A stretch of 64,000 nt of DNA from Desulfomicrobium sp. ZS1 (lineage in GTDB: Bacteria; Desulfobacterota; Desulfovibrionia; Desulfovibrionales; Desulfomicrobiaceae), in contig NZ_CP100351.1 of NCBI RefSeq assembly GCF_024204645.1, forward strand, positions 434,001 through 498,000. The letters are read 5' to 3'. Every line of letters starts with the position of its first letter. Position 1 is the stretch's first letter. The notes under the pieces were generated by a model. It did not search any database, was not told where the DNA came from, and saw only the letters and a list, made by a program, of their open reading frames with translations. The position numbers and the translations under genes were made by a program. Shown here one piece after another: positions 1 through 64,000 of the stretch.

Positions 1-278
1 ATATCCAGCTGGTAGGGATTTGCGTTGGCCACGGGGATGTGGTCGCCGTGGAAATGGCTGATGACGACATCCGTTGCTGTATCCAGCGCTGCCAGGATCT
101 GTCTTCGGACTGCGATTCCTGCCGCGATCTGCAAGGGGTGCGGTAGCAGTCCGTGACGGACGTAGCCGAGGGCTATGCCGGGGTCGATCACGATGCGCCG
201 CCCCGGCGTGCCGATCAGGCAACACAACCCCCGTACCCCGAAGGATTCCGCGCTGATGATGTCGATATTCAGGCCCAT
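1..278 (-). CDS. MBL-fold metallo-hydrolase, N-terminal part (runs off window)
   Basis: An open reading frame on the minus strand starts at the ATG at 276-278 and stays open to the window edge, giving about 92 residues. Residues 75-80 read HFHGDH, the HxHxDH zinc-binding motif of the metallo-beta-lactamase fold, and an earlier VIDPG stretch is the usual first acidic strand of that fold. A GAGG lies about 7 bases before the ATG and supports this start; another in-frame ATG lies six codons upstream (294-296). The substrate cannot be told from this part. It resembles the small stand-alone MBL hydrolases of UPF0282 type, but that is only an impression. The C-terminal half lies outside the window. 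Confidence 0.75.
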   Translation of the reverse strand, partial: MGLNIDIISAESFGVRGLCCLIGTPGRRIVIDPGIALGYVRHGLLPHPLQIAAGIAVRRQILAALDTATDVVISHFHGDHIPVANANPYQLD

Positions 279-755
279 GGCCCGACCTCGCCGCATTGCC
301 TATGTGTCATGCCCGTAGGTGTGGGCGTTTGTGTTGCGTTTTCGGTCATGGAGCGCCTCGCGCCTTGGACAAAAAATGATGGCCGCGGCCACAATACCTC
401 CGGCCAGAGTGGCCGGGCTGTATTATTTTCTCCTTCTCAGCTCTGGGCAGAAGGAGGGTGCGTCGACATAGACCTGCGCCGCCAGGAAGCTGGTTGTCAA
501 TGCGTTCCGGAAGGTGCTTGAATGTTGCTGCCAGGACGAAATATCCGGCGCGCGTCATTGGAGGCGGCTGTTGCCGAATCTTCATATTTGGATAATCGTA
601 TCCTCAAAGAAGGTAATTTACAAAGCAATCACAGATTACGGAAATCGTCCGGATTTTCCGTTACCGGATGCATTTCATGTATCGACCCGGGACGGCGCAA
701 GGGCTCTGCATGGCGCGTACTTTTCACTGCCCCGGAACATAAGAGGAGGTCCCGC
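279..755. other. Intergenic stretch without a convincing gene
   Basis: This lies between the divergent MBL-hydrolase and radical SAM genes, so it should hold both promoters. Several open frames exist on both strands, but none has a ribosome site, a domain or a plausible composition. The clearest structure is the inverted repeat at 393-424. Confidence 0.5.
393..424. repeat. Inverted repeat with nested arms
   Basis: The inner stem CCGGCCA (400-406) pairs with TGGCCGG (410-416) across a 3-base loop. The outer arms AATAC (393-397) and GTATT (420-424) also pair. It lies upstream of the minus-strand hydrolase and could be a leader hairpin, an operator or a terminator. It has only a weak T-rich tail on the plus strand, so the role is open. 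Confidence 0.4.
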
Positions 756-1703
756 ATGTTTGCGAGTTTGTTCGGTCCTGTTCCTTCGCGAAGGCTGGGC
801 ATGTCTCTGGGTGTCGATCTGGTGCCCAGAAAAGTGTGTTCTCTGGACTGTGTCTACTGCGAGGTCGGCCGGACCACGCTTTTGACCGTGGAGCGCAGGG
901 AGTATGTGAAGTTCGAAAAGGTGGTCCGGGAACTGCGTGAGTATTTCGCGCACAACCCTGAGCCCGATTACATGACGTTCTCCGGCTCCGGAGAACCAAC
1001 TTTGAACAGCCGCATCGGCGATCTCGTGGATTTCATCAAGCGGGAGAAACCGCATATCCCTGTGGCTATCCTGACCAATGGCACCACGCTGCACGATCCG
1101 TCGGTGCGGCGAGAGTTGCTCGGTGCGGATGTCGTGTTGCCATCGTTGGATGCGGCGACCGCAGACGTCTTTCGCAGGATAAACAGACCCCACCATTCCC
1201 TGGGTATCGAGGATTGCATCAAGGGTCTGGTTGCGTTTCGCAAGGAGTTCACTGGAGAGATCTGGCTCGAAGTATTCGTCCTGCCCGGTTACAACGACAC
1301 CACCGAGGAGCTTGACGCCATCAGGAGGGCGGTGCTGGACATCGGGCCAGATCGCGTCCAACTGAACACGCTGGACAGGCCCGGAACTGTTGAGGGGTTG
1401 CGCGCCGCCACCCCGCAGGAACTTCAAGCGGCTTTGGACACCCTGCATCTGGACAACGTGGAGATCATCGCCGCGCCGCCGGAGCGGAAACTTCTCGGTG
1501 GATACAGAAGCGACACGGAGACGGCCATTCTGGAAACCATCGTCCGCAGGCCCTGCACCGTGGATGACCTGTCTGCAATTTTGGGGCTGTGCGTGGCAGA
1601 AATTAATAAGTATATAAGTGTATTGGAGGCCGAAGGCAAGGTCGAGCCCGTTCGGCGGGAACGAGGCGTGTTTTATACGCGAAAGAATGTGACCCGGACT
1701 TGA
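756..1703 (+). CDS. Radical SAM protein (COG0731-like Fe-S oxidoreductase)
   Basis: This 315-aa protein carries the radical SAM cysteine motif CSLDCVYC near residue 28, which binds the 4Fe-4S cluster that cleaves S-adenosylmethionine. A GSGEPTL motif near residue 77 matches the GGE region that contacts the SAM amino group, and ILTNGT follows at the expected place. The whole resembles the COG0731 (wyosine-type) branch. The last 70 residues look like a small winged-helix domain (TAILETIVRR..LSAILGL..INKYISVLEAEGKV), which fits a DNA- or RNA-binding or regulatory appendage. The start at 756 is chosen because AGGAGG sits 8 bases upstream and the motif begins soon after; the frame is open further upstream but without similarity. 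The substrate is unknown. Confidence 0.85.
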   Translation: MFASLFGPVPSRRLGMSLGVDLVPRKVCSLDCVYCEVGRTTLLTVERREYVKFEKVVRELREYFAHNPEPDYMTFSGSGEPTLNSRIGDLVDFIKREKPHIPVAILTNGTTLHDPSVRRELLGADVVLPSLDAATADVFRRINRPHHSLGIEDCIKGLVAFRKEFTGEIWLEVFVLPGYNDTTEELDAIRRAVLDIGPDRVQLNTLDRPGTVEGLRAATPQELQAALDTLHLDNVEIIAAPPERKLLGGYRSDTETAILETIVRRPCTVDDLSAILGLCVAEINKYISVLEAEGKVEPVRRERGVFYTRKNVTRT

Positions 1704-2123
1704 GCGGATAGTTGCAGAATGGCGCGTTGTTGAGGTCATGCGCATCAGCCACGGAGCAGAACGTATGGCCGCTGGGCGGATTCACGGTCACGTATCGCGA
1801 ATTTGCGCCATGCTTCAGCGCTTAGGTTTCCCAGGCGCTCCCGGCAGGTACTGTGCTCGCCGTAATCACGGCGCGGGGAAAAGGGTCTCCCGTGCTGATG
1901 TGGGCGTCGATCCTGACCGGGTTGTCGGTGCTTCTGGCCTCGGACATGACCTGGCTTGGCGCCCCGCTGTACTGGGTCCATGTCGCGCTCATGGCGGCGT
2001 GTACTGATCCACTGCCAAGCGGGTGCGGAGCTTACGGGTTGCGCACCCGCTATGTATACGCTGCGATCCCCTCCGACCCGACCCGCCATATATTCCGGTT
2101 GTGGTGTATGCGACGGATTTAGT
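1704..2123. other. Intergenic stretch without a convincing gene
   Basis: Nothing here passes as a gene. A hydrophobic stretch of about 35 codons (near 1895-2005, plus strand) looks like membrane segments, but its frame has a TAG at 1823 and only a GTG start without a ribosome site, so at most it is a decayed remnant. Confidence 0.4.
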
Positions 2124-2140
2124 TGTAAATTTTTTTATTG
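2124..2140 (+). promoter_or_regulatory. Putative PrsR upstream motif, divergent copy
   Basis: The sequence TGTAAATTTTTTTATTG shares its first 12 bases with the 17-bp motif found at 5394 and 20133 but lacks the CGACA end. It lies 71 bases upstream of a sigma-54-type site at 2212. This is the weakest member of the set. Confidence 0.4.
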
Positions 2141-2211
2141 TCTGCAGCCTCGCAATTTTCATTTCCCCTGTATAATCAGTTTGATGTGAAACACTCTTCG
2201 CAGGATCGTCT

Positions 2212-2227
2212 TGGCGCGATCGTTGCT
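2212..2227 (+). promoter_or_regulatory. Putative sigma-54 promoter (-24/-12)
   Basis: TGGCGCGATCGTTGCT has GG and GC separated by exactly 10 bases and a perfect TTGCT -12 element. Transcription would begin near 2238, about 80 bases before the small membrane protein at 2317. It may also serve the following genes to 4982. Confidence 0.6.
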
Positions 2228-2316
2228 AAGTTGATGTGTTGGGCAGGCTCGTTCTTTGGCGTTTGCGTGCTCGCTCTCGTGATAAAAATCGACACATATC
2301 CGAACATGGAGAAACG

Positions 2317-2547
2317 ATGTTATTGCAGAAAACCAATAAGCGGCATGCTATTTTTAATAACATTTTAGGGTCTGGAGATATTGAAAAATTGCATTCGCTC
2401 AAATTTGATTTTTTGCAGCACGACCAGAGGTGGCGGATTGCCCCGCGCAGCAAGGAATTTGGCAGAATCGGATGGCCATGGCTTTGGGTTCTTGGGATTT
2501 CAATCTTGATCTATATGGCGATCTCTATCCTGCGAAGTCGCGCCTGA
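2317..2547 (+). CDS. Small protein with C-terminal membrane segment, unknown
   Basis: This 76-aa protein starts at an ATG with GGAG 6 bases upstream. The first 50 residues are polar and charged. The last 25 form one hydrophobic helix (WPWLWVLGISILIYMAISIL) followed by RSRA, as in a tail-anchored inner-membrane protein. I do not recognise the family. It is the first gene behind a sigma-54-type site, which links it by inference to the PrsR regulon. A longer frame from a TTG at 2236 lacks support. Confidence 0.5.
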   Translation: MLLQKTNKRHAIFNNILGSGDIEKLHSLKFDFLQHDQRWRIAPRSKEFGRIGWPWLWVLGISILIYMAISILRSRA

Positions 2548-2666
2548 TGCAGTTCTGTCCTGGTTCGAGTTTCAGAGCACCGTCATACGATAAAATTTTA
2601 TGGAGTGCCGATGAACCGTGTACGTCCACACAGAAAGTCAGGTGTCAGGTTTCAGGAGTCACTCCG

Positions 2667-3104
2667 ATGCCAATTACCGATCGCGACCTCTGCCGCGAAG
2701 CGATACGAAGAACGCTGAGGCACCGCGCCGGCGATTCCCCCGACGCGCTGGCCATCGCCAAGGCGACATCCGAGACATGGCTCCTGATGTCCGCTCAGTT
2801 GACGCCTGTGATTGGCGGCAATGGTGTTGACGCCATTCTCAAGCGCTCACTGTATCTGACGAGTGTCGTCTTTCCTTGGCTGTCGGTTCCGGATGCGCAG
2901 CTGGACATTGATTCTCTTCCGGTACGAATCAACGTGCTTTTGGCCGGGCGCGAACCGGTCGCGGCGGCGCAGGCGAGCAGTTCGCTACTGATAACGTTTA
3001 CTGAGCTACTCGCCACCTTGATTGGAAATTCCCTGACTAGGCGCCTTCTGGATCCGGTCTGGATTACCGCGCCTGGCGTGATGGAGCAGGAGAAGACATC
3101 ATGA
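2667..3104 (+). CDS. Conserved-looking hypothetical protein next to KaiC fragment
   Basis: This 145-aa soluble protein has no motif I recognise. It is mostly helical, with an ALAIAKATSETWLLMSAQL stretch, and ends in MEQEKTS. The ATG at 2667 is preceded by AGGAG about 10 bases upstream. The stop overlaps the start of the KaiC-like gene as ATGA at 3101-3104, so the two are translationally coupled and probably act together. The frame is open upstream to 2430, but that part overlaps the small membrane protein in another frame and looks non-coding. Confidence 0.55.
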   Translation: MPITDRDLCREAIRRTLRHRAGDSPDALAIAKATSETWLLMSAQLTPVIGGNGVDAILKRSLYLTSVVFPWLSVPDAQLDIDSLPVRINVLLAGREPVAAAQASSSLLITFTELLATLIGNSLTRRLLDPVWITAPGVMEQEKTS

Positions 3105-3322
3105 GTCGAAAAGTAAGCATAGCCCGCCTTGCCACCGGCGTTCCCGGGCTTGATGTGATCCTTGGCGGCGGGATCCCGGAACTCTCGTTCAATCTCATTT
3201 TGGGGGCTCCGGGCTGCGGCAAGACCACGCTTGCGCATCAACTCATGTTCGCCATGGCAACAGCAGCGCGGCCTGCGCTCATGTTCGCCGCAACGAATGG
3301 CAGGACCGACAATGCTGAATAA
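3101..3322 (+). CDS. Truncated KaiC/RadA-like ATPase (N-terminal 73 aa)
   Basis: The reading frame begins like a KaiC-family protein (RLATGVPGLDVILGGGIPE) and reaches the Walker A loop GAPGCGKTT at residues 35-43, then ends after 73 residues. A KaiC domain is normally about 230 residues, so Walker B and the catalytic glutamates are missing and ATP hydrolysis is unlikely. The frame does not continue in another phase downstream. Yet it is tightly packed: it starts inside the previous gene (ATGA overlap) and ends 11 bases inside the next. It may be a deletion remnant kept as a coupling cistron, or a small nucleotide-binding protein. I annotate it as a coding sequence but a pseudogene is equally possible. 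Confidence 0.55.
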   Translation: MSRKVSIARLATGVPGLDVILGGGIPELSFNLILGAPGCGKTTLAHQLMFAMATAARPALMFAATNGRTDNAE

Positions 3323-4982
3323 AGTTGATTTGAAGTACAGGCATTATACGTCCAAGCGACCCCTCAAGAGGCGTGCGTACGCTTTGCCGTCGAGTTTTAA
3401 GGCCCTGCAAACGCTTCCCGGGAGCAAACACGAGGCTGGCGAAAAGACCGTGCGGGAAGCAAGAACAGACACTCATGGCGAGGCATTTTCCGACAGGCAA
3501 GAGGAAGTTCTGAAGGTGGTCAAGAAAGCGTTGCGGGTGCGCAAAAATGCCGAAAAGGTCAAGATCGATTCCTGTTCGGAAATGGAAACTACGCTCCGGG
3601 AAGCAAACGAAAAACTCGTCGTCGCCTCGGTCAATGCGCATATGATGACCGAGGCGGTCGAGCGGGTCTCGGTTCATTTGTCTCACATGGCCGAGCACGA
3701 CCTGCTCACGGGATTGCCGAACCGGGCGCTTTTGACCGACCGTCTGGTGCAGTCGATTTTGCTCGCAAAGCGCCACGGTAACAAAGTGGCGCTGATGTTT
3801 CTGGACCTCGACCATTTCAAGCAAATTAACGACACCCTGGGGCATGGAGTCGGCGATCAGTTACTGCAATCCGTTGCAAAGCGTCTGCAGGCCAGCGTCC
3901 GCAATTCGGATACGGTCAGCCGTCACGGCGGTGACGAATTCGTGGTCCTGCTCCCGGAAGTCGAGGATGTGCAGAGCGCCGCCCACGCCGCCGAGAAACT
4001 GATCCACAGCGTGGGCGAGCCCCATTTCATTTCCGGACAAGAGCTTCGCGTTACCTTGAGCGTCGGCATCAGCATGTATCCGGATAACGGTGTCGATGCC
4101 GACGTACTGATGCGCAAGGCGGACATGGCGATGTATCAGGCCAAAAAGGCCGGTCGCAACAACTACAAAATCTTCTCTCCGAGCATGAACCCGAGTTCCA
4201 GTTCAGCCATGCGCAAGTCCGCCGAGCTGGCGCTGAAGCGCGCTCTCGACCACGGCGAATTCATCCTGCACTACCAGCCGACGGTGAATCTGGAGACCGG
4301 CGTCATCACCGGTGCCGAGGTTTTGCTGCGCTGGGAGCGTTCCGATCATCAGCTCAACTTCCCGGCTCAGTTTCTCGCAATTGCCGAGAGCTGCGGACTC
4401 ATTCTGCCGATTGGGCAGTGGGTGATCCGTGAGTCCTGCAGACAGGCGCAGGCGTGGCTGCAGGCGGGCCTCAACCTGAGCCGGATCGCGGTCAATGTCT
4501 CGGCGGTTGAATTCAGCGACAAGAATTTTTTGGCTGGAGTCCGTGCCATCCTGCGCGATACGGGACTGGATCCGCGTTTTCTGCAAATTGAAATGAGCGA
4601 AAACGGCCTCTCGCGGGATTCGCAACAGGCTCTGCCTGTCTTGCATGCGCTCAAGAACCTCGGAGTGCAGATTGCCGTGGACAACTTCGGCACAGGGTAT
4701 GCGAGTTTGAGTTTTTTACGGGAATTTCCGATCGGTACGGTTAAGATCGACAAGTCGTTCGTGCACAACATCGAGGCCAAATCAGGAAAGGCGGTGGCCA
4801 CTGCCCTACTGGCGATGGCGCGGGGCTTTAATCATCAAATCGTGGCCGAAGGCATTGAAACGCAGACGCAGCATGCCTTCTTCAAAAAACATCACTGTGC
4901 CGAGGGACAAGGATACTACTTGGGTCGGCCAATGGCCACCGAAGCCTTCGCGGCACTCGCTACTCAAAGAAATCCCTCGTAA
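3312..4982 (+). CDS. GGDEF-EAL protein, probable cyclic-di-GMP enzyme
   Basis: This 556-aa protein has no membrane segment or PAS domain. An N-terminal charged, partly coiled-coil stretch (1-125) is followed by a GGDEF domain (about 127-288) and an EAL domain (about 303-550). GGDEF is intact at 206-210, and RNSD at 197-200 sits five residues before it, matching the inhibitory I-site. Diguanylate cyclase activity is therefore plausible. In the EAL domain the signature is EVL (336-338), and NVS, EGIET (514-518) and the lysine of KIDK are kept. The metal-binding DD pair is DN at 457-458, which should weaken or abolish phosphodiesterase activity. The start at 3312 overlaps the KaiC fragment. The longer frame from 3162 is the KaiC gene read out of phase. 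Confidence 0.85.
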   Translation: MLNKVDLKYRHYTSKRPLKRRAYALPSSFKALQTLPGSKHEAGEKTVREARTDTHGEAFSDRQEEVLKVVKKALRVRKNAEKVKIDSCSEMETTLREANEKLVVASVNAHMMTEAVERVSVHLSHMAEHDLLTGLPNRALLTDRLVQSILLAKRHGNKVALMFLDLDHFKQINDTLGHGVGDQLLQSVAKRLQASVRNSDTVSRHGGDEFVVLLPEVEDVQSAAHAAEKLIHSVGEPHFISGQELRVTLSVGISMYPDNGVDADVLMRKADMAMYQAKKAGRNNYKIFSPSMNPSSSSAMRKSAELALKRALDHGEFILHYQPTVNLETGVITGAEVLLRWERSDHQLNFPAQFLAIAESCGLILPIGQWVIRESCRQAQAWLQAGLNLSRIAVNVSAVEFSDKNFLAGVRAILRDTGLDPRFLQIEMSENGLSRDSQQALPVLHALKNLGVQIAVDNFGTGYASLSFLREFPIGTVKIDKSFVHNIEAKSGKAVATALLAMARGFNHQIVAEGIETQTQHAFFKKHHCAEGQGYYLGRPMATEAFAALATQRNPS

Positions 4983-4983
4983 T

Positions 4984-5035
4984 CCCCTCCCCCCAAAAAA
5001 ATTCCCCCCCCCCCTGGTGGCTTATCAGGGAGGGG
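4984..5035. repeat. Homopolymer tracts with inverted C/G arms after GGDEF-EAL gene
   Basis: Directly after the stop come a C-rich run, seven A's and an 11-base C run (5004-5014). GGGAGGGG (5028-5035) can pair with CCCCTCCC (4984-4991), or the 11-C run can pair through CTG/CAG with a 9-base loop. It could act as a transcription end in either direction, but no clear T-run follows. Confidence 0.35.
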
Positions 5036-5393
5036 TATGCTCAACTCGTGATTTCGTTGCCAGACACCGCAATGCATGACGGGGTTGCGTCATCGTTAGC
5101 AAGGAGAGGCATCCGCCATGTGTCCGCGCCATCGGCTATGTCACGAGTGTTTGCCGGAATCTGAAACTGTTTCTCACGATTGCTGTATCACGTTCCATGC
5201 CAAAAAGTGGCTTCGCTGAGCGCCGTTTCTCCGGAGCGGAAATCAGGCGCGTCTGTGCGCCCCTTTGGATGTTTGACGGCGTCTTTTGAGGCCTTGGGCG
5301 CGGCGTGGAAGTCTTCGGAATTCAACACCGACAGGGCCTCGCCGGCCCAGTCTTGTTGCGGCATGGCCTTGAACGAAAAAGCGATACCTTGCA
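5036..5393. other. Intergenic stretch without a convincing gene
   Basis: Overlapping open frames on both strands (for example 5188-5421 minus, 77 codons) have no ribosome site and no recognisable domain. I see nothing else before the regulatory motif at 5394. Confidence 0.4.
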
Positions 5394-5410
5394 TGTAAAT
5401 TTTTTCGACA
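5394..5410 (+). promoter_or_regulatory. Putative PrsR upstream motif before PilZ gene
   Basis: TGTAAATTTTTTCGACA is identical over 17 bases (18 with the preceding A) to the motif at 20133 upstream of prsT. A partial inverted copy (reverse complement starting TGTAAGATT) ends at 5432. The sigma-54-type site at 5525 lies 114 bases downstream. Confidence 0.6.
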
Positions 5411-5524
5411 ATGCCGGGCATGAAATCTTACAACTGTCCGAAATTTTTCCGATCTGCGCGACTTCAGGGTGCGTAGGTATCATGTAATACGCTGCATGTC
5501 CGCGTCGATGCAGATCGGACCTGC

Positions 5525-5540
5525 TGGTACGTTCGTTGCT
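5525..5540 (+). promoter_or_regulatory. Putative sigma-54 promoter of PilZ gene
   Basis: TGGTACGTTCGTTGCT fits the consensus TGGYACG-N4-TTGCW throughout, with GG-N10-GC spacing. It is the best match of the six in this window. Transcription would start near 5551, about 90 bases before the PilZ start codon. Confidence 0.7.
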
Positions 5541-5638
5541 AAATGTGATGATAAAATGTGTTCAGTATCAAAATTTTCAATCAAGACTGGGCACTGGATG
5601 CTTGATAATATGCAAAATGCCTCAAGGCAGGACAAACC

Positions 5639-5989
5639 ATGTCGATGACAGAACAAAAAATCAGAAAATGGAAGCGTCACGCCTGTCTGTTTCCCTGCGG
5701 AATCATATGCGGGAAGAAAAAGGACACGATCGTATTGGGTCGTATCCTCAACATGAGCAGGCAAGGGTTTCTCATAGAGACGGATTGCGCCTTCAATGTC
5801 GGCGATGTTCTGTCGATTATCGCAAGTCCCGGAAGAGAAGTGGATGGCTATGATCTGAGCGACAGCTATCAGGGCCATGTCCGCTGGGGCCAGACCGACG
5901 AATCTTCCCTCATGGGCACGTATTCCGTTGGCGTGGAGCTTGCCGTTCCCATCGCTTCTCCGGAAGTGGACGCGCAGAGGTCGAACTGA
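5639..5989 (+). CDS. PilZ-domain protein, probable cyclic-di-GMP receptor
   Basis: This 116-aa protein is a stand-alone PilZ domain. The N-terminal RKWKRH provides the RxxxR arginines that grip the dinucleotide, and NMSRQG at about residues 38-43 is the (D/N)xSxxG motif. The remainder alternates short strands as expected for the beta barrel (VLSIIASPG, GHVRW, YSVGVEL). It should bind cyclic di-GMP and pass the signal to a partner. The sigma-54 site and the 17-bp motif upstream place it, by inference, in the same regulon as the EPS genes. The ATG at 5639 follows AGGACAAACC; a second ATG two codons later is possible. Confidence 0.85.
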   Translation: MSMTEQKIRKWKRHACLFPCGIICGKKKDTIVLGRILNMSRQGFLIETDCAFNVGDVLSIIASPGREVDGYDLSDSYQGHVRWGQTDESSLMGTYSVGVELAVPIASPEVDAQRSN

Positions 5990-6085
5990 TTTTCGCAGTG
6001 CATCACACAAAAGAGTTTTGCACATGTGAAATTTTGGCCGGCACGCCCGAAGTTTTCGTGGATTTTTGGAATGTGTTTTCTGGCG

Positions 6086-6123
6086 TGTAAGTTTGCCCCG
6101 GAAGCATGTCGGAAAACTTTACA
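6086..6123. promoter_or_regulatory. Paired inverted PrsR-type motifs before first PEP-CTERM gene
   Basis: A direct copy TGTAAGTTTGCCCCGGA (6086-6102) is followed after 4 bases by an inverted copy (6107-6123) whose complement is TGTAAAGTTTTCCGACA. The same pair with the same 4-base gap occurs at 9649-9686. A looser copy lies at 6025-6043. The sigma-54-type site is 61 bases downstream. Confidence 0.6.
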
Positions 6124-6184
6124 GGGTATGGTTTTTTTGAGGTTTTTTTGGGGAATAGTATAGTAGTATTGGGTAGTTATGTTT

Positions 6185-6200
6185 TGGTACGGTCGATGCA
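6185..6200 (+). promoter_or_regulatory. Putative sigma-54 promoter of first PEP-CTERM gene
   Basis: TGGTACGGTCGATGCA has exact GG-N10-GC spacing. Start of transcription is expected near 6211. The leader before the start codon (TAATTATTTAACATTGGAG) is almost the same as that of the third PEP-CTERM gene at 9810. Confidence 0.65.
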
Positions 6201-6245
6201 TTATTATGAGGGAACGACATAATTATTTAACATTGGAGTACTACT

Positions 6246-7025
6246 GTGAAGAAAAAACTAACAGCGACATGTTTAGCGGTTGCATTCATCTTTTCGGCGA
6301 CATTGGCTTCCGCTGCGCTGGTTACACAGTGGTCGTATGTTAACGATGCTGTCTTTATAGATTGGAGCAACGAAGATGCTAATCAAGATTATACCGTGTT
6401 GAGCCCAGATAGCAGAACACTGTCCTGGGGAGTTCCGTCCATGTATTCTAAAACAAAACTGCAAAGTTCGCTTGTGATTGACGGGCCTGTCATTGGTAAC
6501 AATCTGATGACTTCTGAGGCTGCTGTAGAGGTTATATCAATTACACACCATAATAATTTAATGAGTTCATCATATCCTAACCTTGCATCTGGGAGAGTCG
6601 AGGCTACTGTGGAGTTTACGCCTTTAGTACCTGCGGGGTTGCCGCTTCCTGTCGAAACAACATATCTTGATTTTCTGTTCTTCGAGACTTTAAACAGTAA
6701 CGTTGCGACGCCCATGGATATCTTCGTTTTGACCGATCCAGGTGCAACCAGCGGCGCATTCGATTACGATGGCTACACATACAACTTCTCCTTCTTGAGT
6801 GACGGCTTCGGCCTCCTCACTGGTGCGTATCATGATTACATTGTCCGTCAGCTCGGCGTGGACACAGACTATTATGGCTGGCTTGCAAGCGAGGACGGCA
6901 GCACTTCGGCTCAGTTCTATCTAGGTATCACGGCCGCGCCAGTCCCCGAGCCGGCCACCATGCTGCTTCTTGGCGTCGGCCTGCTTGGCCTGGGCTTGGC
7001 GGCGCGACGCAACAAGAATAATTGA
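6246..7025 (+). CDS. THxN-type PEP-CTERM protein, exosortase substrate
   Basis: This 259-aa protein has a signal peptide (MKKKLTATCLAVAFIFSATLASA). Its C-terminal sorting tail starts with VPEPAT near residue 233, followed by a hydrophobic helix and the basic end AARRNKNN. The exosortase at 57205 should cleave at PEP after export. SITHHN in the middle is the THxN signature of one PEP-CTERM subfamily. It is a close paralogue of the protein at 9810, with collinear sequence over the full length. The start is GTG with GGAG 9 bases upstream. The mature part is acidic and beta-rich, as for a secreted matrix protein; its function is unknown. Confidence 0.9.
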   Translation: MKKKLTATCLAVAFIFSATLASAALVTQWSYVNDAVFIDWSNEDANQDYTVLSPDSRTLSWGVPSMYSKTKLQSSLVIDGPVIGNNLMTSEAAVEVISITHHNNLMSSSYPNLASGRVEATVEFTPLVPAGLPLPVETTYLDFLFFETLNSNVATPMDIFVLTDPGATSGAFDYDGYTYNFSFLSDGFGLLTGAYHDYIVRQLGVDTDYYGWLASEDGSTSAQFYLGITAAPVPEPATMLLLGVGLLGLGLAARRNKNN

Positions 7026-7047
7026 TCACGCGCTTTTGATCATCAGG

Positions 7048-7083
7048 AAAAGGCCGGGGAGCATGAGCTACCCGGCCTTTTTT
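7048..7083 (+). terminator. Rho-independent terminator
   Basis: AAAAGGCCGGG (7048-7058) pairs with CCCGGCCTTTT (7071-7081) across a 12-base loop and ends in a T-run. It closes the first PEP-CTERM gene, 23 bases after its stop. Confidence 0.85.
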
Positions 7084-7231
7084 GATTCCGTGTCCATGAG
7101 CGTGCTATTCAAGGGACGCCGAGCCGGAAATGGACTGACGTAACTGCAGTTGCTCGTTGCGGATTGTGCATGATTGCATGCGAACAGGCGATGTTTTTGG
7201 TGCCCGCGCATCCATGAGGGAGAGTCGGTTG

Positions 7232-7543
7232 ATGAAGATATTGCTGGCCATTGCCGCGATTCTTGTTTGTCAGGGCATGCAGGCCTTGGACGATTTCATG
7301 AGCCGGGTAGGGGCAGTCTCCCTGGCTCACGGGATGCTGCTTGGCTATGGTCAGATCTATGTGGCGAAAAGCATTGTTGAATGGGGCGGGTCGAGCTTGG
7401 GCTGGACGGTTGTTGTCCTGATCTGCATCGCGAGCGTGGCTGTGTCGCTGTACAAAATCCATCGCTTCGGAAGCCGCTGGGTCTTTGCCTTCAATTTCGG
7501 AGTGGTCGTCGGCCTTCTTTACGGCGGAATATCGCTGATGTGA
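7232..7543 (+). CDS. Small membrane protein, unknown function
   Basis: From the ATG at 7232 this is a 103-aa protein with three or four hydrophobic segments (about 1-18, 27-45, 52-70 and 83-101), so it is probably an inner-membrane protein. GAGGGAGAG lies 7-15 bases upstream. The frame is open to 7157, but the extra 25 residues are polar and lack a ribosome site. I do not recognise a family. It lies between a PEP-CTERM gene and a convergent CAAX-protease-like gene, without a sigma-54-type site of its own. Confidence 0.5.
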   Translation: MKILLAIAAILVCQGMQALDDFMSRVGAVSLAHGMLLGYGQIYVAKSIVEWGGSSLGWTVVVLICIASVAVSLYKIHRFGSRWVFAFNFGVVVGLLYGGISLM

Positions 7544-7583
7544 GGCGTGTCTTGCGGAGCCTGCCGAACCAGTTTCTCACGAT

Positions 7584-8270
7584 TTACCAAAACCACCATT
7601 TTTCCGTGTTCAGCACAAATGCGGCCAGGGCCAGATTGGTCACCGCGTGGGCCAGGACGCACTGTGCCAGGCTTCTGGTCCTGTAGAGCAGCCAGGAATA
7701 GGCCATGCCGGCCATGATCCCGGCGAGGATGAAATGGTGGGCCAGGCCGAAGAGCACGGCTCCGACCAGAAACGAAATCCAGGTGAACGTCCCGAGCGGG
7801 ACTTTGGAGAACTCCGGGTTGATGACATAGCGCAGGATGAAGGAGCGCCAGAAGATTTCTTCCATGATCGGGACAATGAGCACGGCGCTACCGATACGGA
7901 TGGTGGTCATGACCCGACGCAGGCCGGGGTCCGGAAAGATGCCCGGATTGAAGCCCGGCGGCTCGCTCAGTGCCCCGATAGTCCAGTCCATGTTGATCCA
8001 TAGCGTAAAGACCGCAAGCCCCAGCGTGATGCTCACCAAAGTATGGCTGCTCCGGGTCAGGTCGGACCACCGCAGTTCCGTGTAGGCGCGGCGGCACAGA
8101 ATGAGCGCGATGACGGCGACCAGGGGTCTCAGCGGGTAAAGCATGGCGAAGGTAGAATCCTGGATGGGGATCCAGGATTTACCGTCCATGAAACGTAAGC
8201 CTTCCTCCAGGCCGATGACAGCCATGAAGAGGGCAAAAGGCAATATGCGCGGCCAGGCTTTGTCTTTCAT
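7584..8270 (-). CDS. CPBP/CAAX-protease-like membrane protein, PEP-CTERM associated
   Basis: This 228-aa protein has about seven membrane segments and the three motifs of the CPBP (CAAX protease and bacteriocin-processing) family. They are EEIFWR at 137-142, FGLAHH at 174-179 and HAVTN at 208-212. The two glutamates and the histidines form the presumed metal or catalytic site inside the membrane. One branch of this family is known from genomes with exosortases, and the position between PEP-CTERM genes fits that branch. The substrate is unknown; a role in handling sorting-tail fragments is only a guess. The gene is transcribed against its neighbour at 7232. Confidence 0.85.
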   Translation of the reverse strand: MKDKAWPRILPFALFMAVIGLEEGLRFMDGKSWIPIQDSTFAMLYPLRPLVAVIALILCRRAYTELRWSDLTRSSHTLVSITLGLAVFTLWINMDWTIGALSEPPGFNPGIFPDPGLRRVMTTIRIGSAVLIVPIMEEIFWRSFILRYVINPEFSKVPLGTFTWISFLVGAVLFGLAHHFILAGIMAGMAYSWLLYRTRSLAQCVLAHAVTNLALAAFVLNTEKWWFW

Positions 8271-8422
8271 TGGCTGACTGTTAAACTAAAACCGTGCCTG
8301 TTTGCAATGTTCAATGGCGCGTTGGGAACGATTTTAGCGCCATTCGCCGAGCCAGATGGTTGTATCGGCACCTCCTGTTGGGGGCGATCAATGGCCGCGA
8401 ACTGGAACATAAAGAGGCATGT
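8271..8422. other. Divergent intergenic region
   Basis: This lies between the CAAX-protease-like gene (minus) and the second PEP-CTERM gene (plus). An open frame from 8307 runs into the PEP-CTERM gene in another phase and looks non-coding. The regulatory sites at 8423 and 8491 follow. Confidence 0.4.
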
Positions 8423-8439
8423 TGTCGGAGAATCTTACA
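8423..8439 (-). promoter_or_regulatory. Putative PrsR upstream motif before second PEP-CTERM gene
   Basis: The complement reads TGTAAGATTCTCCGACA, matching the shared motif at nearly all fixed positions. It lies 51 bases before the sigma-54-type site at 8491. No clear partner copy is seen beside it. Confidence 0.6.
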
Positions 8440-8490
8440 ATGCATCGCTGTGTGTTGTAATAAATTCAATGATTATGGGGTTATGCGTTT

Positions 8491-8506
8491 TGGCATTTTT
8501 TCTGCT
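8491..8506 (+). promoter_or_regulatory. Putative sigma-54 promoter of second PEP-CTERM gene
   Basis: TGGCATTTTTTCTGCT has the GG-N10-GC spacing and lies about 60 bases before the start codon at 8566. Confidence 0.65.
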
Positions 8507-8565
8507 GGAGGAGAACAAGAGTGAAAGTCAAAAACGCATGAAGAAGACAACCGGAGGGAAGAATT

Positions 8566-9474
8566 ATGAAATCACGTATCAAAAGCAGTCTATGCGCGGC
8601 AGTGTTGATGTGTTTTTTAGTTTCGCCTTCATGGGCAAGTATTTGGCTGCCGGAACCGGTCTTTCCTAATGCAATTCCATACGATGAATATTATTCCTAT
8701 TCAACAAGCATATTGAAGCAGCTTTATCCAGGTTATTCTGTTTATCCATCAAATCAAGGCTCACTCAAAGATGAGCTTAAGATATGGTGGGGTGATAGCG
8801 AAAGTGCAGAAAAAGCTGCTGGAGACAATTTGGAAATCAGAGGCGGATATGACTTTCCTGATCCTTTGTCGTTTCCTAACTCAGGTTCGACAACTGAATT
8901 TAACACTGATTTGCTTATTACTTGGAAAGTATCCGTAGATTTGCTTTATGATTTTCTGCAAAGCGAATTCGAAAATTCAAATATACCTGTTTTTGCTTTC
9001 GATATTAATCAGATAGGCGGCCAACCTAACATGCTTGGTAATGGGTATGTCGCAATTGTCGACGAATTTGACGATGTTGCTCCTTATGAATCTGATGATT
9101 TTGGTCTTGCAGAATGGGCTTTTGACAGTTCTATTAATGGAGAATTTGACGAGGAAGCTCTTGTCGAGGTGCCGAACACTCGAACTGTGGAATTCATGGG
9201 CGTGGAATACTCATTTGATACAACCGGAACAAACAACGTGGACTTTCTTGTATATGCTCCGACGATGGACCTGGCCCAGTTTATTGATCAGGGTCTTTTC
9301 TTCACAGCTACATTCCAGTATCAGCTTTTGAGCGATGGTTTTGAAGATTTCTTCATTCTGGGTTATAGAAGCGACAATCCTCCTCCGCCTCCAGTGCCTG
9401 AACCGGCCACCGTGGCTCTGCTCGGACTCGGCATGGTGGCTTTGGCCTTCACAAGCCGTAAGCTGCGCAAATAA
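8566..9474 (+). CDS. PEP-CTERM protein, exosortase substrate
   Basis: This 302-aa secreted protein has a signal peptide (about 1-25, ending WAS) and a C-terminal tail beginning VPEPAT near residue 277, then a hydrophobic helix and TSRKLRK. A PPPPP run stands just before the tail as a linker. The mature part is strongly acidic and rich in Asp, Glu, Tyr and Phe. It lacks the THxN signature and shows no similarity to the two neighbouring PEP-CTERM proteins outside the tail. GGAGGG lies 9 bases before the ATG. Function is unknown; the tail makes it a substrate for the exosortase at 57205. Codon use is more AT-rich than in the flanking genes. Confidence 0.9.
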   Translation: MKSRIKSSLCAAVLMCFLVSPSWASIWLPEPVFPNAIPYDEYYSYSTSILKQLYPGYSVYPSNQGSLKDELKIWWGDSESAEKAAGDNLEIRGGYDFPDPLSFPNSGSTTEFNTDLLITWKVSVDLLYDFLQSEFENSNIPVFAFDINQIGGQPNMLGNGYVAIVDEFDDVAPYESDDFGLAEWAFDSSINGEFDEEALVEVPNTRTVEFMGVEYSFDTTGTNNVDFLVYAPTMDLAQFIDQGLFFTATFQYQLLSDGFEDFFILGYRSDNPPPPPVPEPATVALLGLGMVALAFTSRKLRK

Positions 9475-9493
9475 AATAAGCCGTTCTCGGTAA

Positions 9494-9535
9494 AAAAGAC
9501 TCGAAACATCCCAAGGATGTTTCGAGTCTTTTTGT
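9494..9535 (+). terminator. Rho-independent terminator
   Basis: A perfect 17-bp stem (9494-9510 with 9516-9532) with a 5-base loop ends in a T-run. It closes the second PEP-CTERM gene. Confidence 0.9.
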
Positions 9536-9648
9536 TTATCATCCCGAAATTATCTATAATTTTTTCTCGTCTCCGATAAGGGTGCTTGTTTACCGCAGGG
9601 CAAGATCACTCCGCGATGGCGACTCCGAGACGAGGGGCATTCTTTGTC

Positions 9649-9686
9649 TGTAAATTTTATCTGGAAGAAAGTCGGCAGACCTTACA
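9649..9686. promoter_or_regulatory. Paired inverted PrsR-type motifs before third PEP-CTERM gene
   Basis: The direct copy TGTAAATTTTATCTGGA (9649-9665) and an inverted copy (9670-9686, complement TGTAAGGTCTGCCGACT) are separated by 4 bases. This is the same layout as at 6086-6123. The sigma-54-type site lies 60 bases downstream. Confidence 0.6.
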
Positions 9687-9746
9687 TTTTTTGAGTTCTT
9701 GTTACCATGTCTGTATTTAACTATATGGTATCATAGATTTAAATAT

Positions 9747-9762
9747 TGGCATGGACCATGCT
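9747..9762 (+). promoter_or_regulatory. Putative sigma-54 promoter of third PEP-CTERM gene
   Basis: TGGCATGGACCATGCT has exact GG-N10-GC spacing, 47 bases before the start codon at 9810. Confidence 0.65.
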
Positions 9763-9809
9763 TATACCCTGTCACCGCAAGATAATTATTTTAACATTGG
9801 AGGATTACC

Positions 9810-10598
9810 ATGAGGAAGAATTTCGTTGTAACATGTCTTTTGGCTGTGGCGTTTCTTTTCTCGGCGACGTTCGCCTCCGCTGCCCTGGTGACTCAGTGGT
9901 CGTATACCAACGACGCGAATTTCGTTGATTGGCTCAACGATGCCAATACTCAGGACTTCATGAGCGTAAGCGGTGATTCGAATACCCTGTTCTGGGGCGA
10001 GCCATCTGACGTCCCCGGGAGTAATCCAGACCAGCTTCAAAGCTCGCTTGTGCTAAACGCGCCTGTAAGCGGTGACAATCTGTTTACTTTCGGATCAGCT
10101 GTGAACGTGGTTTCAATCACACACTATAATAACATTCTTTCTTCAGAGTATCCAACTCTTGCATGGGGACAGGTCGAGGCTACCATTCAGTTTACGCCTT
10201 TTGATCCTGCCGGTCCTGCGAAGTCTATCGACCCCGCCTATCTGGAGTTTATGTTTTATGAAACTCCCAATGATGATGTAACGCCAATGGATATTTTCAT
10301 TCTCACCAATCCGGGTCTGACCAGTGGCTCGTTTAACTATGATGGATACAAGTATGATTTTGACTTCAATAGCGAAGGCTTCGGACTTATTGAAGGCGCG
10401 TATCATGACTTCATTGTCGATAAAACTGGAGTGGATACAGATTATTTTGGATGGTACACAAGTGAAGACAACAGTACATCTGGTCAGTTTAACTTGAGCA
10501 TAACAGCTTCCCCTGTTCCAGAACCTGCCACCATGCTTCTTCTCGGCGCTGGCCTGCTTGGCCTCGGCATAGCGGTACGTCGCAACAAGAAGAACTAA
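9810..10598 (+). CDS. THxN-type PEP-CTERM protein, exosortase substrate
   Basis: This 262-aa paralogue of the protein at 6246 matches it from the signal peptide (FLFSATFASAALVTQWSY) through the SITHYNN signature to the tail. The tail starts VPEPATMLLLG near residue 236 and ends in AVRRNKKN. The ATG follows GGAGGATTACC. It has its own sigma-54-type promoter and terminator, so it is a single-gene unit. The duplication, with matching upstream sites and leader, suggests that promoter and gene were copied together. Function is unknown; it is probably a secreted, sorted surface or matrix protein. Confidence 0.9.
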   Translation: MRKNFVVTCLLAVAFLFSATFASAALVTQWSYTNDANFVDWLNDANTQDFMSVSGDSNTLFWGEPSDVPGSNPDQLQSSLVLNAPVSGDNLFTFGSAVNVVSITHYNNILSSEYPTLAWGQVEATIQFTPFDPAGPAKSIDPAYLEFMFYETPNDDVTPMDIFILTNPGLTSGSFNYDGYKYDFDFNSEGFGLIEGAYHDFIVDKTGVDTDYFGWYTSEDNSTSGQFNLSITASPVPEPATMLLLGAGLLGLGIAVRRNKKN

Positions 10599-10620
10599 TC
10601 AGACTAATTTCGTCAGATGA

Positions 10621-10653
10621 AGGCCGGGAAGCATATGCTTCCCGGCCATTTTT
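10621..10653 (+). terminator. Rho-independent terminator, perfect palindrome
   Basis: GGCCGGGAAGCAT (10622-10634) is followed directly by its exact complement (10635-10647), then ATTTTT. It ends the third PEP-CTERM gene and may also stop transcripts from the convergent gene at 10691. Confidence 0.85.
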
Positions 10654-10690
10654 CATTTATGAGGTCATCTTCCCCGGGCGCAATGGCCGT

Positions 10691-12730
10691 TTATTTCATC
10701 AGAGAGTCGCGAGCACCGCGCCGCAAGGTGCGGTGTCGGATTCCGGGGCCATAGCCTGCGCGAAAGAGCATGATCAGACCTTGCTTTTCAAAATCAACGG
10801 AAGTGAACAACCCTTTCAAATCCTGCCAGACCCGTTTCAGTAATTTTTGGTGCTTTTCGGAAAAACTTGATGGCCCTTCCCACAGCCAGCGCAGCCAGAA
10901 GAGGGTCACGGCGGTCATGGGCTGCATTTGCAGGCCATGGTGCTCCATTGCCAGCCAGATGCGCTGCAAGGCCTGTCCTCCGAGCAGAAAATCCCTTGCT
11001 TCCAATCCCCCTACCACGACCATCCCGGCAACTCCACTGGCCAGGATGCCTTGGGCTGAGTGCAGGGCCACCAACCGGCCGAGGCCAATGCCGTTGGCAA
11101 CGCGCATTGCGGGCCAGGGTTTTGTCAGGCGCAGGAATGCCTCTCCCGGCAATCCGGCTTCCAGATTTTTGAGAGGCAGTCCATCGCGTCGCTGCTCGGC
11201 TTCCTTCATGTTGAAGCGGATCATGGATGTGAAATGTTCATGCAAGCCCTGGTGTTCGGTGCGGATCCTGTCGGCCAGATAGATGACCTTGGCCAGTTTT
11301 CGGAGTTGCGCGCGGCCGCTGAGCAGGTGAAGATGCGCTTCGGGAATGTCGCGAATGCGGGCTTTGAGGTCGGCTTGCACCCAATCCGGCAGCGGTCGTT
11401 TGCTGTACGGGCGGCGGTTGGTGCAGCGCGTCCAGATATGCCGGGCCAGCGGGTCTGCTGTGTGATCCCCTGGATGAATGCGCACGGTGGCCATCAGATT
11501 TTCCTGCTCGGCATCCGGCCGGATCTGCGTGGTCGCAGCCATGCTCATGGTTGTGGCGGCGAGGCGGATGTTTTCCACTGCTGCCCCGCAGGCGATGATG
11601 GAGGCGGTCTGGCGGACATTGAAAAAAGATACGTCGGCTTCCGGATTCAGAAAAACGTGGATGTCGTTGCCTGTCAGGCGGAATTGCCACGGCTGGACAT
11701 TATCCCCGGAGGGCGCTTGAACTGCGGCCTGCAGGAGATAAGTGCCGACACCCTGGGGCAGGGAATCAAAATGTGCGACGCTTACAACAGGTTGGTCCGG
11801 TATGCGCACCCGGGCCTGGTCGGCAGCTTCGATCAAAATGTTTTGCACGTACCAGAGCTTGGCGCGCTGGCTGAAGGTGCGATTGCCCCGGCTCAGGCGT
11901 CCTTTGCGGAGTACCTGTCGGAAGGGGTCGAACTGCATGAAACAGGGCGCGGGCTTGAGCCCGGGCTTGCCGAGAATGATGCGTACGGCCTCGGTAGCTG
12001 CCAGGGATGCGCAGAGCAGGCAGGCGATGTTCAGAGATGGGCCCTTGCCGCCCTTGAGGTCCACCCGCGAGAGATCCATGTACCCGATATGCGTCGGCTT
12101 GGGGGCCAGTCCCATGGCGAAACGCAGATATTTCTGTTCCTCCTGCAGTTCTCCGCCCACATCGAAATAGTCGTCAAATCCCATACCTTGCGGAGTGAAG
12201 ACCAGGAGGGCCGAACTGTACCCCAGCGGTCCGGCGGTGATTACGGGCACGCCCATGGACCGGGCCATGTTGAACAGCGTGCGGCGGATTTCGAACTGGA
12301 AGAAATCCAGTCCGTCCAGGACAACGTCCACGCCCGTTAGGAAGGCTTCCATGTTGTCCGCGGTCAGCCCTGCTGGATAGGGAGTGATGCTCAGGAACGG
12401 ATTGATGCTGCGCGCCTCTTCGATCATGACTTCCAGTTTGGGGCGGCCGAAGGAAGGAACCTTGGCCCCGAACTGGCGGTTTACGTTGACCGGTTCGTAC
12501 TGGTCGAAGTCGGCCAGATGGAAGCGGCCGATTCCAGTGCGTACAAGATTGATCAAATGCACTCCGCCCACTCCGCCCATGCCTGGGATGGCCACCCTGG
12601 CCTCGGCCAGCCGCTCCTGTTCTCCGGGGGAAAAGAGGCCGATGTTGCGGGAAAAGGCGGCCTCGCGGTAGGTCGCCGCGCTGGAAATGCCGAGGGCCTG
12701 TAGCGTTGCCAGATGTTCATCTTGTATCAT
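10691..12730 (-). CDS. ThiF (E1-like)-nitroreductase fusion protein
   Basis: This 679-aa protein joins two domains. Residues 25-270 are an E1-like ThiF/MoeB/HesA fold. GMGGVGG at 50-56 is the nucleotide loop, ADFDQYE (73-79) and NVNRQ (82-86) are the ATP-contacting motifs, and an LNIACLLCASLAATEAVRIILG helix closes the fold. Residues about 330-625 are a nitroreductase-type flavin domain starting LLQAAVQAPSGDNVQPWQF. ThiF proteins adenylate a carboxylate, and nitroreductases use FMN for redox steps. A fusion could activate and then oxidise or reduce the same substrate. It is the last gene of the minus-strand cluster with two N-acyl amino acid synthases, whose products carry a free carboxylate. 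That link is inference. GAGG lies upstream of the ATG. Confidence 0.85.
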   Translation of the reverse strand: MIQDEHLATLQALGISSAATYREAAFSRNIGLFSPGEQERLAEARVAIPGMGGVGGVHLINLVRTGIGRFHLADFDQYEPVNVNRQFGAKVPSFGRPKLEVMIEEARSINPFLSITPYPAGLTADNMEAFLTGVDVVLDGLDFFQFEIRRTLFNMARSMGVPVITAGPLGYSSALLVFTPQGMGFDDYFDVGGELQEEQKYLRFAMGLAPKPTHIGYMDLSRVDLKGGKGPSLNIACLLCASLAATEAVRIILGKPGLKPAPCFMQFDPFRQVLRKGRLSRGNRTFSQRAKLWYVQNILIEAADQARVRIPDQPVVSVAHFDSLPQGVGTYLLQAAVQAPSGDNVQPWQFRLTGNDIHVFLNPEADVSFFNVRQTASIIACGAAVENIRLAATTMSMAATTQIRPDAEQENLMATVRIHPGDHTADPLARHIWTRCTNRRPYSKRPLPDWVQADLKARIRDIPEAHLHLLSGRAQLRKLAKVIYLADRIRTEHQGLHEHFTSMIRFNMKEAEQRRDGLPLKNLEAGLPGEAFLRLTKPWPAMRVANGIGLGRLVALHSAQGILASGVAGMVVVGGLEARDFLLGGQALQRIWLAMEHHGLQMQPMTAVTLFWLRWLWEGPSSFSEKHQKLLKRVWQDLKGLFTSVDFEKQGLIMLFRAGYGPGIRHRTLRRGARDSLMK

Positions 12731-12752
12731 GCTTGATCCTCTTTTTCCTTAA

Positions 12753-12782
12753 GGAGATGCCCCCGGAATGCGGGGCGTCTCC
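12753..12782. repeat. Intercistronic hairpin between MMPL and ThiF genes
   Basis: GGAGATGCCCC (12753-12763) pairs with GGGGCGTCTCC (12772-12782) with one wobble and an 8-base loop. There is no T-run in the minus-strand sense, so it looks like an RNA-stability or attenuation hairpin rather than a full terminator. Confidence 0.5.
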
Positions 12783-12815
12783 GGCGTGTTTGCTGGGCGG
12801 CTTGCTCCTGTCTTG

Positions 12816-15083
12816 TCACGCGCTCTTGCCGTCAAAGGAAAGCATGGCCGCCGGCAGAACGATCATGTCGCCTATCAAGGCCGTGATCATGATCACGGCG
12901 CTTAAGCCCCCGAAGCTCATGGTGGGCACGAAGCTGCTGAAAAGAAGCACGCCGAAGCCGATGACCAGGATCAGCGATGACGCGCAGATGGCCGTGCCCT
13001 TATCCAGGATGGATTGTTGCAGAGCCTCCCGCATGGGCAGGTTTTCGGCGCGCTTTCGGTTGTACTCGGTCAGAAAATGGATGGTGTCGTCCACGGCGAT
13101 GCCCAGGGCGACCACGGAAATCAGGGCTGTGGAGGTGTTCAGGGGGATGCCGAGCAGGCCCATGATCCCGAAGTTGAGAATGATCGGAAACGCGTTGGGG
13201 ATCAGGCTTAAGGCCCCTGCGACAAGCGAGCGCAGGGCCAGGAACATGATGAACGTGATCACGGCGGCGGCCAGGGCCAGACTTTCCACCTGTCCCCGGA
13301 CCAGGGCGTCGATGGTGTTCACGTCCTGTACGGCCCGGCCGGTGACCCGGATTTGCAGGCCTTCGTGTTCGTGCTGGTCGATGAAGGCGCGCAGGGCGTC
13401 AATGAGTTCGGCCTGGCCTGCGGAGCTGTGCTCGGAGATGCGGATCAGGACGCGGGCCTGATCGTATTCCGGGGTGATGAATTCATCCATGTCGTCGGAG
13501 TCGTAGAGCAGCAGATACTGGGACACCAGTTCCCGGCTTTCGGGGATGACGTAGAAATTCGGATCCTCGTTGTGAAAGGACATGTTCATGTCTTTCAAAA
13601 AGTCCACGAAGGACATGGTTCGGTCGACGCCCGGCAGGGTCAGGGCGAAAGTTTGCAGCCTGTCGATCACGGCCAGCTTGTCCGGGTCGCGTAAGGCATC
13701 CCGCTCCCCGGCCTTGACGGATATGTCCACCGTGCCGACCCCGCTCAGGCGGGGTTCGATGTAGGAAAGCTCTTGGCGCAGGGGACTTGAAGGCTTGAAA
13801 TACTCCAGCAGGTTGGTCTCGACCCGGATCGTCGAGGCTGCCCACAAAGCGCCCAGGGTCAGGAGCGCGATGAAGATGGTTATGGGGCGGGCGTGGGTTT
13901 GCACCAACGCGGAGAGGCGGCCCAGAAAGGCGCCCATGCCGATGTCCTTGCGTCGGTGTGTGTATATGGTGTCGGGCCTGCACATGAGCATGAGCGGCGG
14001 CAGCAGCAGGAAGGAGAACAGAAATTCGAAGATCATGCCCGCCGAAGCCACGTATCCAAATTCCTTGATCGGCGGAATGTCGCTCACGACAAGGGAGATG
14101 AAGCCTACGGCCGTAGTCAGGCTGGTGAGAAAGCAGGGGGTTATGACCCGTTGCAGGATGCTCTCCATGGCCTTGGCGGGAGACGGGGCATCATCCAGCA
14201 GCTTTTTATCCAGATGGGCGAAGATGTGTACGGAATCGGCCAGAGCCAGGGCCATGACCAGGGGCGGGACAATGGTGGTCACGTTGTTCAGCGTGATGCC
14301 GAGCAGGGGGAAGAGACCCATGGTCGCCCCCGTGCACATGGAGATGTTGGCCAGGGCCAGCAGGGTCAGACGCACGTTGCGGAAAAAGAGCCAGATGGTC
14401 AGGGTGATGAACAGGTAGGTCACCGGGATGAACACGGCCACATCCGACTTCATGTACTGGCTGAGGCTGAAGTTGGTCATGGTCCAGCCGGCCAGATGAA
14501 ACCGGCCGGCGAGCTCTTCATGTTTGGCTAGCACCGTTTCGGTCTGTTCGATGAGCCTCTTGCGAAAGCTGCCGTCCCCTGCCTCATGCGCGGTGGGAAA
14601 GACCACCAGGGCCGTGGTCTCTCCGTCGGCCGAGACGAGGTTGCCGACATACAGCGGGTTGCCCAGCGCCTGCTCCCGCAGGGCGGCCAGACCCGGAACG
14701 TCTTCCGGAATGCGCTCCAGGAAGGGGCGGACTTCGAAATATTCCTCTTCGCCGTGGATGTAGTCCACATTGGCTAGGCTCTGAGCCTCCCGGACTTCGG
14801 GGATGGTTTCGAGTTCCTGCGTGATGGCCGCGATCATGCGCAAGATGGAGGGCGTGAACAGCTCAGGACTTGAAAAGGCGATCACGAAGAATTCGTCTTC
14901 TCCGAAGGTGTCTTTGATGCTTTGGTAAAAGGCGACGTCCGGATCGTCCTCGACGGTGAAATAATCCACATTGTCCACGGTCTGGATGCGGGGAAGCTGG
15001 ATCAGGAACGGGGCGGCCAAGCACAGGGACAGCACGAGGCAGAGTATGGGGAAGCGGGTGACCAGGCTGGCGATGTGCTTCAT
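12816..15083 (-). CDS. MMPL/RND-family lipid exporter
   Basis: This 755-aa inner-membrane protein has the RND layout: one N-terminal membrane helix, a large periplasmic loop (about 30-215), a bundle of helices, a second loop (about 410-580) and a second bundle. The second half contains GIAVDDTIHFLTEYNRKR, the DD-containing helix typical of MMPL/COG1033 proteins that move lipids or lipid-like molecules. It starts inside the stop of the upstream acyltransferase gene (ATGA overlap at 15080-15083), so the two are translationally coupled. The most direct reading is that it exports the N-acyl product of its neighbours. The LolA-like and barrel proteins of the same cluster could take over in the periplasm and outer membrane. 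Confidence 0.85.
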   Translation of the reverse strand: MKHIASLVTRFPILCLVLSLCLAAPFLIQLPRIQTVDNVDYFTVEDDPDVAFYQSIKDTFGEDEFFVIAFSSPELFTPSILRMIAAITQELETIPEVREAQSLANVDYIHGEEEYFEVRPFLERIPEDVPGLAALREQALGNPLYVGNLVSADGETTALVVFPTAHEAGDGSFRKRLIEQTETVLAKHEELAGRFHLAGWTMTNFSLSQYMKSDVAVFIPVTYLFITLTIWLFFRNVRLTLLALANISMCTGATMGLFPLLGITLNNVTTIVPPLVMALALADSVHIFAHLDKKLLDDAPSPAKAMESILQRVITPCFLTSLTTAVGFISLVVSDIPPIKEFGYVASAGMIFEFLFSFLLLPPLMLMCRPDTIYTHRRKDIGMGAFLGRLSALVQTHARPITIFIALLTLGALWAASTIRVETNLLEYFKPSSPLRQELSYIEPRLSGVGTVDISVKAGERDALRDPDKLAVIDRLQTFALTLPGVDRTMSFVDFLKDMNMSFHNEDPNFYVIPESRELVSQYLLLYDSDDMDEFITPEYDQARVLIRISEHSSAGQAELIDALRAFIDQHEHEGLQIRVTGRAVQDVNTIDALVRGQVESLALAAAVITFIMFLALRSLVAGALSLIPNAFPIILNFGIMGLLGIPLNTSTALISVVALGIAVDDTIHFLTEYNRKRAENLPMREALQQSILDKGTAICASSLILVIGFGVLLFSSFVPTMSFGGLSAVIMITALIGDMIVLPAAMLSFDGKSA

Positions 15084-15979
15084 GGATGATCCGTGCGCAT
15101 GGTGGATGCGGGGGCGCTTTTGAGGAAAGGATAGAGCCGCGTCAGATGCTCCTTTTGGCGCTGGGACAGCTTTTCGCAGATTTCCTGCCGGGTGTTGAAA
15201 AAGAACCGCGCGTCCTCTTCTTTCATGGGAGGCCTTTTGTCATAGAACGTCCACCCGTTGTTCAATTCCACCAAGGTGCTTTTCATTTTATAGAAGAACT
15301 CATGGATATTGTCATCCACGTCATAATCTTTGTATTTTTCCGATGCCTTGTCTTCGATATGCTCCATGTTGATGCGCAAGGCGACTGCCGGAGCGCCAAC
15401 TCCCGGGTAAAAACGCTCTTCTCCGAAATCTTCGAACAGGAACATTGTCTTGTAAAAATTGACATGCTTCGGGTTGACCATGATGCATATGTCGTCAATG
15501 TGGTTCATTATCGAATATTCAAACATCGTCTTAGACAGGAAGACCATGAGATTGCACCAGCGTGTCTCCCTGGGCGTTGCCAAGGCCGAAAGCTCGGTGA
15601 TCTTTCTGCCCTGGGAACGCAACGCATCAAGTTCAGGCCGATACAGCGCGTCCATGGGCAAGCCGAAGAGTTCGCTGTCGAATATCTGGGTCAGGGTGGA
15701 TATGACCGTAACATAGGTTCTGAAAATGAAGACGCACGTCGCCGGCAGGAGATTGTAGACGCTTAAATGCATTTCCGAAGGGTGCGGCTCCGCGATGTAT
15801 CCCGAGGCAAGGTACTCCCTGTAGACGAGGGCGAAGGATTGAGCCCACTCATCGCGGGCTTCCGCAATTTTGATGTTCGGTCGGTCTATTTCATCCAGCT
15901 TGGCCCTCAGCATGGCGGAACGGCGAAGTCTGACGGATCTTCGGCGGTCCTGGCGCGTATTTTCGGAGAGATCGGTCAT
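15080..15979 (-). CDS. FeeM-like N-acyl amino acid synthase (exosortase-associated acyltransferase)
   Basis: This 299-aa soluble protein resembles the exosortase-associated acyltransferases, relatives of the long-chain N-acyl amino acid synthase FeeM with a GNAT-like fold. Typical stretches are VYREYLASGYI, VISTLTQIFDSELFGLPMDALY, a GRKITELSALAT strand and DDICIMVNPKHVNFYKTMFLFEDFGEER. Such enzymes join a fatty acyl group from acyl carrier protein to the amino group of an amino acid. FeeM-type enzymes are known to be linked to PEP-CTERM/exosortase genes. A second, diverged copy lies just upstream (16131). The stop overlaps the MMPL start. Which acyl chain and amino acid are used cannot be told. 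Confidence 0.85.
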   Translation of the reverse strand: MTDLSENTRQDRRRSVRLRRSAMLRAKLDEIDRPNIKIAEARDEWAQSFALVYREYLASGYIAEPHPSEMHLSVYNLLPATCVFIFRTYVTVISTLTQIFDSELFGLPMDALYRPELDALRSQGRKITELSALATPRETRWCNLMVFLSKTMFEYSIMNHIDDICIMVNPKHVNFYKTMFLFEDFGEERFYPGVGAPAVALRINMEHIEDKASEKYKDYDVDDNIHEFFYKMKSTLVELNNGWTFYDKRPPMKEEDARFFFNTRQEICEKLSQRQKEHLTRLYPFLKSAPASTMRTDHP

Positions 15980-16130
15980 GGGTTCTCCATATTCGCGAGC
16001 ACGAAAAAAAAGGAAAAGCCGACGCGGTTCGCGTCACGGCCCTGTTCGTTATGGTTTCCTCCTGGCAGCAACGCTTGAAGAGCCGCAAATGTTCACTGCA
16101 TATGCCATGCCTGAATTAGGCTTGGGAGAA

Positions 16131-16997
16131 TCAGATCTGCAGTCCGGGGTACGAATCCCGGAGCAGGATTTTGCATTCCAGGGACAGATCCTGCAGGTCG
16201 TCAATGACGTCGGACAGGATGCGGTTGATCAGGCCCGTGTCCAGGGGGTTGGGGCGGAACCGTGTAAAGTGTTCGCCTTTGAAGATGCCTGTGATCCGCT
16301 CGCAGAGTGCGATCCGCAGCGACAGGTACTGAGAGTCGAGCGTGTTGCGGTACGAGGTCATGAGGCCATTGCTGCCGAGTCGCTCCCGTACCGCGGCCAC
16401 GTCCGCGCGCAGCGCCACGGCCGGGGCGTTGACTCTGTGATAGTGCTTCTCGCCTCCGAAAAGTTCCAGGTCGCAGAGCCTCTTGTAGACGGGGACATGT
16501 TTCGGATTGACCATCACGCAGACGTCATCGACATCCAAGAACACGCAATACAAAAAGAGCAGTCTGGTGAAATTGTGAATGCCGATTCTCGAAAATCTAT
16601 GCGTGCTGGACGCCAGGGAGCATACTTCCACCACTTTGCGCCGCTGCCTGCGTAGCGACTCCAGTTCCTTGCCGTACAAGTCGTCCATGGGCAGGCCGAA
16701 CTGATTGGAGTCGGGAACAAGTGTTGCTGTGGATATCACGGTGCTTTCGGATTTGGCCAAAAGCACCGTTGTTTTTGGAAGCAGATGGTGCTTCGTAAAC
16801 AATATTTCGTTCTTGTTTTCCTGAGCATATCCTGCATTTACATATTCGTGATACAAAAGATGGTAGGATTCGAGCAGCTCACATGCGGAATCGGCAACCT
16901 TGAACAGATAATCGATCTCGTCTGCGCGCTGAAAACATTCATTTTCACGCGTGATTGAGTTTGAAAAATTGAGCCATCGATGTCTTGTCAGTGTCAT
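16131..16997 (-). CDS. Second FeeM-like N-acyl amino acid synthase
   Basis: This 288-aa protein shares the plan of the neighbour at 15080: YHLLYHEYVNAGYA, ESTVISTATLVPDSNQFGLPMDDLY, RRKVVEVCSLAS, DDVCVMVNPKHVPVYKRL and ELFGGEKHYH. Identity is clearly below that of a recent duplication, so the two enzymes probably differ in acyl or amino acid choice. The ATG at 16995-16997 follows GGAG by 8 bases; a TTG five codons upstream is less likely. A strong hairpin at 17041-17080 lies between it and the outer-membrane protein gene upstream in the same direction. Confidence 0.85.
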   Translation of the reverse strand: MTLTRHRWLNFSNSITRENECFQRADEIDYLFKVADSACELLESYHLLYHEYVNAGYAQENKNEILFTKHHLLPKTTVLLAKSESTVISTATLVPDSNQFGLPMDDLYGKELESLRRQRRKVVEVCSLASSTHRFSRIGIHNFTRLLFLYCVFLDVDDVCVMVNPKHVPVYKRLCDLELFGGEKHYHRVNAPAVALRADVAAVRERLGSNGLMTSYRNTLDSQYLSLRIALCERITGIFKGEHFTRFRPNPLDTGLINRILSDVIDDLQDLSLECKILLRDSYPGLQI

Positions 16998-17040
16998 TAT
17001 ATCTCCAGACAAATGTGTTTTTGCGTGTTGTTCGCAAGAA

Positions 17041-17080
17041 CGGCGCTATCCGTGGTTCAATGGAACACAGGATAGCGCCG
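17041..17080. repeat. Long intercistronic hairpin
   Basis: An 11-bp perfect stem (17041-17051 with 17070-17080) continues inside as GTG-TTC/GAA-CAC with one bulge, leaving a tiny loop. No T-run follows on either strand. It sits between the barrel and acyltransferase genes and could set their relative expression by protecting or stopping mRNA. Confidence 0.6.
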
Positions 17081-17174
17081 CTCTTATCGGCGAATATCTC
17101 CGTCGCAAGCTGCCGGGGCTAAGATGGTCTGCGTGTCCCCGAAGATCGCGGCGCGGGTGGAGTGCGATTTTTTT

Positions 17175-19049
17175 CTAAAAATAGTATTTGGCTTTGCAAA
17201 AGACCTGGTCATTGTCCCGGTAGCGGCCGAACAGGGAATCCTGCGGGCCGAAAAAGACGTTCGCTCCCAGCGTGAGTTCGAGGTTCTTGTAGTAGCTGAG
17301 GATGGCCTCCGGTGTCAGGAACGAGCCTCCATCGTGGAGATCCAGGGCATAGCGCAGTTTCAGCATGACGTTTCCCCGCCAGAACTCGCGGTTGATTTCG
17401 CCGTTCAGATAAAAATTGTCGCGGCGAAGGAACAGGATGTCGGACTCGTACTCGAAGACGTGCTGGTGCGAGAGCTGTACGTTCGCGTACCAGTCCTGCT
17501 CGCCCAAATAATCCACCCCCAGGACATAATGGGCCACGGGTTTGGCCACGGAGTCGAGGGATTCAGTGTGCAGGCTCTGTTTGTCGAAATAGGCCCCTTC
17601 ACCCCGAAATCCGAACGTGTCTGCGGTGGTTTCGAATTCCACGGCCCAGATGTGTTGCCTGTGGTAGTCGGCATACAGGGTTGGCCCTGCGGGATTGGCC
17701 GGGTCGAAGCGCAGGCGGGGCGATTTTTCCGTCGCGTACAGGTAGCTCGCCGCCACGTCCCATCCCGCCAGGGACGCGGAGGTGCGCAGACCCAGGTCGG
17801 AGTTGTCCAGTCCCTTGCCGGGCTTTGATTCCCTTATTCTCAGATCGCTTGGCTGATTGCCCAGCAAGGCCCAGGTGGTCCCGGAGAAGTCGAATTCGTT
17901 TTCCTCGAAAAAGGGGATGAAGATGCCTTCCAACGTGATGTCGCCGGGGAACAGCCGGATTCTGGCCATCCAGTTGGGAATCTTGCGGTCTTCCAGTTCC
18001 GGGACGAAGAATTCCCGCATATCCTGCGGGTTGACGTTGTCCGCCGGACTGATCTGGTCCGTCTTGCCCCAGCGCACGATCTGTCTGCCCAGGCGCAGGT
18101 CCCAGTCCGGAGTGGCGTGGGATACGTAGCCTTCGTACAGGTCCAGGTCATAGTCGTCCGTTGAATGTTCGGGACCGAACCAGAGGTAGTCGGACTGCAG
18201 CGAGGCCAAAAGAAAGGTGTTCGATGCGCCGGGGGCGGCCGCAGGATCGTTGCCGGGCAGCGGCGGTGTCCATTTTCCTTCGAGCCTGACCGTGTTGCGG
18301 AAGTTTCGCTCCTGCTCGGGGTCATCCGATTCGTGCAGTTCCTGCGCTATTTTTGCAAGGAGGAACCCTGAGAAGTCGAGCCGCCCCCAGGGCGAAGGCT
18401 CTTCCAGGTCCTCGCTTGGGGCATTGGGTTCTCCGAAGACAAGGGTTGTGTTCTCGGTGCTCTCGTATGTGTCTGCCAGGGCCACGGTATACGCCGGATG
18501 CGCATTTTGCATGCCGGTTTTGACGCTTTGCGGCGGCGGGGTGGGAAGAGCGGGCTTTCGGGGTGGCGCTACCGGGTTCATCGGAGCCAGGCTGACCACG
18601 ATTTTGTGGGCGGCGTTTTCCGTGCTTGTGGGGATCGTGTCGATGCGGTTCGTCACCTCGTCTTTCAAGTCCAGGACCACGCGCACGGTTGTCGGGTTGA
18701 ACTGGGCCGCGCGGACACGGAAGATCAACGGGTGCTGCGCGGGCAGAGTGACGGCCGCGCCTGAAAGCCGTGCCTCGGTGATGTCGAGCACCAGACGATT
18801 GGAGTCGTCCAGTACAAAAGAGCGTACGTTTCGCGGTGCCCTGGACAAAAGGATGGTCAGGGTTTGCGGCGCATCTGCCTGGCTCAGCTCGAAAGCGGAG
18901 ACCAGGACGGGCGTGTTTGCAAAGGCTGGGATCGGGAAGATGAGCGCGAGGAACAGCAGGATGACGTGCAAGAGAGGCGGCAAGGTTGATCCAGGTTGGC
19001 GGTGCGTCCATCTGCGCGATGAGGGCAGCCTTTTTTGTCGAGTTTTCAT
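17175..19049 (-). CDS. AMIN-domain outer-membrane beta-barrel protein
   Basis: This 624-aa protein has a signal peptide after a basic start (hydrophobic core about 24-43, cleavage near AFA). An AMIN-like domain follows (about 48-150: VSAFELSQADAPQTLTILLS, NRLVLDITEARL), then a Pro-rich linker (about 155-180) and a long barrel region. The barrel part resembles DUF1302-type porins (LRLGRQIVRWGKTDQISPADNVNPQDMREF). The chain ends in YYF, the aromatic C-terminus read by the BAM complex. AMIN domains bind peptidoglycan or envelope partners; joining one to a barrel is unusual. In this cluster it could be the outer-membrane exit or receptor for the lipid-like product. That role is inference from the MMPL and LolA-like neighbours. 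Confidence 0.8.
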   Translation of the reverse strand: MKTRQKRLPSSRRWTHRQPGSTLPPLLHVILLFLALIFPIPAFANTPVLVSAFELSQADAPQTLTILLSRAPRNVRSFVLDDSNRLVLDITEARLSGAAVTLPAQHPLIFRVRAAQFNPTTVRVVLDLKDEVTNRIDTIPTSTENAAHKIVVSLAPMNPVAPPRKPALPTPPPQSVKTGMQNAHPAYTVALADTYESTENTTLVFGEPNAPSEDLEEPSPWGRLDFSGFLLAKIAQELHESDDPEQERNFRNTVRLEGKWTPPLPGNDPAAAPGASNTFLLASLQSDYLWFGPEHSTDDYDLDLYEGYVSHATPDWDLRLGRQIVRWGKTDQISPADNVNPQDMREFFVPELEDRKIPNWMARIRLFPGDITLEGIFIPFFEENEFDFSGTTWALLGNQPSDLRIRESKPGKGLDNSDLGLRTSASLAGWDVAASYLYATEKSPRLRFDPANPAGPTLYADYHRQHIWAVEFETTADTFGFRGEGAYFDKQSLHTESLDSVAKPVAHYVLGVDYLGEQDWYANVQLSHQHVFEYESDILFLRRDNFYLNGEINREFWRGNVMLKLRYALDLHDGGSFLTPEAILSYYKNLELTLGANVFFGPQDSLFGRYRDNDQVFCKAKYYF

Positions 19050-19166
19050 ATGTCTCGGATCTCCCAGAACTGCACTTCAGTTTGTGGGTAAATTTTTTTC
19101 AGTACTGGAGACTCATTCAGCATGTTCATGGGTCGGAAAAATTGTACATATGTATGCTCGATTAAT

Positions 19167-19961
19167 TTACCAGCGTTCGAGAGCCTGCTGCGTGAATATG
19201 CTGTCTGATAGTCCTGTGTTGTATTGAATATCCGTTGTCTCCAGGGTCGTTTTATGGCCGGACGAGAGGTCTTCCATGGCCACTTTGGTCTCGGTCCAGA
19301 TGTTTTGGATGTTTTCCAGTTGGAGCACGGCGTAGCGTTTGGTCGGGGTTTCGCCGCCGGCAAAGAATTCTACCCGCAAAGGCAGGAGCATATCCTGCGC
19401 CACCCAGCTTCGGACCATGGTGTACTGGGAATTCGATCCGCTTTTAGGCCTGCTCTCCATGATCCAGCACCGTACGCTGTTCAGTGATTCGTCGCCGACA
19501 ATGATGTGTTCGGAGTCGTCGACGGGTCTGCGCTCCATATCTTCGTAAGTGAAATCGGTGTTTACGAAGCTCCGGCTCTTCTGGCCTGCCACGATGCGTC
19601 GCGTTCTGTTCAGGGCAGGCAGATAGAGGAACTGGGTCGTCTCCCCCTGTCCGTCTTCGACGGCCAGAAAGCCTGTGCCCTGGATATCCGCAGGGGATAT
19701 GAACCGGAGCAGGGTCGATCGAGCGCCGTTCTTTTCCAGAACGGAAATGTTCAGCTGGCGGACGCGCTTTTGTCCCGAGGCCGGAGCGAGCTCCATGATT
19801 TGCCGGGAGACGGAGTCGTCGCCCACATAGCGGTCATGGACCAGTTGGGCCAGTTCCTGGCCCGAAGGTTGGGCGTGGGCCGGAAGCGCCGGGTTGGCAA
19901 AGCCCCAGAGCAGGGTTGCGCAGACAAGGAAATATTTTGGGAACAGGGTGTGGATATGCAT
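19167..19961 (-). CDS. LolA-like outer membrane lipoprotein-sorting protein
   Basis: This 264-aa periplasmic protein has a signal peptide (about 1-30, ending AHA). The fold cues match the MMPL-associated branch of outer membrane lipoprotein-sorting proteins: LLRFISPADIQGTGFLAVE, TTQFLYLPALNRTRRIVAGQKSRSFVNTDFTYEDM, then later strands. Members carry lipids or acylated molecules across the periplasm and usually sit beside MMPL exporters, as here. It is the promoter-proximal gene of the minus-strand cluster. I see no sigma-54-type site for it in the intergenic region, although the 17-bp motif at 20133 lies between it and prsT. Confidence 0.8.
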   Translation of the reverse strand: MHIHTLFPKYFLVCATLLWGFANPALPAHAQPSGQELAQLVHDRYVGDDSVSRQIMELAPASGQKRVRQLNISVLEKNGARSTLLRFISPADIQGTGFLAVEDGQGETTQFLYLPALNRTRRIVAGQKSRSFVNTDFTYEDMERRPVDDSEHIIVGDESLNSVRCWIMESRPKSGSNSQYTMVRSWVAQDMLLPLRVEFFAGGETPTKRYAVLQLENIQNIWTETKVAMEDLSSGHKTTLETTDIQYNTGLSDSIFTQQALERW

Positions 19962-20132
19962 GATCGACGCTCACGGATTTTTGATTGTTCGAGGCCGCCA
20001 CCTCCATCACCCATGTTTTTTCAGGGATATTGCCCGAAGTGTCAATGATATGTTGGAAGAGATAAAAAAAAGTGATGCAACAGTAATTATTAGGAGATGC
20101 GCTGTGAATTATTCCGGATAATTTTGAACAAA

Positions 20133-20149
20133 TGTAAATTTTTTCGACA
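20133..20149 (+). promoter_or_regulatory. Putative PrsR upstream motif of EPS operon
   Basis: TGTAAATTTTTTCGACA is identical to the site at 5394. A weaker inverted partner (20155-20171, complement TGTTAAAAATATCTCGA) follows after 5 bases. It lies 222 bases before the sigma-54-type site at 20372, a longer spacing than at the PEP-CTERM genes. DNA bending could bridge it. Confidence 0.55.
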
Positions 20150-20371
20150 GTAAATCGAGATATTTTTAACACTTGAAGTCAGTTTTTGGTTTGTGCTGTT
20201 GGGCAGTCAATGGAGATAAAATGGGGATTTGATGTCTGTTACATGTTGGTGCAACACTTCTGCTGCGCGCAACGTTTTTGTGTGCTCTCGCGTCCCTGCC
20301 GATGTCTTTTTGTATCAATTATCATGCTGAATTAATGTAATAATTTAAATTTGAACAGGTTTTTCTCCTGC

Positions 20372-20387
20372 GGGCATTGAACTTGCT
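20372..20387 (+). promoter_or_regulatory. Putative sigma-54 promoter of EPS operon
   Basis: GGGCATTGAACTTGCT has GG-N10-GC spacing and a perfect TTGCT -12 element; only the first base differs from consensus. It would drive prsT and the EPS core. Confidence 0.6.
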
Positions 20388-20684
20388 TTAGGGGGCTCGA
20401 CAGGCGTGATGAGCGTCTGTCGGCCCTGCCTCTGATGAGGCGGCCTGGGTACGTATCCGTAAGGACATTAACGGTATCGCCAAAGCGGGCAGACGGAACA
20501 TGATGTTCGCGGCGTTTTGAAAGATGAGCGGTTGCGCTGTCCTGCGCATCGGATGAACTTCCCGCGGGCCAGGCGCCTGGACGCAGTCGGTTCGTCCGGA
20601 ACTGACTGCCCATGCCGGACCACGGCGCATTATTCAGCATACGGAGCGATCCGCTCTTCAAAAGGCATGTTCGACGGAGGAAGA

Positions 20685-23339
20685 ATGATCAGATGTACTG
20701 TAGTCGCGGTTGCGCTCATGCTTTGCGTTGCTCTTGCTGGTTGCAAGGGACATACCAGCGAATCCCTCAACGCCGAAGGGGAGTCGCTTTTCAAACAAGG
20801 CAACTATAACGGGGCGATCGTCCATTACAAAAACGCTCTGGAGAAGGACCCCAATTTTGTTGTGGCGCGATTCAACCTCGGGTTGGCTTATATCGAGACC
20901 GGCAAGATGGATCAGGCCGAGCGGGAGTTCCAGAAAGTCCTGCTGCAGAACCCCTATGACGGGCGAGTCAATTTCCAGTTGGGCCGAATCGCTAATTTCC
21001 AGAACAAGCCTGCCGTGGCCGTGCCCTTGATCATGGCCTATTTGAAGGAACATCCGGATGATGCCGCCGCCCTGGAACAGCTCGCCATTTCGGCTACGAT
21101 TTCCGGAGATCCCGCCAGCGCCAGGGAACACCTGGAAAAGGCCCTGGCCATTGAGCCTGGCCGGATTTCGGCCAAGCAGGGTCTGATTCAGGTTTTTATG
21201 GCCCAGGGGGACAGGGCTGCGGCTCGCAACATGCTCGACGATCTGCTGACCCAGGATCCCGAGAACAGAACGGGGCTGCACGCGTTGGCGCAGCTTGAGG
21301 CTCAGGAGAAGGATCCCGAAGCCATGCTTGATGCGTATTCCCGCATCTCTTCCGCCTACCCCGCCGATCTTTTTGCCCGCTACAAGGAAGGCAGCCTCCT
21401 CATGAACAAGGGCGAAGGAGAGAAGGTCAAGGCATCGGCCGAGGCCATGCTGAGTGAGTACCCCGACAGCGCCGAAGGGCATCGGCTCATGGGGCTGTAT
21501 CTTTTTCGTGAAGGTAAATTCGACCAGGCCGCGACGTACCTCAGCAAATCCCTGCGCATCAAGCCGGATCTGGAAACGTATTATTTGCTGGGCCTTGTCT
21601 ATTACAATCTCAAAAATCTGGAGCTGGCGGTGACCCAATTCCAGACCGTGCTCGATTACAGTCCCGGCTTCGTGCAAGCCAGGATCATGCAGGGCGAGAT
21701 ATTTATGCGTCAGGGTCGGGGACCGGAAGCGATGGTCGTGGCCGAAAAGCTGATCGAAGGCAGTCCGGAGGATTTTCGCGGCCATGTCCTCAAAGGCGAC
21801 GCTCTGTTGATGCAGGGGAAGGCCCATGAGGCGCTGGCCGAATTCAAACTGGCTATGGGGCTTGCGCCATCCCATTATGGACTACTGATCAAGACAGGGC
21901 TGCTCAAGCTGTCCTTGGGGGACCGCAGCGGAGAGGACGAACTGGTGAGCGCGATCAAAATTTCGCCTGAGGGCGTCGATGCACGCATGGCCCTGCACTC
22001 GTATTATTTCAGAAATGGCCGCATGGACGAGGCCTTGGCCGTGCTGACCGAAGGCTTGAACGGAAGCAAAAATGACGCCGTGTTCTACAACGCCTTGGCC
22101 AAGGCTTCATTGGGACGCAGGGACGCCGAGGGGGCTGAGGAGTATCTGGCCAAGGCACGTGGCGCGGATCCCGCTTTCCTACAGACATATTTTCATGGAG
22201 CCATCGCCAAACTTGCCCGAAATAAGCTTGATGAGGCCGTGACCCAGTATGACTTGGCTCTGGGCTTCGTCCCGAATGATGTGCGAGCCCTCATTGCTTC
22301 GGCGGCGGTCCTTGAGAAACAGGGGAAGCTCGACGAAGCCCGGGTCCGGCTGGAAAAGGCCAGCGCCACCAAGGACACCGGGGCGATCCTGATGCTTTCG
22401 AGTTTTCTGCAGCGAAACGGGAAAAGCGACGAGGCCTTGGCGGTTCTGGATCAGGAACGAACGAAGCAACCTGAGAATATGGTCATTGTCCAGGGCATGG
22501 CCAAGCTGCATGTCGCACGCAAGGAAATGGATAAGGCCATGGCCTTATACAGCCGGCTTGAGCAACTCGACCCCTATGCCGGGACGGTGGAGCGGATGAG
22601 AGCGTGGATTGCCGCCGGAGATCTGGAAAAGGCCGAGGAAAGCGCCCGGCGTCTGATGCAGTTGAAGCCGGACAAGGGGCAGTCCTGCCTGCCGTTGGCC
22701 AGCATCCTTGAGATGCGCCAGAAACGGGCCGAAGCCGAAAACGTACTGGTCAAAGGGTGGGCGTTGGATCCCACGGACAATCAGGTCGGCGTCATGCTGG
22801 GTGAGTTTCAGCTGCGTGGCCGGGAGACCAAGAAGGCGCTCGCCACCTTTGATCAGGTTTTGGCACATGCCCCCGCTAGCGCCCCGGCCCTGACCGGGAA
22901 GGGCATGGCTTTGCAAATGCTTGGCAAGAACGACGATGCCGCCAAGATGTATCTCCAGGCCGTCCAGGCCCGGCACGACCATGTCCCGGCCTTGAATAAT
23001 CTGGCCATGATCTGGGCCGATGACGAGGCGAAAAGCGCCCAGTCCGTGAATCTTGCCATGGCGGCCTTTGTCCTCGCGAATAGCGACCCCGCCGTCATCG
23101 ACACCCTCGGCTACGCCCTGATCCGAAACAATCGTCCAGAGGAGGCCCTGGGCGTACTCGCGCGGGCCTTGACCCTTGCTCCAGGCAATCCCGGAATCCT
23201 TTATCATCAGGGCTTGGCCCAGGCCGAGCTGGGCCGCACGGCCGAAGCCAGGGCAACGCTTGAAACGGCCTTGGCTTCGGCCGATTTTGCTGAACGCGAG
23301 GACGCCCAAAAGCTTCTGCGCGCCTTGAGCGGGAAGTAG
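20685..23339 (+). CDS. prsT: PrsT, XrtA/PEP-CTERM system TPR lipoprotein
   Basis: This 884-aa lipoprotein has a signal peptide with lipobox LAGC (Cys20) and is otherwise a long array of tetratricopeptide repeats, for example residues 30-130 with GNYNGAIVHYKNALEKDPNF. Length and architecture match the PrsT family, which marks the start of XrtA-type EPS loci. By analogy with the TPR proteins of alginate and cellulose systems it should scaffold the export machinery at the outer membrane. The ATG at 20685 follows GGAGG by 6 bases and gives the signal peptide, unlike the longer frame from 20517. The next gene starts 9 bases after the stop. Confidence 0.92.
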   Translation: MIRCTVVAVALMLCVALAGCKGHTSESLNAEGESLFKQGNYNGAIVHYKNALEKDPNFVVARFNLGLAYIETGKMDQAEREFQKVLLQNPYDGRVNFQLGRIANFQNKPAVAVPLIMAYLKEHPDDAAALEQLAISATISGDPASAREHLEKALAIEPGRISAKQGLIQVFMAQGDRAAARNMLDDLLTQDPENRTGLHALAQLEAQEKDPEAMLDAYSRISSAYPADLFARYKEGSLLMNKGEGEKVKASAEAMLSEYPDSAEGHRLMGLYLFREGKFDQAATYLSKSLRIKPDLETYYLLGLVYYNLKNLELAVTQFQTVLDYSPGFVQARIMQGEIFMRQGRGPEAMVVAEKLIEGSPEDFRGHVLKGDALLMQGKAHEALAEFKLAMGLAPSHYGLLIKTGLLKLSLGDRSGEDELVSAIKISPEGVDARMALHSYYFRNGRMDEALAVLTEGLNGSKNDAVFYNALAKASLGRRDAEGAEEYLAKARGADPAFLQTYFHGAIAKLARNKLDEAVTQYDLALGFVPNDVRALIASAAVLEKQGKLDEARVRLEKASATKDTGAILMLSSFLQRNGKSDEALAVLDQERTKQPENMVIVQGMAKLHVARKEMDKAMALYSRLEQLDPYAGTVERMRAWIAAGDLEKAEESARRLMQLKPDKGQSCLPLASILEMRQKRAEAENVLVKGWALDPTDNQVGVMLGEFQLRGRETKKALATFDQVLAHAPASAPALTGKGMALQMLGKNDDAAKMYLQAVQARHDHVPALNNLAMIWADDEAKSAQSVNLAMAAFVLANSDPAVIDTLGYALIRNNRPEEALGVLARALTLAPGNPGILYHQGLAQAELGRTAEARATLETALASADFAEREDAQKLLRALSGK

Positions 23340-23348
23340 GGAGGAAGC

Positions 23349-24725
23349 ATGACTCCGATTATACTTCGCAATCTTGCCCACGACATCGTCTGGGCGTTGC
23401 TGGCCCTGAGTGCGTCCCTGGCCATCCTGGCGCCGTCCGTCGCATCGCTTACCGGGGACTTTGAATTCGTGCGTGGAGCCAGCAGTGTTCTGGCCATCAC
23501 GATCCTGCCTTCCATCGCGGTCTGGTCGGTTTTCTGGTTCACTGGCCGTAAACCGAGAGCGCCGAGGGCCTTGTATTATCAAGCCGTGGCGACTTCGCTG
23601 ACCATGGCGATGCTGTATGTCGTGGACAGGTCGTCGGGCGTGCTCGGCAGCGAGATCCGTCTTGTCGTGCTGGGGCTTGGCGTCTTTGCCGGGCTCAAGT
23701 CCGCCGAATTTCTGTTCGCCAAGTATCGCCGGGTCATCCCGGGAGTGCTCAAGCGCGTGCTTATCGTCGGAGACGGTCCGCTGGCCGTGCAGATGGAGGA
23801 GTTCATGCACGCCAACCGGGAAAGTTATGTCATGCTGGGCAGGGTCAGCTGCACGTCGACGGTTTTTCCCCCGGCAGACGAGGAGGCCGGGCATGAAGCG
23901 GCTCCTGACAGGATCGGCAGATTGTTGCGCCTGGCCCAAAATTTCGGGGCCGACAAGGTCGTGGTCGCCTTGGCCGAGCGGCGGGGCTTTTTTCCGGTGG
24001 AGGAGCTTTTGAACTGCAAGATGGCCGGGATCGAGGTCGTGGACGCCCCCTCCTTCTATGAAAGCGCGACGCATAAGCTGCTCATCGAGAACATCTCGCC
24101 CAGCTGGTTCATATTCAGCCATGGGTTCAAGGTGAACTGGATGCTGCGTCTGTGCAAGCGCGTCTTTGACCTGAGCGCCGCCAGCGTCGGCCTGATCTGT
24201 TTTATGCCGCTGGTGCCGTTCATCGCGCTGGCCATCAAGATGGACTCTTCCGGCCCCCTGCTGTTTCGGCAGGTCAGGGTCGGCCGGGGCGACAGGCCCT
24301 TTGTGCTCATGAAGTTCCGCACCATGCGCGAGGACGCCGAGGCCGGGACCGGAGCCGTCTGGTCCCAGGTGGATGATCCGCGCATCACCAAGGTCGGCAG
24401 CTTCCTGCGCCGTTCCCGCCTGGATGAGATTCCGCAGCTGATCAACATTCTCAAAGGCGACATGAGCCTGGTCGGTCCCAGGCCGGAACGCCCTGAGTTC
24501 GTGAGTGAGCTGAAAGAAATGATTCCGTACTATTCGGAGCGTCATTACGTGAAGCCGGGGCTGACGGGGTGGGCGCAAGTGCTTTATCCGTATGGTTCAA
24601 CCGTTGATGATGCAATTGAGAAGCTTCGTTATGATATGTATTACATAAAGAATATTTCAATAATACTTGATTTGTACATTGTTATTAAAACATTTAAAGT
24701 CGTATTGCTTAGAAAAGGGAGGTAG
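23349..24725 (+). CDS. EpsB-type initiating sugar transferase, PEP-CTERM system associated
   Basis: This 458-aa membrane protein is a polyprenyl-phosphate hexose-1-phosphate transferase. It has several N-terminal membrane helices (about 10-115), a central nucleotide-binding-like domain (VLKRVLIVGDGPLAVQM) and a C-terminal catalytic domain. The catalytic part begins KRVFDLSAASVGLI and includes FRQVRVGRGDRPFVLMKFRTM, RSRLDEIPQL, GDMSLVGPRPERPEF and KPGLTGWAQV. It should load the first sugar phosphate onto undecaprenyl phosphate and so start each EPS repeat unit. The sequence fits the subfamily found beside PrsT. It ends 3 bases before the export-protein start. Confidence 0.92.
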   Translation: MTPIILRNLAHDIVWALLALSASLAILAPSVASLTGDFEFVRGASSVLAITILPSIAVWSVFWFTGRKPRAPRALYYQAVATSLTMAMLYVVDRSSGVLGSEIRLVVLGLGVFAGLKSAEFLFAKYRRVIPGVLKRVLIVGDGPLAVQMEEFMHANRESYVMLGRVSCTSTVFPPADEEAGHEAAPDRIGRLLRLAQNFGADKVVVALAERRGFFPVEELLNCKMAGIEVVDAPSFYESATHKLLIENISPSWFIFSHGFKVNWMLRLCKRVFDLSAASVGLICFMPLVPFIALAIKMDSSGPLLFRQVRVGRGDRPFVLMKFRTMREDAEAGTGAVWSQVDDPRITKVGSFLRRSRLDEIPQLINILKGDMSLVGPRPERPEFVSELKEMIPYYSERHYVKPGLTGWAQVLYPYGSTVDDAIEKLRYDMYYIKNISIILDLYIVIKTFKVVLLRKGR

Positions 24726-24727
24726 AG

Positions 24728-25573
24728 ATGTCGTCTGATACCGGAATTGGATCCATCATGTGGAAGAAATGTTTCATGGCCAAGGTTGCGGTGCTGATTT
24801 TCGGCGCGATGTTTTTTGGTGGGACAGGGCTGGCCGGCGAGTACATCATCGGCGCAGGCGACAGCGTGCATGTCTTCGTGTGGGGTGAGCCGGATCTGAC
24901 GGTTCCCGCCCTTGTGCGTCCCGACGGTCGTATCTCTCTTCCCGGAGCCGGAGAGATCATGGCCGAGGGTTTGACTCCCGTGGCCTTGCAGAAGGAGATC
25001 GCCGATCGCCTTTCGGCCCTGGTCAAGGAGCCTATGGTTACGGTGTCCATGGTCGGCATCGAAAACAGTAAAGTTTATATCATCGGCGGTGGCGTCGTCA
25101 CGGGCGTTTATCCTTTGAAGCAGAAGACCTCGCTTCTGCATCTCCTGGCGGGCATGGATTTGGCCCGGGCCGATCTGCACGGGGCTCATGTCATGCGCGA
25201 CGGAGCCCGGATGGATCGGGATTTCGACCTTCTGCTGCGCAACGGGGACTTGAAGCAGGACCTTGTCCTGCGCCACAACGACATCATCGTTTTTCCGGCC
25301 CTGCCTGAACCGTATGTCTATGTCGTAGGTGCCGTGAACGTGCCCCAGGCCTTGCCTTACAAGGATGGAATGACGGTGCTCGACGCCCTGCTGGCGTGCG
25401 GAGGATTCAATAAATTCGCCAAGAAGAACGATACGGTCGTGGTCCGGCGGGAGAACGGGGCCGAGAAGCGGATCGAGGTCCGGGCCCAGGATCTGGCCGA
25501 GGGCCGTAATCTGTCTCAGAACGTAGTTTTGCGTCGCGGGGATTACATCATTGCCGCGGAAAGTTTTTTTTAA
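24728..25573 (+). CDS. Polysaccharide export protein, Wza-like, XrtA type
   Basis: This 281-aa protein has the polysaccharide export domain (EYIIGAGDSVHVFVWGEPDLTVPALVRPDGRISLPGAGEI at about 37-76) and then SLBB-type repeats (KVYIIGGGVVTGVYPL, YVYVVGAVNVPQALPYKDGMTVLDALL). It should form the periplasmic and outer-membrane part of the export channel. A hydrophobic signal segment at about 18-36 ends GLAG, but there is no lipobox cysteine, unlike classical Wza. GGGAGG precedes the ATG; a second in-frame ATG 10 codons on would give a shorter signal peptide. Confidence 0.9.
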   Translation: MSSDTGIGSIMWKKCFMAKVAVLIFGAMFFGGTGLAGEYIIGAGDSVHVFVWGEPDLTVPALVRPDGRISLPGAGEIMAEGLTPVALQKEIADRLSALVKEPMVTVSMVGIENSKVYIIGGGVVTGVYPLKQKTSLLHLLAGMDLARADLHGAHVMRDGARMDRDFDLLLRNGDLKQDLVLRHNDIIVFPALPEPYVYVVGAVNVPQALPYKDGMTVLDALLACGGFNKFAKKNDTVVVRRENGAEKRIEVRAQDLAEGRNLSQNVVLRRGDYIIAAESFF

Positions 25574-25594
25574 GCCGCAGGAGCGGAGCCACAC

Positions 25595-27064
25595 ATGAAT
25601 CATGAACTGTATCAGCAACTTGAAAGGTATGCGCGGATCTTGCTGCAGCGCAAGCGCGTTGTGGTCGTCGTGGCTCTGCTGGTCATGACCCTAGGCGTTA
25701 TAATCAGTTATGTCCTGCCCAAGAAATACGAGGCGCAATCCACGGTTTTCATTGAACAGAGCGTTATCAGTGAATTGGTCAAGGGCATTGCCACCACTCC
25801 GTCCATGGAGGCCAAGATCAAGGTTTTGACCGTGGCCATGCTCAGTCGGGATACACTCATCAAGGTGATGCGCATTCTGGATAAGGATGTCGAGTTTGCC
25901 TCCGCCATGGAACAGGAGGCATACATCAAGGATTTGCGGGAGCGCATCTCCATCAGACTGGATGAAAAGCGGGGAATCTTCTTCATCTCCTTTCAGGACA
26001 GCGACCCCCGCTATGCCCGCGATTTCGTCAACACCATCACGCAAGTCTACATCGAGTCGAACACTGCCTCCAAGCGGGACGAGTCCCTGGAAGCGACCCG
26101 CTTTTTATCCGAGCAGATAGAGAGCTTCAAGAAGCGCCTCGACGCGGTGGAGGAGGAGATCAATCAGTACAGGGCCGAGCATGGCCTCCAGCTGGCGACG
26201 GACGAGACCACCATTCGTTTCGAGATCGCCGACGCCGAGAGAAAGCTGGAAGCCATTCGGGCGCGCAAGCTTGAGCTTGAGACCAAATTGCAGCTCATAC
26301 CCTCCGGGACGGGTCGGTCTACGCTCCTGTCCGATATGGAGCGCCAATTGGCAGCGCTTTTGACGGCCTATACGGATCAGCATCCAAAAGTCGTGCGGCT
26401 GCAGGGTCAGATCAGGGCGGTGAAAAGCAGTCCGTCGGGCGGTATGACCGGGAACTCGGGAGCAGCCGCCAAGACACTGGTTCAAGCCGAGATCGAGGCG
26501 GCCACGCTTCAGGAGCAGGCCCAGCTTGCGACCATCGAGGAAAAGACAGATCTTCTGCGCCGAATTCCCACGCTCCGCACGGGGCTGAACGAACTCTTGC
26601 GCAAGAAGGAAAACGAGACCCTGATCTACAGTCAGCTCGTGACCCGCTACGGCCAGTCGGAGGTTTCCAAACAAATGGAGATGGAAAACAAGTCCATGAA
26701 TTTTCGGGTCGTGGATCCGGCCGTATTGCCCGATATTGCGGTCAGTCCCCAGCGCGTGCCGATCATGCTTTTGTCGGCCCTTGCCGGCATCGGCATCGGC
26801 ATTGCCGCCATCATGGTGCCGTACTTTATGCGTGGATCGGTTGAGAGCCTTTCTGATCTGCGTGTTCTCAATCAGCGGGTGCTTGCCGTCCTGCCTGCCA
26901 TTCCCAAACCGAAGGAGGAGAGATTGCGTGTCAGGGGCGACCGTATTTTCCTGTCCGGCGCGGCGCTCTATTTTCTCCTGTTGGTGGCCATCGGCATTAT
27001 GGAAGCCTTGAACAAGTCACCCATCGACGCGCTGTTCGACCGCGCACGAGATTTTTGGCTGTAG
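25595..27064 (+). CDS. EPS chain-length determinant (Wzz/PCP) protein, XrtA type
   Basis: This 489-aa inner-membrane protein has a membrane helix near each end (about 25-44 and 449-466). Between them is a long periplasmic coiled-coil region (SEQIESFKKRLDAVEEEINQ, ADAERKLEAIRARKLELETK). A Pro-rich motif before an additional helix near 385-410 (VAVSPQRVPIMLL) is typical of Wzz proteins. It should set polymer length together with the separate tyrosine kinase encoded next. The kinase domain is not fused, as is usual in XrtA loci. Confidence 0.9.
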   Translation: MNHELYQQLERYARILLQRKRVVVVVALLVMTLGVIISYVLPKKYEAQSTVFIEQSVISELVKGIATTPSMEAKIKVLTVAMLSRDTLIKVMRILDKDVEFASAMEQEAYIKDLRERISIRLDEKRGIFFISFQDSDPRYARDFVNTITQVYIESNTASKRDESLEATRFLSEQIESFKKRLDAVEEEINQYRAEHGLQLATDETTIRFEIADAERKLEAIRARKLELETKLQLIPSGTGRSTLLSDMERQLAALLTAYTDQHPKVVRLQGQIRAVKSSPSGGMTGNSGAAAKTLVQAEIEAATLQEQAQLATIEEKTDLLRRIPTLRTGLNELLRKKENETLIYSQLVTRYGQSEVSKQMEMENKSMNFRVVDPAVLPDIAVSPQRVPIMLLSALAGIGIGIAAIMVPYFMRGSVESLSDLRVLNQRVLAVLPAIPKPKEERLRVRGDRIFLSGAALYFLLLVAIGIMEALNKSPIDALFDRARDFWL

Positions 27065-27100
27065 TTCCGCAACCTGCATACGAAAGGATACTTGAAACCA

Positions 27101-27901
27101 ATGAGCAGAATAGAGGAAGCGCTGGCCAAAGCGGCTGGAATGCAATCCGGATTGCATGGCAGGGGAAACAGGGACGCGGCGTCCGGCATTGCCCGGGTGC
27201 CCATGGGCGAGCCGACCAGCGTCGGCGGCGTCCGATTGGCCGAGGAGACCATGGTGGTCATCAACGCGCCTTTGTCGCCCATGGCGGAGGAGTATCGCAA
27301 GCTGAAGGAGGCGTTGGTCAAGATGACCAAGCGTGAGCGTTTCGACAACCTCATTGCCGTGACCAGTTCTACCGTGGGCGAGGGCAAGAGCATGACCGCG
27401 GTCAACCTGGCCGCAAGTCTTGCGGGTGAGTACGACCATACGGTTCTGCTCGTCGATGCCGATCTACGGCGGCCTGCCGTGCACAAGTACCTGGGCCTTG
27501 GCTCGTGCAAGGGACTTTCGGATTGTATGCGCGAGGGTCTGGACGTGGGTGAACTGCTGGTCAAGACGGGGATCGGCAAGCTCTCGGTCCTGCCTGCGGG
27601 CACGCCCACCCCAAATCCGGTGGAGCTGTTTTCTTCCGACGCCATGCGCAACCTGTTTCGGGAAATGAAGATACGTTACGGGGACCGCTACATCATAGTC
27701 GATACCCCGCCAGTGCTGCCTTTTGCCGAGACGCGGTCCATCGCGAGCATCGTCGATGGCGTGATTCTGGTCGTGAAGGAGGGGATGCCAAGCTTGGAGC
27801 AGATCGAGGAGGCCATCGACGCCCTGGATCAGAAGGTTTTGGGCATTGTCTACAACGGGGCGTATCTGCAAAGCAGGTCGTCCTACTATTACGCGGAGTA
27901 G
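27101..27901 (+). CDS. BY-type tyrosine autokinase, XrtA type
   Basis: This 266-aa cytoplasmic P-loop kinase has Walker A STVGEGKS (90-97), Walker A' LLVDADLRRP (116-125) and Walker B YIIVDTPP (197-204). A C-terminal tyrosine cluster YYY (262-264) is the autophosphorylation site. It should regulate polymerisation and export with the chain-length protein just upstream. The ATG at 27101 is preferred over the TTG at 27092; AAAGGA lies some 13 bases upstream, so the ribosome site is not ideal. Confidence 0.9.
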   Translation: MSRIEEALAKAAGMQSGLHGRGNRDAASGIARVPMGEPTSVGGVRLAEETMVVINAPLSPMAEEYRKLKEALVKMTKRERFDNLIAVTSSTVGEGKSMTAVNLAASLAGEYDHTVLLVDADLRRPAVHKYLGLGSCKGLSDCMREGLDVGELLVKTGIGKLSVLPAGTPTPNPVELFSSDAMRNLFREMKIRYGDRYIIVDTPPVLPFAETRSIASIVDGVILVVKEGMPSLEQIEEAIDALDQKVLGIVYNGAYLQSRSSYYYAE

Positions 27902-27909
27902 CTTGTCCC

Positions 27910-29097
27910 GTGTATACAGCATTCTTCGGATTACGTGAGAAACCCTTCGATCTTCTTCCCAACCCCGACTTTCTGTATCCGAGTCGGGCTCACAAGCGTG
28001 CGCTGACCTATCTGACGCATGGAATCAAGGAGCGGGCGGGGTTCATTCTGCTGACCGGCGAAGTGGGGTCCGGGAAGACTACCCTGATCCGCAACATGAT
28101 CCGGTCGCAGTTGCGGGACAGCGTCCTGGCCAAGGTGTTCAACACCCGTGTCGATTCCCTGCAGCTCCTTATGCAGATCAACGGTGATTTCGGGCTGGAT
28201 ACGGACGGGCGGGATAAGGCCACGTTGTTGCGGGAACTGAACGATTTCCTCATCGAGCAATATGCCCAGCGTCGTCAGGCCGTGCTGATCATCGACGAGG
28301 CCCAGAACCTGTCCGCCGAAATCCTGGAAGAAGTGCGCATGCTCTCGAACCTGGAGACGGATCGGGACAAGCTCCTGCAGATCATTCTCGTCGGCCAGCC
28401 GGAGCTGCGTGATATCCTGGCCCGGCCCGATCTTTTGCAGTTGCGCCAGCGTATTCAGATCAACTGTCATCTGCAGCCTCTGAGTGCGGCGGAGGTCCGT
28501 GAGTACATTCTTTTCCGCCTGGAGAAGGCCGGCAACAAGACGGCCCTGGTTTTTGACGATGATGCCGTGGAGGCCATTGCGACATACAGCCGCGGAATTC
28601 CTCGGCTTGTCAATATTCTGTGCGATTACATCATGATTGATGCCTTTTCCTCCCAGACCCGGAATATTGAGGGAAGCGTGATTCACGAACTGGCGGCGGA
28701 TTTGTCCTTCGAGGCGCAGTACTGGAATCCCGAGCCGCCTCAAAAACCGGAGGCCACCGCGGCGATCGCAGCGCCAGAAGAGAAACGGGACACCTATGAC
28801 GTGGCCCGGAATACGGCGGCGCAATCCAGGATATTGAGCGTCATCGGGTCCATGAACAAGCGTATCGAGGAACTGGAATTCATGCCTGTTTGGGATCATG
28901 CGGCCATGCTCGACATGCAGGAACGGGTAGATAGGCTGGAAAAGTCCCTGGAGACCAAAGTCCGGGAGCTGCGATCAATGCAGCAGCAACTGCGTAGTGA
29001 AATCGTGCAGCAGCTCGATCCCCTGCCGGTCGAGGTCACCGTCAAGAAACGCAACGGGGCCATGAGGAGCATCTGGAATTACTTGTGGGGGAACTGA
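27910..29097 (+). CDS. ExeA/GspA-like AAA ATPase, PEP-CTERM system associated
   Basis: This 395-aa protein begins MYTAFFGLREKPFDLLPNP like ExeA-type ATPases. Walker A GEVGSGKT is at 50-57 and Walker B VLIIDEAQNL near 118-127, with a conserved second region RQRIQINCHLQPLSAAEVREYI. The last 100 residues are a coiled coil (MNKRIEELEF, MLDMQERVDRLEKSLETKVRELRSMQQQ). Such ATPases are constant members of XrtA EPS loci and are thought to energise assembly. The start is GTG at 27910, 6 bases after the previous stop. Confidence 0.9.
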   Translation: MYTAFFGLREKPFDLLPNPDFLYPSRAHKRALTYLTHGIKERAGFILLTGEVGSGKTTLIRNMIRSQLRDSVLAKVFNTRVDSLQLLMQINGDFGLDTDGRDKATLLRELNDFLIEQYAQRRQAVLIIDEAQNLSAEILEEVRMLSNLETDRDKLLQIILVGQPELRDILARPDLLQLRQRIQINCHLQPLSAAEVREYILFRLEKAGNKTALVFDDDAVEAIATYSRGIPRLVNILCDYIMIDAFSSQTRNIEGSVIHELAADLSFEAQYWNPEPPQKPEATAAIAAPEEKRDTYDVARNTAAQSRILSVIGSMNKRIEELEFMPVWDHAAMLDMQERVDRLEKSLETKVRELRSMQQQLRSEIVQQLDPLPVEVTVKKRNGAMRSIWNYLWGN

Positions 29098-29159
29098 TTG
29101 AAACCGGCCTCGGGCGTAACGGGCCCTTTTAATTCCGAACTTCAACGTGAGACCGCACC

Positions 29160-30380
29160 ATGAAAAATTATCTGATCGCCGCCTTTTTGCTGATGATCGC
29201 CGTGTCCCCTGCTTGGGCAGATCCCGAGTGGAAGGCATCTTTAAGCGTGAGCGAAGAATACAACGACAACGTAAAGGAGGAACGTCACGGCGAAGAGGAT
29301 TTCGTGACCTCCGTCCGCCCCGGCTTGAGCTACAGACACGAAGGCGCGCGCACGCTGTTGGAGACGAGTTACAGGGGGACGTGGAATCATTACGCTGCCG
29401 GGAGCCGGGATCAGGAATTCAACCACGATGCCATGCTGCATGGCCTGCTGGATGCCTGGGAGGGATTTTTCTTTCTGGACCTGCGCGACACATATCGGCT
29501 GGTCAACGAGGACCGGACTCGCGGCGAAGTCGTGGAAGAGGACTCGACCGTCGACCAGCTGCAGCAGAACATCTTCACTTTTTCCCCCTACATTACCCCG
29601 CGTTTTGGGGAGCGCGCCCAGGCCAAGGTCGGCTACGCCTACAGCAATATCTGGTACGACGAGGATCGGGACTCCAAGAATATCCATCGGGGATTCGTGG
29701 ACGCGGAATATGAGTTTTCCGGGCAGACCGCCTTGCTCAGCGGTTACTCCTATACCCAGGAACTCTGGGAAGACGAGACTCTGGACCGCAACATCATCTA
29801 TCTCGGCGGCCGCTATGCGTACGCCGAAAACGGCATCGTGTACCTGAAGGCCGGCCCTCAGCATACTCGCTATCGGGATCGCGACACCAGCTCTTCAAGT
29901 CTGTTCTGGGACGCAGGGTTGGATCATGATTTCGGGACTGTGCTCCTGCATATGAACACGGGAGTCTCCTTTGAAGACGATCCGGACACGGGCGAGACCT
30001 ATGAGCGCAAGTTCGGCACCTTGCGGCTGACCAAGACTTGGTCCCGGACCACGGCCAGCGTGTATTCCACGTTGGAGGAATACGAAGACAGCAGCGATGA
30101 AGGCGAGGGCGGGGAGGAGGTGCGCAGAACGCTGCTCGGGATGAGCCTGTCTCATGAACTGAGTGAGCGCCTGACTGTCTCCATGGGGTTGATCCACGAT
30201 TTTCAGAACAGTTCGGATGACGACACGCGGCGTTGGTACGCAAATATCGGATTGAAATATGCCTTGAGCGAACGCTTGGGACTCGGCTGCTGGTACCGGT
30301 ACAAGGATTCCTCCTCGGACGACGAGGATGAGGATTATCAGGTGAACCGGGTCGGCGTGCAGCTCACGATGACTTTCTAG
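29160..30380 (+). CDS. PEP-CTERM system-associated outer-membrane beta-barrel protein
   Basis: This 406-aa protein has a signal peptide (1-20, ending AWA) and a barrel rich in alternating aromatic strands separated by acidic turns. It ends in TMTF, with the terminal phenylalanine expected of BAM substrates. SVSEEYNDNV near the mature N-terminus is typical of the TIGR03016-type family of these loci. It may be the outer-membrane pore for the EPS or a partner of the export protein. The long runs of Asp, Glu and Ser (for example SSDEGEGGEEV) would form surface or periplasmic loops. Confidence 0.85.
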   Translation: MKNYLIAAFLLMIAVSPAWADPEWKASLSVSEEYNDNVKEERHGEEDFVTSVRPGLSYRHEGARTLLETSYRGTWNHYAAGSRDQEFNHDAMLHGLLDAWEGFFFLDLRDTYRLVNEDRTRGEVVEEDSTVDQLQQNIFTFSPYITPRFGERAQAKVGYAYSNIWYDEDRDSKNIHRGFVDAEYEFSGQTALLSGYSYTQELWEDETLDRNIIYLGGRYAYAENGIVYLKAGPQHTRYRDRDTSSSSLFWDAGLDHDFGTVLLHMNTGVSFEDDPDTGETYERKFGTLRLTKTWSRTTASVYSTLEEYEDSSDEGEGGEEVRRTLLGMSLSHELSERLTVSMGLIHDFQNSSDDDTRRWYANIGLKYALSERLGLGCWYRYKDSSSDDEDEDYQVNRVGVQLTMTF

Positions 30381-30456
30381 CAGCACGGGAACGGGACAGG
30401 ACGATGATGACGGCAGAGGCTGCGGCACGAAGGCTTGTAACGGTGAATGGGGATGC

Positions 30457-31353
30457 ATGAAAAACGCCTTGACCATAGATGTGGAAGACTATTTTCAAGT
30501 CACGGCCTTTGACGGTGTTGTGAAGCGGCAGGACTGGGAAGTCTATCCGTCCCGGATCGAAAACAACACCCGGCGGGTGCTGGACTTGCTGGACGAATTT
30601 TCCCTGTCCGGCACATTCTTCGTCCTGGGCTGGGTGGCGGAGCATTATCCGGGCGTCGTACAGGCCATTGCAAACGGCGGTCACGAAGTGGCCTGCCACG
30701 GCTACGGGCATGAGCTCATCTACAACCTGCCGCCCCATGTTTTTCGCGCCGACGTGCGTAGGTGCAAGGATCTGCTCGAAGACCTGACCGGCGTCCCTGT
30801 TCTGGGCTACCGAGCCCCGAGCTATTCCATCACCAAGAAATCCATGTGGGCTCTGGACATCCTCATCGAGGAAGGCTTTGTCTACGATTCAAGTATCTTT
30901 CCCATTGTCCACGACAATTACGGCATTCCGGGCTCCCAGCGGTTCCCGTACGACATCGTTCGCCCCGGCGGTACCATCCGCGAATTTCCCCTGACCACCC
31001 TGGCGGTGAATTTCGCGGGCCGCAGGATTGTTCTGCCCATCGCCGGAGGCGGCTATCTGCGTCTTCTCCCAGCAGGAATTGTGCTGTGGGGTATGCGCAG
31101 CGTCAACACTACCGAGAAGCAGCCCGTGGTGCTCTATTTCCATCCCTGGGAATTGGACCCCGACCAGCCGCGCATCAAGGCTCGGCTCAGGTCCCGCTTT
31201 CGACACTATCTCAATCTGGACACGACGGAAGACAAGGTCCGCAGCCTCCTGGGCGAACTGCGTTTTGACACCATGGCCAGGGTGCTGGGGCTGGACGGGG
31301 AAAACGGCGATGAGAGCGCAGGCAGGATCGGCCTGGAGGCGCCGAAGCCATGA
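30457..31353 (+). CDS. Polysaccharide deacetylase, XrtA type
   Basis: This 298-aa NodB-fold enzyme has the metal-binding and catalytic motifs TIDVEDYF (6-13), CHGYGHE (near 79-85) and GYRAPSYS (near 112-119). It should remove acetyl groups from N-acetylated sugars of the EPS. Members sit in every XrtA locus in this position. There is no signal peptide, so it acts in the cytoplasm or is exported by another route. The stop overlaps the next start as ATGA. Confidence 0.9.
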   Translation: MKNALTIDVEDYFQVTAFDGVVKRQDWEVYPSRIENNTRRVLDLLDEFSLSGTFFVLGWVAEHYPGVVQAIANGGHEVACHGYGHELIYNLPPHVFRADVRRCKDLLEDLTGVPVLGYRAPSYSITKKSMWALDILIEEGFVYDSSIFPIVHDNYGIPGSQRFPYDIVRPGGTIREFPLTTLAVNFAGRRIVLPIAGGGYLRLLPAGIVLWGMRSVNTTEKQPVVLYFHPWELDPDQPRIKARLRSRFRHYLNLDTTEDKVRSLLGELRFDTMARVLGLDGENGDESAGRIGLEAPKP

Positions 31354-32378
31354 GCGTGTGCACGGAAACCTTTCAGGGCGCGGCAGGGGATTGGGATCGA
31401 TTCGTCGCATCCATGCCTTGCGCGGCGGGCTATTACAGTCATGCCTGGCGCGTTATTCTGGAGCGCAGTTTCGGGCATGAAACCCATTTTCTGGCTGCCA
31501 GGACAAACGGAGTCATGACCGGGGTCTTGCCGCTGGTGCACATGCGCAGCATCTTCGGCAATTTTTTGGTCTCCCTGCCCTTTGTCACTTACGGCGGGTT
31601 GCTTTGCAGGGATCAGGCCTCAAGCAAGGCCCTGCTGGAAGCCGCCGAGGACTTGCGTTCCCGGCTGGGGGCGCACCACGTGGAGCTGAGGCACACTTTG
31701 GCCGTGAATCCGGACCTGCCCGCCAGGCGGCATAAGGTGGCCATGGTGCTGGCTCTGGCTCAAAGCGAAGAGGAAATGTGGGCGGGTTTCAACGCCAAGG
31801 TCCGCAATCAGGTGCGCAAGGCGCAAAAAGCCGGCTTGGAGACGGTCTGGGGTGAGGAAGAATTGCTGGATGAATTCTACACCGTGTTCGCGCGCAACAT
31901 GCGGGATTTGGGCACCCCCGTGTATGCACGTTCATTTTTTGCCAACATCCTGGCCGGCCTGCCCGGCGTGACCCGGATCGTGCTGATTAGGAGGCAGGGC
32001 AAGCCCGTCGCCGCCGGGCTGCTTTACTGGCATGGCGAAACTCTGGAAATTCCCTGGGCCTCGTCCATCCGGGACTACAATTCTCTTTGTCCCAACAATC
32101 TCATGTACTGGGAGGCCATTCGCCATGCTTTGCGTCTGGGGCTGCGCCGGTTTGATCTCGGTCGCTCCTCCCTTGGCTCCGGGACGTTCAGATTCAAGGA
32201 GCAATGGGGGGCACGGCCTGAAATATTGCAGTGGCACTACCTGTTGTCTTCGGGAGCGAAGCTGCCGAATCTGAGCAACAGCAACCCAAAATTTTCCATG
32301 GCCATCAAACTGTGGCAACGCCTGCCCCTGGGTATGACCCGCACTCTCGGCCCCCTGATCGTACGGGACATCCCATGA
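31350..32378 (+). CDS. FemAB-family XrtA/PEP-CTERM system-associated protein
   Basis: This 342-aa protein has the double GNAT fold of FemAB/FemX enzymes: YYSHAWRVILERSFGHETHFL at the N-terminus, FNAKVRNQVRKAQKAGLE in the middle and RFDLGRSSLGSGTFRFKEQWGA near the end. FemAB proteins transfer amino acids from aminoacyl-tRNA to cell-wall precursors. In this setting an aminoacylation of the polysaccharide is likely but unproven. It is coupled to both neighbours by 4-base ATGA overlaps. Confidence 0.88.
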   Translation: MSVCTETFQGAAGDWDRFVASMPCAAGYYSHAWRVILERSFGHETHFLAARTNGVMTGVLPLVHMRSIFGNFLVSLPFVTYGGLLCRDQASSKALLEAAEDLRSRLGAHHVELRHTLAVNPDLPARRHKVAMVLALAQSEEEMWAGFNAKVRNQVRKAQKAGLETVWGEEELLDEFYTVFARNMRDLGTPVYARSFFANILAGLPGVTRIVLIRRQGKPVAAGLLYWHGETLEIPWASSIRDYNSLCPNNLMYWEAIRHALRLGLRRFDLGRSSLGSGTFRFKEQWGARPEILQWHYLLSSGAKLPNLSNSNPKFSMAIKLWQRLPLGMTRTLGPLIVRDIP

Positions 32379-33610
32379 GCGCCCCGTATTTGCGCATGCT
32401 GCCGCCGAGCGCCTCGCCGCTGCGTCCCGTCGATATCGCGGCCGGGATCAGGGCGTGGATGACCGGCCAAGGGGCGCAGTCCTTGCGGCGCGAAGTGAAA
32501 CAAAGATTTGGGGCAAGTCACGTCTTTTTTGCGACTTCCGGCCGGGCCGGGCTCTCGGCTTCGCTGCGGGCCATGCGCACGCTTTGCCCGCAGCGGGATC
32601 AGGTGCTTCTGCCCGCCTTCACCTCCTTTTCCGTGCCCTCGGCCGTGGTCAACGCCGGACTCAAGGTCGGTCTTTACGATCTCAGTCCCCGGACCCTGGC
32701 CCCGGATATGGTCAGCCTGGAAAAGGCCATGAACTGCAAGACCTTGTGCGTCGTGGCCTGTCATCTTTTCGGATATCCGTTGGATCTTGAGCCGTTGCGT
32801 GAACTGTGCCGTGTTCACGGCGCGTTTCTGCTGGACGACGCCGCGCAGGCCATGGGCGCGCAGGTAGGGGCAGAGCTGGTCGGGACCATGGGCGATGCGG
32901 GACTTTTTAGTCTGAGCCGGGGCAAGAACATCACCGCCGTGGACGGAGGGATCGTCCTCACCGACCGCGAGGACCTGGCGGATGCTTTTAGGGTTATGCC
33001 CGAGCTTTTTGCAGCGGGTAGCAGAATCCGGCCCGTTCGGAGCCTGGCTCTGGCCCTGGCGCTCATGGTCATGCTTCACCCCCGGACGTACTGGCTGCCC
33101 GCATCCCTGCCGTTTCTGGGGATCGGGGCCTCGGTTTTCGATCCGGATTTTCGCCTGGAATCTTTGGACGCGCTGCGGGCAGGCATAGGCCGCAGCGCCC
33201 TGGACCGGCTGGACGACTTGAATGCCGCTCGCCGGAGGACTGCCGCCTTGCTGTACGCAGGATTGCAGGAGGTGCCTGGCGTACGCGTCGTGCAGCCGGC
33301 CGCCGGAACCGTGCCGGTGTATCTGCGTCTGCCGCTTCTGCCGCTTTCAGGAGCCTGGCCGGGGGGAGTCGCGCCTCAGGCGCAGGCGCTCGGCGTAGTC
33401 CGTTCCTATCCCCTGGCCCTGCACCGCATTCCGAGGCTGGCGCCGTTTCTGGCGGTTCATGGCCGCTACCCAGTGTCCGAGATGCTGGCCAAAAATCTTT
33501 TGACGCTGCCCACACATGCGTTTGTGCAGGAAGCCGATGTGAACGCGATATGCGATGTTTTCAGGAAATTGAGCAAAAACCCTGGTGTGCTTCAGAAGGA
33601 GGCCGCATGA
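32375..33610 (+). CDS. DegT/DnrJ-type PLP aminotransferase
   Basis: This 411-aa protein has the fold-type I aminotransferase motifs of the DegT/EryC1 family: FFATSGRAGL near 51-60, PAFTSFS (80-86), FLLDDAAQAMGA (151-162) and SLSRGKNITAVDGG (179-192) with the PLP lysine K184. The family makes amino sugars from keto sugars. The active-site context is less canonical than in sugar enzymes, and a hydrophobic segment (about 208-235) interrupts it, so the true substrate may differ. The ATG at 32375 overlaps the previous stop; the frame is open upstream to 32231 but antiparallel to the FemAB coding phase. Confidence 0.82.
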   Translation: MSAPYLRMLPPSASPLRPVDIAAGIRAWMTGQGAQSLRREVKQRFGASHVFFATSGRAGLSASLRAMRTLCPQRDQVLLPAFTSFSVPSAVVNAGLKVGLYDLSPRTLAPDMVSLEKAMNCKTLCVVACHLFGYPLDLEPLRELCRVHGAFLLDDAAQAMGAQVGAELVGTMGDAGLFSLSRGKNITAVDGGIVLTDREDLADAFRVMPELFAAGSRIRPVRSLALALALMVMLHPRTYWLPASLPFLGIGASVFDPDFRLESLDALRAGIGRSALDRLDDLNAARRRTAALLYAGLQEVPGVRVVQPAAGTVPVYLRLPLLPLSGAWPGGVAPQAQALGVVRSYPLALHRIPRLAPFLAVHGRYPVSEMLAKNLLTLPTHAFVQEADVNAICDVFRKLSKNPGVLQKEAA

Positions 33611-34725
33611 CCTTGCTGTTCTGGTTTTCCTTCGCTGCTCTTGCGTACGCGTTTGTCGGATATCCCGTCCTGGTTCGAGTCGCTGCGGCAGTGTGGGGCA
33701 AGAGAATTTTTCGTGACGAGAGCTCTGCCCCACGCATCAGCGTGCTCCTGTCCGTGTACAACGAAGAGCCGGTCATTCGGCAGAAGATAGAAAATTTCCT
33801 GGCGCTGGACTACCCGGAAGACCGCATCGAACTGATCGTTATTTCCGATGGGTGCACTGATCAGACAGAGGAGATTGTTCGCTCCTACGCAACAACTCGG
33901 GTGCGTCTTTTCATTCAAGAAGAGCGTGGTGGGAAAACCTTGGCCTTGAATCGGGGTGCTTCAGAAGCCACAGGCAAGATTCTCGTTTTTACGGACGCGA
34001 ACTCCATGTTTCGTCCGGAGAGCATTCGCAAACTCGTGGCTCCCTTTGCCGACGCCACGGTTGGATTGGTCAGTGGTCGTAGTATTTACGTGGATGCCGA
34101 AGGAAACGAAACATTGGGTGGCGTCTATCGACGCTATGAAGAATGGATCAAGGAAGGCGAGAGCAGACTTTTTTCCATTGTAGGAGCCGATGGGGCTATC
34201 TATGCCCTGCGCCGGGATGTTTTTGAGCCGCTTAAACCTGAATTTATCAATGATTTGCTACATCCGATTCAAGTGGTCTCAAAAGGCTTGAAGGCTGTGA
34301 GCGAGCCTTGGGCTGTCGTGGTTGAGGCCAGTGAAGATGATGGAGAGGCGGAATTCAAACGTCAGACCCGGATCATGGCTCAATCATGGCATGTGTGTTT
34401 GCGCCATTTAGGGGGAATAATTCGAGAAGAACAGTATGGTTATGCGTGGCAAGTGGTTTCTCATAAGATTTTACGATGGATTGCTCTGCCTATGCTCGGT
34501 GGTCTGGGTCTGAGTGCCTTCTTTGGACTTTTTAATTTTTTCCCCACACTTTCGTTTACAGGCCTCTTCGGTCTCATTGTTTTTTCTTGGATGGGAGCCA
34601 AAGGAAAAGGCGGTATTGCAAGAGTCGCTTGGGTGTTTGTTATTTTGCATTGGGCTGCGTTAGTTGGACTGTATAAATTTATTGTTGGAGAGAATTTTGT
34701 AATATGGGAACCAAGAATAAACTAA
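33607..34725 (+). CDS. Glycosyltransferase family 2, membrane-bound
   Basis: This 372-aa protein has one N-terminal membrane helix, a GT2 domain and three C-terminal helices. The GT2 core shows ISVLLSVYNEEPVIR, LIVISDGCTDQTEEI and FTDANSMFR (the DxD-like metal site). GADGAIYALRRD and NDLLHPIQVV follow at the acceptor side. The layout resembles processive synthases, but no clear QxxRW motif is seen. It should add sugars to the EPS at the inner membrane. Codon use becomes more AT-rich toward its 3' end, at the border of the variable region. Confidence 0.85.
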   Translation: MTLLFWFSFAALAYAFVGYPVLVRVAAAVWGKRIFRDESSAPRISVLLSVYNEEPVIRQKIENFLALDYPEDRIELIVISDGCTDQTEEIVRSYATTRVRLFIQEERGGKTLALNRGASEATGKILVFTDANSMFRPESIRKLVAPFADATVGLVSGRSIYVDAEGNETLGGVYRRYEEWIKEGESRLFSIVGADGAIYALRRDVFEPLKPEFINDLLHPIQVVSKGLKAVSEPWAVVVEASEDDGEAEFKRQTRIMAQSWHVCLRHLGGIIREEQYGYAWQVVSHKILRWIALPMLGGLGLSAFFGLFNFFPTLSFTGLFGLIVFSWMGAKGKGGIARVAWVFVILHWAALVGLYKFIVGENFVIWEPRIN

Positions 34726-34776
34726 ATATTTTAGTGGTTATTAACTATATGTAATATAATATATTTATTAAAATAT

Positions 34777-35361
34777 ATGAACTCAAAAAAAAGTCGAATA
34801 CAAATCTTATATTATTTGAAAGAGTTTTACAGGATAATTCGATGGAGTTCTCGTGCAACATCGCTTTTGCATGTTCTTGCGATGTGGGCACCATTCAACT
34901 CTTGGCGTGTTTTTTTTCATAAATTACGTGGAACGAAAATTGGGGAAAAAGTATATATTTGCCAGGGTGCATTTTTAGAAGAGTCGAGGCCATGGTTGAT
35001 AAACATTAAAGATGGTGCTCGGATTGGGGTTGGAGTAATAATTGTCAGTCATGATGCTGTATATGCAGCGTATTTAGAAGGTATGCCAAATAAATACTCA
35101 AAAGTGATTATTGATAAAAAAGCGACAATTTGTACGGGGGCGATCATATTGCCTGGTGTCCACGTTGGTGAAGAGGCGGTGGTTGCTCCAGGTGCAGTTG
35201 TGCATCGTGATGTTCCTCCCAGAATTATTGTGGCTGGAATTCCTGCGAAGCAAATCTTACTGCTAGATGATGCGCTTGTGAAGCTTGCGCCGAAAAAGCA
35301 ATATTGGATAGAAATGGAGGAGAAAACTCGATATCCTTGGAAGTGTGATGATGAGTCTTAA
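34777..35361 (+). CDS. Left-handed beta-helix acetyltransferase
   Basis: This 194-aa protein carries hexapeptide repeats (IGEKVYICQGAFLEES, ICTGAIILPGVHVGEEAVVAPGAVV) and the ending VAGIPAKQI typical of sugar O-acetyltransferases of the LbH fold. It should acetylate a sugar of the EPS. The histidine in VSHDA may be catalytic. The gene is strongly AT-rich compared with the core operon, pointing to horizontal origin. The ribosome site is weak. The stop lies 11 bases inside the next gene. Confidence 0.82.
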   Translation: MNSKKSRIQILYYLKEFYRIIRWSSRATSLLHVLAMWAPFNSWRVFFHKLRGTKIGEKVYICQGAFLEESRPWLINIKDGARIGVGVIIVSHDAVYAAYLEGMPNKYSKVIIDKKATICTGAIILPGVHVGEEAVVAPGAVVHRDVPPRIIVAGIPAKQILLLDDALVKLAPKKQYWIEMEEKTRYPWKCDDES

Positions 35362-36415
35362 AGTTATAATTTGTGAAGAACGCGATCATCAAAAATGGGA
35401 TGAATATGTAGGTGATCATGCGCATGGTCATTTTATGCAATCTTGGGCGTGGGGTGTTTTTAAGGAGCAGCAAGGTTGGCATCCGATGCGTTTTTTTGCT
35501 CTGCGCGATGGTGCACCATGTGGAGCAATGCAGGTTCTTGCTCGTCGTGTGCTTGGTAAGAAATGTCTCTTGTACGCTCCACGCGGGCCAGTTTTAGATA
35601 TGAATGATTTAGAAACTATGGATTCTTTGCTTTATGCTGTTAAGAAGTATTATCCGAACGGGATAACTTTACGAATGGATCCATATGTCAGGGAAGGTGA
35701 AATTGGGACTGATTTCTCTCATTGTCTTCATAAATTGCCTGAAGAATGGTCATTTTGGAATTGTCCTAAGTACGTTTTATGGCTTGATACATCCAGTGGG
35801 TCTGCTCAAGTATTTGATTCTTTTGGTACTAAGCAAAGGAATCAAATTAACTACCCAACAAAACGTGGAGTTGCATTCGTGAAAGGCGGTGTGGATGATG
35901 TTGATGATTTTTATAGATTGATGGTTTCCATGTCGAAGCAAAAAAAAATTGCATGTCACGCAAAAACTTTTTTTCAAAATCTTTTTACAGTATTCTGTAA
36001 TAATAAAATGGCAGATATTTCGTTTGCTGAAATTGGTAGCAAGCGTATTGCTTGTGGTATGAGCTTACAATTCGGCAATAAATCATGGTTAATGTATGCT
36101 GCAACTGACGAAAATGGTTATAATTTTCGAGCAAGTCGGGCAGTACAGTGGGAAATGATAAAGTCAGCTTCAGATAATGGATGTAAAATGTATGATTTTA
36201 GAGGGACGGCTACAGGTCGCACTCCGAGCTCAAACGATCCTGGTTATGGTGTTTATGAATTTAAAAAAAAATTTGGACCGGAATTTGTAGTTCTTGATGG
36301 ATATTATGATTATGTTTTGCGTCCATTTTTATATAAGTTTTTTCGTTTTGCAGAAGTTTTTGCTTTGCCAATAGTTTATAGTGCGTATAAAAAAATTCAT
36401 TCTTTTGTTAAATGA
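35351..36415 (+). CDS. FemAB-like peptidyl/aminoacyl transferase
   Basis: This protein of about 354 residues belongs to the FemAB group: FMQSWAWGVFKEQQGWHP near the start, KQRNQINYPTKRGVAF in the middle and YDFRGTATGRTPSSNDPGYGVYEFKKKFGPEF near the end. It is a second FemAB in the locus but not close to the one at 31350. A role in adding an amino acid to the polysaccharide or lipid-linked unit is likely. The ATG at 35351 is chosen because GGAAG lies 7 bases upstream; ATG at 35348 and GTG at 35345 are also in frame. AT-rich codon use. Confidence 0.8.
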   Translation: MSLKVIICEERDHQKWDEYVGDHAHGHFMQSWAWGVFKEQQGWHPMRFFALRDGAPCGAMQVLARRVLGKKCLLYAPRGPVLDMNDLETMDSLLYAVKKYYPNGITLRMDPYVREGEIGTDFSHCLHKLPEEWSFWNCPKYVLWLDTSSGSAQVFDSFGTKQRNQINYPTKRGVAFVKGGVDDVDDFYRLMVSMSKQKKIACHAKTFFQNLFTVFCNNKMADISFAEIGSKRIACGMSLQFGNKSWLMYAATDENGYNFRASRAVQWEMIKSASDNGCKMYDFRGTATGRTPSSNDPGYGVYEFKKKFGPEFVVLDGYYDYVLRPFLYKFFRFAEVFALPIVYSAYKKIHSFVK

Positions 36416-36660
36416 TAGTTTTTTGAGTAAGATTTTATCTTTCATAGTATAAATATACAAAAGTGTATTGAGTTAATGTGTATAATATTTAATTTTTAGT
36501 AAAATTTGTATGATTAATATGGCGACTTTATTCACAATCGTAATAAAGAAATTCTGTCCGCGTGCTTAGTGACTAAATTGAGCAAATTGTATTGAAATTT
36601 TATTTAAAAGTTTTGAATAAATTATAATAATTTATTTTTAATATTTTTTTGATATTTAAA

Positions 36661-38019
36661 ATGAGAAATATTTTGATAAATAAAAAAATTCTTTTTATCG
36701 CATATCATTTCCCTCCTGACGCTGCAGTTGGTGCATTGCGTATTCAAAAATTTGTTAAATATTTGCCAGATTGTGGATGGACACCATTTGTTTTAACAGT
36801 TCATGAAAAATATTATCCTATCAAAGAAACTAATCGAATAAATGATCTGAGAAGTACGATCGTCGAGCGTACTGCTTTTTGGAGAACTCCATTTCAATTT
36901 TTGCTCGATTTGCGTGATAAGTTTCGTTTCCGAAAAACTGCAGGTGGGCCGCTGACTATGTGCATAACTAAGTCTTTAGACGGGACGAATGCAATCCAAA
37001 AAATGTCCCCTGTGAAGCGTTTATTGGTTTCTTTGAACTGGTTTCCGGATGATAAGCTTTATTGGTTTGTTCCTGCAGTGTGCAAGGGATACCGCTTAAT
37101 CAAAAAGAATGATATTAAATTGCTGCTTGTTTCTGCGCCACCGCATAGCTCTATTATTCTTGCGTATTGTCTTTCCGTATTAACCGATACAAAGTTGATT
37201 ATTGATTTTAGAGATCCATGGGTGCTGAATTCAGACAGTAGTATATGTTGGTTTATGCCTAATTTTTTGAAAGTTATTAGCAAAAAAATTCATGACAGCA
37301 TAGTAAAAAGATCTGTTAAGATAATAACGACTAACAATACGTTTAAAGAGATTTACATTAAAGATAATCCTTACTTGCCAGATAATTTTGTTCATGTTGT
37401 TCAGAATGGTTTTGATTCTTCTGATTTTCCTTTGTGCAAAGCAAGAAGGCAGACTAATAAGTATATTATTTCTTATTTTGTTTCATACTACAGAACTAAG
37501 ATGCCATCTGAATTTCTTGCAGCTTTCTCTTTATTTTTAGTAAACAATGGTCTTAATAAGAATGATTTTTTAGTGCAATTTGTTGGTGTTTGTTGCGAAG
37601 ATTGGCTTTCTCCTGTTGAAAAAGTAGTGAAAGATAGTCAACTAGAGAATATAGTTGATGTTGTTGGAAGAGTTTCTTATAAAGAATCTTTGAGTTTGAT
37701 GTGTAAGTCAGACTTGCTTGTTCTTCCTGCGCAGAATTCTCAATGTCAAATTCCAGCAAAAGCCTATGAATATCTAGGTACTGGTCGACCAATACTCGCT
37801 ATTGCAGAAATTTTAACTGCAACTAGAGTTCTTATAGAGACGGCACATGCCGGGATTTGCGTTGACCCTAGTGATTGCGACGGCATCCGCGAAGCGCTGA
37901 AATGTTTTTATGATGATTATTTAAACGGGCTTTGCAGATATGCTTACGACCCTTCGGTATACGAGCGGCGCTATCAAACCACCGTTCTTTCGACTATACT
38001 GGAGCAGATCAATGTATAG
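36661..38019 (+). CDS. Glycosyltransferase, GT4-like
   Basis: This 452-aa protein has the GT-B fold of GT4 enzymes. The N-terminal KILFIAYHFPPDAAVGALRIQKFVKYLPDCGW binds the acceptor. The C-terminal SLMCKSDLLVLPAQNSQCQIPAKAYEYLGTGRPILA is a variant of the nucleotide-sugar site in which the usual E-x7-E is altered. It should add one sugar to the repeat unit. The frame extends to a TTG at 36649, but the ATG at 36661 is preferred. The upstream 245 bases are very AT-rich (36416-36660) without a visible gene, and the gene itself is AT-rich. Confidence 0.8.
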   Translation: MRNILINKKILFIAYHFPPDAAVGALRIQKFVKYLPDCGWTPFVLTVHEKYYPIKETNRINDLRSTIVERTAFWRTPFQFLLDLRDKFRFRKTAGGPLTMCITKSLDGTNAIQKMSPVKRLLVSLNWFPDDKLYWFVPAVCKGYRLIKKNDIKLLLVSAPPHSSIILAYCLSVLTDTKLIIDFRDPWVLNSDSSICWFMPNFLKVISKKIHDSIVKRSVKIITTNNTFKEIYIKDNPYLPDNFVHVVQNGFDSSDFPLCKARRQTNKYIISYFVSYYRTKMPSEFLAAFSLFLVNNGLNKNDFLVQFVGVCCEDWLSPVEKVVKDSQLENIVDVVGRVSYKESLSLMCKSDLLVLPAQNSQCQIPAKAYEYLGTGRPILAIAEILTATRVLIETAHAGICVDPSDCDGIREALKCFYDDYLNGLCRYAYDPSVYERRYQTTVLSTILEQINV

Positions 38020-39409
38020 GTTTCAAGCGTCTTCCAACACGCCGCAGGTATACGCATTTGCCCCCCCTCCCTCGTCAGGGTTAGAGATTCGCATGTCTGT
38101 CTTAGCCGCCGGTTTGCTTATTTTGGTGTCCATCGGTCGGGTGCAGGAATTGTTTCCTGCTCTGATCCCTTTGCGATTGGGGTTCATTGCCTTGGTTCTG
38201 AACCTCTTGGTCATGCTGGCTACGCTCGATGTTCGGGATTTGGGCTTCAAAATGCGGATTCTTCCTCTACCCAAGTTGGTGCTAGCCATCCTGGGCTTAG
38301 CCGTGATCACTGTGCCTTTCAGCGTCTGGCCGGGAAATAGTTTGCAGTTCATAATGGACTCTTTAGCCAGAAGTGTTTTTGCCTTTTTCGTATTTCTTCA
38401 CGTCATGAAAGAAGAACGAGCCATAAAGGGGTTAGTCTGGGCGGGGCTGCTTTCCGCATTTTTGCTCGGATTTACGGGGTTGTTTGGTTATGCTGGCGGA
38501 CGCTTGCAAGTCTCAGCTACCTATGATCCCAACGATCTTGCATACATCATGAACTGCTTTATACCCTTCGCCTACTTTCTCTCCAAAACCGGGGGCAAGT
38601 TGAACAAGGTTTTCTGTTATGTACTGTTGGGCCTCATGGTAGTCACGGTGATCAGTACTGCCTCCCGCGGCGGTTTTGTCGGTCTAGTATCTGTATTTAC
38701 AATCATTCTGTTCAAGGAAAAGCAGCATAAACTAAAGATCCTTGTCCTTTCTGCATTTGTTGGGCTTATCGCCATGAGTTTCGCCGGTCCGGAGTATTGG
38801 CAAAGAATGGGTACAATTTTCGATCAGAACGATTACAACTACGAGGCCGGGACGGGTCGCATCGAACTATGGAAGCGCGGAATCGGTATGATGATTGACA
38901 ATCCGATTATAGGCGTGGGCATAGGCCAATACCGCGTGGCCGAAGGCCTCCAGCACCTGGGTGAAAGCGGATGGAAATGGAGCACTGCGCATAATTCCTA
39001 CCTACAGATTGGCGTGGATTTAGCCTTGCCAGGTTTGATCGCCTATTTGCTTATGATCGTCAAAAGCGTTGCTGTGGCGCGAAAGCTCCAGGCTTCACCC
39101 GGTCCGTTTGACTCGACTCCGTTTCTGGCTGCCACGACACGTGGGTTAGAAGTCGGTTTTTATGGGTATTGTGTCTGCTCTATCTTTCTGTCCCAAGCGT
39201 ATTCCCCTGTATTGTTCTATTTCCTGGCCCTAGTGACGGCCTTGTACTCAGTTTCACTCAAAATGCAGGGGTCTGAAGCCCAGGAGAAAGTTGTCGTCAA
39301 GAGCAGTCCCCATGCTTGTATGCGGAGGCCTGATGCCCAAAGTTATGTAAAAAACTCGACTTTCGGGGTTGTTAGTAAAGTCGCTGAAACAGAAATCTAT
39401 CGAGAATAA
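38012..39409 (+). CDS. O-antigen ligase/polymerase-like membrane protein, 3' end altered by IS
   Basis: This 465-aa protein has about ten membrane helices and the Wzy_C/WaaL loop region (TGRIELWKRGIGMMIDNPIIGVGIGQYRV ... HNSYLQIGVDLALPGLIAYL). It should polymerise or ligate the EPS repeat units in the periplasm. The start at 38012 lies 8 bases before the end of the previous gene. The last 18 codons lie inside the left end of the IS element (from 39354). Removing the IS with one AAAAA repeat restores a shorter natural end, KKVKVRAWP, overlapping the next start. Both ends are cytoplasmic-like tails, so the protein is probably still active. Confidence 0.82.
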   Translation: MYRFQASSNTPQVYAFAPPPSSGLEIRMSVLAAGLLILVSIGRVQELFPALIPLRLGFIALVLNLLVMLATLDVRDLGFKMRILPLPKLVLAILGLAVITVPFSVWPGNSLQFIMDSLARSVFAFFVFLHVMKEERAIKGLVWAGLLSAFLLGFTGLFGYAGGRLQVSATYDPNDLAYIMNCFIPFAYFLSKTGGKLNKVFCYVLLGLMVVTVISTASRGGFVGLVSVFTIILFKEKQHKLKILVLSAFVGLIAMSFAGPEYWQRMGTIFDQNDYNYEAGTGRIELWKRGIGMMIDNPIIGVGIGQYRVAEGLQHLGESGWKWSTAHNSYLQIGVDLALPGLIAYLLMIVKSVAVARKLQASPGPFDSTPFLAATTRGLEVGFYGYCVCSIFLSQAYSPVLFYFLALVTALYSVSLKMQGSEAQEKVVVKSSPHACMRRPDAQSYVKNSTFGVVSKVAETEIYRE

Positions 39410-40900
39410 TTGGATATTTTGATTGAGGGGATCCTCCTTCTGTAGTAGTTCTTTTGTTACCACACAACAGAACACAAAAAAAGGAATCCCCGCATGCAAA
39501 CTACAAATAATGCCATCGATTTGCAACTCATTAAAAACGAATGTGAGAGCAGAATCGATTCGTTTTTCAGTCAGTTCGGAATTGCGACCATTGCGCGAAA
39601 TTCAAGTATCAAGAAAGCAAGAGGATATTCTGCTTTGACTATTCTTCTGAACATTTTTGTTCTTCCGTTCATCGGAAAGAATATCTATCGAAGCATCGTC
39701 ATCAATCCTAAAAGTGATGTCGGAAAAGATGCCATCTATGAGTTTATGCGCTCAAGCAATTTCGGTTGGAGAAGATTCTTGCTCAAACTGGCCTTTGGCG
39801 TTCATGAATTCATAGACGGGTTGACCAGCAAAGATCGCGAATCCGTGCTTATTCTTGATGATTCCACCATTGAGCGTCCCAGATCGAAGAAGGTTGAACT
39901 GTTGGCGAAGGTTCACGACCATACGACCGGGCGATTCCTCAAAGGCTTCAAGTTGCTCACGCTGGCCTGGTCCGATGGATCAACCCTTTTACCTCTGGAC
40001 TTTGCGCTGCGCTCTTCTGCGAACAAAAAGCAACGATACCAAGAAGTTTCCAAAGACCTTGATAAAAGATCATGCGGTGCGCGGCGGCGTCAGGAGGCTG
40101 TGACCAAATCGACAGAACTGGTTGAACCCATGATTGTGCGTGCGCTGAAGGCCGGCATCAAGGCCAAGTACCTCCTCATGGACAGTTGGTTCGCCATGCC
40201 CACCCTGATCTCCGACGTGTGCAAGCACATCCCCGTCATCTGCATGGTCAAACGCACGCCAAAGATCCACTACATCTTCGAAAGACAGAAGATGGACGTG
40301 ACGCAGATTTACAGCCAGATCCGCAAACGTCGAGGCAGAGCCAAGATCCTTGCCAATGCCCAAGTCGAGTTCAAGGATGGCCTCAAAGCCAAGCTCGTCT
40401 TCGTACGCAACAAGCACAAGAGAGACTGGCTGGCCTTGCTTACCACGAACGTCACCCTTGCCGATGAAGACGTAGTCCGCATTTACGGCAAGCGCTGGGA
40501 CATCGAGGTATTCTTCCGCACGGCCAAGCAGCATCTGGAACTGGAGAAAGGCTGCCAAAGCCGGGACTTCGATGCCCTCATCGCCCACACGACCATCGTG
40601 ATGACCAGATACATCTTTCTCAGCATCGAAAAACGCAGGACGGAAGATCCAAGAACCCTCGGCCTGCTGTTTCATCGTTGCTGTGAGGAGGCCGAGGACT
40701 GCAATCTCGTCAAGGCACTGTGCCAAATCCTAGGCATCACCTTGGAAAACCTAAAGAAACTTGGCGAAGCTCAGAGCCAGGCAGAGCGCATACTGCTTAA
40801 GGCTTTTCAAGAAGGAATGCGTAGTTTGGGGCACAATTTCGATTATATTTTCAATGAACAAAGGTTGTTAGCTGCTAATGGCTAACCCCGAAAGTCGAGT
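39354..40900 (+). mobile_element. IS4-superfamily insertion sequence, intact
   Basis: The element is 1547 bp long. It is bounded by the 17-bp inverted repeats ACTCGACTTTCGGGGTT (39354-39370) and its exact complement at 40884-40900. AAAAA flanks both ends (39349-39353 and 40901-40905) and is the likely 5-bp target repeat, though the A-run on the right is six long. It holds one full-length transposase gene. It sits exactly between the ligase and the following glycosyltransferase gene and clips only the ligase tail. Confidence 0.88.
39494..40885 (+). CDS. IS4-family DDE transposase
   Basis: This 463-aa transposase has the RNase-H-like DDE layout: LILDDSTIER (first Asp), YLLMDSWF (second Asp) and YGKRWDIEVFFRTAKQHL. 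The last carries the Y-(2)-R-(3)-E-(6)-K signature of the IS4 superfamily. The ATG follows AAGGA. The stop lies inside the right inverted repeat. No frameshift is seen, so the element could be mobile. The exact IS subgroup cannot be given without a search. Confidence 0.9.
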   Translation: MQTTNNAIDLQLIKNECESRIDSFFSQFGIATIARNSSIKKARGYSALTILLNIFVLPFIGKNIYRSIVINPKSDVGKDAIYEFMRSSNFGWRRFLLKLAFGVHEFIDGLTSKDRESVLILDDSTIERPRSKKVELLAKVHDHTTGRFLKGFKLLTLAWSDGSTLLPLDFALRSSANKKQRYQEVSKDLDKRSCGARRRQEAVTKSTELVEPMIVRALKAGIKAKYLLMDSWFAMPTLISDVCKHIPVICMVKRTPKIHYIFERQKMDVTQIYSQIRKRRGRAKILANAQVEFKDGLKAKLVFVRNKHKRDWLALLTTNVTLADEDVVRIYGKRWDIEVFFRTAKQHLELEKGCQSRDFDALIAHTTIVMTRYIFLSIEKRRTEDPRTLGLLFHRCCEEAEDCNLVKALCQILGITLENLKKLGEAQSQAERILLKAFQEGMRSLGHNFDYIFNEQRLLAANG

Positions 40901-40921
40901 AAAAAAGGTGAAGGTGAGGGC

Positions 40922-42100
40922 ATGGCCGTAGTTTTGAGTGGCAGGGATTTTGTCGTCTTTTCCGACGACTGGGGGCGTCATCCTTTCAGTTGTCAGCATA
41001 TCATGCAGCATTTTCTGCCTCAGAACAGGATACTCTGGGTCAACACCATCGGCATGCGGTTGCCGCGTCTGACAACGTACGACGTGAAGAGAGCCGTTGA
41101 AAAGATCGTTTCCTGGACTGTGCCAGCATCGGGCAGTGAGCAGACCTTGCCGGACGGCTTGCGGGTGATTGCGCCCGTGATGATTCCTTTCAGCACAGTT
41201 CCGGTGGTGCGGGCCTTTAACCGGTGGAGCGTGACTCGCTCGGTCCAAGCCGCCATGCGGGAATGGGGAATGCGCGATCCGGTGCTGCTGACAACGCAGC
41301 CCCTTGCCTCCGAATTTGTCGGAAGGCTCGGCGAGAGCGCCGTGGTCTACTATTGTGTAGACGATTTCGCCAACTGGCCGGACATGAACATTCCGGAGCT
41401 TGTGCAGACCATGGAAGAAAAACTGCTTGATCAGGCGGAGTTGGTTGTCGCGGTTTCGGATCTTTTGGTGCGAACACGCCCGGCGCGCAAAGGTAAAACG
41501 CGGCTTTTAACCCATGGCGTTGATCTGGAGCATTTTCGACGGGCGAGGACGGTTGCGGGTAGGGCGGCGGTCGATGGCCCCAGGACCTCTCCCGTGATCG
41601 GCTTTTTCGGCCTGCTCGACAACCGCATGGACTGGAATCTTGTTTTGCGTCTGGTTGAAAGGCATCCCGAGTGGACCTTTGTCTTCATCGGCAACGCTCA
41701 AGTTTCCCTCGGGGAATTGACTCGTTTTGGAAACTTCCGGCACGTTCCGGCGGTTCCCTATGAAGAGCTTCCGGGTCATGCCGCCGCCTTCGATGTGGCC
41801 ATTCTCCCCTATGTCGTTGACATGAGCACGGCGGGAATCAGCCCGCTCAAGCTGAAGGAATACTTGGCACTGGATATTCCGGTCGTAACCACCCCGCTGC
41901 CGGGAGTGATGGAGTTTAGGGAAATTTTGTACATGGCTGCGGGAACGGAGGAATTTGACGCGGCGATCATGGGTGCGCTGCAGACAGGTACGAAACAGCA
42001 TCAGTCAGATTGGATCGAACGCGAGGCGTGGGTGACAAAGGCCGAAATCCTCTCCAGATGGATCGATTCCCTCTTGCTTCAGAAAAGGGGCGTTGCATGA
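40922..42100 (+). CDS. Glycosyltransferase (GT4/TuaH-like)
   Basis: This 392-aa GT-B glycosyltransferase has FVVFSDDWGRHPFSCQHIMQHF at the N-terminus. VVYYCVDDFANWPD, VIGFFGLLDNRMDWNLVLRLVERHPEWTFVFIG and ISPLKLKEYLALDIPVVTT form the nucleotide-binding half. It resembles TuaH-type enzymes. It lies 21 bases downstream of the IS element; the ribosome site (GGTGAGG) is native sequence. Expression might now depend on readthrough from the IS. The stop overlaps the next start. Confidence 0.82.
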   Translation: MAVVLSGRDFVVFSDDWGRHPFSCQHIMQHFLPQNRILWVNTIGMRLPRLTTYDVKRAVEKIVSWTVPASGSEQTLPDGLRVIAPVMIPFSTVPVVRAFNRWSVTRSVQAAMREWGMRDPVLLTTQPLASEFVGRLGESAVVYYCVDDFANWPDMNIPELVQTMEEKLLDQAELVVAVSDLLVRTRPARKGKTRLLTHGVDLEHFRRARTVAGRAAVDGPRTSPVIGFFGLLDNRMDWNLVLRLVERHPEWTFVFIGNAQVSLGELTRFGNFRHVPAVPYEELPGHAAAFDVAILPYVVDMSTAGISPLKLKEYLALDIPVVTTPLPGVMEFREILYMAAGTEEFDAAIMGALQTGTKQHQSDWIEREAWVTKAEILSRWIDSLLLQKRGVA

Positions 42101-43227
42101 AACCCAGGGTTTTTATCGCGATGGCCTCAACTATATTAGGGGGGCCGGGTAAGGGCCTTGTGCAGTTTTTTAAGAACGGCGGGTTGGAATCTTGTTACCC
42201 TCTATGCATCACTTATGTGATAGGTCACAATGGTAGTAAAACTGATTTTACCCACGCCATTGAAAACGCGGGAGTCAGGGTCGTTCCTTTACGCCAGAAG
42301 CTCACTTTAGATCCGTGCTTGATCAGTCAATCCTTGCGGATCGTGCGCAGTGAGCGATGCAACCTGCTTCAGTCGCACGGGTACAAAAGCCATGTGCTGT
42401 GCGCGGCGCTGCATTGGCGCACGGGTCTCCCCTGGATAGCTTTCGTCCATGGTTGGACCTCTGAAAACATGAAGATGCGAATGTACCACTGCCTCGAAAA
42501 GACACTGGTGCATTTTGCCACGAGGGTAGTGGCAGTTTCAGATTCTATCAGTCGAAGGCTGGCTTTCGTGTCTGCGGATAAGATCCGGGTGATTCCCAAC
42601 GCTGTCGATCCCGCTGAGGTAAATATTGAAAATTCGGGGCGTAACGTGAGGGCTTCCCTCGACATACCTCCGCAGGCCCTTGTGGTGGGGGTGGTCGGAA
42701 GGTTCAGTCCGGAAAAAGGTCAGACGTATTTTTTACGGGCCCTGGCGTCGGTCCGTGAGCGTTTTCCACACCTGATTGGAATTCTGGTTGGTGATGGACA
42801 GGACCGACAAGCTCTTGAGGCGGAGGTTGCTTCCCTCGGGCTGTCTGGAGCCATTCATTTTGCTGGGCACGTCACGGATGTGGCGGAGTACTACCGTGCC
42901 ATGGATCTGGTGGTCATGCCTTCTCTGAGCGAGGGCATGCCTAACGTGGCCCTTGAGGCCATGCTTTTCGGAAAAGCACTGGTGGCAACGCGCGTGGGGG
43001 GTATTCCCGAAGTCGTCTTGGACGGGATTACAGGTCTTATTGTTGAGCCAAAGAATCCCTATCAGCTGGCTTTGGCCATGTGTTCACTCTTCGAAAACCG
43101 CGCTCTCCTTGAATCGCATGGCAGAGCCGGGCGCCAGCGTGTGTTGGTTGAGTTCAGCCCCGCCCTGCGCACCCGGAGGATTCTCGACCTGTACCAAGAG
43201 GTGCTCGCGGTTCGCTCTGCAATGTGA
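42097..43227 (+). CDS. Glycosyltransferase family 4
   Basis: This 376-aa GT4 enzyme has the usual C-terminal half: VVGVVGRFSPEKGQTYFLRAL, GDGQDRQALEAEVASLGL, FAGHVTDVAEYYRAMDLVVMPSLSEGMPNVALEAMLFGKALVATRVGGIPEVV. This includes the E-x7-E pair that binds the nucleotide sugar. It should add one sugar during repeat-unit assembly. The ATG at 42097 overlaps the previous stop (ATGA). Confidence 0.88.
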   Translation: MKPRVFIAMASTILGGPGKGLVQFFKNGGLESCYPLCITYVIGHNGSKTDFTHAIENAGVRVVPLRQKLTLDPCLISQSLRIVRSERCNLLQSHGYKSHVLCAALHWRTGLPWIAFVHGWTSENMKMRMYHCLEKTLVHFATRVVAVSDSISRRLAFVSADKIRVIPNAVDPAEVNIENSGRNVRASLDIPPQALVVGVVGRFSPEKGQTYFLRALASVRERFPHLIGILVGDGQDRQALEAEVASLGLSGAIHFAGHVTDVAEYYRAMDLVVMPSLSEGMPNVALEAMLFGKALVATRVGGIPEVVLDGITGLIVEPKNPYQLALAMCSLFENRALLESHGRAGRQRVLVEFSPALRTRRILDLYQEVLAVRSAM

Positions 43228-43256
43228 ACGCAAGCATGAAGTAAGGAGATAAAGGA

Positions 43257-44093
43257 ATGGCATTGAGCTGGCACGAATTATCCGTAAAAATCCGGCGGCG
43301 TGAGACACCATTTTACGAGCGGTTGTATACACTTGCCAAAGAGGTTCACGGGATATCCTTTCCTATGAACAAGACCCTGCATGGTTTTCTCTATCGAGAG
43401 TGGGTGCTGCGTACGAGCTTGTGGCACGAGTTCTGGCGAGTTGTTTATTACGAACCGATGTTCAAGTCTCAGTGCGTCTCTGTTGGCGCGAATTTCAAAA
43501 TGCACTATGCTGGCAATGGGAGTACAAAAATTTTGGGGGACTTGCAGATTCATATCGGCTCCAACGTGACGATGTTCGACAATGTCGCTTTCGCCGGCCT
43601 CAAGGTGCTGGACAAACCGGAACTGTACATAGGGGACAACACGTACATTGGACCGCAAGTCAAATTTCGTGTGGGAAGGAAAGTTGCCATCGGCAAGTAT
43701 TGCATGATCGTTTCCCCGTTTATAGCAGACAATCCAGGACATCAGATTGATGACATGATGGCAAGGATGCAAAGCGGAGGAGGCTGTCCCAAGTCTGAAT
43801 CCATTCGTCCGGTGATCGTCGGGGATTTTTGTTGGCTTACTTTGGAAACTGCAATCTATCCTGGCACAGTTGTCGGAGACGGGGTGGTGGCCAAGTTGGG
43901 AACGCATCTGAGCAGGACGGTCCCACCGTTCTGTCTGATTAGCGGGAACCCGTGGAAAGTGGAAAGGAAGCTCCCTATTCCAGAAGAACTCAAGGAAATT
44001 GTCGGGCCGGAGCGATACGAATCCTATCTCGAAGCGCACCGGGAAGTGGATGCTGGGAAATACCCGGTGCATGGGAAGAGTGACAGATGTTAA
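43257..44093 (+). CDS. Left-handed beta-helix acyltransferase
   Basis: This 278-aa protein has about 75 N-terminal residues without a known fold. Hexapeptide repeats follow (VSVGANFKMHYAGNGSTKILGDLQIHIGSNVTMFDNVAF, YIGDNTYIGPQVKFRVGRKVAIGKY), then ISGNPWKVERKL near the end. It is probably a sugar O-acyltransferase acting on the EPS. AAGGAG lies 9 bases before the ATG. It overlaps the next gene, another LbH protein, by 7 bases. Confidence 0.82.
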   Translation: MALSWHELSVKIRRRETPFYERLYTLAKEVHGISFPMNKTLHGFLYREWVLRTSLWHEFWRVVYYEPMFKSQCVSVGANFKMHYAGNGSTKILGDLQIHIGSNVTMFDNVAFAGLKVLDKPELYIGDNTYIGPQVKFRVGRKVAIGKYCMIVSPFIADNPGHQIDDMMARMQSGGGCPKSESIRPVIVGDFCWLTLETAIYPGTVVGDGVVAKLGTHLSRTVPPFCLISGNPWKVERKLPIPEELKEIVGPERYESYLEAHREVDAGKYPVHGKSDRC

Positions 44094-44662
44094 GGCAGAA
44101 TTTGAAGAAATATGTGGGTTATGTTTTTCTTGCCATCGCCTTCCCGTTTGCGGTGCCGTACCATGTCACCAACAACAGGGGCGTGTTCACCACAACCGGT
44201 CAACTTCTTTCACTCTTGCCCGGAAAAGTTGGCAGTTATCTGAGATCGGCTTATTATAGCCTTACTTTGAAGAAATGCGGAAAAAGGCTGTATGTGGATT
44301 TTGGATCATACTTCAGTCAGCCGGCTGCGGAAATTCATGACGACGTCTTCATTTCGACATTCTGCATCATTGGCAACGCAAAAATTGGAAACAACGTGGG
44401 TATAAGTCCCTGCTGTCATATCTTGAGCGGGGGACGGCAGCACGCATCGTTCCAGAAAGATGTTCCCATCATTTGGCAGTCAGGTGGAGTCTTGGAGCAG
44501 GTCAGTATTGGTGAAAACAGCTGGATCGGACAGGCTTCGGTGGTCATGGCGGACATCGGAAAGCAGAACATTATTGGCGCGGGCAGTGTTGTCGTGAAGA
44601 AAACGGGCGACTACGAAGTCCACGCCGGCAACCCGGCCCGTTTGCTGCGCAGGCTTTTTTAG
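44087..44662 (+). CDS. Left-handed beta-helix acyltransferase
   Basis: This 191-aa protein has an N-terminal hydrophobic stretch (about 9-27) and hexapeptide repeats (AEIHDDVFISTFCIIGNAKIGNNVGI, VSIGENSWIGQASVVMADIGKQNIIGAGSVVVKK). The ending HAGNPARLLRRL is typical of serine- or sugar-acetyltransferases. It pairs with the LbH gene just upstream, so two separate acylations of the polymer are likely. Confidence 0.82.
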   Translation: MLRQNLKKYVGYVFLAIAFPFAVPYHVTNNRGVFTTTGQLLSLLPGKVGSYLRSAYYSLTLKKCGKRLYVDFGSYFSQPAAEIHDDVFISTFCIIGNAKIGNNVGISPCCHILSGGRQHASFQKDVPIIWQSGGVLEQVSIGENSWIGQASVVMADIGKQNIIGAGSVVVKKTGDYEVHAGNPARLLRRLF

Positions 44663-44697
44663 CTCTCTCGTATCGTTCAGAAACAAGCTGGAGTATT

Positions 44698-45810
44698 ATG
44701 GCGTTAGGTAACATCCATATCATGCAGGTCATTTTTGCCCTCGAGTTCGGGGGCGCTGAAAGCCTCGCCCTGAACGTCTGCTCGCTGCTGCGGGAGGATG
44801 AGCGTTTTTCCGAGAGTCTGTGCGGTGTGTTCGGATCCGGGGGACCGCTGTTTGATGTCGCTTCGAAACGGGGCGTCAGCGCTTTTTCGCTGGATGCGTG
44901 CCGCTTGGGCAAGGTGCGGACGGTGGCGGAGCTTTACCGCCGTTTTCGCCAAGAGAGAGTGGCGGTCGCGCAGGTACATGGTGCCTATCTCCTTCAATAT
45001 GTCATGCCCGCCGCATTGCTGGCCGGTGTTGCGGTTGTTTACACTGAGCACGCCAGACATTCTCTGGGCAGACACGCGTGGCTGCGACGCTTAGCCCGGT
45101 TGCATGGGCGTTTGTTCGGGAAGATGGTCTGCGTGTCTCAGAACCTGCGCGGCTTCATGATTGATGTTGTCGGCCTCAGGTCCGACCGGATCGAGGTGAT
45201 ACCCAACGGGATCGACCTGTCCCGGTTCGCGCAGCCCGCTCATGAGCGCAGACAGAAAAGCGAGGGTGTGGTGATCGGGACAGTGGCTAGGCTGACCGAG
45301 GCCAAAGATCACGGGAACCTGCTGCACGCCTTCGCCACGGTCCGAAAGGAAGTGCCGGGCGTCCGCCTGTTGCTGGTGGGTGACGGGGAATTGCGACAGG
45401 AGATCGAGTCTCTGGTGTCCTCTCTGGGGTTGGAGGATGCCGTGGAAATGACGGGCAAGCGCAGTGACATCCCACACCTGCTCACCGGCATGGACATCTT
45501 TGTTTTGCCTTCGCGCCGGGAGGGTTTTCCCGTCTCCATTATCGAGGCCATGGCCTGCGGTAGGCCGGTGGTAGCCACGGATGTCGGTGGTGTCAGGGAG
45601 ATCATTGACGACGGCGTGGACGGGATCGTCGTTCCGCCCGAAGACGCAGCCGCCCTGGCTGCCGCTATACTTGGCCTCGTCCGAGACCCTGACGGTCGCT
45701 CTCGACTAGGGGAACGTGCCGTGCACAAGGCCGCCGTATATTTCAGCGACCAAACCATGATCGGCAACTATATGCGCCTTTTTACATCGGTCGGAGGTGC
45801 GCGTGCGTAG
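44698..45810 (+). CDS. Glycosyltransferase family 4
   Basis: This 370-aa GT4 enzyme has the N-terminal acceptor loop IMQVIFALEFGGAESLALNVC. The C-terminal donor half shows VIGTVARLTEAKDHGNLLHAF, LVGDGELRQEIESLVSSLGL and LPSRREGFPVSIIEAMACGRPVVATDVGGVREII. It follows the standard pattern for a capsule or EPS sugar transferase. It overlaps the AMP-ligase gene by a few bases. Confidence 0.9.
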   Translation: MALGNIHIMQVIFALEFGGAESLALNVCSLLREDERFSESLCGVFGSGGPLFDVASKRGVSAFSLDACRLGKVRTVAELYRRFRQERVAVAQVHGAYLLQYVMPAALLAGVAVVYTEHARHSLGRHAWLRRLARLHGRLFGKMVCVSQNLRGFMIDVVGLRSDRIEVIPNGIDLSRFAQPAHERRQKSEGVVIGTVARLTEAKDHGNLLHAFATVRKEVPGVRLLLVGDGELRQEIESLVSSLGLEDAVEMTGKRSDIPHLLTGMDIFVLPSRREGFPVSIIEAMACGRPVVATDVGGVREIIDDGVDGIVVPPEDAAALAAAILGLVRDPDGRSRLGERAVHKAAVYFSDQTMIGNYMRLFTSVGGARA

Positions 45811-47134
45811 CCTAGTGCGGAGATTTGCAGCGAGGGTTCAGGGCGTTAGAAGGTATGCATACTTAAGGGAGTACGAGGCTCTTCAGTGGCTTTCGCGAGA
45901 GGAACTCGATGTCGACCAGTTTGGCAGACTGAGGGCGCTGCTTCGTCATGCCTTCGAGACGGTCCCGTTCTATCGCGAAATGTTCAGGGAGGCGGGTACG
46001 CACCCCGACGAGATCAAGTCCCGCGCCGATTATGCGAAGCTGCCCTGCCTGACCAAGGACATCATCAAGCGCAACCGGAATGCGCTGATTTCCTCACGTT
46101 TCGATGTCAACGCGCTGCGTGGCAACTCCACAGGTGGCTCGACGGGTGAACCATTGCAGTTCTTCCAGGAGATGGATGTTTACGAGCAGATGTGCGCGAA
46201 CCTGATGCTCAGCCTGAAGATGGCGGGCTGGCGCGAAGGCGAACGTGTGTTTTCGATCTGGGGGAATCCGAAAGATTTCTCCACAAGGAAGTCTCTGCTT
46301 GGAAAAATCAAAGAGAGCTTGGCAACTACCGTCATTCTGAATGCATACAAATACAACGAAGTTATTTTTAATTCGTGGATCGCAGCGATCCAGAGATCCG
46401 GAAATGCGTTCATTTACGGATATCCATCAGTCATTTCCGATTTTGCGCATCATATAGTGAATAAAAATGTACGCTTGAATAATGTGAAAGGAATCCAGAC
46501 TTCTGCCGAGCAATTGCTTGATGATCAAAAAAATATTTTGGAAAAAGCGTTCCAATGCAAAGTATATGACCAGTATGGAAGTAGAGAATGCCCTGGAATA
46601 GCCTCTGAATGTGCTCATGGTGGTATGCATCTCCTGACGCATTCGTCATATGTAGAATTTGTCGATGATCCTGAAGCGCCAGGAGAAGCGAAGAAGGTCG
46701 TCGTCACGCCATTAAATAGCTATGCGATGCCATTTTTACGTTATGAAATCGGAGATTATGCGCATCCAGTGAATTCTGTCTGTGCATGCGGGAGGGGTTT
46801 TCCCCTCATGTGCATGAATATAGGGCGTCTCTACGACCGGTTCGTTTGCGAGGCCGGGCAGATATTGCACGGCACACTGCTGGTCAGGCAGGTGGCCGGC
46901 ATACGCGGCATCAGGAATTTCCAGTTTCATCAGCGGGATCTCGTGAATATCGACCTGAATATTATCCGCTCGACCACGTTCGATGAGGGCGACAGGGAAA
47001 AAATCGAGGCCATCAACGCGAATCTCGCGGCCCTGCCTGTTCCCGGGGTCGCGATCCGGGTGAACTACGTCGAATCATTCCCGCAGACCGTCGGCGGAAA
47101 GCACCGCATCTTCATTTCGGACGTGAGGTTGTGA
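45803..47134 (+). CDS. AMP-dependent ligase, PaaK/CapK-like
   Basis: This protein of about 443 residues belongs to the phenylacetate-CoA-ligase-like adenylate-forming family. The phosphate loop reads NSTGGSTGEPLQF (near 110), QTSAEQLLDD and DQYGSRECPGIASEC follow as A4/A5-like motifs, and RYEIGDYAHP is near the ATP site. CapK-type members are found in capsule loci without a known substrate and presumably activate an acid for attachment to the polymer. The GTG at 45803 has GGAGG 6 bases upstream; GTG at 45797 is also in frame. The middle third is more AT-rich than the ends. Confidence 0.8.
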   Translation: MRSLVRRFAARVQGVRRYAYLREYEALQWLSREELDVDQFGRLRALLRHAFETVPFYREMFREAGTHPDEIKSRADYAKLPCLTKDIIKRNRNALISSRFDVNALRGNSTGGSTGEPLQFFQEMDVYEQMCANLMLSLKMAGWREGERVFSIWGNPKDFSTRKSLLGKIKESLATTVILNAYKYNEVIFNSWIAAIQRSGNAFIYGYPSVISDFAHHIVNKNVRLNNVKGIQTSAEQLLDDQKNILEKAFQCKVYDQYGSRECPGIASECAHGGMHLLTHSSYVEFVDDPEAPGEAKKVVVTPLNSYAMPFLRYEIGDYAHPVNSVCACGRGFPLMCMNIGRLYDRFVCEAGQILHGTLLVRQVAGIRGIRNFQFHQRDLVNIDLNIIRSTTFDEGDREKIEAINANLAALPVPGVAIRVNYVESFPQTVGGKHRIFISDVRL

Positions 47135-48309
47135 TGCATCAAAACATTCCCGTAGTCATGTACCATTCCGTGGGATTACCGAAGAAGGACTGGATGTGGG
47201 ACTTCTTGACCATACCGTATGGGCTTTTCGAGGATCATATACGCTGTCTTCGGAGCAAGGGTTTCGTTCCGATAGATTTCAAGGAGTATTACGCCCATGT
47301 CCGTTTCGGCGCGGAACTCCCGGAGCGTTGCGTCTTCCTTCATTTTGATGACGGCTATCTCGATAATTGGGTTTTCGCGTACCCCATTCTCAGGAAGTAC
47401 GGATTCAAGGGAACAATCTTCGTCAACCCAGAGTTTGTCGACCCCGCCCTGGATCCGCGCCCGAATCTTGATGACGTCTGGAAAGGCAGGGCTGAAATCG
47501 AAGACCTGACACCCCACGGTTTTTTATCCTGGGCCGAGATGCGGGCCATGGAGCAGGAAGGGGTCATGGATATTCAGTCCCATGCCATGACGCACACCTG
47601 GTATTTCAGCGGACCTGAGATCGTCGATTTTCGCCATCCCGGGGATTCGTATGTCTGGATGGATTGGAACGAGAACCCGGAAGAGAAGTGGGCGTACCTG
47701 AGCGCTGACCCGGCGTCGCGTCCGTCACGGATGGGTAGCCCTGTCTATGCGCACGGAAAGTCTCTGGAGGTCCGGCGGTTCTTCCCGGATGAACGGCTGT
47801 CCAGGCATTTGGAGGCACATGTTGAGTCCAGAGGGCCGACATTCTTCGACCGGCCCGATTGGAAATCTGAGCTTCATGCCCTTGCCGGGGAATTCAGGTC
47901 CACTAACCGACTGCACGAATCTACCGAATCCGAAGAGGAATATATTCGTCGGATGCACTGGGAGCTGGGCGAGTCCAAAAGGATACTGGAATCTCGCCTC
48001 TCCAAGGAGGTGGACCTGCTCTGCTGGCCAGGAGGGGGCTACGACTCTGGGGCGGTGGAGATTTCCAAGCAGTACTATCTTGCCACGACTCTGGCTTCGC
48101 GGGAACGCAAGCGGGGAGTTCCACTTATGGACGGAGACCACGTTAGGGTGGAGCGGATCGGGTGTCCGCATGTGGTGCGCAAGGGGCGGGTCGAGTACAC
48201 GAATGGGAGGTATCTCTATCATTTCATGCGCGAATACCAGGGGAGTGGTTCGAGTCGACTGGTGCGGAAGTTTTTGAAACTTTTCAAACTGATCTGGGGT
48301 ATCGGATAG
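47134..48309 (+). CDS. Polysaccharide deacetylase-family protein
   Basis: This 391-aa protein starts PVVMYHSVG and has FLHFDDGYLDNWVFAYPILRKYGFKGTIFVNP (about 70-100), the NodB-like motif with the catalytic Asp pair. QSHAMTH (near 150) gives the metal-binding histidines. The C-terminal half is longer than in NodB and probably specialised. It is the second deacetylase of the locus. There is no signal peptide. The ATG overlaps the previous stop by one base (TGATG). Confidence 0.83.
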   Translation: MHQNIPVVMYHSVGLPKKDWMWDFLTIPYGLFEDHIRCLRSKGFVPIDFKEYYAHVRFGAELPERCVFLHFDDGYLDNWVFAYPILRKYGFKGTIFVNPEFVDPALDPRPNLDDVWKGRAEIEDLTPHGFLSWAEMRAMEQEGVMDIQSHAMTHTWYFSGPEIVDFRHPGDSYVWMDWNENPEEKWAYLSADPASRPSRMGSPVYAHGKSLEVRRFFPDERLSRHLEAHVESRGPTFFDRPDWKSELHALAGEFRSTNRLHESTESEEEYIRRMHWELGESKRILESRLSKEVDLLCWPGGGYDSGAVEISKQYYLATTLASRERKRGVPLMDGDHVRVERIGCPHVVRKGRVEYTNGRYLYHFMREYQGSGSSRLVRKFLKLFKLIWGIG

Positions 48310-48346
48310 CCCCGGTTGAGTTTGTTCATATCAAGAGAGGTCTGAA

Positions 48347-50521
48347 ATGCCCGGATGCATGCTGCTTCCCTATGAATCTCGAGTTATGAAAATTAGTAAT
48401 GTAATAGCTCTTGTTGTAATATTTCTATTGTTTGATACCAAATTATATGCTTTGCAAAAAGCATCTTTACCTTATGGAACAAGTTATATTTCTGATAAAA
48501 AATTACAGAATTGTGTGCGAAATTGGAATATGAAAACATTTAATTTTTTAATTGGAGGAGGAAATGATTTAAATAATAATGTTCAAATCAAAGTGTCAGG
48601 TTATCAAAAAATAATAGGAACATATACAAAATCAATTTCTGATTTGAAATTATATAGTGAGTCTAAAAATTGGAATTTTGAAGATATGTTAATCCATATG
48701 AAGATTGATTATCCATGTCGCAAAAAATGGAAAAATATGGATAAATATATAGTTTTGATGTCTAAAAAAGATATTTCGTCAGATGTTTATGATTTTAAGA
48801 AAAAAAATATATTGAATACAACATTTTATATAGGACATGAAGATCCATTTGACAGATTAAATATCGTGCTTTCTGAAGGAAGTTCTGGTTATGAAGGGCA
48901 GTGGGAGTATTGGGATGGTTCCAATTGGAAAATATTGAACGTAGAAGATGGAACTGAAAATTTGTCTACGGATGGGAGTATTAGTTTTATACCTCCTTCA
49001 AATTGGTCTCGGTTAAATATTCAAGAGGAAAGTATCTATAAAAAATGGTGGATAAGATTTAATCTGGCGTCATCTATAAAATCTCCAACAGTTGTTCAAG
49101 TCAAAGGCGATGATTGGATGAATGGTGATCTTTGTCGTGGATGGGATGAATCTAATCCCCAAATACATAATGTTGGAACTCCTGTCGCATATAATCCTAA
49201 TCCGACGAGTAATTCAACTGCTCGTTTCCGACACCAAGCGCGCGCTACAGGTTATTGGAGTGCAAATTATATATATTACCATCCGCAAAATACTTCTCTC
49301 GATGGAACGCCAATGGCTGCTGATTATGTCGCTTCAAAAGCGATTGAATATTTATCAGAAAAAGAAAATAAAATTAATGCTTTAATGTTTGACACTGCAA
49401 ATGGACAACTGAAAACGGGAATACGCTTGTCTAATCCGGAGTTATTTTCAGATGCAAATGGAAATTGGGAATTATTTTCAGAAAAAAGATATGAGTATGT
49501 TGTTAATAAAATAAAAGAAAAATTTCCAAAACATTGGGTCGGTGCTAATCCATACCCATGGAGAAGATCTTTTATTGAAAAAGGGGATTGGGCATTATAC
49601 GAATTTCATTCTTATGCGAGGCAGCCATCTAGCCCACAAAATATAGTTAAATCTAAAAATTTTAAAAGAAATTTGTTATCATATGATGATTTTTTACCAG
49701 AGAATAATACTAAAAATATTAAAGGTGTTTTTTTATACAATGATACTCTAGATTGGGCGAGCCAAGGATTTTTTTTTGATAGAGGTAATAGAGGGCCTAT
49801 CGCCTGTCTTGCGAAGCATTACATAGGAATGAATAACAATACTATTTTTGGGTATTATTCTCATGGTGCTTTTCGTTATGATGTCTCAGATGAAGTGTAT
49901 TATTATTTAAAAGAAACAAAATTAAAAAAAGAGATTGATGTGTCTAGCAAAGGTGATTCCGTGTTGATCCAAGGGGAAGATTTTTCTGAACTTAAGTCTT
50001 ATCCATATTTTGGTATGCGTATCCGTATTGGTGACGATATCTTTATGGTAAAGAAAATTGATAATCAAACACTTCAAACAAATGATCTTGTTCGTTTTCG
50101 TCATAACGTTGGCGAAAAAATTAGAATTATCGGAGTATCTCATCAATCAGTAGACAAAACTCTAGCCTGGGACAAGGTATATAAGTGGAGTTGGTTTTTC
50201 CCAGCTATGGCTGTTGATATCGGTCAACCTGATTCATCAGGACACAATTCTGGAAAATATGATTTGTCCTGGAAGAAAGGGGAAATGATTGGTGGTGGTC
50301 CAGAGATATGGCGACGAGATTATACAAAAGCAATTGTTTTATTAAGGACAGCAGGTTATAGAACAAGTTCGAAATATTTTACTAATTATTCAAATTCGAT
50401 CCCTTTACATGGCCTGTATTATCCACTTTATGCAGATGGTACATTGGGTCAAGGAATCTCGGAAATTTCTCTGAGAGCCGGAGAAGGTGCGATTCTGATG
50501 AAAAAAAATTCAACACGTTGA
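48347..50521 (+). CDS. Secreted protein, possible glycoside hydrolase
   Basis: This 724-aa protein begins the second AT-rich block. The ATG at 48347 has GAGAGG 7 bases upstream. A second ATG at residue 14 (48386) begins a cleaner signal peptide (MKISNVIALVVIFLLFDTKLYA), so either start may be used. After export there is a beta-rich part (about 60-260, SGYEGQWEYWDGSNWKILN resembling a carbohydrate-binding fold). A region like a TIM-barrel glycosidase follows (YVASKAIEYLSEKENKINALMFDTAN, WVGANPYPWRRSF, GVFLYNDTLDW). SLRAGEGAILMKK at the end resembles the C-terminal strand of many glycosidases. I cannot name the family. Trimming or modifying the EPS would fit. Confidence 0.7.
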   Translation: MPGCMLLPYESRVMKISNVIALVVIFLLFDTKLYALQKASLPYGTSYISDKKLQNCVRNWNMKTFNFLIGGGNDLNNNVQIKVSGYQKIIGTYTKSISDLKLYSESKNWNFEDMLIHMKIDYPCRKKWKNMDKYIVLMSKKDISSDVYDFKKKNILNTTFYIGHEDPFDRLNIVLSEGSSGYEGQWEYWDGSNWKILNVEDGTENLSTDGSISFIPPSNWSRLNIQEESIYKKWWIRFNLASSIKSPTVVQVKGDDWMNGDLCRGWDESNPQIHNVGTPVAYNPNPTSNSTARFRHQARATGYWSANYIYYHPQNTSLDGTPMAADYVASKAIEYLSEKENKINALMFDTANGQLKTGIRLSNPELFSDANGNWELFSEKRYEYVVNKIKEKFPKHWVGANPYPWRRSFIEKGDWALYEFHSYARQPSSPQNIVKSKNFKRNLLSYDDFLPENNTKNIKGVFLYNDTLDWASQGFFFDRGNRGPIACLAKHYIGMNNNTIFGYYSHGAFRYDVSDEVYYYLKETKLKKEIDVSSKGDSVLIQGEDFSELKSYPYFGMRIRIGDDIFMVKKIDNQTLQTNDLVRFRHNVGEKIRIIGVSHQSVDKTLAWDKVYKWSWFFPAMAVDIGQPDSSGHNSGKYDLSWKKGEMIGGGPEIWRRDYTKAIVLLRTAGYRTSSKYFTNYSNSIPLHGLYYPLYADGTLGQGISEISLRAGEGAILMKKNSTR

Positions 50522-50538
50522 ATAAGATCAATATTTTA

Positions 50539-51996
50539 ATGAATAGTAACAAAAGTATATTTAAAGGGACGTTTTTCACGGTCAGTACTCGCTGGTTTGA
50601 TCGTTTTGTTGGGTTTCTGAGTACAATAATTTTAGCCAGGTTGTTATCTCCACAAGACTACGGAGTAGTCGCTATTGTAGCATTATCCGTTGGCATGGCG
50701 AGAGTTTTTTTGGATTTGGGGGTGCATGTAGCGTTGATCCAGATCAAAAATGTTACTCAGGATCATTACAATACAGCATGGACTATAAAATTAATTCAGT
50801 CTTCATTACTTACTTTTCTTTTGCTAATTTTTAGCCCTATTATTTCTAATTACTTTCAAGATGAAAGGTCTAAATTGGTTTTAATTTATTTATCTTTTAT
50901 CCCGTTTATAAATTCATTTCAAAATATTGGGCTAATAGCTTTGCAAAAAAAAATGCATTTCAAACAAGAATTTTATTTTTTGTCAGTGAATAGGCTTTTT
51001 GGATTTTTTATTACAATATTGCTTGCTTTTATATTTAGATCTTATTGGGCTTTGGTTATTGGATCGCTTTCAACTGCGATTTCAGGAGTTTTTTTAAGTT
51101 ATTGCTTTTGTCCAATGCGTCCATCACTTTCTATTAATAAATTTAAGGAAATATTTTCTGTGTCTAATTGGATGTTATTAAAAAATATTGGCCAATATTT
51201 TCAAACAAATCTTCATAAGATTATGGTGGGACATTGGGCTTCTTCAGCAACTCTAGGGGCCTATTCCTTGGGTAGTGATATTGCTGCGATGCCCACGAAC
51301 GAACTTCTTGCGCCATTTAATCGCGTTTTGTTCCCTGCCTTTTCAAATCTGCAAGACGACCCTGCAGAATTGAAGCGAGTGTTTCTTCTTGCTCAAGGTT
51401 TTCAAACGCTTGTGGCCATGCCAGCTGCAGCAGGTTTGGCGCTTGTCGCTAACGATCTTGTGCCGTTGCTACTCGGAGCTAAGTGGGTTGAAGCAATTCC
51501 GTATATTCAGATCTTATCGTGGGGGGGGATTTTTAGTGCGCTGATAAGTACTAGCGGATTCCTCATGATATCACTCGGATATTTGAGGCTGAATGTGTTG
51601 TTTGTTTATGCCCAAGTTATTATTTTTGCCATACTTGTTTTTACTTTTTTTAGAGGAAGTGACGCAATCATTATTGCTAAAACACGTTTATTTGTTTCGA
51701 TGTTTGGGATTTTCCTTGCTTTTGGTCTAGCTATGCATGTATTTCCTCGTATTCATGTTGTTGATTTATTAATGAATACTTTTCGTCCTATACTTGGAGT
51801 TGTTGCAATGTGCTTGACATTGTTTTTTTTAAATAATTATTTAAATTATATTCCATTATATAATATCGTTATGAAAACTATATTAGGTATTATTATTTAT
51901 GTTGTTACAGTTTTGCTTTTATGGAAAATTAGTAAAAAACCTGACGGGGCGGAATCTTATATTATAGAAAAATTTAAAGTGTGGTATAAAGTTTAA
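50539..51996 (+). CDS. Wzx-like polysaccharide flippase
   Basis: This protein of about 485 residues has 12-14 membrane helices and the MOP-superfamily start FFTVSTRWFDRFVGFLSTIILARLLSPQDYGVVAIV. The following helices and the VGHWASSATLGAYSLGSDIAAMPTNELLAPFNRVLFPAFSNLQDD loop are typical of oligosaccharide flippases. It should move the lipid-linked repeat unit across the inner membrane. The frame is open from a TTG at 50518 that overlaps the previous stop; neither start has a good ribosome site. AT-rich, except for 51,240-51,560. Confidence 0.85.
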   Translation: MNSNKSIFKGTFFTVSTRWFDRFVGFLSTIILARLLSPQDYGVVAIVALSVGMARVFLDLGVHVALIQIKNVTQDHYNTAWTIKLIQSSLLTFLLLIFSPIISNYFQDERSKLVLIYLSFIPFINSFQNIGLIALQKKMHFKQEFYFLSVNRLFGFFITILLAFIFRSYWALVIGSLSTAISGVFLSYCFCPMRPSLSINKFKEIFSVSNWMLLKNIGQYFQTNLHKIMVGHWASSATLGAYSLGSDIAAMPTNELLAPFNRVLFPAFSNLQDDPAELKRVFLLAQGFQTLVAMPAAAGLALVANDLVPLLLGAKWVEAIPYIQILSWGGIFSALISTSGFLMISLGYLRLNVLFVYAQVIIFAILVFTFFRGSDAIIIAKTRLFVSMFGIFLAFGLAMHVFPRIHVVDLLMNTFRPILGVVAMCLTLFFLNNYLNYIPLYNIVMKTILGIIIYVVTVLLLWKISKKPDGAESYIIEKFKVWYKV

Positions 51997-52036
51997 CTTT
52001 TATTTATTTTACAATAAATATTGTGACATTTTTTAT

Positions 52037-53557
52037 ATGAATAATAACAAAATTATACTTGGATCAAATTTTCCAGCAGAGGTTTTCGCTCGTAAGACTG
52101 AAGCCGGTATTGAGATTCAAGGACAGTACAAGTGGTTTTGGGGTTATAAAATTAATTCTGGTATTCAAGGAGACGGTGCATTTATTGAATGGAATTTTGA
52201 AAATGAACGATTAGAGTTGATTACGGATCGATATAGCATCATGCCCTTATACTATTATTTTGATGGATCGGATCTAGGATTTTCATATTCAGTCCAAAAT
52301 TTGGTTGAGCGATATTCGTCATCAGATATTGATTATCAGGCATTGTCAGTTTTTTTACGACTTGGAAATTATATTGGTGATTCAACTGCTTTTTGTAATA
52401 TCAAAAGGATTCGTCCTTTTTCTAGTTATGTTTTTGATAAAAATGGATTAAATATCGAACAAAGCAAAATTAATGTTCAAGTTTGTCAATTAGATAGAGA
52501 TAACGCGATTAAGCATTACGCTAAAATATTTCAAAATTCGATTGAAAAATTTGCTCGAGTAGCTACAAAAAATGCGGTTGTTCCATTGTCTGGAGGTAAA
52601 GATTCTCGTCATATTCTTCTTTCACTTCTTAGTGCAGGTTTTAGTCCTGAATTTTGCATTACAGTTGATGATATTTCTAGAAAGTACGAACAAGAAGTTT
52701 TTATTGCACGAAATATTTGTGCTCAATGTGGCTTAAAGCACATCGAATTGATTAATAATATTTCTTGTTTTGATGCTGAAATAATAAAGAATGAATTAAC
52801 AGGATATTCGACATTTGATCATGGCTTTTTTGTAGAGTTAAGGGAATATCTTGATTCACATAGTGTTGATTTCATATTTGATGGACTCGCAGGTGATGTT
52901 CTTTCTCAAAGTTCTTTTTTAAATCAAACAAAAACAGATTATTATATTTCAAAGAAATTTAATGCTCTTGCAAACGAAATATTGGGCGATGAAGGGTATT
53001 ATCCTAAGATGCTTTCGTCTTCTGTATATGCAAAAATAAGCAGAGAGAATGCAATAATTGCCTTGATTGAAGAACTTCAAAAATATTCAGACTATCCTAA
53101 TCCAGTTAGTCAGTTTTATTTTTGGAATAGGACTCGGAGAAGTATTTCTCTTAACCCAATTTTAGTTTTAGGTCACAAAAAGCATGTTTTTTTTCCTTAC
53201 TTAGATGCTTCAGTATATGATTTTCTGATTTCTTTGCCAGTCGAATATGTATTAGAAAAGTCATTTCATACTATGGCAATCTCTTATACTTTTCCTGAAT
53301 TTGATCATATTCCATATTCGTCAATAAGTATAGGAAAACCTATTTCTTTCATGTTTGTTTTTAAAAATATGATAAAAAATTTATTTTTAGTTTTCAAAAT
53401 TCATAAACCTAATTCTGTAATGAAATATAATTTTTTTTTATTACGCTCTTTAAAGGCTTTATTATCAAAGTCATATTATTCTGTTTATGCAAATATTATG
53501 AAAACCAGCATTTATATTTTAAAATTGTTCGAAATATCAACTAAATATAAAATTTAA
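52037..53557 (+). CDS. Asparagine-synthase-like PP-loop protein
   Basis: This 506-aa protein has the PP-loop SGGKDS at 185-190, which binds ATP, and the rest of an asparagine-synthase-type synthetase domain after it. The N-terminal 150 residues resemble a class II glutamine amidotransferase fold (LELITDRYSIMPLYYYFDG), but the chain does not start with Met-Cys. The catalytic cysteine for glutamine hydrolysis is therefore absent, and ammonia must come from elsewhere or another nucleophile is used. Amidation of uronic acid or amino acid groups on the polysaccharide is a reasonable guess. The next gene is a diverged paralogue. Very AT-rich. Confidence 0.8.
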   Translation: MNNNKIILGSNFPAEVFARKTEAGIEIQGQYKWFWGYKINSGIQGDGAFIEWNFENERLELITDRYSIMPLYYYFDGSDLGFSYSVQNLVERYSSSDIDYQALSVFLRLGNYIGDSTAFCNIKRIRPFSSYVFDKNGLNIEQSKINVQVCQLDRDNAIKHYAKIFQNSIEKFARVATKNAVVPLSGGKDSRHILLSLLSAGFSPEFCITVDDISRKYEQEVFIARNICAQCGLKHIELINNISCFDAEIIKNELTGYSTFDHGFFVELREYLDSHSVDFIFDGLAGDVLSQSSFLNQTKTDYYISKKFNALANEILGDEGYYPKMLSSSVYAKISRENAIIALIEELQKYSDYPNPVSQFYFWNRTRRSISLNPILVLGHKKHVFFPYLDASVYDFLISLPVEYVLEKSFHTMAISYTFPEFDHIPYSSISIGKPISFMFVFKNMIKNLFLVFKIHKPNSVMKYNFFLLRSLKALLSKSYYSVYANIMKTSIYILKLFEISTKYKI

Positions 53558-53561
53558 TAAT

Positions 53562-55256
53562 ATGAATAATTTATTAATATCTATAGGTGATGTATCTGCA
53601 AATCATTTGTTTGTGAAACACGCCAAAACTTCGCGTTATCCAGAATATATATTTAAATTTGGAAATCTTTCAGTAGTTTTAAATTCTCAAAAGACAATAA
53701 TAAGTGACGATAAATTACTTTTTTATTCCGGGGTGCCTCTCCCTACGCCAGTTGCCATCCCTTCATCATGGGATAATGCGGTAAAAGAATTTTCATCTTA
53801 CGAAGGAATATTTAACATTTTTTATTTGGATAAGAGTTCTCGTAAATTTGTTGTTTGTACAGATTTTCTTGGTTTTCAACCTTTATATTGGATGACAGAG
53901 GGATCAAATATCTATTTTAGTAGTCATACTAAATTCTTTGAATCTGATTTTGATCCAGTGGGTTGGGGAAGTTTTTTGTCATTAGGTTATACGATAGGAA
54001 ATTCTACACTCACATCAAATGTAAAACGTGTTCCACCAGCCAGTATTATAGTTATTGATCTCGACTCTAAGAAATTACTAACGCAACAGTATTGGAGTTT
54101 TTCCAGTATTAATAATAAACAATCTATTAATTTTCTTTTTGAATCTTTGGTAGATAGCGTTGATAAGGCAATTTCTGCCGCAAATTCGGAGCATTTTCTG
54201 TTAATGAGCGGAGGATTCGATTCTCGACTCATTGCCTGTATGCTGAAGAGAAGATCATGCCCGTTTCGAGGTGTAATCGTCAGTCATTATGACGAAAACT
54301 TTGACGCTGACGCAAGATTGGCGAAGGCTTTAGCCAGTCAATTAAGTATTCCATATGATTTTTATACTCCTGAAAAAGACTATTTCTCAAGTAAAGCATA
54401 TCTTGATTATCTTTTTGATTCTGACTCAGAGATAGCAAGCCTTTATTTATTCATATCTCAGGTTGCACAATATGTTCCACAGGGTACGGTATGGGATGGG
54501 ATTATTCCTGGCGGTAGTTTAAAAGGTAATAAAGGCGGTTTTCAAATATATTTTTCTTCAAGGATGAAAAAATATGAAGACCCTATATGGGATGCTGCTC
54601 GTCAGGTTTTCGCAAAAGGAGTTGCTGAGCAAATGTGGGAATCTTTTCAAGATGCCTTGCATAATGAGGTCTTTGATTACTCCGATGATAGTGAAGGAGT
54701 AACCCTTTTTAATTTTCAAAACAGGATGCGAAATAGGATAGCCCCTAATCCATTCAAAATTTTTCAAAAAAATGCTCAAATATTGACTCTTGGAGCGACT
54801 AAAGACTACATAAATTGCGCAATGGGATTTAATTATCAAGAAAAGGGTGCGCATAAGTTATATTTCGAACTTTTATCACGCTATATTCCTGAAGCTTTGA
54901 AACTCCCTTTTGCGCATGGTTTTAATTTAGTGCGTTCAAAAAAACATAATTATTTATTTGATATATTATTCGCGGCAAGTAATGTAGTTAATTTTTTGCG
55001 TCGACATCCTCGTTTAGTTGGGTTGCTTGGTTTAAATTTTAATAAAAATTTTTTTACAGATTCTTCTTTTATAAATTTTGATAAAGATGATTTTAAAAAC
55101 GATAGTATGTTGAATTATCAGTTTGTAACAAAATTAATGCAAGGTGATGTCATTTCACCAATTGCAATGCATATTTTTTTTTACTGGCGCATTTGGCGAA
55201 TGATCCATCAAGGAAATTTTTTACGTTCATTTGACAATTTTTTGCACAACGAGTGA
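53562..55256 (+). CDS. Second asparagine-synthase-like PP-loop protein
   Basis: This 564-aa paralogue of the preceding protein has SGGFDS at 216-221 and, before it, the same amidotransferase-like fold (FVVCTDFLGFQPLYWMTEGSNIYFSS). It too lacks a cysteine after the start Met. The two genes are 4 bases apart and probably cotranslated. Two adjacent synthetase-like proteins, neither with the glutaminase cysteine, suggest a complex or two successive steps. The gene ends the AT-rich block; composition changes sharply at 55,258. Confidence 0.8.
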   Translation: MNNLLISIGDVSANHLFVKHAKTSRYPEYIFKFGNLSVVLNSQKTIISDDKLLFYSGVPLPTPVAIPSSWDNAVKEFSSYEGIFNIFYLDKSSRKFVVCTDFLGFQPLYWMTEGSNIYFSSHTKFFESDFDPVGWGSFLSLGYTIGNSTLTSNVKRVPPASIIVIDLDSKKLLTQQYWSFSSINNKQSINFLFESLVDSVDKAISAANSEHFLLMSGGFDSRLIACMLKRRSCPFRGVIVSHYDENFDADARLAKALASQLSIPYDFYTPEKDYFSSKAYLDYLFDSDSEIASLYLFISQVAQYVPQGTVWDGIIPGGSLKGNKGGFQIYFSSRMKKYEDPIWDAARQVFAKGVAEQMWESFQDALHNEVFDYSDDSEGVTLFNFQNRMRNRIAPNPFKIFQKNAQILTLGATKDYINCAMGFNYQEKGAHKLYFELLSRYIPEALKLPFAHGFNLVRSKKHNYLFDILFAASNVVNFLRRHPRLVGLLGLNFNKNFFTDSSFINFDKDDFKNDSMLNYQFVTKLMQGDVISPIAMHIFFYWRIWRMIHQGNFLRSFDNFLHNE

Positions 55257-55259
55257 TGG

Positions 55260-56414
55260 ATGTTACCGATCAAAATTATTTCAGTGGTGGGTGCACGGCC
55301 CAATTTCATGAAAATTGCGCCCTTTGTGAAGGCCATTGAGGGCCACAACGCACGTCACCCGAACAAGCCTGTCAGGCACATTCTCGTCCACACCGGCCAG
55401 CACTATGACATGCGCATGTCCGAGGGCTTCTTCCGCTGTTTGTCTATTCCGGACCCGGATATCAACCTTGAGATCGGATCCGGCACTCATGCCGAGCAGG
55501 TTGGCCAAACCATGATTGCCTTCGAGAAGGTGCTCCTGCAGGAGCGCCCTGACTGGGTCGTGGTGGTGGGGGACGTCAATGCCACCCTCGCTTGCTCGGT
55601 TACTGCCAAGAAATTGTGTCTCAAGGTCTGTCACATTGAGGCGGGCTTGCGCAGTGGCGACATAACCATGCCCGAAGAGATCAATCGTCTGGTCACCGAC
55701 CGCTTGAGCGATCTGCTTCTGACGCCAGATCGACTCTCGAACGAGAATCTTCGTCGAGAGGGCGTGCCCGATGAAAAAATATGCTTCGTGGGCAACATTA
55801 TGATCGATACCTTGGAGGCCAACCGTGAAAAAGCTGGCAACCTTGATCCGGCGGCCATTCTTCGTGAAAACCTTCTAATGCCCGGGGCGGGCTGTCCGGC
55901 TTTGGATGGCGGCTACGCCCTCTTGACCATGCATCGCCCTTCCAATGTGGATCAGAAGGAGGTTCTGGAGCCTATTCTGAACTTCCTGACCGACGAGGTC
56001 GCTGTCCGGATGCCTGTTATCTGGCCCATCCACCCACGCACTCGGAAGATGCTACAGACCTTCAGTCTTTGGTCAAAGGCAATGTCCTGCTCGAACCTGG
56101 TTCTACTGCACCCCATAGGCTACCATGAGATGTTGCGCCTGAACATGCAGGCCACCGTCATGCTGACTGACAGCGGCGGCCTGCAGGAGGAGTGCTGTGT
56201 TCTGGGTACCCCATGCCTGACCCTACGCTGGAATACCGAACGACCCGTGACCCTGAAGGAACACGGAGGTGCCAGCGTGCTGGTAGGAAACAATGTGGGA
56301 CGGATTCGTAATGAATTTTTGATTGCGTTGGAGCTTGATAGGACCCCACAGCGACCAGATTTATGGGACGGCAAAGCAGCTGTGAGGTGCCTTGAGGCGT
56401 TGTTAAGGGAATGA
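55260..56414 (+). CDS. wecB: UDP-N-acetylglucosamine 2-epimerase (non-hydrolysing)
   Basis: This 384-aa protein shows the WecB motifs in order: VGARPNFMKIAP near the start, HTGQHYD, VVGDVNATLA, CHIEAGLRSGD, PEEINRLVTD, LLTMHRPSNVD, IHPRT and DSGGLQEE. It should interconvert UDP-GlcNAc and UDP-ManNAc, so an N-acetylmannosamine-derived sugar is likely in the EPS. GC-rich codon use returns here. I see no WecC dehydrogenase in the window. Confidence 0.9.
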   Translation: MLPIKIISVVGARPNFMKIAPFVKAIEGHNARHPNKPVRHILVHTGQHYDMRMSEGFFRCLSIPDPDINLEIGSGTHAEQVGQTMIAFEKVLLQERPDWVVVVGDVNATLACSVTAKKLCLKVCHIEAGLRSGDITMPEEINRLVTDRLSDLLLTPDRLSNENLRREGVPDEKICFVGNIMIDTLEANREKAGNLDPAAILRENLLMPGAGCPALDGGYALLTMHRPSNVDQKEVLEPILNFLTDEVAVRMPVIWPIHPRTRKMLQTFSLWSKAMSCSNLVLLHPIGYHEMLRLNMQATVMLTDSGGLQEECCVLGTPCLTLRWNTERPVTLKEHGGASVLVGNNVGRIRNEFLIALELDRTPQRPDLWDGKAAVRCLEALLRE

Positions 56415-56451
56415 AACAGGCAGGATTTTTGGGACTCAGTACAGGAGATAG

Positions 56452-57075
56452 ATGCGTACTTCAGACGATTTGAGGAAGAGGCGTCCGAGTAGCCTTTTTA
56501 TACTGACATCGATTCTGGTCGTTGCGGTTGCGGCCGTGCTGTTGCTGTCGGTAGCCCTTGAATCTGTGCTTGTTGTTTCTAAGCCGTTGCCCAAAGCGGA
56601 CGTCATGGTTGTCATGGCGGGAGGCCGTGATGTGAGGCTCCCGCCGGTTGCGGCATTGTATAAAGAAGGTGTTGCGCAACGGGTTCTGCTGACCAACGAT
56701 GGCATATTTGCTGGCTGGTCCACGAAATACGACAGGAATCTCTATTTGGTCGAATGGGCAAGGGAAGATCTGCTTGAAATGGGAATCCCTGAGGGTGCGA
56801 TAGTTCTTCTGCGCTACACGGCCAGCGGCACCATCCACGACGCCCTGAATACTCTGGATTACGTTCGTGCCCATCCTGAGATCCGCAGCCTGCTTGTGGT
56901 TACGACGGACTACCATACTCGCAGAACTCTCTGGACCTTTGAGCTTGTCTTTGAAGGGGAGGGGACCCAGATCGGGGTTTCTCCTGTCCCGGATCTCTCA
57001 CAGTCCTGGTGGCGTCGCGCACAGGTCGCGTATCTCGAATTTTTGAAGTACGTGTACTACCGCTTGAGGTATTGA
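56452..57075 (+). CDS. YdcF/DUF218-family membrane-anchored protein
   Basis: This 207-aa protein has one N-terminal membrane helix (about 15-37) and a DUF218 domain: ADVMVVMAGGRDVRLPPVAALYKEGVAQRVLLTNDG, LRYTASGTIHDALNTLDYVRAHPEIRSLLVVTTDYHTRRTLWTFE. The family (YdcF, ElyC, SanA) acts in envelope polysaccharide or lipid-carrier metabolism, with unclear chemistry. GGAG lies 6 bases before the ATG. It stands between wecB and the exosortase. Confidence 0.85.
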   Translation: MRTSDDLRKRRPSSLFILTSILVVAVAAVLLLSVALESVLVVSKPLPKADVMVVMAGGRDVRLPPVAALYKEGVAQRVLLTNDGIFAGWSTKYDRNLYLVEWAREDLLEMGIPEGAIVLLRYTASGTIHDALNTLDYVRAHPEIRSLLVVTTDYHTRRTLWTFELVFEGEGTQIGVSPVPDLSQSWWRRAQVAYLEFLKYVYYRLRY

Positions 57076-57076
57076 T

Positions 57077-57115
57077 GCCTGGCCGTCTGCCAGGCTGCGA
57101 AAGGTGCGCAGCCTG
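57077..57115. repeat. Tandem hairpins after YdcF gene
   Basis: GCCTGGC pairs with GCCAGGC (about 57077-57095). The next bases form a second, overlapping hairpin, CAGGCTGCG (57091-57099) with CGCAGCCTG (57107-57115). The two stems are mutually exclusive in part, an attenuator-like layout, but no T-run follows. This may separate the EPS operon from the exosortase operon. Confidence 0.45.
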
Positions 57116-57204
57116 GTCGGAAGGGGTGCGCACCGGGAGGCTTTGGACGGAGTTTGGGAGTAGGACAGGCCTTTAATACGTGAACATCTGATGAGGGGAG
57201 CTGG

Positions 57205-58038
57205 ATGGAACTCTTGAAGAATCAAAAGAATCTGATCATCTGGGTTGTTTTTCTGGCCGTTGCCGCCGGGGTCGTCTATTGGCCGATTGTCGTGCCCATG
57301 GTCAGGCAGTGGGCTGCCGACGACAATTATTCGCACGGCTTTCTTGTGCCCTTCATCGCCGGGTATCTGGCCTACATGCGTCGGGACGAGCTCCTGGAGG
57401 CAGAGATCAGGCCTGCGGAGTCCGGCCTTGGCCTCATCCTCTTCGGGCTGGCCATGCTTCTTTTCGGCTGGCTGGGCACGGAATACTTCACCATGCGCGC
57501 CTCGTTGGTGGTCATCATCGCGGGTTCGGTGCTCTATATCCTGGGCTGGAAGATTTTCAGGATTCTCCTTGCCCCCCTGGCCTATCTGCTGCTCATGATC
57601 CCGATTCCCTACATCATCTACGACGCCGCCGCCTTTCCGCTGAAGCTCTTCGTGACCAAGGTCTCGGTCCTGGTCTTGAAGGCCATGGGCATCGTCATCT
57701 GGCAGGAAGGCAACATCCTCATGTTCCCGAACATCACCCTTGAAGTGGCGGATGCCTGCAGCGGACTGCGCTCCATCATGTCCCTGCTGGCCCTGGGCAC
57801 GGCATACGCCTTCGTGCTGCACTCCTCGGTTCGGGACCGGGTGGTGCTCATCGGCTCCACGCTGCCTATTGCGGTCTTCACCAACTGCCTGCGGGTCATC
57901 GCCACGGGGGTCCTGGCCCAACATTTCGGGGCGGCGGCGGCCGAGGGCTTTTTTCACGAATTCGCGGGATTCTTCGTCTTTTTTGCCGCGGTGGTCATGT
58001 TCGTGGCCCTGGGCGCGGCACTCAAGAGGTGGTCATGA
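57205..58038 (+). CDS. Exosortase (XrtA/EpsH type)
   Basis: This 277-aa protein has eight membrane helices and the invariant exosortase residues: Cys185 in VADACSGLRS, Arg230 in NCLRVIATG and His251 in FFHEFAGF. It is the transpeptidase-like enzyme that recognises the C-terminal PEP motif and cleaves or transfers the substrate at the outer face of the inner membrane. Its substrates in this window are the proteins at 6246, 8566 and 9810. The EpsI domain is not fused but encoded next, with an ATGA overlap. GGGGAGC precedes the ATG. Confidence 0.93.
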   Translation: MELLKNQKNLIIWVVFLAVAAGVVYWPIVVPMVRQWAADDNYSHGFLVPFIAGYLAYMRRDELLEAEIRPAESGLGLILFGLAMLLFGWLGTEYFTMRASLVVIIAGSVLYILGWKIFRILLAPLAYLLLMIPIPYIIYDAAAFPLKLFVTKVSVLVLKAMGIVIWQEGNILMFPNITLEVADACSGLRSIMSLLALGTAYAFVLHSSVRDRVVLIGSTLPIAVFTNCLRVIATGVLAQHFGAAAAEGFFHEFAGFFVFFAAVVMFVALGAALKRWS

Positions 58039-58667
58039 ACATTCGCTTCCGTTTTATTTTCATCATGCTTCTTTTGGCCGGGGCCGGAACGTACATGAGT
58101 TTTCACCGCGATCTCGAAGTACCCCTGGGGCGGCCCTTCGGGGAGTTTCCGGCCAGCCATGAGGGCTGGCGCATGATCGGGCAGGCAAACCTCGGCGAAA
58201 ATATCCTCAAGGTGCTCATGCCGACGGACTACCTCTCCCGGCGCTATGCCAGAGAGGATGGATCAAGCGTCGATATGTATTTAAGTTTTTTCAATGGTAG
58301 TCCCGATGCGGGCAGGATTCACTCGCCCAAGCATTGTTTGCCGGGCGGCGGCTGGACGGAAATATCCTCCACGCACACCACGCTGGATCTGGGCGGGGAG
58401 GCGGTCAACCTGGCCCGGGCCGTGTACGCCATGGGCAGCAAGCGGGAGGTCATCTACTACTGGTTTTCCGTGCGCGGCAGAACCATGTCGGACGAGTTTG
58501 CCCTGAAGCTTGCCGAGATCACGGGTTCCATGCTCCATCGCCGCCGGGATCAGAGCTTTATGAGGATTTCCGTGCAAGGGGATGGCAGTCAGGAGGAGGC
58601 GGAGAAATTGATCGAAGATTTCCTGCAGGATTTCTATCCGCTCATTCGCGATTTTTTGCCAAACTAG
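58035..58667 (+). CDS. EpsI, exosortase-associated protein
   Basis: This 210-aa protein has one N-terminal membrane helix and a periplasmic EpsI/DUF3485 domain with the signature IHSPKHCLPGGGW (near 95-107). EpsI is the regular partner of exosortases, either fused or, as here, separate. Its exact role is unknown. The ATG at 58035 overlaps the exosortase stop; a GTG two codons earlier is also possible. Confidence 0.9.
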   Translation: MNIRFRFIFIMLLLAGAGTYMSFHRDLEVPLGRPFGEFPASHEGWRMIGQANLGENILKVLMPTDYLSRRYAREDGSSVDMYLSFFNGSPDAGRIHSPKHCLPGGGWTEISSTHTTLDLGGEAVNLARAVYAMGSKREVIYYWFSVRGRTMSDEFALKLAEITGSMLHRRRDQSFMRISVQGDGSQEEAEKLIEDFLQDFYPLIRDFLPN

Positions 58668-58685
58668 GAACGTGCGGGGGTGCGT

Positions 58686-60791
58686 ATGAACACGGACATG
58701 TTGAGGCTTGCTGAACGCGTAATTTCATACCGTCTGTTCGAGGTGCTCCTGTTCTTCCTGTGTGCGCTTATTTTCTGCCGTGGCTTGGCATGTGCTCAGT
58801 CCCCGGCAGACGTATCGCCTTCACAGGTTCTCGTCCTTTACAATGCGGACTTACGAACACGGCATCCCCTGATCTCCTCGGCGCAGGATTCGCTGGCAGT
58901 CGCCGAGCATTATGCGCGGATGCATACCGACCCGGTCACCGGGGAGAGACCCTATCTGCTGGGATTGACAGGTACGCGGTCGTCAAAAAACCTCTTTTTG
59001 GGTGACCACTTACAGGAACGCAGTCACGACAATGGTTGCGGGGTCGTGTATACGCCCCGTGATTCAAAACGCTCCGTTTCCGCTTGCGAGATGCGGGACA
59101 GTCGCATGGTGGAGGTGGTGTTGCCCAAGTCCGAGGTTGCGTGGAACCTTGGCACGCTTGGACTTGAGGTTGAGTCTGACGACAAATCAAACCGCGCTCG
59201 CTTCGTGCTGGTCGAGAATGGTTTAAGTCTTTATCCCGACAAGGTGCGGGTCCGGCATGACGGGGATTGGCAGATCAGGGCTCTGGGCGGACTCATCTTG
59301 CCGGGGCCGTTTACGGCCAAAGCCCGGTGCGAGGATGTTCAGGGCGATGTTCATGAGTGGAGCGCCGAGTACAAGGACATTCGGCAGGCATCATGGAGTG
59401 CCACGGGTCTCGACGGAATTCGCGACGATCAGAATTATCTGGATTTTGTGGAGGCTCCGATCAAGTCGTTTCTGGAAGATCCTTCCAATGCCAGACCTGA
59501 CGGAACACTGCTGAAAGATCATGTCCTGTATATCGTTGTTTGTCATGGGTTGCCTCGCACCGTTTCGGCTCCGTACGGTATTGCCCCCGGGATCGGCCTG
59601 CAGTTGCGCGATTATGGCCCTGCGATTGATTTTTGTCAGCGACTCCAGCTCATGTACTACGATTTCGAGAGTCTGCACCACAATGAAGTTCAGCCGATGC
59701 GTTTTGCTCCGGTTTCGTCTTCAACACCAAACGCATTCGCGAACATTTTACTCCGCACACGAATGTCCATGCCGCTGCAGGGGGCGGATATAAATCCGTT
59801 CGTGCACCCGGCAGCCTACCGCAAAGGCGGGAACAAGGCCGGGCTGAGTTCGCCCCGATTTACAACCGCGCGAAGGGCCCTGCGCCCGGATCGCCACCTC
59901 TTTTTCGCCATGCGCATCGACGGGCAAACACCCCTTGAAGCCATGGAACTGGTGGACAGGGCCATTTATGCATCCAGATATGCAGGCCCGCAGATGGGCG
60001 TACTGCCGGATGTACCTCTTTTAAAAGCCCCGGAACGCGTCGGAGAGATCGGCGACCGGACTCCGGCCAAGCCGTTTTGGGACCTGGGATACAGACATCT
60101 GTTCCAGCACTCCAAAGGCTGGGTCCGGCTTGATCTTTTCAAACTGGCCCCGGAGTGCGGTTTTTTCAACACCGGCCCTGTGTTCCTTCCCGGCGGGATT
60201 GGGGCCTTTGTCCAGTCGAATCAGGGCTGGAACGTGAAGGATTCGCGATTCCACGAATTCTTGCGGCAAGGGGTGACGATGACGGCCGGGTCGGCTCGCG
60301 TCGACCCGCGCAAGACGCCCCACATACACAATCAAAGTTTTTGGGACGAAGCGGTATTTTATCCGGCCCTGCGTGAAGGCCGCCCCGTGGGCGAAATTCT
60401 GCTCAGCAATCAGGTTCATATGGGCTGGATCACCAGTTTTGTGGGCGACCCTCTGTACCGATTGCCATCTGAGCCGCAAAAGCCGGAGGGCCTGACCGGC
60501 CTGACCTGGGACAAAAACGTGCGCGTGGCGCAGGCGCGCGATGCGGAGCGTGGCAAGGGATATCTGGTCATGGCGGATTTGGGATCGAGCGCCCATGAGC
60601 CCCGCCTGGCCCAGATGCGCCTTGGCCCCGTTGCAGTCGAGGAAAACGGGGCAAAGCATGTCTTCGAACGCTTTGCCTCCAGGCCCTGCGTGTTTGTCCC
60701 TAAACGGGAAGTCCGCAAGGGGGAACCGTGGCGGCTGGAATTGATTGATCCTTTCGGCAATACGGCAACGCTTGCGGGCAATCTGGAGTAG
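58686..60791 (+). CDS. TIGR03790-type exosortase-locus protein
   Basis: This protein of about 701 residues has a signal peptide (hydrophobic about 17-38, ending CAQ). VLVLYNADLRTRHPLISSAQDSLAVAEHYARMH, DHVLYIVVCHGLPRTV, LFFAMRIDGQTPLEAMELVDRAIYASR and the late FVGDPLYRLP match the TIGR03790 family pattern, which is found in genomes with exosortases. The fold recalls a caspase- or gingipain-like protease, but I see no clear Cys-His pair. It is longer than usual for the family, with an added middle part (about 110-240). Function unknown. Confidence 0.78.
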   Translation: MNTDMLRLAERVISYRLFEVLLFFLCALIFCRGLACAQSPADVSPSQVLVLYNADLRTRHPLISSAQDSLAVAEHYARMHTDPVTGERPYLLGLTGTRSSKNLFLGDHLQERSHDNGCGVVYTPRDSKRSVSACEMRDSRMVEVVLPKSEVAWNLGTLGLEVESDDKSNRARFVLVENGLSLYPDKVRVRHDGDWQIRALGGLILPGPFTAKARCEDVQGDVHEWSAEYKDIRQASWSATGLDGIRDDQNYLDFVEAPIKSFLEDPSNARPDGTLLKDHVLYIVVCHGLPRTVSAPYGIAPGIGLQLRDYGPAIDFCQRLQLMYYDFESLHHNEVQPMRFAPVSSSTPNAFANILLRTRMSMPLQGADINPFVHPAAYRKGGNKAGLSSPRFTTARRALRPDRHLFFAMRIDGQTPLEAMELVDRAIYASRYAGPQMGVLPDVPLLKAPERVGEIGDRTPAKPFWDLGYRHLFQHSKGWVRLDLFKLAPECGFFNTGPVFLPGGIGAFVQSNQGWNVKDSRFHEFLRQGVTMTAGSARVDPRKTPHIHNQSFWDEAVFYPALREGRPVGEILLSNQVHMGWITSFVGDPLYRLPSEPQKPEGLTGLTWDKNVRVAQARDAERGKGYLVMADLGSSAHEPRLAQMRLGPVAVEENGAKHVFERFASRPCVFVPKREVRKGEPWRLELIDPFGNTATLAGNLE

Positions 60792-60818
60792 CTGGAGTAG
60801 CCGGAGTAGCTGGAGTAG
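60783..60818 (+). repeat. Four 9-bp tandem repeats at gene junction
   Basis: CTGGAGTAG occurs four times in a row (third unit CCGGAGTAG). The first TAG is the stop of the preceding gene, and each unit carries a GGAG that could act as a ribosome site for prsK, whose ATG is 4 bases after the last unit. Confidence 0.85.
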
Positions 60819-60822
60819 ATTG

Positions 60823-62877
60823 ATGACCCCTTCCTTCGTTTCCTTTCTGACAACTCTGTGCGCCGTCATCCTGGCCCTGGGATTTGCCGCGCGCATGCTG
60901 CTTGGCGTCATGCGCGCCGATCGGTCGCGGGCCTCGGGAGCCCTGGCCCTAGCGCTGCTGCTGTCTGCCGGACTGGAAGCGCTGGATCTGCTGACGCTCC
61001 TGTACCCCGAAACGGTGCAGGCCTGGCGTATGGCCGGGCTGCTGGTGGAAGGAGCCTTGGGACCGGCCTGGATCTGGTTCACGGCCCTTTTTGCCCGGGA
61101 TTATGAAGAGGGCCGGCTGCCCGGAACGCAGCGAGCGCTGATTTTTCTGTCTTGCCTCATGCTGCCCTGGGCCGGGTACCTGGCTGCGCAGGGCGCCTAT
61201 TTTGCGCCGGATTTCGCGGCCGAAGGCCTTCTTTTCCTCCTTCCCGGCAGCTTTTATTTCTATATCGGTTTTGCCGTGTGCTGCGTCGCGGCGCTTCTCA
61301 ACATTGAGGCCACTCTGGCGGCGGCCGTGCATCATCGTCGCTGGAAGATCAAATTTATTCTTCTGGGGGCCGTGAGCATTCTGGCCGCCTTGATTCTCTA
61401 TTACAGTCAGAGCCTTTTGCATCGTTCCATCGACATGAGCTTGGCGGGCCTGCGCTCCCTGGCCCTGCTTCTGGGCTCGGCCATGATGTGGTTTTCGGAC
61501 CTGCGGCGCGGCCCCGAAGTACGGATCAGCTTTTCGAGGCGGCTGGCCTTCAAATCCGTGGTCCTGGTCGCGGCCGGGTTGTATCTGGTTGGGCTCGGGC
61601 TGCTCGGCGAGGGCGCGCGCCTTTTTGGAGACGATCTGGGTCGGGCCGTGCTGCTGGTGGTCAGCTTTTTGGCCGGGCTCGGGCTCCTGGTCGTTTTTCT
61701 CTCGGACACGGTACGCCGCAAGATCCGCCTTTTTCTGCAGATGCATTTTTACGGTGAAAAGTATGATTACCGCATCCAGTGGGTGCAGTTCACCCAGCAT
61801 TTGGCTTCGGCCCGCACGCAAAGCGAGCTGCAGCAGGCGGCATTGTCGGCCTGCTGCGAAACCTTCGGCATTGTCGGCGCGGGGCTTTTTCTGTTCGATC
61901 ATGGTCGCAAGCTCTATCTGCCCGTCAGCTTGGTGGAGACGGACCAACACGAAGGCGGTTTCAAGGAAGATTCGCCCCTAGTGACGGCGCTTGAATCCCG
62001 GCGCTCCGTGCTGCGCGCGACGGATGTGGACGACCCCTCGCCCTGGCTCGCGCGGGCTGGCTTCGCCATTCCCATTTTTCGCGAAGACGTGCTGGACGGA
62101 TTCGTGCTGCTGGGCCCACCCATCAATCCGAAGGAAGAGTACGACGAGGAGGACTTCGAGCTGATGGACACCATGGCCCGGCACATATCGTCGGCCCTCT
62201 TGAATATGCGCCTTTTGGACCAATTGGCCCGGTCGCGGGAGATGGAGATCATGGGCAAGGTGTCGGCCTTTGTGCTCCATGATTTGAAGAATCACGTCTA
62301 TACGCTCTCGCTCATGGCCGACAACGCGCAAAAGCATATCGCCAATCCCGAGTTCCAGAAGGATATGGTTGACTCCCTGGGAAGCACGGTGGGCAAGATG
62401 AAGATTCTCATTTCGCAGCTCAAAGGCCTCCCCGACCGTCATACCCTGAAGCGCGAGCCTGTGGGCCTTCTGTCCCTCGCAAAAGACGCCACCCGCCCAC
62501 TGCCGCAGGAACGTCTGGACTTTCAGGGTCCGGACGCGCGGGTCATGGTCGACAGCGCGGAGATGGGCAAGGTGATCCTCAACCTTTGCCTCAACGCACT
62601 GGAGGCTTCTACGCTGGGCCAAACCATATCCGTCACGGTCGGGGAGGATCCGGAACCGTTTGTACGGGTTACGGATCATGGCGTGGGCATTGCCGAGGAG
62701 TTCATGGCCGGCGGTCTCTTCGAGCCGTTCAAGTCCACCAAGGCCAAGGGCATGGGGATAGGGCTCTATCAATGCAAGCAGATCGTGGAGGCCCACGGCG
62801 GACGCATCGAAGTGCGCAGTGCGCTGGGCGAGGGTGCTGAATTTGTTGTCTGTATTGGGGACAGGCGGGATTTGTGA
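60823..62877 (+). CDS. prsK: PrsK, XrtA/PEP-CTERM system sensor histidine kinase
   Basis: This 684-aa membrane kinase has eight or nine N-terminal helices (about 5-320), a GAF-like domain (about 335-475) and a kinase core. The H-box is HDLKNH (near 486), the N-box NLCLNALEAS (near 588) and the G-boxes DHGVGIAEEF and GMGIGLYQCKQIVEAHGG. The architecture is that of PrsK, which is paired with the sigma-54 regulator PrsR. It should sense an envelope signal and phosphorylate the PrsR encoded 127 bases downstream. The ATG at 60823 is chosen because the upstream frame only reads the tandem repeat. Confidence 0.9.
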   Translation: MTPSFVSFLTTLCAVILALGFAARMLLGVMRADRSRASGALALALLLSAGLEALDLLTLLYPETVQAWRMAGLLVEGALGPAWIWFTALFARDYEEGRLPGTQRALIFLSCLMLPWAGYLAAQGAYFAPDFAAEGLLFLLPGSFYFYIGFAVCCVAALLNIEATLAAAVHHRRWKIKFILLGAVSILAALILYYSQSLLHRSIDMSLAGLRSLALLLGSAMMWFSDLRRGPEVRISFSRRLAFKSVVLVAAGLYLVGLGLLGEGARLFGDDLGRAVLLVVSFLAGLGLLVVFLSDTVRRKIRLFLQMHFYGEKYDYRIQWVQFTQHLASARTQSELQQAALSACCETFGIVGAGLFLFDHGRKLYLPVSLVETDQHEGGFKEDSPLVTALESRRSVLRATDVDDPSPWLARAGFAIPIFREDVLDGFVLLGPPINPKEEYDEEDFELMDTMARHISSALLNMRLLDQLARSREMEIMGKVSAFVLHDLKNHVYTLSLMADNAQKHIANPEFQKDMVDSLGSTVGKMKILISQLKGLPDRHTLKREPVGLLSLAKDATRPLPQERLDFQGPDARVMVDSAEMGKVILNLCLNALEASTLGQTISVTVGEDPEPFVRVTDHGVGIAEEFMAGGLFEPFKSTKAKGMGIGLYQCKQIVEAHGGRIEVRSALGEGAEFVVCIGDRRDL

Positions 62878-63004
62878 GCATTTTTCGGTCAGGAAGTATG
62901 GACTTGCGCTGGCTGGATGTGCTATTTTTTTTCATAAATATCTTTTTTTTGTCGCAGCATGACATGTTTTGCGGTCGAAAAATTCACAGTGAGTGGAGAC
63001 ATAA

Positions 63005-64000
63005 TTGGAACATCTGCTTATCGTTGACGATAACGAGGACGTCCTGACCCAGCTCAAATGGGGCCTGACTTCGGAATCCTACACGCTCCATTTGGCCGCC
63101 AATGTCGACGAGGCGCTAGCTGTCTTTCGCAAGCTCCGCCCCGGTGTGGTAACCTTGGACTTGGGCCTGCCTCCGCACGTGGAGTCTTCGGAGGAGGGGT
63201 TCCGGGGGCTGGTGGAGATGCTCAAGCTTGAGCCCTCGGCCAAGATTATTGTCGTCACCGGCAACGATGAGCGTGAAAACGCCTTGCAGGCAATCAAGCT
63301 GGGAGCCTTTGATTTTTTCCGCAAACCCATTGATCTGGACGAGCTGCGGGTCATCATCCGCCGCGCTTTTCATTTGCATGCCATCGAGCGGGAAAGCGTG
63401 GTCCAGCAGGACGAAGCCGCGAGCGAGGTCAAGGACAACTGCGGGATTGTGGGCTCATGCGCGGCCATGCGCGGGGTGCTCGGACTCATCGACAAGGTCG
63501 CGGCTTCGGACGTGCCGATCCTCATTTCCGGCGAAAGCGGTACGGGCAAGGAGCTGGTGGCCAGGGCCATCCATTCCAAGAGCCTGCGTAAGCACGGCCC
63601 CATGATCTGCATCAACTGCGGAGCAATCCCCGAAAACTTGATCGAATCCGAGCTGTTCGGGCATGAAAAAGGGGCTTTCACCGGTGCCGCCTCCATGGTC
63701 AGGGGCAAGGTCGAGTATGCCAGCGACGGGACTCTCTTTCTGGACGAGATCGGGGAACTGCCCGTCAACCTGCAGGTCAAGCTGCTCAGATTCCTGCAGG
63801 AGATGGTCATTCAGCGTGTCGGGGGCAGAAAGGACATCCCCGTCAATGTGCGCATCATCGCGGCCACGAACATCGATATCGCCGCGGCCATTGCCCAGGG
63901 GCGTTTTCGGGAAGATCTGTATTACCGCATCGGCGTGGTCAATATCCATCTTCCTCCCCTGCGGGAACGGGAAGATGACGTACGGATTCTGGCCGAATAT
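63005..64000 (+). CDS. prsR: PrsR, PEP-CTERM-box sigma-54 response regulator (runs off window)
   Basis: The 332 residues visible comprise a receiver domain and a sigma-54 activation AAA+ domain. In the receiver, DDN is at 8-10, the phosphoacceptor Asp52 lies in LDLGLPP and Lys107 in RKP. In the AAA+ part, Walker A is GESGTGKE at 176-183, GAFTGA at 223-228 contacts sigma-54, and Walker B is DEIG at 247-250. The start is TTG with GGAG 7 bases upstream. The DNA-binding domain lies beyond the window. This is the expected activator of the six sigma-54-type sites listed at 2212, 5525, 6185, 8491, 9747 and 20372. Confidence 0.92.
   Translation, partial: MEHLLIVDDNEDVLTQLKWGLTSESYTLHLAANVDEALAVFRKLRPGVVTLDLGLPPHVESSEEGFRGLVEMLKLEPSAKIIVVTGNDERENALQAIKLGAFDFFRKPIDLDELRVIIRRAFHLHAIERESVVQQDEAASEVKDNCGIVGSCAAMRGVLGLIDKVAASDVPILISGESGTGKELVARAIHSKSLRKHGPMICINCGAIPENLIESELFGHEKGAFTGAASMVRGKVEYASDGTLFLDEIGELPVNLQVKLLRFLQEMVIQRVGGRKDIPVNVRIIAATNIDIAAAIAQGRFREDLYYRIGVVNIHLPPLREREDDVRILAEY

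Follow-up and report, generated by a model that had tools for sequence, protein, structure and literature searches.

Six intact genes, all read in the same direction from the minus strand between positions 10691 and 19961 of the window (the whole 64-kb stretch of the Desulfomicrobium sp. ZS1 genome that was analysed), make up what looks like a single operon, with a complete XrtA/PEP-CTERM locus next to it (Table 1). In the order of transcription they code for a LolA-like protein, a barrel with an AMIN domain, the two FeeM-type synthases FeeM2 and FeeM1, an MMPL pump, and the ThiF-FDO fusion. The intergenic distances in this order are 117, 162, 151, -4, and 85 bp, the negative value being a 4 bp overlap of the FeeM1 stop with the MMPL start. 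Both FeeM genes match PF21926 in Pfam (E-values 4e-43 and 5e-47); FeeM2 has a TTG start in the mechanical ORF list and an in-frame ATG at codon 6. Between the end of the operon and the convergent gene for a THxN PEP-CTERM protein sits a GC-rich hairpin, which by pattern match alone resembles a terminator. No RNA families were matched within the 64-kb window, and a sigma-70 promoter scan of positions 10500-20700 was uninformative (1 found versus 3.6 expected).

Table 1. Features of the operon and of the adjoining XrtA/PEP-CTERM locus (positions in the window).
Feature	Position	Strand	Basis or remark
PEP-CTERM-associated CAAX protease-related protein	7584..8270	-	TIGR03008
THxN-family PEP-CTERM protein, convergent neighbour	9810..10598	+	family model match
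GC-rich hairpin, 11 pairs, terminator-like	10622..10647	+	pattern match only; T-run on + strand
OxzB/TrzS-like ThiF-FDO fusion	10691..12730	-	PF00899 (5e-46) + PF00881; NF011424 (PRK14851)
MMPL/HAE3-type RND pump	12816..15083	-	PF03176 1e-31
FeeM1, FeeM-type N-acyl amino acid synthase 1	15080..15979	-	PF21926
FeeM2, FeeM-type N-acyl amino acid synthase 2	16131..17012	-	PF21926
Outer-membrane barrel	17175..19049	-	signal peptide; AMIN PF11741 (~48-156); DUF1302 PF06980 (~218-624)
LolA-like periplasmic carrier (predicted)	19167..19961	-	PF17131 5e-59; signal peptide
PrsT, XrtA/PEP-CTERM TPR protein, divergent neighbour	20517..23339	+	first gene of XrtA/EPS locus
Exosortase A (XrtA)	57205..58038	+	
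PrsK	60745-62877		XrtA/EPS locus

The adjoining locus encodes exosortase A, EpsI, PrsT, PrsK, and PEP-CTERM proteins, and thus is of the XrtA/PEP-CTERM type. The PEP-CTERM/exosortase-associated acyltransferase model TIGR03694 has no match anywhere in the host genome, and a synthase identity of that type was therefore rejected; the synthases are PF21926 FeeM proteins. The genome is a single contig of 3.87 Mb with a dsrA match of 607 bits, and the host is therefore a sulfate reducer. Its close relative Desulfomicrobium baculatum has been described as strictly anaerobic (PMC3035215). The MMPL pump is 97% identical to that of a genome of the same genus (G647).

The synthases and the ThiF-oxidase fusion

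FeeM1 aligns to the solved FeeM structure 2G0B (E 1.6e-12), and both synthases retain the residues that are invariant across 21 relatives, which include Y56, P79, T95, D101, G106-P108, Y113, R121, E129, H172, and Y176 (FeeM1 numbering). In the FeeM tree, several forks of which are weak, FeeM2 is the faster-evolving and FeeM1 the conserved paralogue; the tree also suggests that such FeeM pairs arose repeatedly within families. The fusion protein consists of a ThiF/E1-type cyclase (residues ~1-300) and, at ~318-679, a flavin-dependent oxidase of the Acg type, which belongs to the nitroreductase superfamily. It scores 1248 bits on the NCBIfam model NF011424 (cut-off 1170), but reaches only 270.8 bits on NF005901, the Rv1355c family and TrzS equivalog, whose curated cut-off is 476, and so differs in family from the mycobacterial enzyme. 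AlphaFold modelled the fusion with a mean pLDDT of 84.9; in this model, residues 14-285 match E. coli ThiF (1zfn; Z 25.4) and the oxidase half, 318-679, matches Acg (2YMV; Z 32.4, rmsd 2.5, 302 residues; phmmer 8.5e-9), which is also the nearest solved relative or template named for TrzS (PMC12856293). The ThiF motif GxGGVGG as well as R85, K98, and D139 are invariant among 14 relatives, and the oxidase half shows strong residue conservation throughout the ThiF-FDO family. Invariance among relatives extends to R490, Q603, and D139/D142, which we guess to be the equivalents of D217, R540, and Q651 of TrzS.

An acyltransferase, a ThiF cyclase, and an Acg-type flavin oxidase together are the already known set for an acyl-oxazolone pathway. 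OxzAB of Pseudoalteromonas rubra and TrzAS and TyzABC of Mycobacterium tuberculosis yield acyl-oxazolones in three steps, N-acylation, cyclisation at the expense of ATP, and desaturation that depends on O2 (PMC10404671, PMC12856293); as in the operon, an acyltransferase gene lies beside that of a ThiF cyclase with an Acg-like flavin oxidase. The two activities are fused in OxzB and TrzS, as they are here, whereas TyzB and TyzC are products of separate adjoining genes. The operon differs from all these systems in its two FeeM-type synthases, the export trio, the adjoining exosortase locus, and the sulfate-reducing host, the mycobacterial tyz genes, which adjoin mmpL9, offering a partial parallel (PMC10404671). 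The same three enzyme types (NasY, ThiF, and a nitroreductase), sometimes with several synthase genes, also occur in the clusters for stieleriacine, thalassotalic acid, and kyonggic acid. In stieleriacine-type clusters, however, the ThiF and the nitroreductase are encoded separately, genes for an MMPL, a transporter, or an exosortase go unmentioned, and no oxazolones were detected in the producers despite the same enzymes (PMC12479983). N-acyl amino acid synthases linked to PEP-CTERM/exosortase systems were reported by Craig, Cherry and Brady (2011, as cited in PMC11072679 and PMC4897644). Going by those citing accounts, the linkage of synthase and exosortase is common to these systems and the operon, which adds the ThiF-FDO and the transport trio. 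A direct link of synthase to ThiF-FDO is provided by plasmids of Nitratidesulfovibrio vulgaris, on which FeeM, ThiF, and FDO form a single protein of 974-989 aa, encoded inside an XrtA/PEP-CTERM locus; the plasmid search matched only N. vulgaris and Bdellovibrio.

The transport trio and its linkage to the enzymes

The LolA-like gene is the sole PF17131 match in the host genome, and solved relatives of its product are 9TP6 (4e-37), 4Z48, and 3BK5. The model of the barrel protein (mean pLDDT 73.3) has an AMIN-type beta domain at its N-terminal end, joined through a linker of low confidence (160-217) to a barrel, the nearest solved folds of which are MOMP, OprD/Occ porins, and AlgE (Z ~20-23). 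PF06980 on the barrel reaches 68.8 bits, and the PF17131 match of the carrier is accompanied by a DUF1329 match just over the cut-off. The best family of the pump is TIGR00921 (HAE3), at 199 bits and below the cut-off of 351.9. The Asp in its TM10 motif VDDTIH is invariant among the 11 cluster relatives aligned, and in a tree with long branches and an unsure outer order the module-linked MMPLs cluster apart from three paralogues of the same genomes. Hopanoid transport by an HpnN-like pump was rejected, as the HpnN models score far below the cut-off.

Sets of this kind are known for other lipophilic cargo. AmeABCD of Castellaniella, a set for monoterpenes (PMC6394551), unites an HAE3-like pump, a DUF1302 barrel, and a LolA-fold periplasmic protein in one cassette, which the operon may resemble. 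However, the operon contains no further gene for the second periplasmic protein, AmeC, its carrier is a PF17131 and not a full DUF1329 protein, its barrel bears an AMIN domain, and the context is biosynthetic instead of degradative. Without AmeC, it is therefore not classed as a member of AmeABCD, but only as working alike. The biofilm-linked aryl polyene clusters resemble the operon in that a biosynthetic lipid cluster is equipped with a dedicated RND pump and a LolA-like carrier, but in this ApeL/ApeM/ApeN set a LolB-like protein takes the place of the barrel and the lipid chemistry is unrelated (PMC8253772). In Thalassolituus a fused MMPL-LolA protein is encoded beside a porin, and such sets are induced by long-chain alkanes (PMC6304351). 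PF17131 and DUF1302 proteins also serve other substrates elsewhere.

The linkage of the trio to the enzymes was surveyed in a phylum sample of 247 genomes, with the ThiF-FDO type present in 14, strong FeeM matches (over 100 bits) in 18, exosortase in 87, and PF17131 in 147. Strong FeeM occurs in 13 of the 14 ThiF genomes (Fisher 8e-17), exosortase in 12 of them versus 75 of the 233 others (P 1e-4), and PF17131 in all 14 (P 5e-4). Within 10 kb of ThiF, a PF17131 gene was found in 10 of the 13 scored genomes versus 0.14 expected (nominal P 3e-18, the relatives not being independent); these cases span the families f1, f19, f40, f44, and f72, and the gene beside ThiF, present in most of the ThiF genomes scored, is often the only one of its genome. 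Gene order is retained in other Desulfomicrobium loci and in one further locus (L024), and whole or partial modules exist in six families (those just named and f43). The set is complete in Desulfomicrobium, f19 (G017 and G055), and f72 (G211), and in a genome of f43 (G168) FeeM, ThiF, and MMPL occur together, a fragment of the barrel lying where the contig ends. FeeM is missing from the site in f40 and MMPL in f44, and no MMPL match was found in G147 and G162. The pairing of the synthase and ThiF-FDO with the export trio is conserved in several bacterial families. The first-pass annotation, whose gene identities and minus-strand coordinates are confirmed by the intact ORFs and the Pfam and NCBIfam matches, had regarded the six genes as one pathway-like unit with a link to exosortases, and had named a lack of co-occurrence in other genomes as a possible refutation. 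The survey did not refute it, and the retained synteny, the recurrence of the module, the XrtA/PEP-CTERM locus next to it, and the counts for FeeM, exosortase, and the LolA-like gene all bear out a linked unit.

The association is not strict. In f66 the trio stays together but is unlinked from ThiF and the synthases, it stands alone in G155 and G204, and it is absent from the FeeM-ThiF-FDO locus of N. vulgaris, so the enzymes can do without it. In the five strong-FeeM genomes that lack this ThiF type, the FeeM stretches read, some of them short, contain no trio member. FeeM adjoins PrsT-like genes in G187 and G162 and lies near one in G004. Outside the phylum, a member of the Pseudomonadota (G267) has genes for ThiF, a LolA-like protein, a barrel, and MMPL in a row within an XrtA locus; the flanking genes code for two TIGR03694 acyltransferases, a methyltransferase, and hydrolases and a ligase associated with XrtA. 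No oxidase domain was found within the ThiF-trio stretch. MMPL is near ThiF in only 3 of the 16 pseudomonadotal ThiF genomes (G247, G267, and G642), and the exporter thus is not a general companion of the ThiF enzyme.

Proposed pathway and alternatives

The operon probably makes an acyl-oxazolone or N-acyl-dehydroamino acid and delivers this lipid to the cell surface. By analogy with the characterised homologues, FeeM1 and FeeM2 would attach an acyl chain to an amino acid, each perhaps to a different one, and the ThiF domain would then adenylate the carboxylate of the N-acyl amino acid, leading to closure to a 5(4H)-oxazolone. Desaturation of the alpha-beta bond by the fused flavin oxidase would give an acyl-oxazolone, which hydrolysis could turn into an N-acyl-dehydroamino acid. 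For the later steps, gene context, protein families, and linkage point to a cargo, a direction, and a role in the matrix: driven by protons, the MMPL pump would bring the lipid to the periplasmic side, from where the LolA-like protein would ferry it through the periplasm to the AMIN-bearing barrel for release into the outer membrane or through it. At that site the lipid may act with the exopolysaccharide/PEP-CTERM surface layer from the adjacent XrtA locus. This role is suggested because of that locus, the FeeM genes beside PrsT-like genes, and Methylomonas LW13, whose polysaccharide band depends on a synthase belonging to a PEP-CTERM system (PMC11072679). In N. vulgaris, biofilm falls threefold on loss of the plasmid pDV1, along with which many genes are lost (PMC3333781). 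Counting against the proposed pathway as a whole are the unlinking of trio and synthases in f66, the trio-less N. vulgaris locus, the lack of an MMPL match in G147 and G162, and the other substrates that PF17131 and DUF1302 proteins have elsewhere.

A further observation that counts against it is that characterised oxidases of this type use O2, whereas the host carries dsrA and is related to D. baculatum, a strict anaerobe. This leads to a variant of the proposed pathway, not exclusive of it, which we hold to be possible though on balance doubtful: the oxidase domain may not use O2 in this lineage, working with another acceptor or only upon O2 exposure, and the product made under anaerobic conditions may be the oxazolone in its saturated form, which is a reactive acyl donor. 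Such a product would be in line with TrzS, which accumulates the cyclised, undesaturated compound under O2 limitation (PMC12856293), but the strong conservation of the oxidase residues argues for a working redox step. The final product might also be an uncyclised N-acyl amino acid or N-acyl-dehydroamino acid similar to stieleriacine or thalassotalic acid, with a transient ThiF step, and be released as a surfactant or signal. This is unlikely, since OxzB and TrzS, in which ThiF is likewise fused to the oxidase, give oxazolones (PMC12856293).

Doubts could also be directed at the trio, which might move another lipid, or import hydrophobic compounds, and merely be co-regulated with the synthases. 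Its solitary occurrence in G155 and G204 and the related sets that serve monoterpenes (PMC6394551) or respond to long-chain alkanes (PMC6304351) are in favour of this view; we nevertheless consider it quite unlikely, given the often unique PF17131 gene beside ThiF in most scored ThiF genomes, the overlap of FeeM1 and MMPL, the grouping of the linked MMPLs, and the repetition of the linkage in a second phylum. A chance neighbourhood of unrelated genes, for which only the break of linkage in f66 would speak, is scarcely credible and was rejected based on the synteny in Desulfomicrobium and beyond and the number of genomes with a LolA-like gene near ThiF. The preferred reading, synthesis and surface delivery of an oxazolone-type lipid, can be extended in a highly speculative manner: an exported oxazolone (azlactone) is an internally activated acyl donor, and it is conceivable, albeit improbable, that at the outer membrane it transfers its acyl group to amines on the exopolysaccharide or on sorted PEP-CTERM proteins, the operon being the lipid branch of the XrtA/PEP-CTERM system in anaerobes. 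If so, the association of N-acyl amino acid synthases with exosortases, noted long ago, would be a surface lipidation pathway.

The first-pass annotation had proposed a dedicated export route and considered its combination with the enzymes undescribed. Dedicated transport is indeed probable, with its direction and cargo suggested by context. The claim to novelty is wrong for the synthase and redox-enzyme set, which is known from OxzAB, TyzABC, and TrzAS (PMC10404671, PMC12856293) and the stieleriacine and thalassotalic acid clusters (PMC12479983), and it does not hold for pump/LolA/barrel sets as such (PMC6394551, PMC8253772). In the open-licence literature searched, no description was found of oxazolone synthesis together with this trio in an exosortase locus. 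What appears new is therefore the pairing of oxazolone-type synthesis with this exporter, the underlying chemistry being known from other bacteria. The module ties this chemistry to a conserved transport trio and an XrtA locus in sulfate reducers, and joins two questions, what bacterial oxazolones do physiologically and why exosortases are accompanied by N-acyl amino acid synthases. A genetically workable relative is Nitratidesulfovibrio vulgaris, with an existing barcoded transposon library (PMC10102598), and the module also poses the biochemical question of how an O2-requiring type of oxidase works in strict anaerobes.

Fusion protein on the Nitratidesulfovibrio vulgaris plasmids

At two N. 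vulgaris plasmid loci (L038, on pDVUL01 of strain DP4, and L039), FeeM, ThiF and flavin oxidase are joined in a single protein of 974-989 aa, encoded between a PrsT-type gene and a THxN-family PEP-CTERM gene. This PEP-CTERM family is likewise present in the window. An ABC permease, ATPase and periplasmic adaptor set lies ~8 kb from the fusion, and the MMPL trio (pump, LolA-like carrier and outer-membrane barrel) is absent from this plasmid locus.

Coordinates of features in the window and comparison loci
Feature	Location	Position
GGDEF-EAL protein, close to PEP-CTERM genes	window	3162-4982
THxN-family PEP-CTERM gene	window	6246-7025
PEP-CTERM gene, flanked by both THxN-family genes	window	8566-9474
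THxN-family PEP-CTERM gene	window	9810-10598
Low-GC island	window	34000-38000
IS4-family transposase	window	39494-40885
Low-GC island	window	48000-56000
Two asparagine-synthase-like genes	window	52037-55256
Fusion	L038	14107-17076
Fusion	L039	14107-17031
Open frame with LolA-like domain	L026 (G187)	12793-14712
XrtA-type locus	L044 (Pseudomonadota G267)	2635-18100

Pseudomonadota locus and LolA-like domain

The G267 locus encodes two TIGR03694 acyltransferases, ThiF, a LolA-like protein, a barrel, MMPL and a methyltransferase. No oxidase domain was found in this stretch, and its product is possibly cyclised and methylated, but undesaturated. In G187, an open frame of 639 residues carries the LolA-like domain at its C-terminal end (residues 456-638).

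Possible regulation and probable gene acquisition

The GGDEF-EAL protein encoded near the PEP-CTERM genes may exert c-di-GMP control; c-di-GMP turnover genes likewise flank trzAS, the acyl-oxazolone genes of M. tuberculosis (PMC12856293). Both low-GC islands (29-42% GC versus ~57%) lie within the exopolysaccharide locus, near the transposase, and two asparagine-synthase-like genes are present. The islands probably represent sugar-modification genes gained by acquisition.
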